Program-made: the position numbers and the translations under genes | The notes under the pieces: generated by a model | What the model was told of the DNA's origin: nothing | Databases searched by the model: none | Seen by the model: the letters and a program-made list of their open reading frames with translations, nothing else | Shown: positions 1 through 52,842 of the stretch, piece by piece | Numbering within the stretch: the stretch's first letter is position 1 | Layout of the letters: each line of letters opens with the position of its first letter | DNA from: Psychrobacillus vulpis | Lineage (GTDB): Bacteria > Bacillota > Bacilli > Bacillales_A > Planococcaceae | Assembly (NCBI RefSeq): GCF_006861825.1 | Contig: NZ_VDGI01000012.1 | Coordinates: forward strand, 65,191-118,032 | Direction: 5' to 3' | Length of the DNA: 52,842 nt

Positions 1-304
1 AGTGCATACGCTTACCCGGGGAGGTCTGATGGAAACGTGAAGTGCCCTTCATAACCTACTTAATGATAAGTAGCTGAACCATCAGAAGTCAGCCGAGGTC
101 ATAGTACCAATGGATCTAGAGCTATTGGGAAGGACTGAGCAATTGAGAGAGAATAGCCCTTGGCATTCAGTTGATTACAATGAACACAGAAAACGTACTA
201 CCTCACTGGAAGAAGGAAGCGGTGAATCCCGTGTGGAGCTTCTCGGAGGGTGGAGTGACAACTGGTATAAGAAGACAAGCTATTCAAGGAAGGAAGAACT
301 AACG

Positions 305-1567
305 ATGCTGTTGAATCAAATCCTGTCACGGGAGAATTTACTCCAAGCACTGAGACGTGTAGAAAAGAATAAAGGAAGCCATGGCGTCGATAAGATGCCC
401 GTACAAACCTTACGTCAGCACATGAAAGACAATTGGCTATCCATCAAAGAGCAGTTACTCGAGGGAACTTACGAACCGCAGCCAGTTCGCAGAATTGAAA
501 TCCCAAAACCTGACGGCGGCGTGCGTCTACTAGGTATCCCAACTGTGACAGACCGTTTGATTCAACAAGCCATTGCACAAGTGTTATCAAGACTTTATGA
601 CCCAACCTTTTCGGAGCACAGTTATGGCTTTCGACCAAATCGGAGTGCCCATGATGCAGTTCGAAAAGCCAAAGGGTATATAAAAGAAGGATATCGCTGG
701 ATAATTGATATGGACTTAGAGAAATTCTTTGATAAGGTGAACCATGATAGACTTACGAGCACACTAGCGAAAAGAATCAACGATAAACCACTACTCAAGT
801 TAATTCGAAAATACCTACAATCAGGTGTTTTAATCAATGGGATTGTACTAGACATAAACGAAGGAACACCACAAGGTGGTCCCCTTAGCCCTCTATTATC
901 AAATATCGTGCTAGATGAACTAGATAAAGAACTAGAACAGAGAGGTCACAGGTTTGTCCGTTATGCGGACGATTGTAATATTTATGTGAAATCTAAACGT
1001 TCGGGCGAACGTGTCATGGAAAGTGTCCAAACATTCATTGAAAGAAAACTTCGATTGAAGGTAAATAAAAAGAAATCCGCCGTGGACCGTCCTTGGAAAC
1101 GTAAATTTTTGGGATTTAGTTATACTTCTAATAAAGAGCCAAAGGTTCGTATCGCAAAAGAGAGTTTACAACGAATGAAGAAGAAAATCCGAGAAATCAC
1201 CTCCAGGAAGAAACCGTATCCAATGGAATATCGCATTGAACAACTAAATCGTTATTTAATTGGTTGGTGTGGTTATTTTGCGTTAGCGGACACGAAATTA
1301 ATTTTCGGAGAAATAGATGGTTGGATTCGCAGAAGACTTCGTATGTGTCTATGGAAGAATTGGAAGAAACCCAGAACCAAAGTGAGAAATCTCATCCGAT
1401 TAGGTATTCCAGATGGAAAAGCATTTGAATGGGGAAATACTCGCAAAGGTTATTGGAGAATCTCCAATAGTCCAATATTAAGCAGAGCCCTTAACAACTC
1501 CTACTGGAGTAACCAAGGGTTCAAAAGTCTGCAAGCTCGTTATGAAATCTTGCGTTATTCATCTTAA
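305..1567 (+). CDS. ltrA: Group II intron reverse transcriptase/maturase (LtrA type)
   Basis: Multifunctional intron-encoded protein: reverse transcriptase for retrohoming and maturase for splicing its host RNA. The RT core carries the catalytic YADD box (FVRYADDCN) after the QGGPLSPLL segment. The C-terminal maturase (GIIM/domain X) region follows from FLGFSY to the end. No HNH endonuclease domain is visible. I place the start at ATG 305 (MLLNQILSRENL, about 420 aa) after AAGGAAG, because family members begin this way. The frame stays open upstream to ATG 110, but that 65-codon stretch looks like intron RNA rather than protein. The coding region appears intact, so the intron may be active if its 5' part outside the window is intact. 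Confidence 0.9.
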   Translation: MLLNQILSRENLLQALRRVEKNKGSHGVDKMPVQTLRQHMKDNWLSIKEQLLEGTYEPQPVRRIEIPKPDGGVRLLGIPTVTDRLIQQAIAQVLSRLYDPTFSEHSYGFRPNRSAHDAVRKAKGYIKEGYRWIIDMDLEKFFDKVNHDRLTSTLAKRINDKPLLKLIRKYLQSGVLINGIVLDINEGTPQGGPLSPLLSNIVLDELDKELEQRGHRFVRYADDCNIYVKSKRSGERVMESVQTFIERKLRLKVNKKKSAVDRPWKRKFLGFSYTSNKEPKVRIAKESLQRMKKKIREITSRKKPYPMEYRIEQLNRYLIGWCGYFALADTKLIFGEIDGWIRRRLRMCLWKNWKKPRTKVRNLIRLGIPDGKAFEWGNTRKGYWRISNSPILSRALNNSYWSNQGFKSLQARYEILRYSS

Positions 1568-1569
1568 TT

Positions 1570-1641
1570 GAACCGCCGTATACGGAACCGTGCGTACGGT
1601 GGTGTGAGAGGACGGGAGTTAATCACTCCCTCCTACTCGAT
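1570..1641 (+). ncRNA. Group II intron domains V and VI
   Basis: Three bases after the maturase stop, ACCGCCGTA pairs with TACGGTGGT (one G.U) around a short upper stem. The two-base CG bulge is typical of catalytic domain V. A second hairpin follows, with GGGAGT pairing to ACTCCC and an unpaired A on the 3' side, as expected for the branch-point domain VI. The element ends at CTACTCGAT. Base pairing was read by eye. Confidence 0.75.
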
Positions 1642-1659
1642 TGGTCTTTATTTTACTGG

Positions 1660-2420
1660 CTTGTAGAAGATCCGCTCGACTTCTATGGGAAAAGCGAGAC
1701 AGCCGAGACCCAACGGAGAGTAGCGAGGACACTGAAAAACTGTCTATTTTTAAGATAAATACTTTTTCATTTCTAGAAAGTCGTTGAAAAAGGCGACACT
1801 CCTGCGGGAATAGCGTTAGTCGAAGACCCCGCAGCGAAGCGAGGAGGCCGCTGAAAAACTCAAAATTATTATTTTTATAGGAACTATTTGCTGTATATCA
1901 TTTGAATTTAGCGCGACGCATGAGACTCCTGCGGGAAAGCGAGACAGACGAGACCCCGCACGAAGCAGAGCGAAGGAGGAGGCTCGTCGCTCGCCCGCGG
2001 AAAGCGAATGCCAAAGCACTAAATTCTCTTAGGACTATTTGATAGATAATTTATTTGAATGACACTTTTTCAGTGCCCTCGAAGCGAGGAGGCTGAGGAA
2101 ACGCCCGCGGAAAGGGAGGCCACTGAAAAAGTCACTTTTTTTCAAAAAATAAAAACGAAATCCCATAATTCCTTCACTTTTTAGGGTGTTTATGGGGACG
2201 TCATGCCAATTTTGATACAAATATACTTCTCAAGTGGTGACTTTATTTTCTGAATTTTTGTTTTTCAGTGGCCTCCGGAAAGGGAGCCGTTTCAACGATT
2301 TTCTTATTTATTGAAATATGGGCAACCTTATTCCGCAACGTCGAATTATAAGGACTTTTTCACTGCCCTCAGAATAGCGACGAATTGCCTCGGCTTTCGC
2401 CGGCGGAATGCGAGTAGTAA
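1660..2420. repeat. Cluster of degenerate Bacillaceae intergenic repeats
   Basis: About 750 bases without a credible gene. GC-rich, hairpin-prone fragments share modules such as ACTCCTGCGGGAAAGCGAG, GAGACCCCGCA, CCCGCGGAAAG and CTTTTTCAGTG(G/C)CCTC. Modules are seen near 1690-1740, 1787-1860, 1915-2020, 2060-2140, 2261-2313 and 2355-2410, in both orientations and separated by AT-rich DNA. Bases 2261-2313 match 52717-52769 exactly in inverted orientation. Open frames here are products of the repeats and lack ribosome-binding sites. Confidence 0.8.
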
Positions 2421-2610
2421 GTTCGAAAAACTTGATCTATGCGATATAAAAATAAAAGACTATAAAACAACTCATTTCTTCAGTTTGACTACAGACTTAA
2501 ATTGCCAATCTACGATGGCTCTTTTTTTTATTTTCTTCTTTCAATTACGCAATCTAAAGAGAAATATGCTATTATAGTTTAGATAGTTACATTTAAAGGA
2601 GAACTAAAAA

Positions 2611-2988
2611 ATGAAACGAAGAAAAGCAAGAGAACTAGCACTGCAAGCACTATTCCAGTTAGACAATCATGAAATTTCCATAGAGGAAGCAATTGGTCAT
2701 GTGACAGAAGAACAAGATGCATTTTTAACTCAGCTAGTTAGTGGAACAATTGAACACAAAGAAAAAATTGATTCTTCGTTAACAGAAAAGTTAGAGAACT
2801 GGTCACTTTCAAGACTACCTAAAATCGAGCGGACAGTACTTCGCATAGCGGTTTATGAGCTATTATTTACAGAAGAAACTCCAGCAAAAGTAGTTATTAA
2901 CGAAGCACTAGAAATTTGTAAAGTTTTCGGCGATGAAAAGTCTAGCCGTTTTGTTAATGGAGTTTTATCCAAATATACAGATCAATAA
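2611..2988 (+). CDS. nusB: Transcription antitermination factor NusB
   Basis: Small all-helical RNA-binding protein that, with NusE (S10), binds boxA RNA and supports processive rRNA transcription. The 125 aa match the family length. The arginine-rich start ([17 protein letters not shown]) and the [17 protein letters not shown] segment are typical. ATG 2611 follows AAAGGAG at good spacing. The gene opens the conserved nusB-folD-xseAB-ispA-dxs run. The asp23-family gene usually found upstream is replaced on this side by repeats and a group II intron, so nusB probably has its own promoter just upstream; TATTAT at 2570-2575 is a candidate -10 box. Confidence 0.95.
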
Positions 2989-3014
2989 TGTATCGAAATG
3001 AAGGAGCGTTTATC

Positions 3015-3869
3015 GTGACGAATAGTATTATCGATGGCAAACAGATTGCAGCGCAAGTTACAGAAAAAGTAAAAAAAAGAGTAGAAGATTTAAAAGCAAA
3101 AGGTGTAACACCTGGTTTAGCAGTAGTCTTAGTTGGAAATAATGCTGCCTCTCAAACATATGTAAACAATAAAACAAAGACTTGTGAAAAGTTAGGAATG
3201 TATTCCGTTCTTATTGAATTAGATGAGCAAGTTTCGGAAGAAGAGCTTTTACATAAAGTAGAACAATTGAATAATGATGATAAAATTCATGGCATTTTAG
3301 TTCAATTACCTTTACCAAAACAAATTGATGAAGATCGTGTAATCGCAGCAATCTCTCCTAAGAAAGATGTGGATGGTTTTCATCCAGAAAGCGTTGGTAA
3401 AATGATGATTGGTCAACAAACATTTTTACCTTGCACTCCATTTGGAGTATTAAAATTATTGGAGTACAGTGGAGTTGATGTTGCAGGCAAACACGCTGTT
3501 ATTATTGGAAGAAGTAATATTGTAGGGAAACCTATGGGACAACTTTTACTTCAAAAAGATGCAACTGTTACGTATTGTCACTCTAGAACAAAGGATTTAC
3601 ATGCATTTACGAAACAAGCGGATATTTTAGTCGTAGCTACAGGTCGTGCAAAAATGATCGATGGAAGTTATATTAAAGAAGGCGCTGTTGTCATTGATGT
3701 AGGGATTAACCGTGATGAAAATAACAAGTTATGTGGCGACGTAGACTTTGCTTCTGCTCAAGAAGTTGCCTCTAAAATTACACCTGTTCCAGGTGGTGTA
3801 GGTCCAATGACGATTGCTATGTTAATGGAAAATACATGTTTAGCGGCAGAAATTACTCTAAACAATTAA
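3015..3869 (+). CDS. folD: Methylenetetrahydrofolate dehydrogenase/cyclohydrolase FolD
   Basis: Cytosolic bifunctional enzyme interconverting 5,10-methylene-THF, 5,10-methenyl-THF and 10-formyl-THF. Visible signatures are the catalytic Tyr/Lys region [14 protein letters not shown] (about residues 48-61), [14 protein letters not shown], the NADP-site [10 protein letters not shown] and [10 protein letters not shown] near the C-terminus. About 284 aa, the usual size. GTG 3015 is chosen because AAGGAG at 3001-3006 lies 8 bases upstream. The in-frame ATG at 2988 overlaps the nusB stop and lacks a ribosome-binding site. A terminator follows at 3880-3907. Confidence 0.96.
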
Positions 3870-3879
3870 TCGAAGTAGG

Positions 3880-3907
3880 GCTGTTTTTCTATGGAGAAAC
3901 AGCTTTT
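3880..3907 (+). terminator. Rho-independent terminator after folD
   Basis: GCTGTTTTTC pairs with GAGAAACAGC around a TATG loop, followed by TTTT. It lies 10 bases after the folD stop, so xseA may be transcribed partly by readthrough or from its own promoter. Confidence 0.75.
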
Positions 3908-3910
3908 ACA

Positions 3911-3929
3911 TTGTCAACAGTCTGAGGAG
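3911..3929 (+). repeat. Right-end fragment of the MITE-like repeat supplying the xseA RBS
   Basis: TTGTCAACAGTCTGAGG matches the right terminus of the repeat copies ending at 16873 and 20829. As in those copies it sits beside a terminator hairpin (3880-3907). The last bases, GAGGAG at 3924-3929, form the ribosome-binding site for xseA (GTG at 3938). Confidence 0.55.
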
Positions 3930-3937
3930 TTGTTTTC

Positions 3938-5290
3938 GTGACATCACATACATACTTAACTGTCAAAGCACTAACTAAATACATAAAAAGAAAATTCGAT
4001 GCGGATACTCATCTACGTGATGTGTACGTGAAAGGCGAACTTTCAAACGTAAAAGTCCATTCTAGTGGACACATTTATTTTACTTTGAAAGACGACGCTG
4101 CACGACTGACTTCCGTCATGTTTGCGATGAATGCTCGAACGCTCAAGTTTACCCCAGAAAGTGGTATGAATGTACTTGTTCGAGGAGACATTAACGTGTT
4201 TGAAGCGTCTGGGCAATACCAACTATACGCTTCAAGCATCCAACCTGATGGTATTGGGGAACTCTTCTTAGCATTTGAACAATTAAAAAAGAAATTAGAG
4301 CAAGAAGGACTGTTTCATCCAAGTAGGAAAAAAAGTATACCGACTTTTCCTAAAAAAATTGGTGTAATCACATCTAAAACTGGTGCCGCAATTCGAGATG
4401 TATTAACTACATTAGAACGTAGATATCCTATTAGTGAAGTAGTTGTGTTCCCAAGCATTGTACAAGGACCGCAAGCCGCACCATCAATTACAAAATCGAT
4501 TGAACAAGCAAATCGCTTAGGTACGATTGATGTACTCATAGTAGGTCGTGGTGGAGGATCTATTGAAGATTTATGGGCATTTAATGAAGAACAAGTAGCT
4601 CGAGCAATTGCTAATAGTCATATACCTATTATAAGTGCTGTCGGTCATGAGACGGATACAACTATTGCTGATTTTGTAGCCGATCTACGTGCCCCAACAC
4701 CAACTGCAGCAGCAGAAATGGCTGTTCCTAGTAAAGAAAATCTCTTGAAAAATATTTTAGCGTATCAATCTGCGTGTTTGAACTTTGTATCAAAAAAGCT
4801 AGTAGATGAGAAAAATAGACATAAACGAGCAATTGAATCGCCTGTTCTTTCAACACCTGAAAAGCTATATCGTCCCTTTATCGAAAGGTATATACGTGCG
4901 GAGCAGCAGCTTCAACGAGAAACAAATCGAATATACCGGGAAAAAGAACGTAATTTCTCACAAATACAAAATAGAATTTTTCAGCTTTCACCGAAAAAAT
5001 TAATTGATCAGCACGATAAATCGCTACAAACGATAACTAAACAATTGAACCATGTTGCATTATCTACTTTTGAAAAACATCGCCAACATTTCATCGGTTC
5101 TATTCGAACTTTAGAAGCATTAAACCCATTAAAAATAATGGACCGAGGATATAGTATTACGTATAAAGAGGGCAAGCTAGTTAAAACTGTGGAAAATGTA
5201 CAAAAAGGCGATACCATATATGTTACACTCCCGGATGGTCGTATCGAAGCTACGGTTCAACAAACAGTAGTAAAAGAGAAAGGGGACTAA
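3938..5290 (+). CDS. xseA: Exodeoxyribonuclease VII large subunit
   Basis: Catalytic subunit of exonuclease VII, which degrades single-stranded DNA in both directions to acid-soluble oligonucleotides. An N-terminal OB-fold (about residues 5-105, with YVKGELSNVKVHSSGHIYF) is followed by the catalytic domain with GRGGGSIEDLWAFNEE and VGHETDTTIADFVADLRAPTP. A long helical region then leads to a C-terminal segment ending in MDRGYSI...DGRIEATV. 450 aa is normal. GTG 3938 follows GAGGAG with 8 bases of spacing. Five bases separate it from xseB, so the two subunits are co-transcribed. Confidence 0.96.
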   Translation: MTSHTYLTVKALTKYIKRKFDADTHLRDVYVKGELSNVKVHSSGHIYFTLKDDAARLTSVMFAMNARTLKFTPESGMNVLVRGDINVFEASGQYQLYASSIQPDGIGELFLAFEQLKKKLEQEGLFHPSRKKSIPTFPKKIGVITSKTGAAIRDVLTTLERRYPISEVVVFPSIVQGPQAAPSITKSIEQANRLGTIDVLIVGRGGGSIEDLWAFNEEQVARAIANSHIPIISAVGHETDTTIADFVADLRAPTPTAAAEMAVPSKENLLKNILAYQSACLNFVSKKLVDEKNRHKRAIESPVLSTPEKLYRPFIERYIRAEQQLQRETNRIYREKERNFSQIQNRIFQLSPKKLIDQHDKSLQTITKQLNHVALSTFEKHRQHFIGSIRTLEALNPLKIMDRGYSITYKEGKLVKTVENVQKGDTIYVTLPDGRIEATVQQTVVKEKGD

Positions 5291-5295
5291 TTTTA

Positions 5296-5517
5296 ATGGC
5301 TAAAAAAGAAATTCCATTTGATGAGGCAATGCAACATTTGGAAAACATCGTTCGCCAATTGGAACAAGGCGATGTACCACTCGAGAATGCAATTGAACTT
5401 TACCAAAAAGGAATGGAGCTCTCCAAGCTCTGCAGTGAAAAGTTACAAAATGCAGAAAAGCAACTCGTCTCTTTCATGGGTGAAAATACAGAAGAAGCTG
5501 GTAATACAAATGAGTAA
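5296..5517 (+). CDS. xseB: Exodeoxyribonuclease VII small subunit
   Basis: 73-residue helical subunit that binds several copies per XseA in exonuclease VII. The core IPFDEAMQHLENIVRQLEQG followed by LENAIELYQKGMEL is the family signature, with an acidic tail. ATG 5296 follows AAAGGGGA. Its 3' end overlaps the start of ispA by 8 bases, implying translational coupling. A longer frame overlapping the gene in another register is a shadow joined to ispA. Confidence 0.95.
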   Translation: MAKKEIPFDEAMQHLENIVRQLEQGDVPLENAIELYQKGMELSKLCSEKLQNAEKQLVSFMGENTEEAGNTNE

Positions 5518-6394
5518 TTTACTAACATCATTTATCCAAACCAATCAACCAAGCATTGAACAGCAAATGGATGTAATTATTAAAGAAATTAAAGCTCCTG
5601 TTCAGTTAAAGGAAGCGATGGCCTATTCTCTACTAGCAGGTGGTAAAAGAATTAGACCACTATATACATTAGCAGTTTTAGAAGAACTTCAAGTTAAAAA
5701 TGAAGATGCTATCTCTGTTGCAAGTACAATTGAAATGATTCATACGTACTCACTTATTCATGATGATCTTCCAAGTATGGATGATGATGATCTTCGTAGA
5801 GGGAAACCAACCAATCATGTAGTTTTTGGTGAAGCGCTTGCAATTCTAGCAGGCGATGCATTAGTTACGCTAGCTTTAGGCATCATTGCTCGATTAGAAA
5901 ATCTTACAGCAGATCAAAAAATATTACTAATCGACAAGCTTAGTTATGCAGCGGGAGCCGAAGGAATGGTCGGTGGACAAGTATTAGATATATTAGGCGA
6001 AGGTAAATCTTTAACATTAGAACAGTTGGAAGAAGTTCATGTGAATAAAACTGGCGCACTTCTTTCATATAGCATTTTAGCTGGAGGAATTATTGCGAAA
6101 GCATCTGAAGATGTGATGAATGCTTTACAAAAGTATGCATTTCATATAGGATTAGCTTTTCAAATACAAGATGATATTTTGGATATTGAAGGAACTTCCG
6201 AGCAATTAGGAAAAACTGCTGGAAAAGATGTATTAAGCGAAAAAAATACATACCCTTCTATTTTAACGTTAGAAGGAGCGAAAGAGCAGCTTCAAAAACA
6301 GTATGATCTTGCAATTGAAGCATTAAAGGTAGTTAATTTACACGAAGGTCTTTTAGTAGAAATAGCAAATTATATTACGAAAAGAACGAAATAA
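5510..6394 (+). CDS. ispA: Farnesyl diphosphate synthase (polyprenyl synthetase)
   Basis: Condenses IPP with DMAPP/GPP to give farnesyl diphosphate for undecaprenyl, menaquinone and heptaprenyl lipids. It has the first aspartate-rich motif in [16 protein letters not shown] (about residues 83-98), GGKRIRP near the N-terminus, GGQVLDI, and the second motif FQIQDDILD. 294 aa from ATG 5510, which overlaps the xseB stop. The frame is open further upstream inside xseB, but that part is not homologous protein. It sits directly before dxs, giving a small isoprenoid pair. Confidence 0.95.
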
Positions 6395-6483
6395 TAGCGA
6401 ATAATTTTGTTTTAAGACAGTTTATTGTTATGATATTAACTAGTGAATTACTAAGGAAATCTAAAAGAAGGTGTGTGATGGCA

Positions 6484-8379
6484 ATGGATTTAACGTCAAT
6501 TTCTAGCCCATCCTTTTTAAAAAGTTTAGATAATGAACAATTAAAGGAATTAAGTGAAGATATTCGATCGTTTTTAATAGAAAAATTATCTGTTACAGGG
6601 GGACATATCGGCCCAAATCTAGGAGTAGTAGAACTAACAATTGCACTTCATCGTGCATTTAATAGTCCTGCTGATAAATTCCTATGGGACGTTGGACATC
6701 AAGCTTATGTGCATAAAATTTTAACTGGTAGAGCAGATCAATTTGATACTTTGCGTCAGTTCAAAGGATTATGTGGTTTCCCAAAAAGAATTGAGAGTGA
6801 GCATGACGTCTGGGAAGCTGGACATAGCTCTACGTCTTTATCTGCTGCTATGGGAATGGCAAAAGCAAGAGATATTCAAAAGAAATCAAACTATGTTATT
6901 CCAATAATCGGTGATGGTGCACTTACAGGTGGTATGGCATTAGAAGCATTGAATCATATTGGTCATGAAAAAACGGACATGATTGTTATTTTAAATGATA
7001 ACGAAATGTCAATTGCACCAAACGTTGGAGCACTTCATAATGTATTAGGAAAATTACGTACACACGGCAAATACAATAAAGCAAAAGATGATTTAGAGTA
7101 CTTATTGAAAAAAATTCCTGCTGTAGGTGGAAAGCTTGCGAGTACAGCTGAGCGAGTGAAGGATAGCTTAAAGTATTTGCTTGTTTCAGGAGTCTTTTTT
7201 GAAGAATTAGGTTTTACGTATTTAGGTCCAATAGATGGGCATAATTTTGAAGCTTTAGAAGAAAATCTACAATATGCGAAAAAAATGAAAGGTCCGGTCC
7301 TTCTTCATGTCATCACGAAAAAAGGAAGAGGATATACTCCAGCTGAAGAAGATAAAATCGGAACTTGGCATGGTACAGGGCCATATAAAATGGAGACTGG
7401 AGATTTTGTGAAATCTTCTTCGAAAGCACCATCTTGGAGTGGCTTAATTGCAGAAACTGCAAGAAGAATAGCGAGAGAAGATGAACGTATCGTAGCAATT
7501 ACTCCTGCAATGCCTGTAGGCTCCAAACTAGAAGGTTTTGCTTCTGAATTTCCGGATCGAATGTTTGACGTTGGAATAGCCGAACAACATGCAACAACTA
7601 TGGCCGCGGGTCTTGCAGCAGATGGAATGAAACCGTTTCTAGTGATTTATTCTACATTTCTTCAACGCGCTTATGACCAAGTATTACATGACATTTGTCG
7701 TCAAAATCTAAATGTTGTAATTGGAATTGATCGTGCAGGACTAGTTGGAGCAGACGGAGAAACACATCAAGGTGTGTTCGATATTTCATTTTTACGTCAC
7801 TTACCGAATATGGTCATTATGATGCCTAAAGATGAAAATGAAGGTCAACATATGGTCAAAACAGCGTTTGATTATTCCGATGGTCCTATTGCACTTCGAT
7901 ACCCACGTGGTAACGGATTAGGTGTACCAATGGATGCTGAATTGAAATCGATTCCAATTGGTACTTGGGAAGTGCTAAAAGAAGGTAAGAATGCAGCAAT
8001 TATAACTTTCGGTACAACTATTCCAATGGCTATGAAGGCTGCAGATTTGCTTGAACAATCGAATATTTCTGTAGAGGTAATAAATGCTCGTTTCATTAAA
8101 CCACTAGATGAAGAGATGTTACGCTCTTTACAACAGCGTAATATTCCTATTATTACAGTCGAAGAAAGCATTTTGCAAGGTGGATTTGGTAGTGCTGTAT
8201 TAGAATTCTTCAATGAAAATGGATTGCAAGCAAATGTTAAACGTATTGGTATTCCAGATATGTTTATTGAACATGGAGATGTAAATCTATTATTAGATGA
8301 AATTAATGTTACGACTGAAGAAATAGTAAAAGTAGTGGAGAATTCCATTATTCCATCGAACAGGTATATTAAGTCATGA
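6484..8379 (+). CDS. dxs: 1-deoxy-D-xylulose-5-phosphate synthase
   Basis: Thiamine diphosphate enzyme condensing pyruvate and glyceraldehyde 3-phosphate, first step of the MEP isoprenoid pathway. N-terminal TPP-domain motifs are [14 protein letters not shown] [36 protein letters not shown] and NDNEMSI. The transketolase pyrimidine domain has [15 protein letters not shown] and [15 protein letters not shown], and a C-terminal transketolase domain follows. About 631 aa. ATG 6484 is preferred ([19 protein letters not shown] 10 bases upstream) because homologues start here; ATG 6478 is possible. The stop overlaps the tlyA start as ATGA. Confidence 0.96.
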
Positions 8380-9194
8380 CTAAAATACCGAAAGAACGAG
8401 TAGATATCCTGTTAGTTGAACAGGGATTATTTGAAACAAGAGAAAAAGCTAAACGCGCTATTATGGCCGGGCTTGTATATAAAAAAGAAGAACGTATTGA
8501 CAAGCCTGGAGAGAAAATAGAAATTGATTCTATTTTGTCAGTGAAAGGTCAAGTATTGAAATATGTGAGTAGAGGTGGTCTAAAGCTTGAAAAAGCATTA
8601 GACCAATTTAACCTGTCTATCCAAGATAAAATTATGTTAGATATTGGTTCTTCTACAGGTGGTTTTACAGATTGCGGATTACAAAATGGTGTAAAGCATG
8701 CTTATGCACTTGATGTTGGTAGTAATCAATTAGCTTGGAAAATACGCCAAGATTCACGGGTTACAGTGATGGAGAAAACGAATTTTAGATATTCTACGCC
8801 TGCTGATTTCGGCGAAGGATTGCCTTCGTTTGCATCGATAGATGTATCTTTTATTTCATTAAAACTAATTTTCCCAACTTTAAAAACAATCATTGTACCA
8901 AATGGTGATGTTATTGCACTTGTCAAACCGCAGTTTGAAGCAGGGAAAGAGCGTGTCGGAAAAAAAGGTGTCGTACGTGATAAAGATGTTCATGTGGATG
9001 TTTTAAATGAAATAGCCAACTTTGCGGAAAGTCAAAGTTTCCAGTTAAAGAATGCTTCTTATTCACCTATTACTGGGGGAGAAGGAAACATTGAATTCTT
9101 ATTTCATTTAGTGAGTGTAGAAGATGGAACAGTAACTCCACATGATATGGATTTTATTAGCCTTGTCAACGAAGCACACTCGACATTAAAATAA
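8376..9194 (+). CDS. tlyA: TlyA/YqxC family rRNA methyltransferase (hemolysin A-like)
   Basis: Probable 2'-O-ribose rRNA methyltransferase. An N-terminal S4 RNA-binding domain (about residues 6-65, [20 protein letters not shown]) precedes an FtsJ/RrmJ-like Rossmann domain with the SAM loop [15 protein letters not shown] and the catalytic-lysine region [18 protein letters not shown]. 272 aa fits the family. The historical hemolysin name is probably misleading. The start overlaps the dxs stop (ATGA), so expression is coupled to isoprenoid genes. A strong terminator follows. Confidence 0.92.
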
Positions 9195-9224
9195 CGCGAC
9201 TCCTAAAAAGAGTCGCGTTTTTTC
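9192..9224 (+). terminator. Rho-independent terminator after tlyA
   Basis: AACGCGACTC pairs perfectly with GAGTCGCGTT across a short A-rich loop and runs into six Ts. It ends the xseA-to-tlyA transcript and isolates argR. Confidence 0.9.
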
Positions 9225-9292
9225 TTGTGAGATTTTCGATGAAATGCTATGGTATAAAGTAACTAGTATAAATATACAATGAGGTGACTTGT

Positions 9293-9742
9293 ATGAACAA
9301 GGGACAAAGACATATTAGAATTAGAGATATTATTGCTAATAATGAAATCGAGACACAGGATGATTTAGTTGATTTTTTAAAAAATGCAGGTTATAACGTC
9401 ACTCAAGCAACTGTATCGAGGGATATTAAAGAATTACATTTAGTAAAAGTACCTTTGCCAAATGGTAATTATAAATACAGCTTACCTGCAGATCAACGAT
9501 TTAATCCAACGCAAAAATTACGTCGAGCATTGACAGATGCATTTGTAAGTATTGACGGAGCTAGCCATTTTTTAGTTATGAAAACGTTACCAGGTAATGC
9601 ACATTCTATCGGTTCATTAATTGATTATTTAGATTGGACTGAAATTCTAGGTACAATTTGTGGTGATGATACTTGTTTAATCATCTGTCGTGAGGAATTA
9701 GATTGTGAAGCTGTAAAAAATCGTTTGCTAGAAATGCTCTAA
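9293..9742 (+). CDS. argR: Arginine repressor ArgR/AhrC
   Basis: Hexameric arginine-responsive regulator that represses arginine biosynthesis and activates catabolism. The N-terminal winged helix carries the recognition segment [15 protein letters not shown]. The C-terminal arginine-binding/oligomerisation domain includes [14 protein letters not shown], where the two aspartates contact arginine. 149 aa. ATG 9293 is chosen over GTG 9284, because GAGGTG (9281-9286) is the ribosome-binding site. The upstream GTATA-AA-TATAC dyad (about 9267-9278) is a weak ARG-box-like candidate. Position next to recN is conserved in Bacilli. Confidence 0.95.
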
Positions 9743-9779
9743 CCTACTCACAAATGATTGGTTGGACTGCTGTAAGGTT

Positions 9780-9872
9780 AATGCTTCCGGCGGATGCCAC
9801 AGATTTTTCTAATGGTGTGCTGAACGAAGTTAGTAGTAGAAAAATCTGGGCAGAAATGCCAAGGCGAATTTG
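9780..9872 (+). repeat. Intergenic hairpin repeat between argR and recN
   Basis: The element begins AATGCTTCCGGCGGATGCC and ends GCCAAGGCGAATTTG. Its arms CACAGATTTTTCTA and TAGAAAAATCTG form a long imperfect hairpin. The same head and tail sequences enclose the 24443-24710 element in the bkd operon. It ends immediately before the recN ribosome-binding site. Confidence 0.75.
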
Positions 9873-9890
9873 TTAAAGAGGTGAAAGCTG

Positions 9891-11594
9891 TTGTTAAAAG
9901 AATTATCAATCAAAAATTTTGCAATTATTGATGAATTAACAGTTAGCTTTGAAGAAGGGCTTACAGTTTTAACTGGAGAGACTGGCGCAGGTAAATCAAT
10001 CATAATTGATGCGGTTCATTTGCTATGTGGTGGAAGAGGGTCTCAAGAGTTTATTCGACATGGTGCAAAAAAAGCAGAATTAGAAGGGTTGTTTATCATT
10101 TCTAACCCTAAGCACGGCGTCTTCAAAAAGATGACCGACGTAGGTATTGACATAGAGGAAGAATCTATCATTTTAAGAAGAGATATAAACGACTCTGGAA
10201 AAAGTGTTTGCCGTGTAAATGGAAAGTTAGTAACAATTGGTATATTGCGAGAAATAGGTGCTTCTTTGATAGATATACATGGACAGCATGAAAGCCAAGA
10301 ATTAATGGATGAAAAAGCACATATTCATTTGTTAGATCAATTTTCTGGAGAAAAACTAAAAGTTGTAAAAGATGCTTATCAAGAGCTTTTTGCAAAATAT
10401 AAAAAATGGAAAAAAGAATTAGCAACATTAACTGAAAATGAACAACAAATTGCACATAAAATTGATTTGTATACGTTTCAAGTAGATGAAATAGAGGATG
10501 CTAACTTAGTAGTTGGAGAAGAAGAACAACTACAAGAAGAAAAAAGAAAGCTTCAAAACTTTCACAAGGTTTTTGATAAAATGAGCAATGCATATGAAGC
10601 CATTCTAGGGGAATCTAAAGGTCTAGATTATATTGGAACTGCAATGGTAGAATTGCAGGATATTTCAGATGTTGACAAAAATATGTCGGAACTAAGTGAA
10701 CAGGTTTCATCAGCATTTTACATTTTACAAGATGCTGCTCACCAATTAAAGAATGAATTAGATGAGATGGAATACGATACAAATCAACTCCAATATGTGG
10801 AAGACCGCTTAGCTGTTATACAAACATTGAAACGAAAGTATGGTCAATCTATAGAAGATATTCTCGCCTATAAACAACAAATTACAAAGAATTTAGAGCA
10901 GCTTGTGAATAGAGACGAACAAATTCAAAAAACAGCAGAAAAAATTGCTCAAATAGAGAAAGATTTAGAACTAGAAGCAAATGATTTAACCGATAAACGT
11001 AAAATTGCATCAAAGCAATTAAGTGAAGCAATAATGGAGCAATTACAAGAACTTTATATGGAAAAAGCAACATTTTCTGTGATGTTTCATGAGCATCAGA
11101 ATACATCATATAATGAAAATGGTATGGATGATTTGTCCTTTTATATTTCAACGAATGTTGGGGAACCTTTAAAAGCATTAACGAAAATTGCTTCTGGTGG
11201 GGAATTGTCTCGAATGATGCTTGCATTAAAAAGCATTTTCTCCAAACACCAAGGAATTACATCCATCATTTTTGATGAAGTGGATACTGGAGTAAGTGGT
11301 CGTGTGGCACAAGCAATCGCAGAGAAAATAGCTGGAATTGCAACTAACTCCCAAGTTTTATGTATTTCCCACTTGCCTCAAGTTGCCGCAATGGCTGATC
11401 AGCATCTAATGATTAAAAAAGAAGTAACTGGGAATCGAACTTTTACTGTTTTAGAAGAAGTAATTGATGATAAACGTGCAGAAGAGTTAAGTCGTATGAT
11501 GTCAGGTGCTGAAATTACTAGTACAACATTAAAGCATTCCAAAGAGCTGCTAAAATTAGCAAAAGAACGAAAAAAAATAGTACGAAAACTGTGA
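9891..11594 (+). CDS. recN: DNA repair protein RecN
   Basis: SMC-like ATPase recruited early to double-strand breaks, tethering DNA ends for recombination. Walker A is GETGAGKS (about residues 31-38). Two long coiled-coil arms span about 160-390. The C-terminal ATPase half holds the signature SGGELSRMMLALK and Walker B IIFDEVDTGVSG. 567 aa is typical. The start is TTG 9891, with AGAGGTG 7 bases upstream. No LexA box was recognised upstream; the leader is occupied by the repeat at 9780-9872. Confidence 0.95.
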   Translation: MLKELSIKNFAIIDELTVSFEEGLTVLTGETGAGKSIIIDAVHLLCGGRGSQEFIRHGAKKAELEGLFIISNPKHGVFKKMTDVGIDIEEESIILRRDINDSGKSVCRVNGKLVTIGILREIGASLIDIHGQHESQELMDEKAHIHLLDQFSGEKLKVVKDAYQELFAKYKKWKKELATLTENEQQIAHKIDLYTFQVDEIEDANLVVGEEEQLQEEKRKLQNFHKVFDKMSNAYEAILGESKGLDYIGTAMVELQDISDVDKNMSELSEQVSSAFYILQDAAHQLKNELDEMEYDTNQLQYVEDRLAVIQTLKRKYGQSIEDILAYKQQITKNLEQLVNRDEQIQKTAEKIAQIEKDLELEANDLTDKRKIASKQLSEAIMEQLQELYMEKATFSVMFHEHQNTSYNENGMDDLSFYISTNVGEPLKALTKIASGGELSRMMLALKSIFSKHQGITSIIFDEVDTGVSGRVAQAIAEKIAGIATNSQVLCISHLPQVAAMADQHLMIKKEVTGNRTFTVLEEVIDDKRAEELSRMMSGAEITSTTLKHSKELLKLAKERKKIVRKL

Positions 11595-11623
11595 AGACCT
11601 TAAATTTTGGGGTCTTCTTTTTT
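11593..11623 (+). terminator. Rho-independent terminator after recN
   Basis: GAAGACC pairs with GGTCTTC and is followed by a run of Ts. The stem begins within the recN stop codon. Confidence 0.8.
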
Positions 11624-11798
11624 ACCAGGATTCACAGCCCAATTAATTCTCGACAATCTTTCGAAAAAAAATGTCTCCTACGAAATCCCGCATTTCCTTG
11701 TCGCACCAAGGCAGAGTCTTCGGCTTTTCATATTATCAATTATTTACCTCACATAGAGTCTTTATCGCAGGATATAGTAATTGTATAGGAGGTGAAAC

Positions 11799-12761
11799 AT
11801 GAAGCCAAGCTATCGTATATGGTCGCTAATTCCAATACTTTTCTTTACTTTATTCTTTGCAGTAAGTCCTTCATTTGCACAAAAAACAACTTCCTCGGTA
11901 GTACCATTAGGTCAATCCATACAAATTGACCTACAGTACGGAGCTGTATTTTTAAATAATGACGTATTGTTATCAGACGATTATTGGCTGCGGACAGGTG
12001 ACTCCATTCATCAAATCAATTCACAAAAAGTCGCAACAATGGAAGATGTTAAAACGCATATAAAAGATAAAGAGCAAATCACTATTCATTATGAGCGAAA
12101 TAAAAAAATGTATACAAAAGAAATCACTTCTGACCAAATGTTGAAACTTCTTCCATTTTTGAGAGATGCAACAGAGGGTATTGGTACTTTAACGTATTTT
12201 GATTTGGAAACAAATGAATTTGGTGCACTAGGTCATCAAATTGTCGACCATGCGTCAGGATTAACTCCAAAGTTTTCGGAAGGATCTATTTACCTGTCTT
12301 CAATTGAACAAATAAAGAAAAGTATTCCAGGTAAGCCTGGTTACAAAATTACTTCCCATCATAATAATACTTCTCCTATAGGGGGAGTAAACGAAAATAA
12401 CGTGTATGGCATTTTCGGCAAAATAGATGCAGATGCAATGGACAATATTTCTATGAAAGAAGTTGAAATTGCTGACAAAGAAGCAATAATGACTGGTGAA
12501 GCAATTATGCGAACTTCTATCGATGGCCAAAAAGTACAAGACTTTGCAATTGAAATTACGACTGTCGAAGGCCATTTATTTCAATTTACAGTAACAGATG
12601 AAACATTAATTGAAAAAACAGGTGGCATTCTTCAAGGGATGAGCGGAAGTCCAATTATGCAACACAATAAATTAATAGGCGTCGTAACTCATATGTACGT
12701 AGATAAACCGAAAAATGGTGCAGCATTATCCATTACAGAAATGATGAAAAAAAATCCTTAG
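11799..12761 (+). CDS. spoIVB: SpoIVB signalling peptidase (S55 family)
   Basis: Serine peptidase secreted from the forespore into the intermembrane space. It cleaves SpoIVFA to trigger pro-sigma-K processing by SpoIVFB. An N-terminal signal/anchor (WSLIPILFFTLFFAVSPSF), a short PDZ-like region (about 35-115) and an S55 peptidase domain are visible. Catalytic elements are the His in GALGHQ (about 149) and the Ser in GMSGSP (about 282). At 320 aa it is shorter than the roughly 425-aa B. subtilis protein, with a trimmed PDZ and C-terminus. ATG 11799 follows AGGAGGTG. CATATTA near 11728 could be a forespore sigma -10 element, but no convincing -35 was found. Confidence 0.93.
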   Translation: MKPSYRIWSLIPILFFTLFFAVSPSFAQKTTSSVVPLGQSIQIDLQYGAVFLNNDVLLSDDYWLRTGDSIHQINSQKVATMEDVKTHIKDKEQITIHYERNKKMYTKEITSDQMLKLLPFLRDATEGIGTLTYFDLETNEFGALGHQIVDHASGLTPKFSEGSIYLSSIEQIKKSIPGKPGYKITSHHNNTSPIGGVNENNVYGIFGKIDADAMDNISMKEVEIADKEAIMTGEAIMRTSIDGQKVQDFAIEITTVEGHLFQFTVTDETLIEKTGGILQGMSGSPIMQHNKLIGVVTHMYVDKPKNGAALSITEMMKKNP

Positions 12762-12773
12762 TATTTTCTATAG

Positions 12774-12805
12774 AGACCACACCGAAAATTTGGTGTGGTC
12801 TTTTT
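12774..12805 (+). terminator. Rho-independent terminator after spoIVB
   Basis: AGACCACACC pairs perfectly with GGTGTGGTCT across an 8-base loop, followed by five Ts. Confidence 0.88.
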
Positions 12806-12838
12806 CCTGTAATTTGTTAAAATTATAAGTAAGAATTA

Positions 12839-12876
12839 TTCGACAAGGAGATAGAAATAGTTGTTAATTTGTCGAA
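12839..12876 (+). promoter_or_regulatory. Two 0A boxes upstream of spo0A
   Basis: TTCGACA (12839-12845) and TGTCGAA (12870-12876) are exact matches, in opposite orientation, to the Spo0A~P core site TGTCGAA. The second overlaps the sigma-A-like -35 box. This fits autoregulation of spo0A as known in B. subtilis. Confidence 0.7.
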
Positions 12877-12896
12877 CGTTAAAAGAAACGTATTAT
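12869..12896 (+). promoter_or_regulatory. Candidate sigma-A promoter of spo0A
   Basis: TTGTCG (12869-12874) and TATTAT (12891-12896) are separated by 16 bases. The overlap with a 0A box suggests repression by Spo0A~P, like the vegetative spo0A promoter of B. subtilis. Confidence 0.45.
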
Positions 12897-12920
12897 AAAA
12901 GACTTATTTTTTATAAAAAT

Positions 12921-12949
12921 AAAGGATGCCGTCTAATAATAGCGAATAC
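12921..12949 (+). promoter_or_regulatory. Candidate sigma-H promoter of spo0A
   Basis: AAAGGATGC, 11 bases, then AGCGAATAC. This fits the sigma-H consensus RnAGGAwww-N11/12-RnnGAATww and corresponds to the sporulation promoter Ps known for spo0A. Confidence 0.65.
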
Positions 12950-12986
12950 TATCTATGTTAAAAAATACAAAAGGTGGATGAGCTCA

Positions 12987-13778
12987 ATGGAAAAAATAAA
13001 AATTGCAATTGTAGACGATAATAAAGATTTAATTCGCACAATGGATGCTTATTTTGACAATCACCCTGAAATAGAAGTAATTGGAACAGCTTTAAATGGA
13101 AAACTTTGTTTAGAAATGCTAGAAACAATCGAACCAGATGTATTACTACTGGACATTATTATGCCTCATCTTGATGGCATTGCTGTTTTAGATAGTATAC
13201 AAAAAAATGATCGAATAAATAATATTCAAGTCATTATGTTAACTGCTTTTGGTCAAGAAGACGTGATGAAACAAGCTGCAGAATTAGGTGCATCTTACTT
13301 TATGCTTAAGCCTTTTGAATTTGAAAGACTTGTTACCCAAATAAAACAAGTAGCTGGTAGAAAATCAAGTATCCAAGAACCTCCAGTGAAATCGAATCCT
13401 GAAAAAGAAGCAATACAAAATAAGCGAATGATTGACAACACCATAACAAATGTCATCAAAGAAATTGGGGTGCCAGCACATATTAAAGGCTATTCCTACT
13501 TAAGAGAAGCTATTCAAATGGTGTATTCCGATATCGAACTACTTGGATCCATCACAAAAGTATTGTATCCAGAAATTGCGAAAAAGTTTCAAACGACACC
13601 TTCTCGTGTAGAAAGAGCTATTCGACACGCAATTGAAGTCGCATGGAATAGAGGAAACTACGAAAGCATCTCCAAAATGTTTGGTTACACTGTCCACCAT
13701 TTGAAGAGTAAACCTACAAATAGTGAATTCATCGCGATGATCGCAGATAAAATTCGTATGGAGAATATGGCTAGCTAA
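12987..13778 (+). CDS. spo0A: Sporulation master regulator Spo0A
   Basis: Response regulator that integrates the phosphorelay and switches on sporulation. The receiver domain (about 1-125) has acidic residues DDN near the N-terminus, the phosphoacceptor Asp in [12 protein letters not shown], Thr in MLTAFGQED and Lys in MLKPFEFE. After a linker the C-terminal DNA-binding domain shows [25 protein letters not shown] and [10 protein letters not shown], nearly identical to B. subtilis. About 263 aa. ATG 12987 follows AAGGTGG with 9 bases of spacing. The frame is open 42 codons further upstream, across the sigma-H promoter. Conserved position after spoIVB. Confidence 0.97.
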
Positions 13779-13837
13779 GTATTAATATTACAGCACTTAT
13801 TATAATTTTATGTTTTTAAAATGACTGTTGGTTAATC

Positions 13838-13942
13838 GATCAATCACACCGGAAAATTGATCAATCACGACGAACAATCGATCAATCACGACGAACAATC
13901 GATCAATCTTAACGAATAATCGATCAATCCATCGATAACCAA
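13838..13942 (+). repeat. 21-bp tandem array downstream of spo0A
   Basis: Five units with exact 21-base spacing of the core GATCAATC, at 13838, 13859, 13880, 13901 and 13922. The unit approximates GATCAATCACGACGAACAATC. No open frame uses it. Unit variability is highest at the array edges. Confidence 0.85.
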
Positions 13943-13985
13943 AAATGTGTTCTAGAATAAGAATTATATTTGAATAATATGTAAT

Positions 13986-14022
13986 AAACGATCTACTCCA
14001 TAATTTGAGAAGGTCGTTTTTT
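13986..14022 (+). terminator. Terminator downstream of the spo0A 21-bp array
   Basis: AACGATCT pairs with AGGTCGTT (one G.U) and is followed by T-rich sequence. It probably ends the spo0A transcript, which would include the tandem array. Confidence 0.6.
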
Positions 14023-14117
14023 CATTTATTAAAATAATGAGGTGAAAGAAATGGTAAGAAGAAGATAGACAGCCTTCTAGAAGGAGGCAATTTAAAAAAA
14101 TGGGAGATGTTTAAACA

Positions 14118-14189
14118 ATGAAAAAAAATAAATATGAAGTGGAGAATTTCTTTTCTGCATATGAGCAAATGTGCAATATCCCAATCTGA
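14118..14189 (+). CDS. Possible 23-codon ORF before a strong terminator
   Basis: ATG 14118 opens a 23-residue frame (MKKNKYEVENFF...CNIPI). GGGAG lies about 11 bases upstream, and a strong terminator sits about 100 bases downstream (14290-14338). I do not recognise it. It may be a real small peptide, a gene remnant in the spo0A-fapA gap, or chance. The rest of 14023-14401 shows an AAGGAGG-like motif near 14090 and no other gene. Confidence 0.25.
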   Translation: MKKNKYEVENFFSAYEQMCNIPI

Positions 14190-14289
14190 ATTTAAAGGCA
14201 AAAGTAAATAAAGAAATCCTCAACTATGGAATTACAAATTAATCAAAAAGTTTTTTACAAATGATCATTTTCATAGTAATGATAATATT

Positions 14290-14338
14290 AAAAAGTATCT
14301 TCATTTGCATAATATATGAAAATGAAGATACTTTTTAA
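14290..14338 (+). terminator. Strong bidirectional-type hairpin terminator
   Basis: A 17-base perfect stem (arms 14290-14306 and 14320-14336) with A-run and T-run flanks. It can act in either direction. It lies upstream of the FapA gene with no recognised gene directly before it. Confidence 0.8.
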
Positions 14339-14401
14339 TTTCTTTAAACCAATTTTTCGAAAAATGAGTATAATAGAGAGAAGGAAGGAAGTGGATAATT
14401 C

Positions 14402-15973
14402 ATGGTGATTGAAGAAAATAATGAAGTAGCCTTAACAGTGGAGAATGGAAGGGCTTACATTACTATTAAGACAGATGGATATAATCTAAAACAGTTTGAT
14501 GAAATGACAAGAAAATTACCTCGACTAAAAGTTACTAACTTTATGGCTCTTAAAAAGGCTTTGGATAGTAAATCACAAGAACCAATTGAAATTGGTAGTT
14601 GGATCGAAAGCGTAGGATTAGATATTAGTGGTGACAAAATGCAAGCTATTGTTACGATTTATGAAACGGAGAGTTACATTCAAGAACATATACACGAGAT
14701 TCAATCCAATATACAAAAATTACTTATTGAAAATAATATTGTATACGGGCATGAGTCAATAGATTTAGAAACTGTAAAAACAGGGAAATCATACATAGTT
14801 GCTAATGGTTTACAACCTCAACGGGGTGCAGATGCAATAGTAACGTATTTACAGCAAGCAGAAAAGAAACCTGAAATTAAAGAAGATGGTAAAGCAGATT
14901 ATTTTGACATGAATTTTATTGTGGAGATCAATGAAGGGTCATGGCTTGGTGAAAAAATACCTCCTAAGGAAGGGATTGAAGGCATAAACATATTTGGAGA
15001 ATCACTACCTGCAAGTAAAGGTGACGACATTCCGCTCAGATATGATACAGAATCAGCGTATGAAGTAGAAGAAGATGGGAAAATTGTTCTTCGTTCGAAA
15101 ACAAAAGGAGTAATAGGTGAAGTCAACGGTTTGCTTGCAGTTCAAAAGCATCTTGTCATTGAAGGGGACGTTGGATTAGAGACAGGAAATCTAAAATTTG
15201 ATGGCACTATACAAATAAAAGGTACAGTAATGCCAGGATATTCTGTTATCGCATCTGGAGATATTTCTGTAGAAGCAAACGATGGTGTTAATTCAGCAGA
15301 GCTTATTAAGTCGACGGAAGGGGATGTATTTATTAAGGGCGGCATTTTTGGACGAGATATTACAAAAGTAGAAGCCGGTAATAATATTTACATCAAGCAT
15401 GCTAATGGGTGCACATTAGAGGCAAAAGAAAATATCCATATTGGATTTTACGCATTAGGATCAACCGTTTTCGGAAACGAAGTTATTTTAGATGAACGAA
15501 AAGGAAAGATTATTGGTGGAAAAGTAATTGCTATTAACTCAATCACTACAGCTTTTTCCGGTAACAGCTTAGAAAGAAAGACAGAACTTATTGTACAAGG
15601 CATTGATCGAAAAATTTTGACCGAAAATGCGAAAGAAAAAGCGAAAGCGATGCTAAAAATTCAAGAAGAAATGGCAAAAACAAGTGAAAATATTACTCAG
15701 CTTAGCCAATTCAAAAATAATATGTCATCCCAACAGATTGCACTATATGAGCAAACGAAACAAAAATATAATCGTATGGAAATTGAAGTGAAAGAAATGG
15801 ATACGGAAATACAAAGAACCTTGAAAATGCTTCGTCATTCAGCAAACTATTTTATTCAAATTTCGCAAGAAGCAAATGCTGGAACAATTATTCAAATAGG
15901 AAGTAAATCAACAACATTATCTCATTCAAAAAAAGGAAAGTTTATGCTTGAAAATGGAGAGATAAATGTCTAA
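14402..15973 (+). CDS. FapA family (DUF342) protein
   Basis: 523-residue cytosolic protein of the FapA/DUF342 family: an N-terminal globular part, a central polymer-like repeat region (about 170-400, with VIEGDVGLETGNLKFDG and IKGGIFGRDI) and a C-terminal coiled coil (about 400-470). Function is poorly defined; relatives are linked to polar localisation and envelope processes. ATG 14402 follows AGGAAGTGG. It overlaps the next gene by 8 bases, so the two are probably coupled. No signal peptide or membrane segment is visible. Confidence 0.85.
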   Translation: MVIEENNEVALTVENGRAYITIKTDGYNLKQFDEMTRKLPRLKVTNFMALKKALDSKSQEPIEIGSWIESVGLDISGDKMQAIVTIYETESYIQEHIHEIQSNIQKLLIENNIVYGHESIDLETVKTGKSYIVANGLQPQRGADAIVTYLQQAEKKPEIKEDGKADYFDMNFIVEINEGSWLGEKIPPKEGIEGINIFGESLPASKGDDIPLRYDTESAYEVEEDGKIVLRSKTKGVIGEVNGLLAVQKHLVIEGDVGLETGNLKFDGTIQIKGTVMPGYSVIASGDISVEANDGVNSAELIKSTEGDVFIKGGIFGRDITKVEAGNNIYIKHANGCTLEAKENIHIGFYALGSTVFGNEVILDERKGKIIGGKVIAINSITTAFSGNSLERKTELIVQGIDRKILTENAKEKAKAMLKIQEEMAKTSENITQLSQFKNNMSSQQIALYEQTKQKYNRMEIEVKEMDTEIQRTLKMLRHSANYFIQISQEANAGTIIQIGSKSTTLSHSKKGKFMLENGEINV

Positions 15974-16691
15974 TATTCCTGTTTATGCACATAGAGGGGT
16001 TTCTACTGGTACTGTTGAAAATACAATGACAGCTTTTAAAAAAGCGGTCACATTGGGAGCAGATGGTATTGAATTAGACCTACAACTTTCTGCCGATGGA
16101 GTTGCATTTGTAACGCATGATATCGATTTCTTTCGCTTAGCGGGTAATAAAAGAAGAATTACAGATATGCGAGCCGATGAGATTATGCAATTGAAATTAG
16201 GGAAAACGTTCTATAGGAAGTTTTTTGGATGTAGAATATCAACGTTTGATGAATTTTTAAAATTTGCAATTCCCACTGGTATCAAACTTAATATCGAGTT
16301 AAAAGAATCTTTTTTAGGTAAAGGTGAAAAGATTAGAGAAGTAGTTGAAAAAAGTAAAGATGTACGAGATGTTCATTTTTCTTCTTTCGAGTTTAGTATT
16401 CTACAAACTATTCATGCTATGAAAACGAATGTACAAACTGCTTTTATCGGAAAAAAATATACTGAGTGGGACTATGTATTATCGATAAAAGAATTGGATG
16501 CAATTCATTTGAATAAAAAGTACTATAATTCGGATCTTATGTATTCCATATGGAATGCGGGGTTTCCGATGCGTTTTTACAATCTAAAAGGAAATGAAAC
16601 ATACATCGAAAATCCACATGAATCTGTCATTGGGTGGATCACTGATTTTCCAGACAAAGTAATGAAAAAACAAAAAAGGAATCTGACATAA
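15966..16691 (+). CDS. Glycerophosphodiester phosphodiesterase family protein
   Basis: Probable cytosolic phosphodiesterase cleaving glycerophosphodiesters to glycerol 3-phosphate and alcohol. The GDPD core shows the first catalytic His in YAHRGVSTGTVENT (about residue 8), the metal-binding GIELDLQ (Glu/Asp about 38-40), VTHD with the second His, and LNIELKE. 241 aa fits the family. It corresponds to the yqiK position of B. subtilis between spo0A and bkdR. The last codons form the 5' arm of a terminator hairpin that is duplicated across the following repeat element. Confidence 0.9.
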   Translation: MSNIPVYAHRGVSTGTVENTMTAFKKAVTLGADGIELDLQLSADGVAFVTHDIDFFRLAGNKRRITDMRADEIMQLKLGKTFYRKFFGCRISTFDEFLKFAIPTGIKLNIELKESFLGKGEKIREVVEKSKDVRDVHFSSFEFSILQTIHAMKTNVQTAFIGKKYTEWDYVLSIKELDAIHLNKKYYNSDLMYSIWNAGFPMRFYNLKGNETYIENPHESVIGWITDFPDKVMKKQKRNLT

Positions 16692-16708
16692 CTTAGTCAA
16701 GATTCCTT
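16672..16708 (+). terminator. Terminator hairpin, left duplicate
   Basis: AAGGAATCTGAC...GTCAAGATTCCTT overlaps the end of the GDPD gene. It lacks a T-run because it is followed directly by the repeat element. An almost identical hairpin lies at 16873-16909. Confidence 0.6.
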
Positions 16709-16710
16709 CC

Positions 16711-16873
16711 GAGTTGTAGACATAATTAGTTCGAAGGTATTACCTCAGACTGTCTTGAAAACGCTTGTCAGTCGAGGCGCGCCAGCGCGAGGCGGAAGCG
16801 AATAGAACTTTAAGTTCATGAGCTTACAACGAGTGCCAGTAACGAAGGATGAAAGCGTTTGTCAACAGTCTGA
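16711..16873 (+). repeat. MITE-like repeat, copy 1
   Basis: About 163 bases with near-terminal inverted repeats: CAGACTGTCTTGAAAACGCTT at 16746-16766 against AAGCGTTTGTCAACAGTCTG at 16853-16872. The interior is GC-rich and non-coding. It is highly similar along its length to 20666-20829. It is flanked by duplicated terminator hairpins at 16672-16708 and 16873-16909, as if an insertion had duplicated its target. Confidence 0.8.
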
Positions 16874-16909
16874 AAGGAATCTGACTTAAAACAGTCAAGA
16901 TTCCTTTTT
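16873..16909. terminator. Terminator hairpin, right duplicate (convergent genes)
   Basis: AAAGGAATCTGACT pairs with AGTCA-GATTCCTTT, with T-runs on both outer sides. It can stop readthrough from the plus strand and also overlaps the 3' end of the minus-strand DUF2627 gene. Confidence 0.75.
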
Positions 16910-17140
16910 CTTTTGAAATCGTGGTGCTACTTTTCCGTTTTTTCGATCTCTGTTTAATAAAAATCCTGCAAAAAAGCCTAAGCCTAAAACCGTGAAAAGG
17001 ATACCACATACAAATTGAAGCCATAACATTCCGAAAGGTAGTATATGTATTCCAAAAAATGTATCTCTCATGAGCTTAATACCAAAAGCAGCGAGTATAC
17101 CAGGGATTAATAATACGATTAAAGCGGCTAATCTAGCCAT
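16895..17140 (-). CDS. yqzF: DUF2627 family membrane protein (YqzF)
   Basis: 81-residue protein of unknown function with two membrane segments, ALIVLLIPGILAAFGIKLM and LWLQFVCGILFTVLGLGFFA, and a basic C-terminal tail. Family and position between the GDPD gene and bkdR match yqzF of B. subtilis. The start is set at ATG 17140 (MARLAAL), with AGGAG 8 bases upstream; the in-frame GTG at 17149 overlaps that site. Convergent with the GDPD gene. Confidence 0.85.
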   Translation of the reverse strand: MARLAALIVLLIPGILAAFGIKLMRDTFFGIHILPFGMLWLQFVCGILFTVLGLGFFAGFLLNRDRKNGKVAPRFQKKKES

Positions 17141-17180
17141 AAAATTCACTCCTGTGTCTGTCTAACCTCCGGCGCCGTCT

Positions 17181-17209
17181 ATTCGTGGGCAAATGGTGTC
17201 CCTACGAAT
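17181..17209. promoter_or_regulatory. Inverted repeat between yqzF and bkdR
   Basis: ATTCGTGGG and CCCTACGAAT form a nearly perfect dyad upstream of minus-strand yqzF and about 190 bases before bkdR. It could be an operator or part of the divergent promoter region. An exact 0A-box core TGTCGAA lies at 17254-17260 in the same gap. Function unproven. Confidence 0.3.
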
Positions 17210-17394
17210 CATCATTTTCAAACTAATATAAAAACCCTTTGAAGAAAAAATGTTGTCGAAAAGCAGGCGCCTTCCGCATTTCTTATTAAATTTAATTTTA
17301 CATGTGAGAATATTATTGTCAACTCATGGAACTTACGATATGATAAATGAGAAGTGCAATAACTTGCAGAGTGAATACGGGGGTGTGAATATTT

Positions 17395-19416
17395 TTGCAA
17401 AACATACTAATCATTGGTGCTGGTAAAGGTGGATATGCACTTTTAAGGCTATTTGAACAAACTGATTACCTTCAAGTAAAAGGAATCGTAGATATTGATG
17501 GAAATGCACCTGGAATGCTTTATGCAAAAGAAAATCATATTCATACTTATAGTGATTGGAAACCCGTTTTAGATGAAAACATTCAAATTATCATTGAAGT
17601 AACGGGAAAGAAGGAAGTTTTTGAAGAACTTCTATCGAATCGTCCTGCTACTGCAGTACTAATTCCTGGAGAAATCGCAAATTTAATTGTTACATTACTA
17701 AACGAAAAAAATAGATATATACAAATATTAAACAATAAAAAAATGATTCAAGAGTTGATTTTTAACTCCATTGAAGAAGGCATGGTCGGTATTAATGATA
17801 AAGGTATCGTGAACTTCTTCAATAAAAGCGCATCAAAAATGACAGAAGTTGCAGTAGAAGATGCGATTGGAAAACATGTATATGAAGTAATTTCTCAAAG
17901 TGAACTTCCGAGAATATTTGAAACAGGTTGTACCGAAACAAACAAAGAACTTATTCTTGAAAGCGGTACCAAAATAGTCACATCAAGATATCCGATGATC
18001 AACGATGAAGGAAAAAAGATTGGGGCATTTGCGGTTTTCAAAGATATTTCAGAAGTTGTCCGGCTTGCAGAAGAAATAACGAATCTTACTGAAATACAAA
18101 CAATGCTTCAAGCAATCATCCAATCAAGTGAAGATGCTATATCTGTTGTAGACGAAGAAGGAAAAGGTATCCTCATTAATCCAGCGTATTCGCGTATTAC
18201 TGGGCTAAGTGAGGAAGAAGTGATAGGTAAGCCTGCAACTGCAGATATTTCAGAAGGTGAAAGTATGCACTTGAAAGTACTTCAAACCCGTAAAGCTATA
18301 AGAGGTGTAAACTTAAGAGTTGGACAACAAAGAAAAGATGTTATCGTCAATGTTGCGCCAATTATAGTCAATGATCGGCTTAAAGGTAGTGTAGGTGTAA
18401 TTCACGATATGACGGAAATGCGCTCGTTGATGAAAGAACTTGATCATGCTCGTACACGTATTCGAAATTTAGAGTTTAATTTTTCTTTTGAAGATATAAT
18501 TGGAAAATCAGAACAAATTCAATTCGCTGTTGAACAAGCAAAACTTGCTGCAAGTGTACCTGTAACTGTACTTTTAAGGGGAGAGGTTGGTTCAGGGAAA
18601 GAATTGTTTGCACATGCCATTCACAGCGCAAGTAATAGGAAAGACAATAACTTCATTCGTGTTAATTGTAGTTCTCAAGAAGAACATCTTTTAGAACGAG
18701 AGTTATTTGGCTATGAAAAGGATGGAACAAGCTATTCTGGGCTATTCGATGAAGTAAACAAAGGCACTATTTTCTTAGATGAAGTAGGCGAGTTAACGAT
18801 TAAAACACAGGCTAAGTTGCTTAGAGTACTTAGAGAAAATGCTTTTGTTAGAATAGGCGGCACCAATTCTATACCAGTGGACGTCCGAATAATAGCTGCA
18901 AGTTATTTCAATCTTGAAAAGTTGATGCGTGAAGGAACCTTCCGAGAAGATTTCTACTTTCAGTTAAACCGAATGCCTATTCATGTTCCGGCGTTGAGGG
19001 AAAGAAAACAAGATATTTCACTCATAGCAAATCATTTATTAGTAAAGCTAAACAAGGAATTCGGGCGTAATATTGAAGGATTTTCAAAAACAGCTATGGA
19101 AAGTTTGTTGTTATATGATTGGCCAGGAAATTTACGGGAACTTGAGAATATCATCAGTCGAACGATGATTTTCCTAGAAGCACAAGATAGGATGATTGAA
19201 GAACATCATTTACCAAAATCGATACTATCTATTTCCGGTGATGAATCAGAAGATGTGCAAATAGGTACACTAGCAGAGCAAATGGATGAAATGGAGAAAA
19301 AAGTTTTACTGAACGCTCTCCGAGTATGTTCAGGAAACAAATCACAAACAGCTAAAAAGCTAAATATTTCACTACGAACACTCTATTATAAATTAGAAAA
19401 ATATAATCTAGATTAA
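17395..19416 (+). CDS. bkdR: BkdR-type NtrC-family regulator without the GAFTGA loop
   Basis: Presumed activator of branched-chain keto acid catabolism. An N-terminal Rossmann-like region (NILIIGAGKGGYAL) is followed by two PAS domains (about 120-225 and 235-345), an AAA+ domain and a C-terminal Fis-type HTH (QTAKKLNISLRTLYYKLEKY). Walker A is GEVGSGKE (396-403), Walker B FLDEVGE, arginine-finger region FREDFYFQLN. Between ELFGYE (436-441) and GLFDE (from 449) there are only seven residues, KDGTSYS. The GAFTGA loop that contacts sigma-54 is absent. 673 aa; start TTG 17395 after GGGGGTG. It may act with another sigma factor or have lost activation. Confidence 0.88.
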   Translation: MQNILIIGAGKGGYALLRLFEQTDYLQVKGIVDIDGNAPGMLYAKENHIHTYSDWKPVLDENIQIIIEVTGKKEVFEELLSNRPATAVLIPGEIANLIVTLLNEKNRYIQILNNKKMIQELIFNSIEEGMVGINDKGIVNFFNKSASKMTEVAVEDAIGKHVYEVISQSELPRIFETGCTETNKELILESGTKIVTSRYPMINDEGKKIGAFAVFKDISEVVRLAEEITNLTEIQTMLQAIIQSSEDAISVVDEEGKGILINPAYSRITGLSEEEVIGKPATADISEGESMHLKVLQTRKAIRGVNLRVGQQRKDVIVNVAPIIVNDRLKGSVGVIHDMTEMRSLMKELDHARTRIRNLEFNFSFEDIIGKSEQIQFAVEQAKLAASVPVTVLLRGEVGSGKELFAHAIHSASNRKDNNFIRVNCSSQEEHLLERELFGYEKDGTSYSGLFDEVNKGTIFLDEVGELTIKTQAKLLRVLRENAFVRIGGTNSIPVDVRIIAASYFNLEKLMREGTFREDFYFQLNRMPIHVPALRERKQDISLIANHLLVKLNKEFGRNIEGFSKTAMESLLLYDWPGNLRELENIISRTMIFLEAQDRMIEEHHLPKSILSISGDESEDVQIGTLAEQMDEMEKKVLLNALRVCSGNKSQTAKKLNISLRTLYYKLEKYNLD

Positions 19417-19503
19417 AGTGAAATAAAACATTGGGGATGTATTTTACGAAAATAAAAATTTTCGAAAAATAAATAATAACTTAACTACTAGGAGGAACTA
19501 CAC

Positions 19504-20598
19504 ATGGAAATTTTCAAATATATGGAGACTTACGATTACGAACAATTAGTATTTTGCCAAGATAAAACATCGGGGTTAAAAGCAATTATTGCAATTCATG
19601 ACACAACATTAGGACCAGCATTAGGTGGTACACGCATGTGGAATTATGCAACAGAAGAAGAAGCAATTGAAGATGCTCTACGTTTAGCAAAAGGGATGAC
19701 TTATAAAAATGCAGCTGCTGGTCTTAACTTAGGTGGTGGTAAAACGGTTATTATCGGTGATCCTTTAAAAGATAAAAACGAGGAGATGTTCCGTGCATTT
19801 GGTCGTTTCATTCAAGGGTTAAATGGCCGTTACATAACAGCAGAGGATGTAGGTACAACTGTAGAAGACATGGACTTAATTCATGAAGAAACAAATTATG
19901 TAACTGGTATTTCAGAAGCATTCGGTTCTTCAGGTAATCCATCACCAGTTACTGCTTATGGAGTATACGTAGGCATGAAAGCTGCTGCAAAGGAAGCATT
20001 TGGTTCCGATTCACTTGAAGGGAAAACAGTTGCGGTACAAGGTGTAGGAAACGTTGCATACACATTATGTGAATTTTTACATAAAGAAGGTGCAAAACTG
20101 ATTGTTGCAGATATTAACCAAGCTTCTGTTGATCGTGCAGTTAATGCATTCGGAGCAGTTCAAGTAAGTGTAGATGAAATTTACTCACAAGATGCTGATA
20201 TTTTCGCACCATGTGCATTAGGTGCCATTATTAATGACAATACAATTCCACAGTTAAAAGCAAAAGTGATTGCAGGTTCTGCAAATAACCAATTAAAAGA
20301 TACTAAACATGGTGATTTAATTCATGAAATGGGAATTGCATATGCACCTGATTATGTAATTAACTCTGGTGGAGTTATTAACGTAGCGGACGAATTATAT
20401 GGTTACAACCATGATCGTGCAATGAAGCGCGTTGCTGGTATTTACGATAAAATTGAACGAATTTTTGAGATTTCAAAACGTGACGGAATACCAACATATG
20501 TAGCAGCAGACCGTTTAGCTGAGGAGCGTATTGCTCGTGTTGGCAAATCTCGTAGCCAATTTTTACAAAACGGCAAACATATTATCTCAGGACGTTAA
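19504..20598 (+). CDS. bcd: Leucine (branched-chain amino acid) dehydrogenase
   Basis: NAD-dependent reversible oxidative deamination of leucine, valine and isoleucine to the 2-keto acids consumed by the BKD complex. The catalytic lysine lies in the glycine-rich [11 protein letters not shown] (about residue 80). The NAD-binding Rossmann motif is [15 protein letters not shown] (about 178-192), and AGSANNQL follows. 364 aa, standard length. ATG 19504 after AGGAGGAAC. It follows bkdR by about 87 bases with no recognisable sigma-54 -24/-12 element. The ptb and buk genes that flank bcd in B. subtilis are missing. Confidence 0.95.
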
Positions 20599-20642
20599 TA
20601 CTCAATAGATGAAGATTAAACTAATTCAATAAACGAATTTAT

Positions 20643-20664
20643 AGGCCGACTTGTAAAGTGGCCT
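20643..20664 (+). terminator. Hairpin after bcd, left duplicate
   Basis: AGGCC...GGCCT hairpin (AGGCCGACTTG...), nearly identical to 20829-20851 on the other side of the inserted element. It lacks a T-run here. Confidence 0.5.
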
Positions 20665-20665
20665 C

Positions 20666-20829
20666 GGGTTGTAGACAAATTTAGAATTCGAAGGTGTCTT
20701 CAGACTGTCTTGAAAACGCTTGTCAGTCAAGGCACGCCTGTACGAGGCGGAAGCAAGTAGAACTAAAAGTTCATGAGCTTACAACGAAGTGCAAGTAACG
20801 AAGAATGAAAGCGTTTGTCAACAGTCTGA
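20666..20829 (+). repeat. MITE-like repeat, copy 2
   Basis: Second copy of the element at 16711-16873. Inverted repeats CAGACTGTCTTGAAAACGCTT (20701-20721) and AAGCGTTTGTCAACAGTCTG (20809-20828) are preserved. Also shared are the GTTGTAGACA left end and the AGTTCATGAGCTTACAACGA interior. It lies between bcd and lpdV, where buk is found in B. subtilis, and is bracketed by two copies of a bcd-terminator-like hairpin. Confidence 0.8.
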
Positions 20830-20851
20830 GGCCGACTTGTAAAAGCGGCCT
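20829..20851 (+). terminator. Hairpin before lpdV, right duplicate
   Basis: AGGCCGACTTG...GCGGCCT hairpin followed by TTCTTC. It is the duplicate of 20643-20664. It may reduce transcription from bcd into lpdV. Confidence 0.45.
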
Positions 20852-20898
20852 TCTTCATCTGTATTCAATGCAAACCCGGAGATTTAGGAGGAAAAGTT

Positions 20899-22329
20899 TT
20901 GGCTAAAGAATATGATGTAGTAATTTTAGGTGGCGGAACTGGCGGCTATGTAGCTGCTATACGTTCTGCGCAATTGGGTTTGAAAACTGCAATTGTGGAA
21001 AAAGGAAAACTTGGAGGTACTTGCTTACACAAAGGGTGTATCCCAAGTAAAGCATTACTACGTAGTGCGGAAGTGTATGCTACTACAAAAAATCATGCTG
21101 CCGATTTTGGTGTAAATGCAAAAGAAGTTACACTTGATTTTAGTAGAGTGCAAGCAAGAAAAGAGTCGATTGTTAATCAATTACATCAAGGCGTTCAAGG
21201 ATTGATGAAAAAAGGAAAAATCGATGTTTTCGAAGGAACAGGAAGAATGTTAGGACCATCTATTTTTTCTCCTTCACCAGGTGGAACGATTTCAGTAGAA
21301 ATGAATAATGGCGATGAAAACGAAATGCTTATTCCAAAAAATGTAGTTATTGCAACAGGATCTAGACCTCGCACTTTACCTGGATTAACAATTGACGGTA
21401 CATTTGTCATGAGTTCAGACGAAGCTTTAGCAATGACAGAATTACCAAAATCTATTCTAATAGTAGGTGGCGGTGTAATTGGGATAGAATGGGCTTCTAT
21501 GTTAAATGACTTCGGAGTAGAAGTGACTGTTATTGAATATGCTGATCGCATTATACCTACTGAAGATCATGATATATCAAAAGAAATGCAAAAATTACTT
21601 TCTAAAAAAGGAGTAACATTTGCAACAAGTGCAAAGGTTCTCCCTGAAACATTGGAAGCAGGCGACAACCAAGTAACAATTTCTGCAGAAATGAATGGAG
21701 AAACGAAAACTTTTACAGCAGCAAAAATGCTTGTATCTGTAGGACGTCAAGCAAATGTAGAAGGTATTGGAATCGAAAATACCGATATCGTTGTAGAAAA
21801 AGGATTTATCCAAGTGTCTGAAACATTCCAATCAAAAGAATCTCATATATATGCTATTGGTGATGTAATTGGAGGGCTTCAACTAGCCCATGTTGCTAGT
21901 CATGAAGGAATTACAGCAATTGAGCATATTGCTGGTAACGAAATTACTCCAATAGACTATAAACTTGTTTCTCGTTGTATTTATTCTAATCCTGAAGCTT
22001 CGAGCGTTGGTATTACTGAACAACAAGCTAAAGAGCAAGGATTTGATGTCAAAGTTGGTAAATTCTCATTTAAAGCGATAGGGAAAGCACTTGTTTATGG
22101 AGAATCAGATGGATTTGTTAAAATTGTTGCGGATAAGGTGACAAATGATATTTTAGGTGTCCATATGATTGGTCCGCATGTGACGGATATGATTTCAGAA
22201 GCAGGTTTAGCAATGGTATTAGATGCCACTCCATGGGAAATTGCTCATACAATTCACCCGCATCCGACACTTAGTGAAGTAATGGGAGAAGCGGCATTAG
22301 CTGTAGATGGTAAAGCTATTCATATGTAA
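20899..22329 (+). CDS. lpdV: Dihydrolipoyl dehydrogenase (BKD E3)
   Basis: FAD enzyme that re-oxidises the lipoyl groups of the branched-chain keto acid dehydrogenase. FAD site VVILGGGTGGYVAA (about 6-19), redox disulfide GGTCLHKGCIPSKALL (Cys about 42 and 47), NAD site VGGGVIGIEWA, second FAD motif IYAIGDVIGG and active-site HPHPTLSE near the C-terminus. 476 aa. Start TTG 20899 with AGGAGG 7 bases upstream. First gene of the contiguous lpdV-bkdAA-bkdAB run. Confidence 0.95.
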   Translation: MAKEYDVVILGGGTGGYVAAIRSAQLGLKTAIVEKGKLGGTCLHKGCIPSKALLRSAEVYATTKNHAADFGVNAKEVTLDFSRVQARKESIVNQLHQGVQGLMKKGKIDVFEGTGRMLGPSIFSPSPGGTISVEMNNGDENEMLIPKNVVIATGSRPRTLPGLTIDGTFVMSSDEALAMTELPKSILIVGGGVIGIEWASMLNDFGVEVTVIEYADRIIPTEDHDISKEMQKLLSKKGVTFATSAKVLPETLEAGDNQVTISAEMNGETKTFTAAKMLVSVGRQANVEGIGIENTDIVVEKGFIQVSETFQSKESHIYAIGDVIGGLQLAHVASHEGITAIEHIAGNEITPIDYKLVSRCIYSNPEASSVGITEQQAKEQGFDVKVGKFSFKAIGKALVYGESDGFVKIVADKVTNDILGVHMIGPHVTDMISEAGLAMVLDATPWEIAHTIHPHPTLSEVMGEAALAVDGKAIHM

Positions 22330-22345
22330 AAAGGAGGAGTTCTAA

Positions 22346-23356
22346 ATGACAACAAATCGTCACGCAGAATTAGGTTTAACGAATGAAGATGTGTTAAAAA
22401 TGTTCGAGACGATGCTTATGGCACGTCGTATTGATGAACGTATGTGGCTACTAAATCGTGCAGGGAAAATTCCTTTTGTTATTTCATGTCAAGGGCAAGA
22501 AGCTGCACAGGTTGGAGCTGCATTCGCACTGGATAATTCAAAAGACTATATTGCACCATATTACCGTGATATGGGTGTTGTTTTACATTTCGGAATGACA
22601 GCAAGAGATTTAATGTTATCAGCATTTGCAAAAGCAGAAGATCCAAACTCCGGCGGACGTCAAATGCCAGGACATTTTGGACAAAAGAAAAATAGAATCC
22701 TTACAGGGTCTTCACCTGTTACTACTCAATTACCACATGCAGTTGGAGTTGCATTAGCAGCTAAAATTGAGAAAAAAGATTTCATTACATTTGTAACACT
22801 AGGAGAAGGTTCTTCTAACCAAGGTGATTTCCACGAAGGACTTAACTTTGCAGGAGTTCATCAACTACCATGTATTACAATGGTTGAAAACAATAATTAC
22901 GCAATTTCTGTACCATTTGAACGTCAGGTAGCGAGTAAAACTGTTGCAGATCGTGCATCTAGTTACGGTATGCCTGGTTTTAGAGTCGATGGTAAGGACC
23001 CGATTGAGGTTTATAAAGTAGTAAAAGAAGCAGCAGATCGCGCTCGTAACGGAGAAGGTCCGAGTCTTATTGAAGCAGTGACATACAGATTAACAGCTCA
23101 CTCTTCAGATGATGATGATAGACAGTACCGTACAGCAGAAGATATTGCAGAAGGTAAAGCTTTAGATCCACTTATTACGTTTGCAGTGTATTTAAAAGAG
23201 ACTGGTGTTTTAACAGACGAACTGGAAAAAGAAATTAATGATCGTATTATGAAGGAAGTAAACGAAGCGACTGACTATGCTGAATCTGCGCCATATGCTG
23301 CTCCAGAAGATGCATTGAAGCATGTTTATGCGGAAAAAGATGGGGGGAACGCATAA
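22346..23356 (+). CDS. bkdAA: Branched-chain 2-oxo acid dehydrogenase E1 alpha
   Basis: Thiamine diphosphate-binding alpha subunit of the decarboxylase that converts branched 2-keto acids to acyl-CoA, feeding branched fatty acids. Motifs include GQEAAQVGAAFAL, the TPP motif GEGSSNQGDFHEGLNFA and VENNNYAISVP (each about the middle third), and a phosphorylation-loop-like RLTAHSSDDD. 336 aa. ATG 22346 follows AAGGAGGAG. It overlaps bkdAB by one base (TAATG), implying coupled synthesis of the heterotetramer. Confidence 0.95.
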   Translation: MTTNRHAELGLTNEDVLKMFETMLMARRIDERMWLLNRAGKIPFVISCQGQEAAQVGAAFALDNSKDYIAPYYRDMGVVLHFGMTARDLMLSAFAKAEDPNSGGRQMPGHFGQKKNRILTGSSPVTTQLPHAVGVALAAKIEKKDFITFVTLGEGSSNQGDFHEGLNFAGVHQLPCITMVENNNYAISVPFERQVASKTVADRASSYGMPGFRVDGKDPIEVYKVVKEAADRARNGEGPSLIEAVTYRLTAHSSDDDDRQYRTAEDIAEGKALDPLITFAVYLKETGVLTDELEKEINDRIMKEVNEATDYAESAPYAAPEDALKHVYAEKDGGNA

Positions 23357-24339
23357 TGGCAGTAATGTCTTATATCGATGCAATTACACTTGCAATGAAA
23401 GAAGAAATGACTCGTGATGAACGTGTTTTCATCTTAGGTGAAGACGTTGGTCGTAAAGGTGGAGTATTTAAAGCAACAAATGGCCTTTATGATGAGTTTG
23501 GTGAATACCGTGTCCTTGACACACCATTGGCCGAATCTGCGATTGCAGGAGTAGGTATTGGTGCTGCAATGTATGGTCTTCGTCCTATAGCAGAAATGCA
23601 ATTTGCTGATTTCATTATGCCTGCTGTAAACCAAATTATTTCGGAAGCTTCTCGTATTCGTTACCGTTCCAACAATGACTGGACTTGTCCGATTGTTATT
23701 CGTGCTCCTTTCGGTGGTGGTATTCATGGTGCACTTTATCATTCTCAATCGGTCGAAGCAGTTTTTGCAAACCAACCTGGATTAAAAATTGTCATTCCTT
23801 CAACACCTTACGATGCTAAGGGATTATTAAAAGCAGCGATTCGTGACGAGGATCCAGTTATGTTCTTTGAGCATAAACGTGCATATCGTCTCATTAAAGG
23901 TGAAGTTCCGGAAGAAGATTATACAATCGAAATCGGAAAAGCAGATGTAAAACGTGAAGGCGAAGATATTACAGTAATTACGTATGGTCTTGCTGTTCAT
24001 TTTGCACTTCAAGCAGCAGAACGTTTAGAAAAAGATGGGATTTCTGCGCATGTTCTAGATTTACGTACAATCTATCCATTAGATAAAGAAGGTATCATTG
24101 AAGCAGCTTCTAAAACAGGAAAAGTTCTGCTTGTAACAGAAGATAATAAAGAAGGTAGTATCATTGGTGAAGTAGCTGCAATAATTGCAGAAAACTGCTT
24201 ATTTGATCTAGATGCACCTATTATGCGTCTTGCTGGGCCAGATGTTCCTGCTATGCCATATGCTCCAACGATGGAAAAATTCTTTATGATTAATCCAGAT
24301 AAAGTCGAAAAAGCGATGCGAGAGCTAGCAGCATATTAA
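23356..24339 (+). CDS. bkdAB: Branched-chain 2-oxo acid dehydrogenase E1 beta
   Basis: Beta subunit pairing with BkdAA. Transketolase pyrimidine-binding domain (VFILGEDVGRKGGVFKAT, PLAESAIAGVGIGAA, EMQFADFIMPA) and C-terminal transketolase domain (VLDLRTIYPLD, LLVTEDN). 327 aa, normal. It is followed by 393 bases of repeats before bkdB, whereas in B. subtilis bkdB follows directly. Confidence 0.95.
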   Translation: MAVMSYIDAITLAMKEEMTRDERVFILGEDVGRKGGVFKATNGLYDEFGEYRVLDTPLAESAIAGVGIGAAMYGLRPIAEMQFADFIMPAVNQIISEASRIRYRSNNDWTCPIVIRAPFGGGIHGALYHSQSVEAVFANQPGLKIVIPSTPYDAKGLLKAAIRDEDPVMFFEHKRAYRLIKGEVPEEDYTIEIGKADVKREGEDITVITYGLAVHFALQAAERLEKDGISAHVLDLRTIYPLDKEGIIEAASKTGKVLLVTEDNKEGSIIGEVAAIIAENCLFDLDAPIMRLAGPDVPAMPYAPTMEKFFMINPDKVEKAMRELAAY

Positions 24340-24442
24340 CTTCATTCAGCAAAAAAAAAAGACTTCGCTGAATGTCGCTGAACTCTGGCTAAAATCGCCG
24401 CGTCCTGCAGCAACGCCTGAGTGACCAACATCCTGTTGGCCC
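24340..24442 (+). other. Spacer with hairpin relic downstream of bkdAB
   Basis: CATTCAGC and GCTGAATG (24343-24374) could form a hairpin around an A-run, without a T-tail. The sequence from 24376 is GC-rich, repeat-like and non-coding, leading into the 24443-24710 element. Confidence 0.4.
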
Positions 24443-24710
24443 AATGCCTCCGTCGGATGTCACAGATTTTGAATCATGCAGGTGCACGATTCAAAATCTT
24501 GACCCACTGTTTTCTGCGACGAGCTTTGCACAGGAGCAATAACTTCTGCGGAGCTGAGCGAAGAGAAGCGGAAGCAATAACTTCTGCGGAGCTGAGCGAA
24601 GAGAAGCGGAAGCAATAACTTCTGCGGAGCTGAGCGAAGAGAAGCGGAAGCAATAACTTCTGCGGAGCTGAAAGAAGAGAAGCGGAAGTAAATACGCCAA
24701 GGCGAATTTG
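24443..24710 (+). repeat. Intergenic repeat with 38-bp tandem expansion inside the bkd operon
   Basis: Head AATGCCTCCGTCGGATGTC and tail CGCCAAGGCGAATTTG match the element at 9780-9872. CACAGATTTTGAATC...GATTCAAAATCTTG forms the inner hairpin. Between inner hairpin and tail lie four units of exactly 38 bases starting TTCTGCGGAGCTGA at 24544, 24582, 24620 and 24658, with a degenerate copy from 24512. Each unit can pair TTCTGC with GCGGAA. Reverse-strand frames through it are products of the repetition. Confidence 0.85.
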
Positions 24711-24732
24711 ATCTCATTAAGGAGGAACTCGA

Positions 24733-26037
24733 ATGGCACTAGAACAAATCAAAATGCCTCAACTTGGAGAAAGTGTTACAGAAGGTACAATTGAAAAATG
24801 GTTAGTAAAACCAGGCGATCATGTTAATAAATACGACGCTCTAGCGGAAGTAAACACAGACAAGGTTACAGCTGAAGTGCCTTCTTCTTTTACAGGAATT
24901 ATTAAAGAACTGATTGCAAACGAAGGAGATACTCTTGCAGTTGGGGAAGTCGTTTGTACGATTGAAACAGAAGGTGGAGCTACAGAAGAAGTAGTAGAAG
25001 CCGCTCCAGAACAGCCAACAGCTGAAACTGTAAAACCGGCCGAAGTGCAAAAGCACGCTGCTCCAGTTAATCGTGAAAAAGGCGCAAAAGCTCGCTATTC
25101 ACCTGCGGTATTAAAACTTTCACAAGAACATGGGATTGATCCTACTTTAGTTAATGGTACTGGCAATGAAGGACGAATTACGCGTAAAGATTTATTAAAG
25201 ATTATTGAGAGCGGAGAAATTCCAGTAGCTTCACAAGTAGAACAAGAACCAAAAGCAGAACAAGTATCTGCAACACCACAAACACAACCGGCAGCTGCAC
25301 CAAAAACAGCACCAGTTAATGTCCCTGTGGCAGTTGGAGATATCGAAATTCCAGTTACAGGTGTACGTAAAGCAATCGCTGCGAACATGCTGCGTAGTAA
25401 ACACGAAGCACCGCATGCTTGGACAATGATTGAAGTGGATGTAACGAATTTAGTACAATATCGTGATTCATTAAAAACAGAGTTCAAATCAAAAGAAGGT
25501 TTTAACTTAACCTATTTTGCATTTTTCGTAAAAGCTGTTTCACAAGCATTAAAAGAATTCCCAATGATGAATTCTATGTGGGCTGGCGACAAAATCGTAC
25601 AGAAAAAAGACATCAATATTTCGATTGCTGTAGCAACAGAAGATGCACTTTTTGTTCCTGTTATCAAAAATGCGGATGAAAAAACGATTAAAGGCATTGC
25701 TCGTGAAGTAAATGAACTTGCTGCAAAAGTTCGCTCTGGTAAATTAAAATCAGACGAAATGCAAGGAGGAACATTCACAGTAAACAACACAGGATCATTC
25801 GGTTCTGTTCAGTCTATGGGCATTATTAACTACCCACAAGCAGCGATTCTTCAAGTAGAATCGATTGTGAAACGTCCAGTTATTATGGATGGTGGTATGA
25901 TTGCTGCTCGTGACATGGTTAACTTATGTCTTTCATTAGACCACCGTGTACTAGATGGTCTAGTTGCTGGTCGTTTCTTAGCACGAGTGAAAGAAATCCT
26001 AGAGAACATAACTAAAGACAATACTTCTATTTACTAA
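24733..26037 (+). CDS. bkdB: Branched-chain 2-oxo acid dehydrogenase E2 (lipoamide acyltransferase)
   Basis: Core acyltransferase of the BKD complex. Lipoyl domain (about 1-78) with the lipoylated lysine in EVNTDKVTAEVPS (about 43), an Ala/Glu/Pro-rich linker, a peripheral subunit-binding domain YSPAVLKLSQEHGIDPTLV...RITRKDL (about 120-156), a second linker and the catalytic domain ending with active-site DHRVLDG. 434 aa. ATG 24733 follows AAGGAGGAA. The ribosome-binding site lies just beyond the repeat tail at 24710, so translation signals are intact. A terminator follows. Confidence 0.95.
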   Translation: MALEQIKMPQLGESVTEGTIEKWLVKPGDHVNKYDALAEVNTDKVTAEVPSSFTGIIKELIANEGDTLAVGEVVCTIETEGGATEEVVEAAPEQPTAETVKPAEVQKHAAPVNREKGAKARYSPAVLKLSQEHGIDPTLVNGTGNEGRITRKDLLKIIESGEIPVASQVEQEPKAEQVSATPQTQPAAAPKTAPVNVPVAVGDIEIPVTGVRKAIAANMLRSKHEAPHAWTMIEVDVTNLVQYRDSLKTEFKSKEGFNLTYFAFFVKAVSQALKEFPMMNSMWAGDKIVQKKDINISIAVATEDALFVPVIKNADEKTIKGIAREVNELAAKVRSGKLKSDEMQGGTFTVNNTGSFGSVQSMGIINYPQAAILQVESIVKRPVIMDGGMIAARDMVNLCLSLDHRVLDGLVAGRFLARVKEILENITKDNTSIY

Positions 26038-26046
26038 TGAAAATAT

Positions 26047-26098
26047 AAAAAGCCGGAGCTTTCCTAATAACCTAATTAGGAAAACTTTCGGCTTTTTT
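26047..26098 (+). terminator. Rho-independent terminator after bkdB
   Basis: Outer stem AAAAGCCG/CGGCTTTT with inner TTTCCTAAT/ATTAGGAAA, then six Ts. It closes the bkd locus. Confidence 0.85.
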
Positions 26099-26318
26099 GT
26101 TTGTACTGTGGGAGCTGAATATTTTTCTCTGGATTAGTTGGAAAATCACTATCGATCTGATTAGCTTTCGAAAGATTAAATAGCATATACTTTGACCTTT
26201 GATTGGCGATTTAAAGTGTAATAGATACTAGGCGAGTTTCATATTATGAAATTTTCTACTTGTCTATAACTATGCTCTAAAGTATATTAGGAGAATCTAC
26301 CTCTATAATTAATTGATT

Positions 26319-26338
26319 TTTCAATTAATTAATTGAAA
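26319..26338. promoter_or_regulatory. 20-bp perfect palindrome upstream of iclR
   Basis: TTTCAATTAATTAATTGAAA is a perfect dyad with TTTCA/TGAAA ends. It lies in the 510-base gap between the bkdB terminator and the IclR gene. That gap otherwise holds AT-rich DNA and the two cre-like sites listed separately, and no gene. Candidate operator; AT-rich palindromes also occur by chance. Confidence 0.35.
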
Positions 26339-26437
26339 GATAAATGAAACAGTAGTGTTATTCAATGTTCTTAGAAATATTATTGCAAATTTTTTTTGAT
26401 AGAAAGCAAGAATATTTCTAAGTTTTTTTGTGTGTCG

Positions 26438-26451
26438 TGAAAGCGGTTTCA
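26438..26451 (+). promoter_or_regulatory. Candidate cre site upstream of the IclR regulator
   Basis: TGAAAGCGGTTTCA matches every fixed position of the CcpA consensus TGWNANCGNTNWCA. A weaker copy (TGAAAATGGTTTCC, two mismatches) follows 36 bases downstream at 26474-26487. Both lie within 111 bases of the start codon. They could instead be IclR autoregulatory sites. Confidence 0.5.
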
Positions 26452-26548
26452 AAGGGGAGTTCTAAAGGTATTTTGAAAATGGTTTCCAGGTAATATTGAT
26501 ATGTAAAGCTGTATGAGAATGCAACGATAGATAAGGGGGAAATCTGAC

Positions 26549-27295
26549 GTGATAGAATCTGTAAAAAAGGCATGTCAAATAATTAGTTGTTTTTCTAGTG
26601 AAGAGCCAGTGTTAGGAAATGCAGAGATTGCTAATAAGCTCGGAATGAATCCTAGTTCTACACACCACTTACTCAGTACACTTTGCAATGAGGGAGTCTT
26701 AATGAGGGATCAAAAAAGAAAATATCGTCTTGGATGGAAATTACTCGAGTGGAATAATAATGTTATGTTTCAGCAAGATATTTATGACAGGGCAATTCCA
26801 CTAGTGAAAGATCTAATTCATCGATTTATAGGTACAGCTCATATTGCTATGTTCGACAAAGGTGAAGTTGTTTTTGTATTAAAAGTATCCTCGCAAGAAG
26901 CATCTCCAATCCACACTTATATCGGTTCAAGAAAACCAGCTTATGCTACTAGTACAGGGAAAGTATTATTATCCTTTAATTCTTCTTATCTAAATGAAAC
27001 AATTAGCAGAGGATTATCAAAACAAGCACCAAATACGATTACTGATATCGATACTTTAAAAAAGGAATTAGAGATGGTACGTAAATTAGGCTATTCGATA
27101 AGTAATAATGAAAATTCGACTGCAACTTATGCAATTGCTGCACCTATTCTATCGTATTCTGGTAAAACTATTGCAGCGGTTAATTTAGTTGGACCAGCTT
27201 CCTATATGCAAGGGAGTCACCGCAACATGATAATCCAAAGCGTTATAAATACTGCTCAATCGATCTCTCAGGAATTAGGATATATTGAGGTTTAA
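26549..27295 (+). CDS. IclR family transcriptional regulator of the aromatic catabolic cluster
   Basis: Winged-helix regulator. The N-terminal IclR HTH (about 4-65: KACQIISCFSS, LGNAEIANKLGMNPSSTHHLL) precedes a GAF-like effector domain (about 80-245: GTAHIAMFDKGEVVFVLKV, YATSTGKVLLSF). 248 aa fits the family. GTG 26549 follows GGGGG. The gene stands alone upstream of the TRAP transporter and the 3-hydroxyanthranilate genes, same strand, and is the only dedicated regulator there. Control by anthranilate or a pathway intermediate is inference; activator and repressor modes both occur in the family. Confidence 0.88.
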   Translation: MIESVKKACQIISCFSSEEPVLGNAEIANKLGMNPSSTHHLLSTLCNEGVLMRDQKRKYRLGWKLLEWNNNVMFQQDIYDRAIPLVKDLIHRFIGTAHIAMFDKGEVVFVLKVSSQEASPIHTYIGSRKPAYATSTGKVLLSFNSSYLNETISRGLSKQAPNTITDIDTLKKELEMVRKLGYSISNNENSTATYAIAAPILSYSGKTIAAVNLVGPASYMQGSHRNMIIQSVINTAQSISQELGYIEV

Positions 27296-27688
27296 GTTGT
27301 GAAAGAAAAGATGTAACAATTGGCATTACTAATGAATGATGTATTCTAATAAATTATTAAAGTTTCATAGTTTGAAATTATCAGGGGGCTATTACAGTTA
27401 TGTTCTCCTATAATCGGAATAGTATATTTTCCTAAATAGGGATAATACGTATGTTTCGATAGAAGTAGGAACATATGAATTTTGAGAGTAATTTATTCAT
27501 TTTCGTAGTGATATTGGAGGTGAAGTTATAAATTAAATTAACTGAATTTTTATTATATTTAGTTAATTGTTGAGGTAAAGTGTAGTGAATTTAGGAATTC
27601 TTGCTAATGATTTTATGTCTTTATTAAAACAGGGATTGATTAAAAGTCTTTAATTAGTACTAAAAAAATTAAAAAGTGGGGTTGTTGA
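27296..27688. other. AT-rich regulatory gap iclR-dctP
   Basis: No gene. The gap holds a TTTCA-N5-TGAAA dyad at 27363-27377, an AATTAACT/AGTTAATT dyad at 27536-27568, and an orphan ribosome-binding-like GGAGGTG at about 27516 followed by no start codon. It probably contains the dctP promoter; I could not assign -35/-10 boxes with confidence. Confidence 0.4.
27363..27377. promoter_or_regulatory. TTTCA-N5-TGAAA dyad upstream of dctP
   Basis: TTTCATAGTTTGAAA has the same architecture and spacing as the dyad at 30852-30866 in front of the flavin reductase gene. Candidate operator for the local IclR protein. Confidence 0.35.
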
Positions 27689-28711
27689 ATGATGAAAAGA
27701 AATAGCTTTTATATTTTCACTTTTTTGATGGCTATAATTCTTGTTTTAGGTGCGTGCGACGAAAGTAATGCTAGTGGGGATTCTGGTGAACAAAAAGAGG
27801 CAGAAGGAAAAACTTATAATTTTAAGCTTGCTCATATAGCACCACCTGATCATATTTGGAATGAAGCAGCGAAAAAATTTGCTGAAGAATTAGAAACACG
27901 ATCAGATGGTCGGATGAAAATGGATCTATATCCAGGAGGACAATTGGGCGGAGAACCTGATATGGTGCAACAACTTGAAACGGGTTCTTTAGATTTTGGG
28001 TTTATCACAACTGCTTTTTTAACATCAAGATCAGATGCATTTAGTGCTTGGTTTGCTCCATTTTTATTTGATTCCTATGAAGCTGCTTTTGAAGCAAAAG
28101 GCTCTGATGTGTCAAAAGAAATTTTAGCTACACTCGATGATCAAGGATTAAGGGCTCTAGATATTTTCTTTTCGGGAAACCGAACAATGATGTTCCGTGA
28201 AAAAATTGAAACGCCGGAAGGTATGAAAGGTTTGACGTTACGCGTGACTCCGAGTCCAGCATTGCAAGATTGGTACCGCTATTTAGGAGCTAACCCTGAA
28301 TCTATTTCATTACCAGACGTGTACCAAGCTGCTCAGACAGGGGTAATTGACGGGATGGAAATGGATTTAGATGCAGCAGTCACATCTAATTTCAATGAAG
28401 TAACGGGGTATGCAGCAATGACCAATCATATGGTTTGGCCATCCGTTATGATAGCGAATGGGAAGAATTTTGATGCAATGCCTGAAGAAGATCAAAAAAT
28501 AATTCGTGAAGCGATGGCTGCCGCGTCTGAATATGCGACGATGAAACGTTCTTCATTAGAAGAGGAGTACGTAAAAACGTTAACTGATAGAGGAATGGTG
28601 CTTTATGATATGGACGAGTCTCTGTTTAAGTCATATATGGAAAAGTTCGATGAAGAATATAAAGCAAAAGATCCTTTAATAAAAGAGTTCATTGAAACAT
28701 TCCGTAAGTAG
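27689..28711 (+). CDS. TRAP transporter substrate-binding lipoprotein DctP
   Basis: Extracytoplasmic solute receptor of a tripartite ATP-independent periplasmic-type transporter, presumably lipid-anchored in this Gram-positive. A lipoprotein signal ends in LVLGAC (Cys about 23). The DctP/TAXI-like fold shows HIAPPDHIWNEAAKKFAEEL, YPGGQLGGEPDMVQQLETGS and LPDVYQAAQTGVIDGME. The arginine that usually binds the substrate carboxylate is plausibly in LTLRVTPSP (about 190). 340 aa. ATG 27689 after GTGGGG. First gene of dctPQM. Context points to an aromatic carboxylate such as anthranilate as cargo; this is inference. Confidence 0.9.
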   Translation: MMKRNSFYIFTFLMAIILVLGACDESNASGDSGEQKEAEGKTYNFKLAHIAPPDHIWNEAAKKFAEELETRSDGRMKMDLYPGGQLGGEPDMVQQLETGSLDFGFITTAFLTSRSDAFSAWFAPFLFDSYEAAFEAKGSDVSKEILATLDDQGLRALDIFFSGNRTMMFREKIETPEGMKGLTLRVTPSPALQDWYRYLGANPESISLPDVYQAAQTGVIDGMEMDLDAAVTSNFNEVTGYAAMTNHMVWPSVMIANGKNFDAMPEEDQKIIREAMAAASEYATMKRSSLEEEYVKTLTDRGMVLYDMDESLFKSYMEKFDEEYKAKDPLIKEFIETFRK

Positions 28712-28725
28712 GAGGAATTACGAAT

Positions 28726-29211
28726 ATGAATACATTAAGCGGATGGATTGAATCGATTGAAAAGGTGATTGCCATGATATTGATAGCGTCAATGACAATC
28801 GTAATTGCTGCTGCTGTTCTTTTTCGATACTTATTAAACGCACCTATTTTTTGGGCGAGTGAAGCAAGTATTTTCATGATGGCATGGCTGACGTTTATAG
28901 GGGGGAGCTTGGGACTTAAATATAAGTCTCAAGCATCCGTAACATTTTTGGTTGATCGTTTTTCAGACAATGGAAAACGAGTCTTTGAAATCGTATCATA
29001 CGTGATTATCTTAATCTTCATGGCTTTATTACTATATTTAAGTTACCAATGGGTATTTTCGTCGTCACACCAAAAGTCTACTTCGATGCGAATTCCGATG
29101 TGGATTCCGTACCTTTCTGTCCCAGTTGGTTTAACTTTTGCTTTTATCCACTTATTAAACAACCTAGTAAATTTATTTAAGAAAAAACAACAAGGCGGTG
29201 AACCTTTATGA
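28726..29211 (+). CDS. TRAP transporter small permease DctQ
   Basis: Four-helix small membrane subunit of the TRAP transporter. Hydrophobic segments lie at about 15-37, 50-68, 85-110 and 128-147. The family motif FRYLLNAPIFWASEASIFMM sits between helices 1 and 2, with W in FIGGSLG context. 161 aa. ATG 28726, with GTAGGAGG 14 bases after dctP, and a 4-base overlap with dctM. It should form a complex with DctM and take substrate from DctP using a sodium gradient. Confidence 0.9.
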   Translation: MNTLSGWIESIEKVIAMILIASMTIVIAAAVLFRYLLNAPIFWASEASIFMMAWLTFIGGSLGLKYKSQASVTFLVDRFSDNGKRVFEIVSYVIILIFMALLLYLSYQWVFSSSHQKSTSMRIPMWIPYLSVPVGLTFAFIHLLNNLVNLFKKKQQGGEPL

Positions 29212-30485
29212 CAATTGCGGTTATTGCTTTGTTTTTTATATTCTTATTTCTCGGTATACCGATATCGCTTGTGTTGGCAATTACGTCACTTTCGTATTTG
29301 TTTCTCGGTGATCTGACAACATTAATGAGTTCAGCGCCACAGAAAATGTTTTCTGGATTAGACAATTTTGGATTGTTGGCTGTTCCATTATTTATGTTGG
29401 CTGGAGAGTTGATGAACGGCGGGGGAATTACAAAACGACTAGTCGCCTTTGCAAAAGTCCTAATCGGTCATTATCGAGGTGGACTGGCTTATGTAACAGT
29501 TATCGCTAACATGTTCCTTGCTTCAATCTTAGGATCAGCCAATGCTCAAGCGGCGATGATGAGTAAAGTGATGGTTCCCGAGATGGAAAAGGAAGGTTAC
29601 ACACGTGAGTTCTCTTCTGCAATTACATTAGCTTCATCTATCGTAGCTCCTATCATCCCACCGAGTATGTTGTTTATCATCTACGGAACGTTAACTGGAG
29701 CATCGATTGCTGATTTATTCATGGCTGGAATTATTCCCGGTATTTTGTTAGGAATCGGTTTTATTATTGTTATTGGAATCATGAATCATAAACAACAATT
29801 CCCCAAAAGTGAGAAGGCGAATTGGAAAACAATCGTAAAAACATTCTTACAAGTTATCCCTGCCATGCTAATCCCATTCACAATCATTTTTGGTATTTTA
29901 GGCGGTGTTTTTACACCAACAGAGTCAGCATCGATTGCATGTGTAATCGCTTTCATTATTGGTTTTGTTTATCGTGAATTAAAACTGAAAAGTCTTCCAA
30001 CAATTCTTGTGAATACAGTGGTCAATACAGCAACAATTTCGTTTTTAATCGTAACAGCGAATTTATTTGGTTTTATAATTGCCTATGAAAAAATTCCACA
30101 ATTAGTTGCAGAATCGATGCTGAGCCTTTCTGATAACCCACTTGTCTTTTTATTATTAGTGAATTTATTCTTACTGTTAGTTGGAACAGTGTTAGATGGA
30201 ATTGCAGCGTTAATTATTTTGGTTCCCGTAATGATGCCACTACTAGTGACATATCAAATAGATCCGGTTCATTTCGGTATTATCATTTGTATTAACTTAA
30301 CTATTGGGTTACTAACGCCACCAGTAGGGACTGGATTGTTTATCGTTTCTTCCATTGCAAAGGTAAAATTTGAAAGATTGGTCATTGCAATTATGCCTTT
30401 CTTAGGGATGGCAATTCTCATTCTTCTTATCCTTACTTACTGGGAAGATGCGGTAATGTGGATTCCTAGTCTTTATAAAGATTGA
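29208..30485 (+). CDS. TRAP transporter large permease DctM
   Basis: Twelve-helix transport subunit of the TRAP family (elevator-type, Na+-coupled in characterised members). Signatures are FLGIPISLVLAI, PLFMLAGELMNGGGI, SANAQAAMMSKVMVPEM, IVAPIIPPSMLFIIYG and LTIGLLTPPVGTGLF. 425 aa, standard. ATG 29208 overlaps the dctQ stop (ATGA). A 44-codon ORF and a strong terminator with a 16-T tail follow, separating the transporter unit from the monooxygenase genes. Confidence 0.93.
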   Translation: MTIAVIALFFIFLFLGIPISLVLAITSLSYLFLGDLTTLMSSAPQKMFSGLDNFGLLAVPLFMLAGELMNGGGITKRLVAFAKVLIGHYRGGLAYVTVIANMFLASILGSANAQAAMMSKVMVPEMEKEGYTREFSSAITLASSIVAPIIPPSMLFIIYGTLTGASIADLFMAGIIPGILLGIGFIIVIGIMNHKQQFPKSEKANWKTIVKTFLQVIPAMLIPFTIIFGILGGVFTPTESASIACVIAFIIGFVYRELKLKSLPTILVNTVVNTATISFLIVTANLFGFIIAYEKIPQLVAESMLSLSDNPLVFLLLVNLFLLLVGTVLDGIAALIILVPVMMPLLVTYQIDPVHFGIIICINLTIGLLTPPVGTGLFIVSSIAKVKFERLVIAIMPFLGMAILILLILTYWEDAVMWIPSLYKD

Positions 30486-30525
30486 CGAAAGATTTATTTA
30501 CTGTTGAATACAAGGGAGAATCGCG

Positions 30526-30660
30526 GTGAAGAAAGACAACGATCTTCCATATATTATTGAAAGAGTGAAATATTACATCGTAGTGTCTAGGAATTCCTTG
30601 GCTATTCGTCTCTACGATTTATCGCTTTATTTAGAAAGAATAAACGAATATAAAGCTTAA
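30526..30660 (+). CDS. 44-residue small ORF at the end of the TRAP operon
   Basis: GTG 30526 has a good ribosome-binding site (AAGGGAG, 7 bases) 40 bases after dctM. The frame encodes 44 residues, MKKDNDLPYIIERVKYY at the start and RINEYKA at the end. It is rich in Tyr, Leu, Ile and charged residues with no clear membrane span, and stops before the terminator at 30699. I do not recognise it. It may be a real small protein of the transport unit or a remnant. Confidence 0.45.
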   Translation: MKKDNDLPYIIERVKYYIVVSRNSLAIRLYDLSLYLERINEYKA

Positions 30661-30698
30661 AGAGAATCTTCTAAAACAGAAGAATAATTGTAAAGTGG

Positions 30699-30772
30699 AC
30701 ATCCCATCTATTTGGTAGTAGTTTCCGACCACCATTTTATAGAGTGGGGTGTTTTATTTTTTTTTTTTTTTT
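30699..30772 (+). terminator. Strong terminator after dctPQM and small ORF
   Basis: ACATCCCA/TGGGGTGT plus TCTAT/ATAGA stem with one bulged G and a 27-base loop. It is followed by TTTTA and a run of 16 Ts (30757-30772), the longest homopolymer noticed in the window. Confidence 0.8.
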
Positions 30773-30851
30773 GATAATTAAGCTTGAATATAGAGAAGTT
30801 AGATATCTGAGCACTAGAATTTTTTTTGAAATATAAAAAATATTCTAATTA

Positions 30852-30866
30852 TTTCACTCTGTGAAA
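30852..30866. promoter_or_regulatory. TTTCA-N5-TGAAA dyad upstream of the flavin reductase gene
   Basis: TTTCACTCTGTGAAA is a perfect six-base inverted repeat (TTTCAC/GTGAAA), 76 bases before the start codon. It shares architecture with 27363-27377. Candidate regulator-binding site. Confidence 0.4.
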
Positions 30867-30941
30867 CATTCGTATAGTTAGATGAAAAACTATTCGATAT
30901 ATTATGAGTACATTGTTATCACAAAAGGAGGTATGAGAGGA

Positions 30942-31427
30942 ATGGATGTAAGAGAATTAAGAAATTGTTTTGGACAATTTGCGACTGGTGTAACAGTCAT
31001 CACTTGGAATGATGATCAAGGTGCGAGGTATGGAATAACCGTAAACTCATTTACATCAGTTTCCTTAGATCCAGCACTTGTACTAGTTTCCATTGCTAAA
31101 AGTGCTAAGGCTTGCGAAGCATTAAAAAATCGTCCATTTGTCATTAATGTGTTATCAGAATCTCAGGAACCATATGCTTGGCAATTTGCTGGGCGACCAA
31201 ATGAAAATCTTGTTGTTGAATGGGAGATAGATTCCAAGAATAGTCCACGCCTAAAAGATGCTCTTGCTACCATTGAATGTGTTCCATGGGCAGAATATGA
31301 AGGTGGAGATCATATTCTGTATGTCGGGAAAGTAGTGGATTTTTCGTATAGTAATGCAGACAGCCTCCTTTTCTTCAGAGGGAAGTTCTTGAAAACAGAA
31401 AATAACCAGATTGTCGTAAACAATTAA
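30942..31427 (+). CDS. Flavin reductase component of a two-component aromatic monooxygenase
   Basis: HpaC-like flavin reductase that supplies reduced FAD/FMN from NAD(P)H to the oxygenase encoded next. The FMN-binding split-barrel fold shows FATGVTVITW, YGITVNSFTSVSLDPALVLVSI and FVINVLSESQE. 161 aa from ATG 30942 (AAAGGAGG 10 bases upstream). In-frame starts at 30882 and 30933 are less likely. Only 19 bases separate it from the oxygenase gene. It corresponds to the reductase of the Geobacillus thermodenitrificans anthranilate 3-monooxygenase system (GeoB, from memory). Confidence 0.87.
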   Translation: MDVRELRNCFGQFATGVTVITWNDDQGARYGITVNSFTSVSLDPALVLVSIAKSAKACEALKNRPFVINVLSESQEPYAWQFAGRPNENLVVEWEIDSKNSPRLKDALATIECVPWAEYEGGDHILYVGKVVDFSYSNADSLLFFRGKFLKTENNQIVVNN

Positions 31428-31446
31428 AGTATTGGAGGATTAACTG

Positions 31447-32931
31447 ATGAGTATCAGAACAGGTGAAGATTATATTCAAGCTATTAAGTCACGACAACCG
31501 GAAGTATGGTTAGGTGGGAGAAGAGTAACAAATTTAGCAGAAGAGCCAATTTTTAAGCAGCCGATTAAGGAATTAGCTAAGTTATTTGATATGCAGCATG
31601 ATCCTAAATATCAAGATAAAATTACGCATATTTGTGAAGAAACAGGAGAACGTGTAAACAATGCTTACTTGAATCCTCGCAATGGAGAAGATTTAAAAGC
31701 ACGGAGAGAACTATTTGAAGTATGGTCACAAGCAACGTTTGGTTTAATGGGAAGAACGCCAGATTTTTTGGGGACAGTAGTAACTGCAATGGCCTCCAAC
31801 GATTGGTTCTTTAGGCAATATGGTGACCGCTGGGGAGATAATATTGTAAATTACTATAAGTATATAAGAGATAATGATCTCTTCTTAACGCATGCAATTA
31901 TTAATCCGCAGAATGATCGTAGTAAAGCCTCTAACGAACAGGTCGATACGTATACACATCTTGGAGTCGTTAAAGAGACAGAAGAAGGTCTAATTGTCCG
32001 TGGATCTAAAATGCTAGCTACACTTGCACCATTAACGGATGAAGTTATCATATATTCTTATCCGAGTTTCAAACCTGGAGATGAGAAGTATGCAATTTCA
32101 TTTGCGGTTCCGATTGACACACCTGGTTTACGTATTCTATGTAGAGAAGAAACGCAAAATGGTACAAGGTCAACATGGGATCATCCATTAGCATCAAGGT
32201 TTGAAGAAATGGATGCTGTATTGGTCTTTAATGATGTCTTAGTTCCATGGGATCGTGTGTTCATTAATCAAAATGTAGAGGCAGGTAACTTATTATATCC
32301 TAAAACAGGCATTAATCTGCAACCCTCTCATCAATCTGCCATTAGGGGCCTTGTCAAAATTTCATTTGCTACGGAAGTCGCATGTTCGATGGCAGATTCA
32401 ATTGGTGTGGACGGATTCTTAAACGTTCAAAATCAATTATCTGAACTTTTACAAGGAGTAGAAACGATTAGAGCGTTAGTTCGTATCGCTGAATATGAAT
32501 ATGTGATGACGCCTTATGGTGAAGCAATTCCAGCAATTGTACCACTTGAAACTGTCCGTGGTATATTACCTAAATTGTATCCAAGAGCAATAGAAATTTT
32601 ACAAATAATTGGTGCAGGTGGACTCTTAATGTCGCCATCAGGTGCAGACTTCGCAAATCCAGAGTTAACGGAAGATATGCATAAACATTATGGTGGCCGC
32701 GAAGGCGTAACTGCTGATGAACGAGTTCGTCTATTCAAATTAGCATGGGATTTGTGTGGGGAAGCATTCGGGCAAAGACTTGTTCAATACGAACGATACT
32801 ACTCAGGAGATCCAATTCGCAAAATGGCAATGTTCTACAACACACATAAGCGAAATAACCCAACGTATCCAATGGTAGAAGAGGCACTTAGAGTTTCTTT
32901 AGAGTTATCGAAAGAAACTGTTACGATTTAG
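31447..32931 (+). CDS. HpaB-family FADH2-dependent monooxygenase, probable anthranilate 3-hydroxylase
   Basis: Oxygenase component that uses free reduced flavin and O2 to hydroxylate an aromatic ring. Family hallmarks of 4-hydroxyphenylacetate 3-hydroxylase proteins are [20 protein letters not shown], the flavin-site [24 protein letters not shown] and [11 protein letters not shown]. 494 aa, typical. ATG 31447 after GGAGG. Immediately downstream are all enzymes that consume 3-hydroxyanthranilate, so the likely reaction is anthranilate to 3-hydroxyanthranilate (EC 1.14.14.8 type, described as GeoA in Geobacillus). Sequence alone cannot exclude 4-hydroxyphenylacetate. Confidence 0.8.
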
Positions 32932-32944
32932 TATTTCAGAAAAA

Positions 32945-32958
32945 TGACAACGCTTTCA
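32945..32958 (+). promoter_or_regulatory. Candidate cre site upstream of the dioxygenase operon
   Basis: TGACAACGCTTTCA fits all fixed positions of TGWNANCGNTNWCA. A weaker copy (TCACGGCGGTTTCA, two mismatches) follows 37 bases downstream at 32982-32995. This reproduces the strong/weak pair with 36-base spacing before the IclR gene. It suggests CcpA catabolite control of the ring-cleavage operon. Confidence 0.5.
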
Positions 32959-33141
32959 CGTAAAGGCATTATCAAGGTATTTCACGGCGGTTTCATTATA
33001 TTGATGATAGAAACATTAAGAACATAGTAAAAGGTAGGTGGGAAGACTAGATATACGTTTTTAATTATTTGATTATTTCAATAATATAAACTAAGCATTA
33101 TGTTTTTCATTTACTAATATAACAATGGAGGTATTACGAAA

Positions 33142-33684
33142 ATGACAAAATCTACGATTTCAAAATTACAAGCATTTAATCTATTGAATTGGATTGAAGA
33201 AAATAAAGATCAGCTTAAACCACCAGTTAATAATAAGGTTCTTTGGGAAGACTCTGAATTTATTTGTATGATACTAGGCGGACCGAATAGACGCCGTGAC
33301 TTCCACGTTGACCCTTCAGATGAGTTCTTCTATCAGATTAAAGGCGACTGTTACGTTGAAGTTATTAATAATGGAAAACGTGAAGTTGTAACAGTTAAAG
33401 AAGGTGAAGTATTTATGCTTCCAGCGATGGTTCCACATTCTCCACACCGTGTTGCCGATACGTATGGTCTAGTTATTGAGCGAAAACGCGACCTTGGAGA
33501 ATTAGAAGATTTCGTTTGGTTCTGTGATGAGTGTGATGAAGAAATGCACCGAAAACGTGTTCAATTGACAGACATTGAAACGCAAGTAAAAGGTGCGATT
33601 GAAGAGTTCAATAGCAGCTTAGAACTACGTACGTGTAAAAATTGCAACCACGTCATGTCCGAAGAAGTAGGGCTATGGAAATGA
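33142..33684 (+). CDS. nbaC: 3-hydroxyanthranilate 3,4-dioxygenase
   Basis: Non-haem Fe(II) extradiol-type cupin dioxygenase opening 3-hydroxyanthranilate to 2-amino-3-carboxymuconate semialdehyde. Metal ligands are expected in RRDFHVDPSDEFFYQ (His about 54, Glu about 60) and VPHSPHR (His about 98). The bacterial-type C-terminal rubredoxin-like iron site is seen as CDEC and CKNC (about 128-131 and 167-170). 180 aa. ATG 33142 after GGAGG. It opens the eight-gene catabolic run and its stop overlaps the next start (ATGA). Confidence 0.94.
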   Translation: MTKSTISKLQAFNLLNWIEENKDQLKPPVNNKVLWEDSEFICMILGGPNRRRDFHVDPSDEFFYQIKGDCYVEVINNGKREVVTVKEGEVFMLPAMVPHSPHRVADTYGLVIERKRDLGELEDFVWFCDECDEEMHRKRVQLTDIETQVKGAIEEFNSSLELRTCKNCNHVMSEEVGLWK

Positions 33685-34691
33685 GAGTAGATTTTCATAC
33701 TCATATCATACCTGAAAATATTCCAGATTTCGTTGAAAAATTTGGTGGGGAACGTTGGCCAACTTTAGAAAAAACATGTTCTTGCGGTGCTAATATCATG
33801 GTAGCCGGGAAAGTGTTCCGTGAAGTGACGGACCAAGTGTGGAGTCCTGAAAAAAGAATTCAGGATATGGATGCAGAAGGTGTCGATATTCAAGTGTTGT
33901 CACCTATTCCAGTGACATTTTCTTATTGGGCTGAACCTGAGGCTGCGGAAGAAATGTCGAAAATTCAAAATGATTTTATTGCGGATACTGTGAAACAGTA
34001 TCCGTACCGCTTTATTGGCCTCGGAACAGTACCTCTGCAAGATGTCGAGGTGTCAATCCGGGAAATGGATCGTTGTATGCATGAGCTTGGATTAAAAGGA
34101 ATTGAAATTGGAACAAATATCAATGGAAAAAACTTGGATGACCCGGCGTTTACCGCATTTTTTGAAATGGCGGAGAAATGGCAAGTGCCGTTGTTCGTCC
34201 ATCCGTGGGAAACGTTAGGTACTGAACGGATGCCACGTCATAACTTTATGTACACGGTTGGCATGCCAAGTGAAACGGCATTGGCTGCTGCTAGTTTAAT
34301 AAACGGTGGTGTCATGGAGAAATTCCCACGTCTAAAGGTTTGCTTCGCACATGGAGGAGGGTCTTTCCCATACATATTACCTCGTTTGGATCAAGGCTGG
34401 AATGTATGGCCGCATCTGCGACAAACGAGTAAACCTCCAAGTTATTATGCCAAGAACTTTTACTTTGACTCGTTGAATTATGACCCGCTAAACATTAAAT
34501 ATTTAGTAGATCGTTTTGGGTATGAAAAAATTGTAATGGGTTCAGACTACCCATTTTTATTAAGAGAGATTCCACCTGGCAAAGTGATTGATGAGACGAT
34601 TGAGCTGACGGACGAACAAAAGCAAGCTATTTTAGGTAAAAATGCGCTCGCCTTTTTAAATATTGAAATAAAGGAAGAGATTAAACGATGA
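33681..34691 (+). CDS. nbaD: 2-amino-3-carboxymuconate-6-semialdehyde decarboxylase (ACMSD)
   Basis: Zn-dependent amidohydrolase-fold decarboxylase giving 2-aminomuconate 6-semialdehyde. Metal ligands appear in VDFHTHIIP (HxH at the N-terminus), FVHPWE (about 175), FAHGGGSFP (about 225) and the catalytic Asp in MGSDYPF (about 290). 336 aa, matching characterised bacterial ACMSD. ATG 33681 is preferred (ATGA overlap with nbaC, TAGGG 8 bases upstream). ATG 33675 and an upstream in-frame start inside nbaC are less likely. The ATGA overlap with the next gene implies tight coupling. Confidence 0.93.
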   Translation: MRVDFHTHIIPENIPDFVEKFGGERWPTLEKTCSCGANIMVAGKVFREVTDQVWSPEKRIQDMDAEGVDIQVLSPIPVTFSYWAEPEAAEEMSKIQNDFIADTVKQYPYRFIGLGTVPLQDVEVSIREMDRCMHELGLKGIEIGTNINGKNLDDPAFTAFFEMAEKWQVPLFVHPWETLGTERMPRHNFMYTVGMPSETALAAASLINGGVMEKFPRLKVCFAHGGGSFPYILPRLDQGWNVWPHLRQTSKPPSYYAKNFYFDSLNYDPLNIKYLVDRFGYEKIVMGSDYPFLLREIPPGKVIDETIELTDEQKQAILGKNALAFLNIEIKEEIKR

Positions 34692-35137
34692 GTACTCCAG
34701 AAGAAAAACTTTCGGCATTAGGGCTTGAATTACCCCCTTTACGACCTGCACTAGGAGACTATGTGGGATGTGTAAGAACCGGAAATTTGTTATTCACTGC
34801 TGGCCAGGGAGTAGATGAATATCACGGAAAATTGGGTAGAGAATTAACGGTGGAAGAAGGTTATTTAGCTGCCCAACAATCGATGCTTAATCTACTAAGT
34901 GTTGTTAAAAATGAAATTGGTGAACTAAGTAAGGTAAAGCAATTCGTCAAAATACTTGGGATGGTTAATAGCACAGAAGATTTTACAGACCAACCAAAAG
35001 TGATGAACGGTGCATCTGATCTAATAGGGAAAGTTTTTGGTGATAAAGGGAAGCATGGTCGTTCAGCAGTCGGGATGGCGCAGTTGCCGAACAACACAGC
35101 CATTGAAATTGAAATGATTATTGAAATAGAGGACTAG
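34688..35137 (+). CDS. nbaF: RidA-family 2-aminomuconate deaminase
   Basis: Member of the YjgF/YER057c/UK114 family. Fold signatures are GNLLFTAGQGVDEYHGKLG, AAQQSMLNLLSVVKNEIG and the conserved Arg in GKHGRSAVGMAQLPNN (about residue 126). In nitrobenzoate and aminophenol pathways this family hydrolyses 2-aminomuconate to 4-oxalocrotonate and ammonia. The position between ACMSD and the semialdehyde dehydrogenase supports that role over general RidA imine hydrolysis. 149 aa. ATG 34688 overlaps the nbaD stop. It carries an N-terminal extension of about 20 residues relative to short RidA proteins. Confidence 0.85.
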   Translation: MSTPEEKLSALGLELPPLRPALGDYVGCVRTGNLLFTAGQGVDEYHGKLGRELTVEEGYLAAQQSMLNLLSVVKNEIGELSKVKQFVKILGMVNSTEDFTDQPKVMNGASDLIGKVFGDKGKHGRSAVGMAQLPNNTAIEIEMIIEIED

Positions 35138-35150
35138 GAGGGAGACGACT

Positions 35151-36620
35151 GTGACAAAAGGGTTAGTTGCTGACCATACTATTATTCAAGACGCAAAGCT
35201 CTTTATTAATGGGGAATATGTCAATGCTCTCTCAGGGGAAACTTTTGACTCAATTAACCCTGCGACAAATAAAAAGTTGGCCACTGTTGCAAATGGTGGG
35301 AAAGCGGATGCAAAACTTGCAATTGAAGTGGCTCAGCGGACGTTTGCAAGTGGTATTTGGAGTAAAATGCCTGTTGAAGAAAGATCTAAGATATTATGCA
35401 GGATGTCAGACTTAATCATGGAAAATGTGGATAAGCTTGCTTACGTTGAAACGTTGGATGTAGGTAAACCGATTAAGGAAAGCCGTGGATTCGATATTCC
35501 ACGAGCTGCTGCCAACTTCCGCTTCTTCGCTGAAATGGCAAAATATATGGTGCACGAGCACTACGATATGAGTAACCACATGTCTTATGTACAGTATGCA
35601 CCAGCGGGTGTTACAAGTTTGATTATCCCTTGGAATCTACCTTTTATGCAAATGACTTGGAAAGCTTCTGCTGCTTTGGCCGCAGGAAATACGGTTGTCA
35701 TTAAGCCGGCATCTTATACACCGTTAAGTGCAGTTATGCTTGGAGAAATTGCTAATGAAGCCGGGTTACCACCTGGTGTCTTAAATATATTAACGGGTCC
35801 TGGAAGTACTGTCGGGACAGTTATGGCAACACATCCATCCGTTCGAAGAATCTCATTTGTCGGAGAATCCAATACAGGAAAAACAGTGATGCGTAATGCT
35901 GCTGAAAATTTAATACCTATTTCATTAGAACTTGGAGGTAAGTCAGCCAATATTGTCTTTGAAGATGCAGATTTAGATGAAGCAGTAGCTGGCTCCATTG
36001 AGGCGATTTACCGAAACCAAGGTGAAATTTGCTTAGCCGGTTCACGAATCCTCGTTCAAGAGAGCATTTATGATCAATTCTTAGATAAGTTCGTTGCAGC
36101 TGTAAGGAAGATTAAAGTAGGGGATCCGACTGATGAATCAACGGATATGGGTGCGCTAGTTTCACAGGGACATTTGAAATCAGTCGATGACTACGTTCAA
36201 ATTGGACTCGCAGAAGGTGCAAAACTTGCTTATGGTGGAAAGGTTGTCGCAAATCTTCCAGAAGGCAATTTCTATGAGCCGACTGTACTTTATGATGTAG
36301 ATAACAAAATGCGGATTGCACAAGAAGAAATCTTTGGTCCTGTTCCCGTTATTATTCCATTTAAAACGGAAGAAGATGCGATTAATATTGCAAATGATTC
36401 TATTTACGGTTTGGCAGGTGTCGTATGGACGAATGATTTACGACGTGGACAGCGGGTAACATCGCATATCCATTCGGGCTTGCTTTGGGTGAATTGTTGG
36501 TATGTTCGCGATTTACGTACACCATTTGGTGGTGCAAAAGCGAGCGGTATTGGTCGAGAAGGCGGCCGACATAGTTTTGATTTTTATACAGAAGCGAAAA
36601 CAATTACGATAAAAAAATAA
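35151..36620 (+). CDS. nbaE: 2-aminomuconate 6-semialdehyde dehydrogenase
   Basis: NAD-dependent aldehyde dehydrogenase oxidising the unstable semialdehyde to 2-aminomuconate before it cyclises to picolinate. Motifs are PWNLPFMQMTWK, FVGESNTGK, the glutamate in SLELGGKSANIVF (about 262), the catalytic Cys in NQGEICLAGSR (about 295) and EEIFGPV. 489 aa. GTG 35151 follows AGGAGGGAG with 8 bases of spacing. Substrate assignment rests on context; the fold alone would be generic ALDH. Confidence 0.9.
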   Translation: MTKGLVADHTIIQDAKLFINGEYVNALSGETFDSINPATNKKLATVANGGKADAKLAIEVAQRTFASGIWSKMPVEERSKILCRMSDLIMENVDKLAYVETLDVGKPIKESRGFDIPRAAANFRFFAEMAKYMVHEHYDMSNHMSYVQYAPAGVTSLIIPWNLPFMQMTWKASAALAAGNTVVIKPASYTPLSAVMLGEIANEAGLPPGVLNILTGPGSTVGTVMATHPSVRRISFVGESNTGKTVMRNAAENLIPISLELGGKSANIVFEDADLDEAVAGSIEAIYRNQGEICLAGSRILVQESIYDQFLDKFVAAVRKIKVGDPTDESTDMGALVSQGHLKSVDDYVQIGLAEGAKLAYGGKVVANLPEGNFYEPTVLYDVDNKMRIAQEEIFGPVPVIIPFKTEEDAINIANDSIYGLAGVVWTNDLRRGQRVTSHIHSGLLWVNCWYVRDLRTPFGGAKASGIGREGGRHSFDFYTEAKTITIKK

Positions 36621-36630
36621 GAAAACAACG

Positions 36631-36656
36631 AAAGGTGGCATATTGCTCGCCTTTTG
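36631..36656 (+). terminator. Weak hairpin between nbaE and nbaH
   Basis: AAAGGTG pairs with CGCCTTT (one G.T) and is followed by TTTTGTTTG. It may partially terminate or process the operon mRNA, separating the upper-pathway genes from the lower meta-cleavage genes. Confidence 0.35.
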
Positions 36657-36684
36657 TTTGTTTTAGTATGGGGAGGGTTTTCAA

Positions 36685-37464
36685 GTGACAGTAAAGAATG
36701 TTGAGTTTGCAAATGAACTGTTGGAGGCTGAGGAAACGCGACAAGCAATTTCAGCTTTAACGGATCGTAATGAGCATTTAACGGTGGAAGATGCGTATAA
36801 CATTCAATTGGAAACAGTCAATTTAAAGCTTGCACAAGGAAAAAAAGTAATCGGGAAAAAAGTAGGATTAACAAGTGTTGCAATGCAAAAAATGCTAAAT
36901 GTAAATGAACCAGATTACGGCCATTTATTAGATGATATGCGTGTGGAGAGTGGTGCTTTAGTCAAAATCGATTCGATGATTTCTCCAAAGATTGAGGCTG
37001 AAATCGGTTTTGTACTTGATGAGGATTTAGTAGGACCGAATGTTACGTATCTTGACGTTATGATGGCTACTAAATATGTTGTGCCAACACTTGAAATCAT
37101 TGATAGTCGTGTGAAAGATTGGAAAATAAAGTTAATAGATACAGTTGCTGATAATGGTTCTTCTGCAAAAGTAGTAGTGGGCGAGAAACTAACAGCACTA
37201 GACGGAATAGATTTACGTACAAATAGTATGGTGCTATTTAAGAACGATGAACTCCTTGCAACAGGTGCAGGTGCAGCCGCACTTGGTCATCCAGCTCATG
37301 CTATTGCTTGGCTAGCAAATAAATTACATGAATTCGGAATTACATTGAAAAAAGGCGAATTAATTTTACCAGGTGCGTTATCCGGCGCGGTTTCAGTTTC
37401 TGCTGGAGACACAATTGAAGCGAAATTTGGTGTACTTGGATCGGTAACTGTTCATTTCGAATAA
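36685..37464 (+). CDS. nbaH: 2-hydroxypenta-2,4-dienoate (2-oxopent-4-enoate) hydratase
   Basis: MhpD-like member of the fumarylacetoacetase-fold family. It hydrates 2-oxopent-4-enoate to 4-hydroxy-2-oxovalerate. Visible are GKKVIGKKVGLTS, acidic metal site KIEAEIGFVLDED (about 110), LEIIDSRVKDWK and VADNGSSAKVVVG. 259 aa. GTG 36685 with GGGGAGGG 7 bases upstream. It is paralogous to the gene at 39458. I assign hydratase here and decarboxylase there from the order E-H-J-I-G recalled for Pseudomonas nba genes; the two assignments could be exchanged. Confidence 0.8.
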   Translation: MTVKNVEFANELLEAEETRQAISALTDRNEHLTVEDAYNIQLETVNLKLAQGKKVIGKKVGLTSVAMQKMLNVNEPDYGHLLDDMRVESGALVKIDSMISPKIEAEIGFVLDEDLVGPNVTYLDVMMATKYVVPTLEIIDSRVKDWKIKLIDTVADNGSSAKVVVGEKLTALDGIDLRTNSMVLFKNDELLATGAGAAALGHPAHAIAWLANKLHEFGITLKKGELILPGALSGAVSVSAGDTIEAKFGVLGSVTVHFE

Positions 37465-37507
37465 TATTTCTACACATTAATCCGAAGCATGAGGAAGGGG
37501 AATGACT

Positions 37508-38401
37508 GTGGGGAAGATTAAAGCGGCAATTATCGGCTCCGGCAATATTGGAACTGATTTAATGTATAAACTGGAAAGAAGTGACGTTATTGAACTAACA
37601 GCAATGATTGGTATTGATGCAGATTCGGATGGGCTAAAACGTGCAAAGCAAAAAGGCTACACGGTCTTTACGAATGGAATTGAAGGGATCATTGAAAATC
37701 CACATATCGCAGAAATTGTTTTTGATGCCACTTCCGCAAAAGCGCATGTGCGGCATGCCAAAGTATTAAAAGAATTAGGAATACTGACAATCGATTTAAC
37801 ACCTGCGGCAAGAGGGCCTTTCTTTTGTCCAGCAGTCAGTTCGAATCAAAGCTCTGGAGAGTTGGATAACGTCAATATGATTACTTGTGGAGGACAAGCA
37901 ACAATACCAATTGTACACGCTGTGAATCAAGTAGCAGATGTTAGTTACGGAGAAATTGTTGCGACGATTTCCAGCTTAAGTGCTGGACCGGGAACTCGAG
38001 CTAATATTGATGAATTCACGATTACAACACGCCGTGGAATTGAAGAAGTCGGCGGTGCGGACCGAGGAAAAGCGTTAATTATTTTAAATCCGGCAGATCC
38101 ACCTATATTAATGCGAGACACGGTTTATTGTGAAGTGAAAAATATGGATGAATCGGCAATTAGAAAATCCATAACGGAAATGGTTGAAAAAGTAAAAGAA
38201 TATGTTCCTGGGTATCGGTTAAGACAGGACCCGATGTTTGACGGGAATCGTGTGACAGTTTTTATTGAAGTGGAAGGAGCAGGCGATTATTTTCCGGCAT
38301 ATGCAGGAAATTTAGATATTATGACAGCGGCTGCTATGCGCGTAGGTGAAGATTTTGCTCGATCAATGCTGAAAGAAAAAGCGGCAGAATCATTAATATA
38401 A
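37508..38401 (+). CDS. nbaJ: Acetaldehyde dehydrogenase (acylating)
   Basis: Converts acetaldehyde to acetyl-CoA with NAD+ and CoA, in a channelled complex with the aldolase encoded next. NAD-binding [15 protein letters not shown] at the N-terminus, [23 protein letters not shown], catalytic Cys in [12 protein letters not shown] (about 130) and [12 protein letters not shown] near the end. About 297 aa. I favour GTG 37508 (GGAAGGGG 7 bases upstream). ATG 37502 two codons earlier is also possible but only 1 base from that site. Confidence 0.93.
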
Positions 38402-38425
38402 AACGACTGGAAAGGAGGTTCCATA

Positions 38426-39454
38426 ATGAATAAACGTATGAATAAACCAATCCAACTAACGGAAGTTTGCTTACGTGATGGTAGTCATGTCGTAGCACAT
38501 CAATTTACTGAACAACAGGTACGTAATGTTGCACGAGGGTTAGATGAAGCAGGTATGCATTATATTGAAGTAAGTCATGGGGACGGTCTAGGTGGTTCCA
38601 CTTTACAGTATGGAAAATCATTAGTTGATGAAATGACATTAATTGAAGCAGCTGTTGATGAATGTCAAAACGCAAAAGTAGCTGTTTTGCTAATACCGGG
38701 AATCGGAACTGTAAATGAATTAAAGCAGGCAAGTGAACTAGGTGCTAGGCTTGTAAGAGTTGCTACGCATGCGACGGAGGCAGATGTTTCCGCCCAGCAT
38801 ATCAGTAAAGCTCGCGAACTTGGTATGGAGTCATTAGGATTTTTAATGATGGCTCATTCAGTTTCGGTTGAGAAGTTGGTCGAGCAAGCGAAATTAATGG
38901 AGAGCTATGGTGCAGAAGCTGTCTATGTTACTGATTCAGCAGGAGCTTTATTGCCAATCGAGGTGCGTGAGCGGATTAAAGCGTTACGCAATTCATTGGA
39001 TATTGAAGTCGGCTTTCATGCTCACAACAATTTATCAGTTGCGGTAGCGAATACGATTGCTGCCATCGAAGAAGGAGCTACACGCATTGATGGCAGTGTC
39101 CGTTGTTTAGGAGCAGGTGCCGGGAATACACAAACAGAAGTGTTACTCGCTGTGATGGAGCGGATGGGGATAGATGTCGGCATCGATTTATACAAAATGA
39201 TGGATGTAGCAGAAGAGATAGTCGGTCCTATTATTCCTGGCTCTCAAGAAATTCGAAAGGGGAGTCTCGTTCTAGGTTATGCAGGTGTCTATTCCAGCTT
39301 TTTGCTCCATGCCGAACGTGCAGGAAAAAGATTTGGAATCGACCCACGAGATATATTAGTTGAACTAGGAAAAATGAAGGTTGTTGGCGGGCAGGAAGAT
39401 ATGATTCTGGACGTAGCGGCCGAATTGGCGAAAAATAATAAAGTGAGGGTATAA
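38426..39454 (+). CDS. nbaI: 4-hydroxy-2-oxovalerate aldolase
   Basis: HMGL-like, Mn-dependent aldolase cleaving 4-hydroxy-2-oxovalerate to pyruvate and acetaldehyde. The N-terminal LTEVCLRDGSHVVAHQF carries the catalytic Arg-Asp and His. Metal ligands lie in GFHAHNNLSVAVANT (HxH) and the DmpG-type C-terminal communication domain is present. 342 aa. ATG 38426 after AAAGGAGG. It sits 24 bases after the dehydrogenase partner. Confidence 0.94.
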   Translation: MNKRMNKPIQLTEVCLRDGSHVVAHQFTEQQVRNVARGLDEAGMHYIEVSHGDGLGGSTLQYGKSLVDEMTLIEAAVDECQNAKVAVLLIPGIGTVNELKQASELGARLVRVATHATEADVSAQHISKARELGMESLGFLMMAHSVSVEKLVEQAKLMESYGAEAVYVTDSAGALLPIEVRERIKALRNSLDIEVGFHAHNNLSVAVANTIAAIEEGATRIDGSVRCLGAGAGNTQTEVLLAVMERMGIDVGIDLYKMMDVAEEIVGPIIPGSQEIRKGSLVLGYAGVYSSFLLHAERAGKRFGIDPRDILVELGKMKVVGGQEDMILDVAAELAKNNKVRV

Positions 39455-39457
39455 ATA

Positions 39458-40249
39458 ATGACTCTACTAACAAGTAAAAATAAAGATATTATTGAATACT
39501 TATATACGGCAGAGCGTGATGCTCGTGAAGTTATGAAAGTGACGGACGAATATCCAGAATTGACAATAAAGGAAGCTTATGAAATACAAAATGGCTTACT
39601 GACAAGAAAACTAACGGAAAATGGTACGAAAACAATCGGAGTGAAGTTAGGATTAACAAGTAAAGCGAAGCAAGAAATGATGGGCGTTAATGAAGCAATT
39701 TACGGTTATTTGCATAATGATATGCTCGCATATGAATGGGAAGCCATCCAATTTTCCGAACTTATTCACCCGAAAGTAGAGCCGGAAATTGCCTTTCTAT
39801 TATCGGAAGACTTACAAGGTGAAAATATCACAGCAGAGGACGTTTTAAAAGCTACGAAATATGTGGCACCTGCTCTTGAAGTAATTGATAGCCGTTATAA
39901 AGATTTTCGGTTCACTTTAGTGGATGTAGTTGCTGACAATTGTTCTTCTGCAAAATTTGTAGTGGGAAGTAAATGGGTTTCACCGAGTGCTATTGATGTA
40001 GGTAACATTGGCATGGTTATGTCCAAAAATGGTAACGTTGAACAAACAGGTTCAAGTGCGGCAGTATTAGGGCATCCAGCGGAAGCGATTGCATGGGCTG
40101 TTAACGAACTAGGTGCTCTAGGAAAAGGGCTTAAAAAAGGAGATATAGTGCTAAGTGGGGCTATGTCCGAAGCAATCGCATTTCAAGCAGGGGATTCTGT
40201 GATAGCAGAATTCGATGGCTTAGGTTCTGTAACACTGTATTGTAAATAA
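39458..40249 (+). CDS. nbaG: 4-oxalocrotonate (2-oxo-3-hexenedioate) decarboxylase
   Basis: Fumarylacetoacetase-fold, Mg-dependent decarboxylase turning 4-oxalocrotonate into 2-oxopent-4-enoate. Family residues are seen in KTIGVKLGLTSKAKQEMMGV, KVEPEIAFLLSEDLQG (acidic metal ligands), LEVIDSRYKDFRF and VADNCSSAKFVVG. 263 aa. It begins 3 bases after the aldolase stop and closes the operon before a terminator. Clear paralogue of the 36685 gene; decarboxylase versus hydratase is set by gene order, so specificity is moderately certain. Confidence 0.82.
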   Translation: MTLLTSKNKDIIEYLYTAERDAREVMKVTDEYPELTIKEAYEIQNGLLTRKLTENGTKTIGVKLGLTSKAKQEMMGVNEAIYGYLHNDMLAYEWEAIQFSELIHPKVEPEIAFLLSEDLQGENITAEDVLKATKYVAPALEVIDSRYKDFRFTLVDVVADNCSSAKFVVGSKWVSPSAIDVGNIGMVMSKNGNVEQTGSSAAVLGHPAEAIAWAVNELGALGKGLKKGDIVLSGAMSEAIAFQAGDSVIAEFDGLGSVTLYCK

Positions 40250-40260
40250 GTTGAAAAGAT

Positions 40261-40297
40261 AAAGGGGAGGACTACTTTATGGCCCTCTCTTTTTTGT
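40261..40297 (+). terminator. Terminator of the 3-hydroxyanthranilate operon
   Basis: AAAGGGGAGG pairs over ten bases (two G.T) with CCTCTCTTTT across a 13-base loop and runs into Ts. It lies 11 bases after the last gene. Confidence 0.8.
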
Positions 40298-40359
40298 ATA
40301 AATAAATATCTATCCATAATGAAGTTAACTATAAAAAATTTTGCGTATCAGCTATATCT

Positions 40360-40446
40360 ATGGAAAAGGCAGAATGGACTATATTTTCTATCAATATAGA
40401 AAATAATGTTTTGTACAAAGAAGACGTTGGTGGTATTATTTCATAA
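40360..40446 (+). CDS. Possible 28-codon ORF preceding an orphan terminator
   Basis: ATG 40360 to TAA 40446 encodes MEKAEWTIFSINIENN... and ends just before the hairpin at 40451. No good ribosome-binding site is visible. A TATTTTCTAT/ATAGAAAATA dyad overlaps it. Could be coincidence; alternatively the segment is a small RNA. Confidence 0.2.
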   Translation: MEKAEWTIFSINIENNVLYKEDVGGIIS

Positions 40447-40450
40447 AGAG

Positions 40451-40510
40451 AATCCTCTTTTTAGAATGTTTGTCCAACATGCATTCTACAAGAAGGATTT
40501 TTTTATTTTA
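40451..40510 (+). terminator. Orphan rho-independent terminator
   Basis: AATCC-TCTT/AAGA-GGATT with inner TAGAATG/CATTCTA, then seven Ts. It follows no recognised gene, so a short transcript may end here. The rest of 40511-40827 is AT-rich, with no gene seen. Confidence 0.7.
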
Positions 40511-40827
40511 CTAAGATCTGTCCCCTTTTCATAACGATTTGATTTTGGGCAGCAAGAGAAGGGAGATGTCAAATAGTAAGGGAGAGTTCTTATTCTGAAA
40601 GATTAAATTTAAATTATGTAGCACATCACTTTTTTGAATTTATATTCAGTTACATGGTAATTAATGAATTATTATTCTATAGTCTCTTGAAATAAGTTTT
40701 CTTATGACATTTATAGAACAACTTTAACATTACATAGTAAGAAGGAACTTTATGAACGTTTTATCGGTTAAGTGCAAAATATGATGTGCAATAAAAATAG
40801 TTATTGAACTTTTCGGAGGAGATATTA

Positions 40828-41625
40828 TTGCTGAAAGATTGGAAGCTTCATATTATCGTTTTGGTCTTTGTATTAATAGGTGAAGCAATAGGTGTTAAAC
40901 AGTTCAACTTAGGGGTAGGTACAATCGCATTGTTCCCTATGCTATATGTTTTGATAATGGGTGGAATTGTAAGTTTTCCAAAGTTAAAGTGGTTAAATGA
41001 AGGACAAATGAAAAAAGCTGCAGGAATATTAGGTATATCTTTTTTGTTATTCGTAGCTAAACTAGGATCGATGTTAGGTCCATCATTACCGAAAATTTTC
41101 GATGCAGGAGTGTCATTAGCTGTTCAAGAAGTAGGACATGTTTTGGGAACCATTATTATTGGATTACCAATTGCATTACTTATTGGTATGAAACGAGAAG
41201 CAATCGGTGCAACCTTTTCTATAGACCGAGAGCCAAATTTAGCCATTATTTCAGAAAAATACGGTGCGGATTCACCAGAGGGAAGAGGAGCATTAGGTGT
41301 CTACATCTGTGGAACAGTGTTTGGGGCTATCTATTTAGCGATGCTTGCAGGATTTTTAGGGAGTCTTGGTATCTTTCATCCGATTTCATTGGCCATGGGA
41401 GCAGGAGTTGGTTCTGGAAGTATGATGGCTGCAGCTTCTGGAGCACTTGCAGTCACGTTTCCAAATGATGCGGAAGATATCGCTCTATTTGCAGCAGCAG
41501 CCAACTTGATTTCTACAATTTTAGGGACTTATTTATGTGTATTCTTCTCGCTTCCTGTCACTGCACGTCTTTATGAATGGCTTGAGCCTAAAATTGGACG
41601 TACTCGGAAGGAGGCTGCAAAATAA
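40828..41625 (+). CDS. DUF3100-type multi-pass membrane protein
   Basis: About 265 residues with roughly eight hydrophobic segments (LHIIVLVFVLIGEAIGV, IALFPMLYVLIMGGIV, AAGILGISFLLFVAKLGSML and a glycine/alanine-rich SLAMGAGVGSGSMMAAASGAL late in the chain). I believe it belongs to the DUF3100 family, whose function is not established. The start is set at TTG 40828 (CGGAGGAG 6 bases upstream); the TTG at 40804 precedes that site. It overlaps the next membrane gene by one base, so the two probably form one complex, perhaps a split transporter beside the catabolic genes. Confidence 0.65.
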   Translation: MLKDWKLHIIVLVFVLIGEAIGVKQFNLGVGTIALFPMLYVLIMGGIVSFPKLKWLNEGQMKKAAGILGISFLLFVAKLGSMLGPSLPKIFDAGVSLAVQEVGHVLGTIIIGLPIALLIGMKREAIGATFSIDREPNLAIISEKYGADSPEGRGALGVYICGTVFGAIYLAMLAGFLGSLGIFHPISLAMGAGVGSGSMMAAASGALAVTFPNDAEDIALFAAAANLISTILGTYLCVFFSLPVTARLYEWLEPKIGRTRKEAAK

Positions 41626-42062
41626 TGCTAGAAAAAACAAAAGTATTAGCATTGATCGGAATCATTGCAATTCTTGGGAATTGGGTAGGGTATGATGTAT
41701 CTCCTATTAAAGCGCTTCCTGGTATGATTCTTATCGTATTATTTACAATAATCGGTTTAGGCTTAAATACGCTCATTCCTAAAATGCCAGCTGTTGTATG
41801 GATTTCATTGATTGCGTTAATCGCGACAACTCCAATTTTCCCAGGGAATGAATGGATTGTTGAAAAAACAGGCGAAATTAACTTCATGGCATTAGCTACA
41901 CCTATCCTAGCATATGCAGGTCTATCTCTCGGAAAAGACTTAGAAAGTTTTAAAAAGCTAGGATGGCGAATTGTCGTTATTTCATTAGTAGTCTATACAG
42001 GAACTTTCCTATTCGCTACATTATTCGCTGAAATTGTTTTTAAACTGCAAGGTAGATTTTAA
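41625..42062 (+). CDS. Small membrane partner of the DUF3100-type protein
   Basis: 145 residues, four or five membrane segments (VLALIGIIAILGNWVGY, MILIVLFTIIGLGLN, VVWISLIALIATTPIF, FMALATPILAYAGLSLG, IVVISLVVYTGTFLFATLFA). The LAYAGLSLGKDLESFKKLGWRIV stretch resembles half-units of BART/CPA-type transporters. The start overlaps the upstream stop (TAATG). Not recognised as a named family. The two-gene layout recalls split exporters such as LrgAB or MadLM, by analogy only. Confidence 0.6.
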   Translation: MLEKTKVLALIGIIAILGNWVGYDVSPIKALPGMILIVLFTIIGLGLNTLIPKMPAVVWISLIALIATTPIFPGNEWIVEKTGEINFMALATPILAYAGLSLGKDLESFKKLGWRIVVISLVVYTGTFLFATLFAEIVFKLQGRF

Positions 42063-42077
42063 TGTAACTAGCCCAGG

Positions 42078-42120
42078 GAAACCAATCAGTGTGGCTACTG
42101 ATTGGTTTCTATTATTTTAT
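42078..42120 (+). terminator. Terminator after the DUF3100 pair
   Basis: GAAACCAATCAGT pairs perfectly with ACTGATTGGTTTC over 13 bases with a 6-base loop, followed by a T-rich tail. Confidence 0.85.
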
Positions 42121-42261
42121 CGGTAAATTTTGTTAAGTGACAGACAGGTGAACGTTGTGTTAGGCAAAGTACTCATTTATACTTAAATTATAAAGTTTTC
42201 TAAAACTGCCACATAAAAATAATGATATCTGAAAATTTAGTTTATAATGGGAGGTACGAAT

Positions 42262-42633
42262 ATGAAACTAGGCGCATTCTCTGTAAGTTTAAGTGTAAAA
42301 GACATTAATATATCCAAATCATTTTACGAAAACCTAGGATTTCAAGTGTTCGGAGGGGATATTACCCAAAATTGGCTTATTATGAAGAATGAAAGTTGCA
42401 TAATTGGGCTTTTCCAAGGAATGTTTGAAAAGAACATTCTGACTTTTAATCCAGGATGGAATGAAAATGCTGAAAATCTCAATTCATTTACGGACATTCG
42501 AGACCTTCAAAAGCAGCTTAAAGCAAAAGGAATTAAAATGCTGTCTGAAGCAGATGAATCAAGCGAAGGTCCTGCAAGTTTTACAATTGAAGATCCAGAT
42601 GGTAATCCCATCCTTGTAGATCAACACGTATGA
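42262..42633 (+). CDS. VOC (glyoxalase/bleomycin resistance) family protein
   Basis: About 123-residue vicinal-oxygen-chelate fold protein: [25 protein letters not shown] at the start and [17 protein letters not shown] at the end are the paired beta-alpha-beta motifs. Substrate unknown. ATG 42262 is chosen because ATG 42247 precedes the ribosome-binding site (GGGAGG). Single gene with its own terminator. Confidence 0.88.
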
Positions 42634-42656
42634 AGTAGGGAATGGAAACAGTAATC

Positions 42657-42690
42657 AGACACTTTTCTTTTACAAAGAAAAGTGTCTTTT
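42657..42690 (+). terminator. Terminator after the VOC gene
   Basis: A 14-base perfect stem (AGACACTTTTCTTT and complement) with a 4-base loop and seven Ts. Confidence 0.88.
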
Positions 42691-43070
42691 TTTATGTATT
42701 GGACTTGATTGTGGATTAATATGAATGGATAAATTGTGTTTTTTTACAACTGTAATATTTAGCTCGATGAACCTTATTATAAGGAAATGATGTTATATTC
42801 TCTTGAAAAACTTAGATAGAATCCATATAAATGAAAGATTGATATGGATTTTTCTTTAATCTCTATTTTCTAAAACATTCTTAAATGCAAAATATAGCTG
42901 AATTAATTCAGGGTATGACTGGGATTTCTTGTGTATAATCATTCGCTTCCTAACACTTGGAAAAGAAATCGTTGTTAAAGCGAGAGTCTCTTTTGTTTAC
43001 TTTCCATTTGTATACGATTACACTTTTTTAAAGTGGATAATTATTATCTACATTGATCGGGGTGAATAAT
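42691..43070. other. Gap before the Rrf2 regulator with a second terminator and a palindrome
   Basis: No gene. AATCCATAT/ATATGGATT with a T-tail (42820-42855) looks like a terminator without an upstream gene. CACTTTTTTAAAGTG (43021-43035) is a dyad 35 bases before the Rrf2 start and a candidate autoregulatory operator. The rest is AT-rich. Confidence 0.45.
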
Positions 43071-43553
43071 ATGCAAATGAAAACTGGTGTAGAGCAGTCG
43101 GTCTATGCGATTTTATTACTAAATTTATTACCAGAAAAAGCAGTGTTATCAGGAGAAGCAATAAGTCAGCAACTTGGAACATCTCCGACGTATTTTCAAA
43201 AGCTCTTGCGTAAATTAGTAACCGCCGACTTAATTACTTCTGTACCAGGAGTAAAGGGTGGTTTTAGATTAAAGAAAAAACCGGAAGATATTCGAATCTA
43301 TGACGTCTACCTTGCTATAGAAGGGCAGCAATCTCTTTACTCTGCAAGTGGAATCCTCGATGATTTGTTGCATTTGGAACATGAAGAGAAATGCTGCTTA
43401 CTAACTGACTTAATGGAAGAAGCAGAGGAATCATGGAAGACTGTTTTGAAACGAGAAACAATCGAATCTCTTTATCGGGAGATGCAAACAGAACGTTTTA
43501 AAGCCAAAGTCGAATCTCTGCAACTATGGATAAGTGAAAAAATGGTCATGTAA
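43071..43553 (+). CDS. Rrf2 family transcriptional regulator
   Basis: About 160-residue winged-helix protein: MKTGVEQSVYAILLLNLLPE, GEAISQQLGTSPTYFQKLLRKLV and VPGVKGGFRLKKKPEDI are Rrf2 signatures. The usual three-cysteine Fe-S cluster motif is not evident; only a CC pair occurs (EEKCCLL), so redox sensing by cluster is doubtful. ATG 43071 after GGGGTG. Thirty bases before the luciferase-like oxidoreductase it probably controls. Confidence 0.87.
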   Translation: MQMKTGVEQSVYAILLLNLLPEKAVLSGEAISQQLGTSPTYFQKLLRKLVTADLITSVPGVKGGFRLKKKPEDIRIYDVYLAIEGQQSLYSASGILDDLLHLEHEEKCCLLTDLMEEAEESWKTVLKRETIESLYREMQTERFKAKVESLQLWISEKMVM

Positions 43554-43582
43554 AAATACATTATGAGAAGGGAAGAAGAACG

Positions 43583-44575
43583 ATGAAATTAAGTGTTTTA
43601 GATCAAGCGCCTATTACGGTAGGTAATACTGCCGTGGATGCCTTAAAAAAAGCAGAGGAACTTGCCATTTTAGCAGATGAGTTAGGCTATTATCGTATGT
43701 GGATGGCTGAGCATCATGGTACCGGTACAATTGCGAGCTCAGCGCCAGAAGTAATAGCTGCACATTTAGCTGCGAAAACGAACAAGATTCGTATTGGGAC
43801 AGGTGGAGTGATGATGATGCATTATTCCCCGTTGAAGCTTGCAGAAGTGTTTAAAACATTAAGTGCATTTTCACCAGGACGTATTGACTTTGGAGTAGGA
43901 CGCGCTCCTGGAGGAGACAATTATGCAATGTACGCTCTTTCCGAAGGTCGTCAGCCGATGCTAAATAATATGTATGAAAAACTTACGACAACGCTACAAT
44001 TAATAAATGATGAAGTGCCAGAGGATAGTCTTTATAATCGTACAATCGCTACCCCATCGAATATTGTTTTACCAGAAGCATGGCTGCTCGGTTCAACTGG
44101 AAACAGTGCAGTTCAAGCAGGACGCTTAGGACTCGGCTATTCATTTGCTCAGTTTTTCCAAGGGGGGATGACGAAAGAAATTTTCGATACTTATCGAAGT
44201 AATTTCAAGCCATCTTCACTTATGGAGAACCCAGAAATAAATGTAACATATATGGTAACAGTTGCCGAAACAAAAGAAGAAGCGGAGTATGAGGCACTAC
44301 CTCAAGATATTTCTAGGCTATCATTAATGAGGGGACAAATTCGTCAAACGTTAACCCCAGAAGAAGCACGAAATTATCCATTATCAGAAATGGATCGTGC
44401 AATGATTCATGAAAACCGCAAAATACATTTAGTTGGAACAGCAAAAGAGGTCGCAACAATTTTACAAGAAGAACAAGTCCAGTATGGTTTTGATGAAGCG
44501 ATGATTTGTAGCATTCCACATTCTCAAGAAAAACGGCTGGATGTATATCGACTGCTTGCACGTGAGTTATTTTAA
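43583..44575 (+). CDS. LLM-class (luciferase-like) flavin-dependent oxidoreductase
   Basis: 330-residue TIM-barrel protein of the bacterial luciferase superfamily: LDQAPITVGNTAVDALKKA, YRMWMAEHHGTGTIASSAPE, IRIGTGGVMMMHYSPLKLAE and FGVGRAPGGD. Uses reduced FMN or F420-type chemistry in relatives; substrate unknown. ATG 43583 after AGAAGGG. Likely co-transcribed with the Rrf2 regulator and closed by a strong terminator. Confidence 0.9.
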   Translation: MKLSVLDQAPITVGNTAVDALKKAEELAILADELGYYRMWMAEHHGTGTIASSAPEVIAAHLAAKTNKIRIGTGGVMMMHYSPLKLAEVFKTLSAFSPGRIDFGVGRAPGGDNYAMYALSEGRQPMLNNMYEKLTTTLQLINDEVPEDSLYNRTIATPSNIVLPEAWLLGSTGNSAVQAGRLGLGYSFAQFFQGGMTKEIFDTYRSNFKPSSLMENPEINVTYMVTVAETKEEAEYEALPQDISRLSLMRGQIRQTLTPEEARNYPLSEMDRAMIHENRKIHLVGTAKEVATILQEEQVQYGFDEAMICSIPHSQEKRLDVYRLLARELF

Positions 44576-44581
44576 TAACAG

Positions 44582-44622
44582 AAGGCTGTCTCAAAAGTTT
44601 TATCTTTTAAGACAGCCTTTTT
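44582..44622 (+). terminator. Terminator after the LLM oxidoreductase
   Basis: AAGGCTGTCT/AGACAGCCTT with an inner AAAAG/CTTTT extension, then five Ts. Confidence 0.88.
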
Positions 44623-44723
44623 GTATAGGTTCATAAGAGTTATTTTAGGAAGAATTCCATGTGAGTTTTTTAACTTAATTTCTTTATGAAAATAATTAAA
44701 TCCACAAGTAAAAAAGTGATATC

Positions 44724-44849
44724 CGCAAATTCAACTTTGCTATGCGCAAATTGAAGTGCTTTAATCGCAAATTCCCACTTCCTAATCGTAAATTGACTCC
44801 TTCTAATCGCAAATTGACACCCTTTAATCGAAAACCAACTTCAGCCATA
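44724..44849 (+). repeat. 21-bp tandem array upstream of the YolD-like gene
   Basis: Six units with exact 21-base spacing starting CG(C/T/A)AAATT at 44724, 44745, 44766, 44787, 44808 and 44829. The last unit is diverged. The second half of each unit is pyrimidine-rich and more variable, usually ending TAAT. It ends about 20 bases before the LexA box. Not coding. Confidence 0.85.
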
Positions 44850-44867
44850 ACTTCCCACTATTAATTA

Positions 44868-44887
44868 GAACAAATGTTCGTTATAAT
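44868..44887 (+). promoter_or_regulatory. LexA/DinR (SOS) box with -10 element
   Basis: GAAC-AAAT-GTTC (44868-44879) is an exact match to the Gram-positive SOS box core GAAC-N4-GTTC. TATAAT follows at 44882-44887. The arrangement predicts LexA repression of the downstream YolD-like gene. Confidence 0.75.
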
Positions 44888-44914
44888 AAATAAAAAAAGA
44901 AAGAAAGTGATGAG

Positions 44915-45286
44915 ATGGTGAACTACGAGGAAGAGTGGAGCAGATTAGATTTATCCAAAGTACAAGATAGAGGCTCGAAAAAGTGGGTATCGATGATGCT
45001 ACCAGAACACGTGAAAATGCTTCGAGACTTTAACGTAACAATAAAAAAAGTGCCATGTCCTAATTTAAATGAATTTGACTACGAAGCAATTCAAGAACAA
45101 ATCGAGCTCGCAATGAAACGAAATGTTGAAATCAAAATCATCCGATGGAGAAACGGTGAGTTGCTTTACAATCAAGGCGCCATTCAATGGATTGACCTGA
45201 CAAAAAGAACAATTGAACTGGAAGATCCATTTAGTTCATTTGAATTACTATTAGATGAAATAGTGGATGCTACCATCATGGAATGA
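44915..45286 (+). CDS. YolD-like family protein, SOS-controlled
   Basis: 123 residues. The family core WVSMMLPEHVKMLRDF (about 24-39) and the C-terminal IQWIDLTKRTIELEDPF are recognisable. YolD-like proteins usually precede a Y-family DNA polymerase (UvrX/YqjW) in LexA-regulated operons. Here no polymerase follows; the next genes are convergent SMR genes. ATG 44915 with a weak upstream AAAGTGATGAG. Role probably in damage tolerance, mechanism unknown. Confidence 0.8.
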   Translation: MVNYEEEWSRLDLSKVQDRGSKKWVSMMLPEHVKMLRDFNVTIKKVPCPNLNEFDYEAIQEQIELAMKRNVEIKIIRWRNGELLYNQGAIQWIDLTKRTIELEDPFSSFELLLDEIVDATIME

Positions 45287-45319
45287 TTTCGTCAAATGCT
45301 CAACGAAGAATCATCTACT

Positions 45320-45658
45320 TTAATGAGATGGTTCTTTCCTATTGTCTGATGCATTAAGTAATACAACCCCTCCAATAATAAGGGCTAACCCGGAAAGTGT
45401 GAGCAAATTAAAAGGATCATTCCAAATGACTATCCCAATCATGGCAGTAATCGCAGTTCCGACACCAGACCAAATGGCATACGCTAAACTTAAAGGAATT
45501 GTTTTTAAACATAGCGCTAAACAATAAAAAGACAAACCATAGCCTGCGATGACACCAATGGAAGGAGCAACATTTGTGAACCCTTCAGAAAATTTCAGCA
45601 TTGTAGTACCAAAAACCTCACTCAAAATAGAAATACTAAGCAAACTGTAGCCTTTCAT
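45320..45658 (-). CDS. SMR family multidrug/cation exporter subunit (second of pair)
   Basis: 112-residue protein with four membrane helices: SLLSISILSEVFGTTMLKFS with the essential Glu (about 13), AYAIWSGVGTAITAMIGI with the conserved Trp, and ALIIGGVVLLN. ATG 45658 lies 6 bases after AGAGGAGA; the TTG two codons upstream is less likely. It is transcribed from the minus strand 21 bases after its paralogue, so the two likely make a heterodimeric SMR pump like EbrAB or YkkCD. Confidence 0.88.
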   Translation of the reverse strand: MKGYSLLSISILSEVFGTTMLKFSEGFTNVAPSIGVIAGYGLSFYCLALCLKTIPLSLAYAIWSGVGTAITAMIGIVIWNDPFNLLTLSGLALIIGGVVLLNASDNRKEPSH

Positions 45659-45679
45659 ATGCAATTCTCCTCTTTTTCT

Positions 45680-46012
45680 CTACGAATGAATATCACCATT
45701 AGAAAGATTTAACAAAATGACCCCACCGATAATTAATACGAGTCCTAAAAACTTTTTTAGATTAAATCCTTCCTTATAGACGATTACCCCGATTAAGGCA
45801 GTAAGAGCAGTTCCTACCCCAGACCATATAGCATAAGCTGTTCCGATTGGAAGTGCTTTTAACGATAGAGATAATGCATAAAAAGCAATGGCGTACCCTA
45901 CTATTACACCAAGAGAAGGAAGCACTTTTTTAAAACCTTCCGTCATTTTCAACATGGAACTACCGAAAACTTCACTTACAATTGCAATCGTAAGTAATAT
46001 GTATGAATGCAA
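45680..46012 (-). CDS. SMR family multidrug/cation exporter subunit (first of pair)
   Basis: 110 residues with four helices. Glu about 14 lies in IAIVSEVFGSSMLKMTEGF, and TAYAIWSGVGTALTALIGVIVY and LVLIIGGVILLNLS follow. The start is TTG 46012 with AGGAGG 7 bases upstream. It precedes its paralogue on the minus strand. No guanidine riboswitch was recognised in the short upstream region. Substrate unknown. Confidence 0.88.
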   Translation of the reverse strand: MHSYILLTIAIVSEVFGSSMLKMTEGFKKVLPSLGVIVGYAIAFYALSLSLKALPIGTAYAIWSGVGTALTALIGVIVYKEGFNLKKFLGLVLIIGGVILLNLSNGDIHS

Positions 46013-46144
46013 AATAAATCGCCTCCTATCTCTTATTAAAACGGTAAAAGCAGGCTAACGTCAATCTAACATACTCAATATAATAAAGGATATCTATAGG
46101 AGCATGTGGAAGGTATGTTATAAGAATAATTAGGAGGGTTTTAT

Positions 46145-46618
46145 TTGGAACAAAAAATTTTAAACCATATGGAAATAGTACGGCGTATAACGGAGAATTC
46201 GATTAATAAAATACCGGAAGAGATTGCGGATATTGTACCTAAAGGATTTAACAATAACATACGCTGGAATTACGGTCACATTGCATTTGTGCAAGAGAAA
46301 CTCGTATATGGCGTATTAGGAGAGAAGTTGAGCCTTCAGAGTGAGTATGAGGAATTTTTTGGTGCGGGGACTAAACCTTCTGATTGGAAAGGAACACCCC
46401 CAACACTTCCAGAGATTTCTTCCGTCCTAACAGAACAAACAATTAGAATAAGAGAATTCCTCCCGGGACGTTTTTCAGAAAAACTTCCAAACCCATTTAC
46501 GAATAGAATGGGCATTACATTCCATACGCTTGGCGAAACACTATTATTTAGTTTTTATCATGAAGGATTACATATGGAAACAATTAATAGGTTATATCGA
46601 AGTATCAATTATAAATAG
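46145..46618 (+). CDS. DinB/YfiT-like four-helix protein
   Basis: 157-residue DinB-superfamily protein (putative metal-dependent thiol transferase/hydrolase fold). His residues suited to metal binding are in NYGHIAFVQEKLVYGVLG (about 46) and FYHEGLHMETINRL (about 139 and 143), the usual pattern. TTG 46145 follows AGGAGGG. Function unknown; relatives include bacillithiol S-transferases. Confidence 0.82.
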   Translation: MEQKILNHMEIVRRITENSINKIPEEIADIVPKGFNNNIRWNYGHIAFVQEKLVYGVLGEKLSLQSEYEEFFGAGTKPSDWKGTPPTLPEISSVLTEQTIRIREFLPGRFSEKLPNPFTNRMGITFHTLGETLLFSFYHEGLHMETINRLYRSINYK

Positions 46619-46656
46619 GCAATCAAATATTTATTGTATAACTTTTTTAAAGTACT

Positions 46657-46728
46657 ATCCTCTTTCGGTAGTCAGTGTATAACCCCATGTCATGGGGTTA
46701 TACAAGACTGCATGAAGAGGATTTTATT
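46657..46728 (+). terminator. Three-tier nested hairpin before the ECF sigma gene
   Basis: ATCCTCTT/AAGAGGAT, AGTC/GACT and GTATAACCCCAT/ATGGGGTTATAC pair concentrically around a GTC loop and end in TTTTATT. It probably terminates the DinB transcript, although the large symmetric structure is unusual for a plain terminator. Confidence 0.6.
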
Positions 46729-46757
46729 ATGGGAATGATATTAAGAGATTTAGAAAT

Positions 46758-46787
46758 AAAAACCTTCCAATAGGGAACGTCGTCTAA
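46758..46787 (+). promoter_or_regulatory. Candidate ECF-type promoter of the sigma operon
   Basis: AAAAAC(C), then 17 bases, then CGTCTAA. This resembles Bacillus ECF promoters (-35 AAC motif, -10 CGTC), and the predicted start falls just before the ribosome-binding site AGGAGGG. It would make the operon autoregulated. Confidence 0.45.
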
Positions 46788-46808
46788 TCTAAAGATAGGA
46801 GGGATAAT

Positions 46809-47342
46809 GTGGAAGAATTGTTAGAGGATGCATTTGAACTAGAGGATAAGGAAGAGTTAATGAATGAGATGATGAACAGATATGGTCAAGATATATTAAA
46901 ACTCGTCTATTCGTATGTAAATAATAAAGAGGTTGCGGAGGATTTAACACAAGATATATTTGTAAAATTCTACAAATCTCTTCATACCTTCAAGAGGAAA
47001 TCCAAGTTAAAAACATGGTTATGGCGAATAGCTATTAATCATTGCAAGGATTTCCTTAAGAGCTGGTATAACAAGCATGTGATCATTACAGAAGATACTA
47101 CGTACATAGAAACAAGAGAAGAAATGGTCGAAGAAGTTGTTATTCAAAAAGAAGCGGATGGTCAATTAATTTCTGCGTTAATGACGTTACCTATAAAATA
47201 CCGTGAAGCGATTTATCTATTTTACTACGAGGAATTACTCATTAAGGAAATAGCTGAGCTAACTGAAGTTGGGATTAGCACAGTCAAAACAAGGCTTAGA
47301 CGTGCCAAAGCACTTCTGGAAGAAAGTTTGGGGGAGAAGTAA
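46809..47342 (+). CDS. ECF-type RNA polymerase sigma factor
   Basis: 177 residues. Region 2: YVNNKEVAEDLTQDIFVKFYKSL and SKLKTWLWRIAINHCKDFL (about 37-80). Region 4: LPIKYREAIYLFYYEELLIKEIAELT with HTH VGISTVKTRLRRAKALL (about 125-172). Typical group 4 sigma factor. GTG 46809 follows AGGAGGG closely. The next gene starts at its stop codon, where a regulator is expected; that gene is PadR-like rather than a standard anti-sigma factor. Confidence 0.9.
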   Translation: MEELLEDAFELEDKEELMNEMMNRYGQDILKLVYSYVNNKEVAEDLTQDIFVKFYKSLHTFKRKSKLKTWLWRIAINHCKDFLKSWYNKHVIITEDTTYIETREEMVEEVVIQKEADGQLISALMTLPIKYREAIYLFYYEELLIKEIAELTEVGISTVKTRLRRAKALLEESLGEK

Positions 47343-47746
47343 TGGAGAATCGCTTAATAGACTTGAAAAAATCAATGGATAAAACAGCATTTTCTAAATT
47401 GAAATTTACCGAACAACATCGCAACGCAATTCAAGAAAAAATGAAGTATGAAGAAAAGGAAGATGCTATCTTTTTAGCAGTTATGCAACTGCTTGTTCAA
47501 GAGAAAACAGGATACGAGTTGGTGAAGTTTTTAAGAGGAAGAGGAATTGATAAATTTGAAGGAAATGAAGGGATTTTATACACATTTTTACATTCACTAG
47601 AGCGAGATGGTTACTTAAATTCGAGCTGGAGCGAGGCAAACATCAAACATTATCGGTTAAATAATAAAGGAAGAAATTTATTAAGAAAATCTGAAAAAAA
47701 ACCTATAACTAAACAATTTGCTTTCAAAGTATTAGTAGAGAGGTGA
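47342..47746 (+). CDS. PadR-like protein encoded with an ECF sigma factor
   Basis: 134 residues. The C-terminal two thirds (about 38-125) form a PadR-type winged helix: MQLLVQEKTGYELVKFLRGRG, EGILYTFLHSLERDGYL, YRLNNKGRNLL. The N-terminal 35 residues (LKKSMDKTAFSKLKFTEQHR) resemble the cytosolic sigma-binding segments of Bacillus anti-sigma factors, an impression from pattern only. It overlaps the sigma gene stop by one base. It may be a soluble modulator of the sigma factor or a DNA-binding co-regulator. Confidence 0.75.
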   Translation: MENRLIDLKKSMDKTAFSKLKFTEQHRNAIQEKMKYEEKEDAIFLAVMQLLVQEKTGYELVKFLRGRGIDKFEGNEGILYTFLHSLERDGYLNSSWSEANIKHYRLNNKGRNLLRKSEKKPITKQFAFKVLVER

Positions 47747-47753
47747 AATACTG

Positions 47754-49049
47754 GTGAAAAAAGGAAGACAATCTTATTTAAGAGAAGTTAGTGATCAGAT
47801 AAAATCAAAGGAAGCAAAAGATTATGTCTCCGTCGAATTAGATTATCACATAAAACAAGCGAAAAAAGAATGGATAAATAAAGGATTAAATGAAGCAGAT
47901 GCAGAAGAAAAAGCAGTAGGTCAAATGGGGAACCCTATAACGCTAGGTCAACAGCTAAACAAGCTTCATCGTCCAAAAGTAGATTGGTTAACGGTTATAT
48001 TACTGCTCATCACGTTAGGTTTAAGTTTTTTACCGATGCTATCCCTTAACAATAATTTTAGTGATGACTCTATGAATATGAGGTATTATTCAACACATAA
48101 GGCTATCTTTGTTCTGCTTGGGGGAACAGTGGCCTTTGGGATGATGTTGATGGATTATCGAAAGTTAGAAAAGTTCGGCTGGCTGTTTTACACAATCGGA
48201 ATAATTATTCTCTTAATATTATCGTTTTTTCCAACACATTTTGTAAATGGAATATCTGTTATTAAAGTTGGACCTTTAACAATTGAAAGCTTGATGGTAA
48301 TACCATTCTTTTTTCTTGCCTGGGCATCTTTTTTCAATGATATAAGGTTGAAGATATGGCATTTGAGCATTTTGTTTTTTGTCCCTTTTTATTTGATTTT
48401 TACTATACCTAGTATTTCTACAGCCTACATATATGGTGTCATGGTCTTTGTTATGCTGTGTTGGAGTAAATTTAGTCGAAAAACAATTCTTAAAACTTTA
48501 GGAATCTCGATTAGTTCATTTTTAATTGTTTGCATTATATTTTGGCAAACTGTTGCTCCGTACCAGAAACATAGACTGGAGGTATTTTTTAATCCAGAAC
48601 AGTATCCAGATAGTGGAGGCTACATGATATTGCTCCTAAAAGAGCTATTGTCTAAAGCGGACTGGTTTGGAAACTCAATGACAAATGAATTTATTCCAGA
48701 AGGTCATACTAATTTTGTTTTAGTAAGCCTCACTTCTTACTTTGGTTGGTCTTTTGCGATTGCACTTGTATTAATCCTTTCTTTATTTGTTGCAAGAATT
48801 GTTGTAATCACACGAAACATACATCATGCGTACGGTAAGCTACTACTTATCGGTTCTATTGCTCTTTATACTGTTCAACTAGTAACTAATATTGCAATGA
48901 CACTAGGATTTTTCCCATTAACTTCTATGTCCTTGCCATTTATTAGCTACGGATTAATGCCTACTCTGTTTAACGCGTTTTTAATTGGTGTCGTCCTAAG
49001 TGTATATCGACGTAAAGATTTAGTTTCAAGTTGTTTTATTACAAACTAA
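47754..49049 (+). CDS. FtsW/RodA/SpoVE-like protein with N-terminal permease prefix domain
   Basis: 431 residues. A soluble helical N-terminal domain (about 1-75, VELDYHIKQAKKEWINKGLNEADAEEKAVGQMGNP in two stretches) of the type found before permeases precedes about ten membrane helices of SEDS character, ending MTLGFFPLTSMSLPFISYG. SEDS proteins polymerise peptidoglycan or act in elongation/division. GTG 47754 after AGAGGTG. Third gene of the ECF sigma-PadR operon, so its synthesis is probably stress-induced. Confidence 0.8.
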   Translation: MKKGRQSYLREVSDQIKSKEAKDYVSVELDYHIKQAKKEWINKGLNEADAEEKAVGQMGNPITLGQQLNKLHRPKVDWLTVILLLITLGLSFLPMLSLNNNFSDDSMNMRYYSTHKAIFVLLGGTVAFGMMLMDYRKLEKFGWLFYTIGIIILLILSFFPTHFVNGISVIKVGPLTIESLMVIPFFFLAWASFFNDIRLKIWHLSILFFVPFYLIFTIPSISTAYIYGVMVFVMLCWSKFSRKTILKTLGISISSFLIVCIIFWQTVAPYQKHRLEVFFNPEQYPDSGGYMILLLKELLSKADWFGNSMTNEFIPEGHTNFVLVSLTSYFGWSFAIALVLILSLFVARIVVITRNIHHAYGKLLLIGSIALYTVQLVTNIAMTLGFFPLTSMSLPFISYGLMPTLFNAFLIGVVLSVYRRKDLVSSCFITN

Positions 49050-49147
49050 GCTAATGCTAAATGAAAATAACAAGAGTTGAAGGATTGGAAAGAGTGTCCT
49101 TTTAAGTATTAGATACAACTAGTTTAAAAATATTAAGGAGAATGATG

Positions 49148-49297
49148 ATGGTATATATAGCATGGTTAGCATTTGCTGTTGCTACTGGGGCAATGTTTGA
49201 AGCTAGCACGACAAGGAAAAAGCTTGAAAAAAGAGTAAATGAATTAGAAATTGAAGTTGAGCTGCTGAAATATGATAAGAAACATGGGGGATTTTAA
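49148..49297 (+). CDS. 49-residue membrane-anchored coiled-coil protein
   Basis: ATG 49148 lies 7 bases after AAGGAG (49135-49140). An N-terminal hydrophobic segment VYIAWLAFAVATGAMFEA is followed by a charged coiled coil with heptad-like Leu/Val/Glu (KKLEKRVNELEIEVELLKY). Not recognised as a named family. It follows the FtsW-like gene by about 100 bases and may belong to the same transcript. Confidence 0.6.
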   Translation: MVYIAWLAFAVATGAMFEASTTRKKLEKRVNELEIEVELLKYDKKHGGF

Positions 49298-49332
49298 TGT
49301 TCCTACTATGTTAAGTCAACTTGGAGGTATAT

Positions 49333-49659
49333 ATGTATACATATGAATCATTTGAAACATCCGGGATGTTTACTTTAATGAGACCCATTTTTATTACGTT
49401 ATTAGTATTATCAATTCTTTTATTGTTACTAGTACTACTACCACAAACTAAAAATAAAATTATCAATGGTTTCACTGTATCTAGCATTTCTTTAGTGTCT
49501 ATATTAATTTCCGCTCAACTTCTTTATAGTACTGGGATTATTGTAGATGAGATTGGATTAGATGGAGATGCACTCTCTACGTATTTATTTTTAGCAATTG
49601 TTGGTCTGTGTTTCGTAAATCCAATAGTATTTTTTGTCAAGAATAGTAATCCAAATTGA
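49333..49659 (+). CDS. Small hypothetical membrane protein
   Basis: 108 residues with three hydrophobic segments (IFITLLVLSILLLLLVLLP, FTVSSISLVSILISAQLLY, YLFLAIVGLCFVNPIVFFV). No recognisable motif. ATG 49333 is preferred, 5 bases after GGAGG; the TTG at 49321 precedes the ribosome-binding site. Just downstream of the 49-residue protein gene, probably the same unit. Confidence 0.6.
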   Translation: MYTYESFETSGMFTLMRPIFITLLVLSILLLLLVLLPQTKNKIINGFTVSSISLVSILISAQLLYSTGIIVDEIGLDGDALSTYLFLAIVGLCFVNPIVFFVKNSNPN

Positions 49660-49673
49660 AATGTTTAAGTAAA

Positions 49674-49854
49674 ATGAAGAGAATGATTTTCTGTTAGTGG
49701 AAGTGAGGATGAGACCTTCTATGAGTCTTACAACTGGCGAACAGGTGATAATCTAAAAGTGTTAGGAGTAAAAGATGCTAAATGGATTGAAGGAGAAGGG
49801 GTTATTTTTAATTCGGATTATGATTTAGAAATCAAAGTAGATTTTAACTACTGA
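49674..49854 (+). pseudogene. Remnant of an unidentified gene
   Basis: From 49687 to 49854 one frame is open with protein-like content (SEDETFYESYNWRTGDNLKV...KWIEGEGVIFNSDYDLEIKVDFNY) but has no start codon; a TGA lies directly upstream. ATG 49674 in another frame gives MKRMIFC and stops. The layout suggests a short secreted protein or lipoprotein gene that lost its middle by deletion or frameshift. Family not recognised. Confidence 0.5.
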
Positions 49855-49876
49855 TTTAACATATGGGAAATGGAGT

Positions 49877-49915
49877 AAAAACACTGTTAGTACAAGGCAA
49901 ATGGTGTTTTTTTAT
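49877..49915 (+). terminator. Terminator after the gene remnant
   Basis: AAAAACAC pairs with GTGTTTTT across an 18-base loop and runs into Ts. It follows the pseudogene end by 23 bases. Confidence 0.6.
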
Positions 49916-49994
49916 TTCTAGTTTTACTAATAGCTAGTTAGTGTCAATTCATTTTTCTTTAAGGTACAACATCAAATTGTAGGGGGAGAAGACG

Positions 49995-50801
49995 TTGAGA
50001 ATTTCAGAAATTCATCCGTTAGTATATCGAATTCGAATTTTTCAAAAGAGGTTATTCCGTTCATGGGAAAATGTGAAAAATAGAGACAAGTTCGCTAAAA
50101 GTATTCTTGATACTCCTTATTCTTACACTTGTAAAAAACATCAGTCGCTATTAAGGAGGCGGTTGGGTGATAGTGACCCACAACTTCAGGAGAATAAAAT
50201 TGTAAATATTTCAATTGCATTGAGTAAAATTGACGGTATTGTAATTAACCCTGGGGAAGTTTTTTCGTTTTGGAAATTAGTAGGGAAAACAACTAAGGCA
50301 AAAGGATATATAGAAGGAATGCAACTATCTATGGGGGAAGTGAAAACAGGAGTTGGTGGAGGAATATGCCAGCTTGCTAATCTCCTATACTGGATGGCAA
50401 TACATACCCCTTTAACAATTATCGAACGGCATCACCACAGCTTTGATCCATTCCCTGATGAAGGAAGAGTTCTTCCATTTGGTAGTGGTGCGGGAGTCTT
50501 TTACAATTATGTGGATTTAAGATTTCAAAATAATACAGAACAGTCATTTCAAATACGTATTTGGTTAACAAACAATCACTTGAAAGGAGCCATATATACG
50601 AACAAGGAATGGCCCTATACTTATCATATGGAAGAAAGGAATCATGAGTTTATTAAAAAGAATGGGAAGAATTTTAGAAAGAATGAAATTTGGAGAAAAA
50701 CGGTTGACAAAAGAACAGGGAATTATATAAATGAAGAAATGCTTATAAAAAATTTCTCGGAAGTAAAATATGAAACTGATAGTAGAAATGATGGCAGCTA
50801 A
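49995..50801 (+). CDS. VanW family protein
   Basis: 268-residue VanW-domain protein. Core motifs are VINPGEVFSFWKLVGKTTKAKGY, GVGGGICQLANLLYWMA and ERHHHSFDPFPDEGRVLPFGSGA. The family accompanies vancomycin-resistance clusters and spore/cell-wall loci, but its activity is unknown. No van genes are nearby, so no resistance should be inferred. TTG 49995 with GGGGGAGAAG upstream. A perfect 28-base palindrome follows directly. Confidence 0.88.
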   Translation: MRISEIHPLVYRIRIFQKRLFRSWENVKNRDKFAKSILDTPYSYTCKKHQSLLRRRLGDSDPQLQENKIVNISIALSKIDGIVINPGEVFSFWKLVGKTTKAKGYIEGMQLSMGEVKTGVGGGICQLANLLYWMAIHTPLTIIERHHHSFDPFPDEGRVLPFGSGAGVFYNYVDLRFQNNTEQSFQIRIWLTNNHLKGAIYTNKEWPYTYHMEERNHEFIKKNGKNFRKNEIWRKTVDKRTGNYINEEMLIKNFSEVKYETDSRNDGS

Positions 50802-50802
50802 A

Positions 50803-50830
50803 ACTCAAACCTTTTTAAAAAGGTTTGAGT
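50803..50830. terminator. Perfect 28-bp palindrome after vanW
   Basis: ACTCAAACCTTTTT followed by its exact complement. It lies one base after the stop. It can fold as a 12-bp stem but has no T-tail outside the stem, so termination is less certain than for other hairpins here. Confidence 0.5.
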
Positions 50831-50847
50831 AGGCAGGAAATAACAAA

Positions 50848-50955
50848 TTATGAACCTGGGTTTTTGCTTGACTCAGTATCTTCATCCTTCTTTTCCTTGG
50901 GAATTCCATGATCATTTTGGCCATCATCTTCTAATAATGGATCATTTCACTTCAA
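50848..50955 (-). pseudogene. Possible small acidic/lysine-rich ORF with early stop
   Basis: On the minus strand a GGAGGG box precedes TTG-AAG-TGA. After that stop the same frame encodes NDPLLEDDGQNDHGIPKEKK...SKNPGS and ends at 50848. One base change (TGA to TGG) would give a 35-residue gene. Could be a degraded small gene or chance. The rest of 50956-51269 shows no gene; a CCTTC/GAAGG hairpin with six Ts (51197-51225) may be an attenuator before the kinase. Confidence 0.3.
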
Positions 50956-51269
50956 TATCCCTCCAATTTACTTTTCGGTAGTTGAACATTCTTACTTTCT
51001 ATGTACCTCTTTTTTCTTTGAATAAACATATTCTCGTATTAGGTTACAGGGATAGAATATATGGAAAGTAAACAGAAAAATAAATACTTCATTCAAAAAA
51101 TAACTAGTATGATATAATTTTATCAATGTAATATTTCGTTTTTGCAAGAGGAGCTTAGCATTTAAATCACCTGTATCTGATTTACATTGAACGTAGCCTT
51201 CAATGGGGTAAAAAGAAGGTTTTTTCTCCCAGTACCGGTAATCCTTAATGCAGGGAGGATGTTATCTAT

Positions 51270-52505
51270 ATGTTAGAAACGTTATTAATTAATATCTTAT
51301 TTTTAATTTTTCCGGTCCTTCTCATTGTGGTCTTTTTTGACAGGTACATAAAGGAGTATCATTATATATTTTTCCTCCTTTTTTTCTCACTTTCCATGAT
51401 CCTATGCATGATTTATCCGTTTAAATTGGAAATTGGATTTATTTTTGATTTGCGATATGTACCATTTATCATAGTAGCGCTATACGGGGGGCATAAAAGG
51501 GTTTTTCCACTATATATCATATTGAATGTACATCGCTTTATAATAGGTGGAGAAGGTTTGTTCCAGTCATTTCTTTTTTCAACAGTTATTTTTATTACAG
51601 TGCCTATGCTGACTCAAAAATTTTCAGGATATAATACTAGAAAGAGAATAATGACTGGTGTCATTGCAGTCTTATTGACGGTCGTCTTTTATCTTCTTAG
51701 TTTGTCCACTTTTTTTGAGGAACTAACGAAACAATATTGGACACTCGCTTTTTATGCTGTGATTGCCCATACCATTGTTATTGCATTGAACATGATTATG
51801 ATAGAAAGAATCATATCCAACATCAAAAATAGAGAAAACTTTCTTCGTGCTGAACGACTGCATGTTATGAGTGAGCTTTCGGCCAGTGTTTCCCATGAAA
51901 TAAGAAATCCTCTAACCGTGACGAAAGGATTTCTACAGTTATTAAGTGTCTCCAGAACTATCAAGGACGAGGACAAAGCGTATATTGAGTACTCATTACA
52001 AGAACTAATTCGGGCAGAAAATATATTAAATGATTATCTGGCGTTCGCAAAACCTCAATCAGAGAATATGGTCCACTCCGATTTAAAGGAAGAAATGGAG
52101 TATGTAAAAAATGTATTGATGCCATTCGCTGTATTTAATAATGTGGAGATTGACTATCAATTTACCAATTCCCTGAAAAAAGATTATGATCAAAACCAGA
52201 TGAAGCAATGTTTAATCAACATAATGAAAAACTCTATAGAAGCAATGAAGGATGATGGAGGTACCCTTTCCATAAAAGTTATGGAGCAAGGGAAGAATAT
52301 TATTATCAGTATACAAGACAATGGGGTTGGGATGACGAATGATGAGATCCGTCAATTAGGAAAACCTTACTATTCAACCAAAAAAGAAGGAACGGGTCTT
52401 GGCATGTTGATGGTATACGGGACCATTAGTAAAATTAAAGGGAAAATCGATGTGCAAAGCAGAACAGGAGAGGGAACGACTTTTACTATTACCATTCCCA
52501 CTTAA
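51270..52505 (+). CDS. KinB-like sporulation sensor histidine kinase
   Basis: 411 residues. Six or so N-terminal membrane helices (about 1-190) of the 5TM-5TMR type contain FDLRYVPFIIVALYGGHK. A HisKA domain follows with phosphoacceptor His in SASVSHEIRNPLTVTKGF (about 211), then HATPase_c with MKNSIEAM (N box), IQDNGVGM (G1) and GTGLGMLMVYG (G2). Architecture and length match KinB, which feeds the Spo0F/Spo0B/Spo0A phosphorelay. No response regulator is adjacent, as expected for a phosphorelay kinase. ATG 51270 after CAGGGAGG. Confidence 0.85.
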   Translation: MLETLLINILFLIFPVLLIVVFFDRYIKEYHYIFFLLFFSLSMILCMIYPFKLEIGFIFDLRYVPFIIVALYGGHKRVFPLYIILNVHRFIIGGEGLFQSFLFSTVIFITVPMLTQKFSGYNTRKRIMTGVIAVLLTVVFYLLSLSTFFEELTKQYWTLAFYAVIAHTIVIALNMIMIERIISNIKNRENFLRAERLHVMSELSASVSHEIRNPLTVTKGFLQLLSVSRTIKDEDKAYIEYSLQELIRAENILNDYLAFAKPQSENMVHSDLKEEMEYVKNVLMPFAVFNNVEIDYQFTNSLKKDYDQNQMKQCLINIMKNSIEAMKDDGGTLSIKVMEQGKNIIISIQDNGVGMTNDEIRQLGKPYYSTKKEGTGLGMLMVYGTISKIKGKIDVQSRTGEGTTFTITIPT

Positions 52506-52539
52506 GTCTGGTAGAAGGATGTGTATACTTGCACATCTC

Positions 52540-52588
52540 AGACTGTAGACAAATTCGATAAAATCGAATTTGCCTATAGTCTTTTTTA
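52540..52588 (+). terminator. Long terminator after the kinase
   Basis: A 20-base stem (52540-52559 with 52563-52582, few mismatches) and six Ts. The arm CAGACTGTAGACAAA shares sequence with the left end of the MITE-like repeats. Confidence 0.82.
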
Positions 52589-52609
52589 TTTAAAATGAAA
52601 TAATGATTG

Positions 52610-52842
52610 AAAGCAGTGATTTCCGCTGGCGAGCGACGAGCCTTCTCCTTCGCTTCGCTCAAGGGCACTGAAAAGTCCCTATAATTCTACTTTGCCAGAA
52701 GGGTTGTCCAATAGTCCAATAAATAAGAAAATCGTTGAAACGGCTCCCTTTCCGGAGGCCACTGAAAAAGTCCATATAGTTTCACTTTTAATGAAGTTCC
52801 CCCGTAGTTTTCCGAAGCTTACCGCTCGCTTTCCACGGGCGA
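52610..52842. repeat. Bacillaceae intergenic repeats at the right edge
   Basis: The same modules as 1660-2420 in inverted orientation: GGCGAGCGACGAGCC, CTTCGCTTCGCTC, CACTGAAAAAGTCC and CGCTTTCCACGGGCGA. Bases 52717-52769 are the exact reverse complement of 2261-2313. No gene is visible to the window end. Confidence 0.8.

Follow-up and report, generated by a model that had tools for sequence, protein, structure and literature searches.

Anthranilate is a breakdown product of tryptophan, and its oxidation by way of 3-hydroxyanthranilate (3-HAA) has parallels in several described systems. In Pseudomonas, the nba genes, which comprise the gene run E-H-J-I-G, serve 2-nitrobenzoate, so that entry into the pathway is from nitrobenzoate. 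Geobacillus thermodenitrificans NG80-2 possesses a characterised FAD-dependent anthranilate 3-hydroxylase that works with a flavin reductase and is followed by 3-HAA meta-cleavage (Liu et al. 2010, as covered by the review PMC4539516), and the cluster described in that review carries genes for a flavin reductase and an FAD synthetase alongside the hydroxylase. As regards uptake, TarPQM of Rhodopseudomonas palustris has been reported as a TRAP transporter for aromatic acids, encoded at an aromatic pathway locus (PMC3610893).

In the window (the whole 52.8-kb stretch of Psychrobacillus vulpis DNA analysed here), profile searches gave strong family matches for fourteen ORFs, all on the + strand, between positions 26549 and 40249. 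They encode, in this order, an IclR regulator, DctPQM, a flavin reductase, an HpaB-like oxygenase and eight enzymes whose families span the route from 3-HAA to pyruvate and acetyl-CoA, which confirmed the one-strand island with a two-component flavin hydroxylase proposed in the earlier note. This island very probably degrades anthranilate, judging from its gene content. The degradation route itself is already known; the variant found here is linked to a TRAP importer and separated from the kynurenine operon. To our knowledge, the tie of an anthranilate route to a TRAP importer, with a separate tryptophan operon nearby, has been little described. The downstream DUF3100 genes (40804-42062) were considered as further members and rejected, since none of the 47 loci compared has a gene labelled as their homologue.

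The lower pathway starts with a 3-HAA 3,4-dioxygenase (NbaC/HAO, 33142..33684), above the equivalog cut-offs of both NF009763 and TIGR03037, followed by a 2-amino-3-carboxymuconate-6-semialdehyde decarboxylase (NbaD/ACMSD, 33675..34691), a PF04909 amidohydrolase that has ACMSD proteins as its best solved relatives (E 7e-97), while an NCBIfam search at 0.001 gave no match for this product. A ribosome-binding site check placed its start probably at 33675 rather than at the TTG at 33642. Next come a Rid-family protein (34688..35137; PF14588), whose relatives of known structure are either Rid proteins or uncharacterised, and which is a probable 2-aminomuconate deaminase (NbaF) by family and position, and an aldehyde dehydrogenase (35151..36620; best NCBIfam model HpaE, below cut-off), probably the 2-aminomuconate-6-semialdehyde dehydrogenase (NbaE), with the enzyme of that function 4i1w among its best solved relatives. 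The remaining four genes were annotated as a DmpE/DmpH-type 2-oxopent-4-enoate hydratase (NbaH, 36685..37464; best model TIGR03220, below cut-off), an acylating acetaldehyde dehydrogenase (NbaJ, 37502..38401; TIGR03215, above equivalog cut-off), a 4-hydroxy-2-oxovalerate aldolase (NbaI, 38426..39454; TIGR03217, above equivalog cut-off) and a DmpE/DmpH-type 4-oxalocrotonate (2-oxo-3-hexenedioate) decarboxylase (NbaG, 39458..40249; best model TIGR03218, below cut-off). Best model and position point to the roles given to the hydratase, the decarboxylase, the semialdehyde dehydrogenase and the deaminase. Genes for HAO and ACMSD are thus accompanied by lower-route genes leading to pyruvate and acetyl-CoA, as in 3-HAA meta-cleavage. 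The intergenic gaps from HAO to the last decarboxylase range from -10 to 64 bp, which suggests that these genes form one transcript. All eight functions of nbaC, D, F, E, H, J, I and G are proposed in the island and the run E-H-J-I-G is the same, but entry would be by hydroxylation of anthranilate.

The TRAP transporter is complete, being encoded by dctP (27689..28711; PF03480, 233 bits; TIGR00787 above cut-off), dctQ for the small permease (28726..29211; PF04290) and dctM for the large permease (29208..30485; PF06808; TIGR00786 above cut-off), all on the + strand. The predicted DctP is a solute-binding lipoprotein, by its Cys23, invariant in 42 sequences. Its best solved sequence relative is Ruegeria SPO1773 (PDB 4paf; 30% identity), which we take to be a receptor binding benzoates. 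At the positions occupied by N, F, N and N in SiaP, the window protein carries P, L, M and W, and SPO1773 carries P, L, M and F. In the alignment R185 is conserved with the sialic acid receptors and corresponds to SiaP Arg147, presumably the arginine of the LRV motif. This residue has been reported as the conserved carboxylate-binding arginine of TRAP receptors (PMC3610893), so that DctP shares receptor type and arginine with TarPQM and SPO1773, and with TarPQM also the location at an aromatic pathway locus; it differs from both in its Gram-positive host, its lipoprotein nature and the anthranilate pathway beside it. In the DctP tree, 25 sequences fell into one clade with six invariant positions; stretches shorter than 180 residues, with stops or identical were excluded, frames were extended upstream to the previous stop, and the tree held five outgroups only and not the second, 22% identical TRAPs of loci L007 and L009. 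The three nearest other cousins examined lie near gentisate-type, 3-hydroxybenzoate-type or catechol-type genes. DctP therefore looks suited to an aromatic acid, and we propose it as an anthranilate receptor.

The earlier prediction of a receptor for an aromatic amino acid-like carboxylate is supported to the extent that the pocket positions resemble those of SPO1773. In the comparison of the AF2 model of DctP (pLDDT 86.7), several TRAP receptors tied within 1 Z unit and SPO1773 was not singled out, and Foldseek ranked sialic acid receptors above SPO1773; because the top rows tie, the comparison confirms a TRAP receptor without choosing a ligand.

Of 398 Bacilli genomes surveyed, with at most three candidates scored per genome, 30 carry this oxygenase and 368 do not. 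A DctP of the window clade was found in 14 of the 30, compared to none of 50 other genomes, which were hand-chosen, non-randomly and mostly from the same families, with G052 and G082 left out. Since the remaining 16 oxygenase-bearing genomes lack it, the TRAP transporter is optional. Coupling to a TRAP in a Gram-positive spore former, as previously claimed, is thus present, but it is not peculiar to this strain, as a TRAP beside the enzymes, upstream or downstream of them, recurs in six GTDB families. These absences, together with the MFS or SulP transporter that neighbours some clusters instead, lend some weight to the tentative alternative that the enzymes act as described while the TRAP imports another compound, be it kynurenine, 3-hydroxyanthranilate, isatinate, some hydroxybenzoate or an acid that is not aromatic; anthranilate would then be formed within the cell or enter by diffusion. 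Loci L004 and L015, where an isatin hydrolase gene separates the TRAP genes from those of the hydroxylase, and the equally good match of sugar-acid and other receptors to the DctP model point the same way. We consider this possible, yet less probable than anthranilate import, against the closeness of the pocket to that of SPO1773 and the aromatic neighbourhoods of the nearest cousins.

Anthranilate could also be supplied from tryptophan. At 1e-5, nothing in the window matched kynU, TDO or kynB queries, so that the absence of kynurenine genes claimed in the earlier note holds for the window; it does not hold for the genome, where a kynU-TDO-transporter-kynB operon lies on the same contig, outside the window and 38.6 kb away. 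The TDO, arylformamidase and kynureninase of this genome are above equivalog cut-offs, as in a kynurenine pathway with 3-HAA meta-cleavage. In contrast to that pathway, kynurenine 3-monooxygenase (KMO) was not recognised in the genome by one Pfam search with best-name assignment, run without a positive control for KMO. PF01494 gave seven matches, three of them long, with MhpA-like, PRK06185-like and PRK06753-like best models. Because the operon shares the contig and KMO was not recognised, tryptophan probably runs through kynurenine to anthranilate and then to 3-HAA, with hydroxylation following kynureninase.

Independence of the island from the kynurenine route is also not supported by the survey, in which TDO occurred in 26 of the 30 oxygenase-bearing genomes, compared to 132 of the 368 others. 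In the locus comparison (47 loci, 46 of them distinct, because L008 and L149 represent a single locus), kynU, TDO or kynB lay beside the cluster in 14 of the 47, one a duplicate. The operon on the contig and these adjoining kyn genes would fit an island serving only tryptophan breakdown, with a TRAP that merely retrieves leaked anthranilate. This we regard as improbable, however, as four of the 30 oxygenase-bearing genomes lack TDO, which shows that the tryptophan link is not obligatory, and two of those (G205 and G215) encode the TRAP next to the enzymes; the importer persists there without a recognised TDO, although G215 does have a kynureninase-type match. In L004, L015 and L180, relatives of isatin hydrolase are encoded close to the hydroxylase and are another possible source of anthranilate at those loci; none was found in the present genome, in a search made without a positive control.

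Hydroxylation of anthranilate at C3 is probably carried out by the HpaB-like oxygenase (31447..32931, +; PF11794 and PF03241, HpaB_N and HpaB), a probable anthranilate 3-monooxygenase. The flavin reductase gene (PF01613; 30882..31427, +) lies directly upstream of it in the same cluster, and its start, according to the ribosome-binding site check, is probably 30942, which is preceded by AAAGGAGG, and not 30882. The oxygenase shares 72% identity with G. thermodenitrificans protein P0052, which we infer to be the assayed hydroxylase, and in a tree of 51 chosen rows both fell into one clade with support 100/100. In TtHpaB, 4-hydroxyphenylacetate (4-HPA) is contacted by R100, Y104, H142, S197 and T198, according to PMC10537072. 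The corresponding residues of the window oxygenase are R, F, H, Y and P, so that three of the five contacts are replaced in its clade, by F107, Y205 and P206 in the window protein, and the full pattern was found in 173 of 175 clade members (tblastn stretches below 380 residues, with stops or identical were excluded), whereas the HpaB paralogue in the genome's own hpa cluster retains all five. That separate 4-HPA cluster, on contig C8, includes HpaB (723 bits), HpaD, HpaE and HpaG, all above cut-offs. The earlier assignment to anthranilate rather than 4-HPA thus stands on identity, clade, contact residues and the separate cluster, and the 4-HPA pathway reading of the island was rejected.

That the protein hydroxylates 4-HPA or another phenol is very improbable, even though 4-hydroxyphenylacetate 3-hydroxylase is the name on many public relatives and its best NCBIfam model is HpaB-1 (449.2 bits, below the equivalog cut-off of 480.2), given the replaced contacts, the absence of homoprotocatechuate enzymes from an island whose genome holds them on C8, and the co-occurrence of the oxygenase with HAO in all 30 genomes (weak PF06052 matches below 30 bits, in eight genomes, were not counted as HAO). 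Burkholderiales HpaB proteins at L020-L022 show the same Phe and Pro swap, and no HAO was labelled in their fetched 10-kb flanks.

Compared to the Geobacillus cluster, as known from the review, the window cluster has a TRAP importer and an IclR regulator but not an FAD synthetase: tblastn at 1e-5 with a relative's sequence as query found nothing in the window. An FAD synthetase accompanies hpaB in many relatives among the compared loci; since several others are also without it, it is probably not essential in the cluster.

The regulator (26549..27295, +; PF01614 and PF09339) has a PcaR/PcaU subfamily model as best match, below cut-off. The control of the cluster is not conserved, as IclR is found in some compared clusters and twin Crp-like regulators in others. 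A search of the intergenic stretches for palindromes and for 10-mers in common did not yield a convincing IclR operator shared between them; only cre-like boxes stood out. Matching with the consensus taken from PMC5263246 identified three places in the 52.8-kb window, all in the island, with 5 strand-matches compared to 0.10 expected: TGAAAGCGGTTTCA at 26438..26451 (no strand assigned), 97 bp upstream of iclR and an exact match to TGWAANCGNTNWCA; a box within dctM at 29942..29955 (no strand assigned); and one between hpaB and HAO at 32945..32958 (- strand). In loci L005-L010 the iclR homologue is preceded by a box at a distance of 63-80 bp. The three boxes suggest catabolite repression of the island.

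We consider it likely, from sequence comparison, that these genes make up an island for anthranilate catabolism in a spore former, fed both by a TRAP importer and by tryptophan. External anthranilate would enter the cytoplasm through DctPQM, and a second supply would come from tryptophan through the kynU-TDO-transporter-kynB operon, whose genes are present; the tryptophan-derived carbon would be hydroxylated on anthranilate, after kynureninase and not before. The reductase and the HpaB-like oxygenase would, by orthology, hydroxylate anthranilate at C3, and the eight enzymes, going by their families, would cleave the ring to yield pyruvate and acetyl-CoA. IclR may induce the island, and CcpA may repress it at the cre boxes.

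A wider joint reading, which we hold to be evenly balanced, combines three elements in Bacilli: a late-hydroxylation tryptophan pathway, in which kynureninase would make anthranilate and the HpaB subclade with swapped contacts would hydroxylate it, replacing KMO; an anthranilate hub whose three modules (kyn operon, isatin hydrolase module and TRAP importer) would vary between genomes; and a dedicated anthranilate TRAP. We know of no aromatic-acid TRAP defined in a Gram-positive host, and one for anthranilate would be the first. If true, a clade of TRAP receptors from Gram-positive bacteria would gain a substrate class, a residue rule would separate anthranilate hydroxylases from many relatives named 4-hydroxyphenylacetate hydroxylase, and the complete use of tryptophan by Bacilli with kynureninase but without a recognised KMO would be explained.

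Fourteen open genes, all on the forward strand, occupy 26549-40249 of the window (the island), and family scans found the expected families present, bearing out the gene set claimed for this interval by the earlier note. The upstream genes belong to the IclR, TRAP DctP, DctQ and DctM, flavin reductase and HpaB-type oxygenase families. Further downstream, 3-hydroxyanthranilate 3,4-dioxygenase (HAO) was recognized by two equivalog models above cut-off, the acylating acetaldehyde dehydrogenase and 4-hydroxy-2-oxovalerate aldolase both exceeded theirs, and two proteins were of the DmpE/DmpH type, below cut-off. The closest solved structures of the amidohydrolase are 2-amino-3-carboxymuconate-6-semialdehyde decarboxylases (ACMSD; E 7e-97), those of the aldehyde dehydrogenase include 2-aminomuconate-6-semialdehyde dehydrogenase, and the Rid protein (PF14588) may be the 2-aminomuconate deaminase, judging from family and position. 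The flavin reductase probably starts at 30942 and ACMSD probably at 33675. From HAO to the decarboxylase, genes overlap or lie at most 64 bp apart; the gaps between iclR and dctP (393 bp), dctM and the reductase (396 bp), and hpaB and HAO (210 bp) suggest that several transcription units are possible. The island is followed directly (40804-42062) by the gene for a DUF3100 membrane protein and by another short ORF that looks membrane-like; no homologue of either was labelled across the 47 related loci compared.

A FAD-dependent enzyme of Geobacillus thermodenitrificans NG80-2 has been reported to convert anthranilate into 3-hydroxyanthranilate (3-HAA), and its cluster also comprises a flavin reductase and a riboflavin kinase/FMN adenylyltransferase (PMC4539516). 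The island oxygenase is 72% identical to the G. thermodenitrificans protein P0052, which is presumably this assayed hydroxylase, and falls in the same clade (support 100/100). In Thermus HpaB, the phenol hydroxyl of 4-hydroxyphenylacetate (4-HPA) is held by Arg100, Tyr104 and His142, and its carboxylate by Ser197-Thr198 (PMC10537072). Among 175 oxygenase sequences of at least 60% identity, the Arg (175/175) and His (174/175) are kept, while Tyr104 is replaced by Phe (174/175), Ser197 by Phe or Tyr (175/175) and Thr198 by Pro (174/175); the exceptions to the clade pattern are L017 and P0025. The former (L017:10001-11464) is a Virgibacillus orthologue (66%) with Ser where the clade has Phe; its reductase is present, and no further island gene was labelled in the fetched flanks. 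A paralogue on contig C8 of the same genome retains all five 4-HPA contacts, exceeds the HpaB-1 cut-off (723 bits) and neighbours HpaD, HpaE and the two halves of HpaG, each of which also passes its cut-off. Together with the residue swap, these hpa genes indicate that 4-HPA has a cluster of its own and that the island oxygenase is devoid of three 4-HPA contacts. A third paralogue is located on contig C19. The Phe and Pro swap was also seen in Burkholderiales HpaB proteins of 46-47% identity (L020-L022:10001-11452); L020 has an MhpA-like hydroxylase close by, and within the 10-kb flanks retrieved for these three loci no gene was labelled as HAO.

Across 398 Bacilli genomes, 30 contained an oxygenase orthologue (63-100% identity), all other matches listed being at most 45% identical. 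HAO was present in all 30, and two further genomes have HAO without the oxygenase. Tryptophan 2,3-dioxygenase (TDO) was found in 26 of the 30, compared to 132 of the 368 other genomes (Fisher p 5e-8, relatedness ignored), and a kynureninase C-terminal match in 27 of the 30 (one weak) and in 189 of all 398.

Aromatic acids have been reported to be imported by TRAP systems in Gram-negative bacteria (PMC3610893; PMC6362003; PMC5812351). Of the 30 genomes with the oxygenase, 14 had a DctP of the window's clade (at least 49% identity), against none of 50 comparison genomes (best 40%), which were hand-chosen, mostly from the same families (Fisher p 1e-7, relatedness ignored). In 11 of the 14, spanning six GTDB families (window counted), it lies within the sequence retrieved on either side of the enzymes, five times upstream and six times downstream. 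In the remaining three (L174, L175, L176), DctPQM is unlinked to the enzymes and sits beside an FMN reductase, 72% like that of other clusters, and a Crp-like regulator pair (family-scanned in L174), similar to one flanking hpaB elsewhere. Either dctP or dctM was present in 13 of 16 named Bacillota loci. A second, distant TRAP set, preceded by esterase-like and MpsC-domain genes, is inserted between hpaB and HAO at L007:14843-17981 and L009:13947-17109.

In a tree of 30 receptors, 25 formed one clade (95/96), with five outgroups only and a long-branch warning from the tool. R165, R185, P188, L208, M225 and W250 are invariant in these 25 and in 42 database sequences. According to alignments, Ruegeria SPO1773 (4paf/4pai/4pbh; E 2e-41), the best solved sequence relative, carries R, R, P, L, M and F at these positions, and sialic-acid receptors R, R, N, F, N and N. 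The ligands in these structures are reported to be dihydroxybenzoate (4paf), 3-hydroxybenzoate (4pai) and benzoate (4pbh). The DctP model (pLDDT 86.7) is that of a TRAP receptor, and its fold scores tie among receptors for many ligands. Three cousins of 39-42% identity lie near genes resembling gentisate 1,2-dioxygenase (L177), catechol 2,3-dioxygenase (L178) and 3-hydroxybenzoate 6-monooxygenase (L179), all below curated cut-offs, which points tentatively to a broader group of aromatic-acid TRAP systems among Bacilli.

Anthranilate may also derive from isatinate in relatives. Between dctM and the hydroxylase, L004 (4974-9209) and L015 (4468-8840) encode an isatin hydrolase relative (E 2e-73 in L004; assigned in L015 via the same protein cluster), an aldehyde dehydrogenase and a PRK08327-type thiamine-diphosphate enzyme that bears a distant resemblance to acetolactate synthase and benzoylformate decarboxylase. 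In L180 (1949-6173), a further isatin hydrolase relative (E 5e-79) lies near the hydroxylase, accompanied by subunits of a 2-oxoacid oxidoreductase for which phenylglyoxylate dehydrogenase is the best name, below those cut-offs. These modules may provide two routes that lead from isatinate to anthranilate; no isatin hydrolase was found in the host genome by a search run without a positive control.

The cre consensus of Bacillus subtilis, TGWAANCGNTNWCA (PMC5263246), is found at three sites of the 52.8-kb window, each counted inside the island (26438, 29942 and 32945), with five strand-matches observed versus 0.10 expected from shuffles. Eight other stretches of the host genome (124 kb) held one such site. 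The 47 related loci contain 20 sites, 11 of which precede a homologue of iclR, HAO or hpaB by 24-80 bp (10 of 19 without a duplicate locus). Carbon catabolite repression of the island by CcpA is predicted from these boxes.

The window corresponds to positions 65191-118032 of contig C4 in a 4.02 Mb genome. At its start (52-1567), a group II intron RNA (RF01998) overlaps the beginning of an ORF (110-1567) resembling, by sequence, a group II reverse transcriptase/maturase. At 24373-24740, a Bacillaceae-1 RNA (RF01690) and, after it, short repeats that show up as repetitive antisense ORFs lie between two genes resembling branched-chain 2-oxoacid dehydrogenase subunits. Among named loci, those closest in their oxygenase belong to Sporosarcina and Paenisporosarcina (84-94% in the top seven), suggesting a Sporosarcina-like host. 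Within the genus, one of 19 genomes, the host itself, has an orthologue at the threshold used, all others among the matches listed being 36-40% paralogues; the island is accessory in this sample.

The absence of kynurenine genes asserted by the earlier note does not hold at genome scale: kynureninase (kynU), TDO, a sodium-dependent transporter and arylformamidase (kynB) are encoded on the minus strand of C4, 38.6 kb downstream, the three enzymes all exceeding equivalog cut-offs. Seven FAD_binding_3 matches were found in the genome, three of them long, and none of these three was best named kynurenine 3-monooxygenase. In 14 of the 47 related loci, kynU, TDO or kynB adjoins the cluster (L006-L009, L011, L013-L016, L134, L144, L148, L149 and L154); L149 duplicates L008, and L134 and L154 are from the two genomes that have HAO and lack the oxygenase. 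The most parsimonious flow would run from tryptophan through formylkynurenine, kynurenine and anthranilate to 3-HAA, the last step being catalysed by the island oxygenase.

Among the open-licence papers listed for TRAP with anthranilate or benzoate receptors, and for anthranilate 3-monooxygenase, alone or with kynureninase, none was on this combination; in PMC12772314, an anthranilate 3-monooxygenase gene is named in a Bacillus cereus genome. The catabolic route is already known from Geobacillus. The tie to a TRAP importer, the exchange of contact residues throughout the oxygenase clade and a split tryptophan pathway with late hydroxylation appear to be little described.
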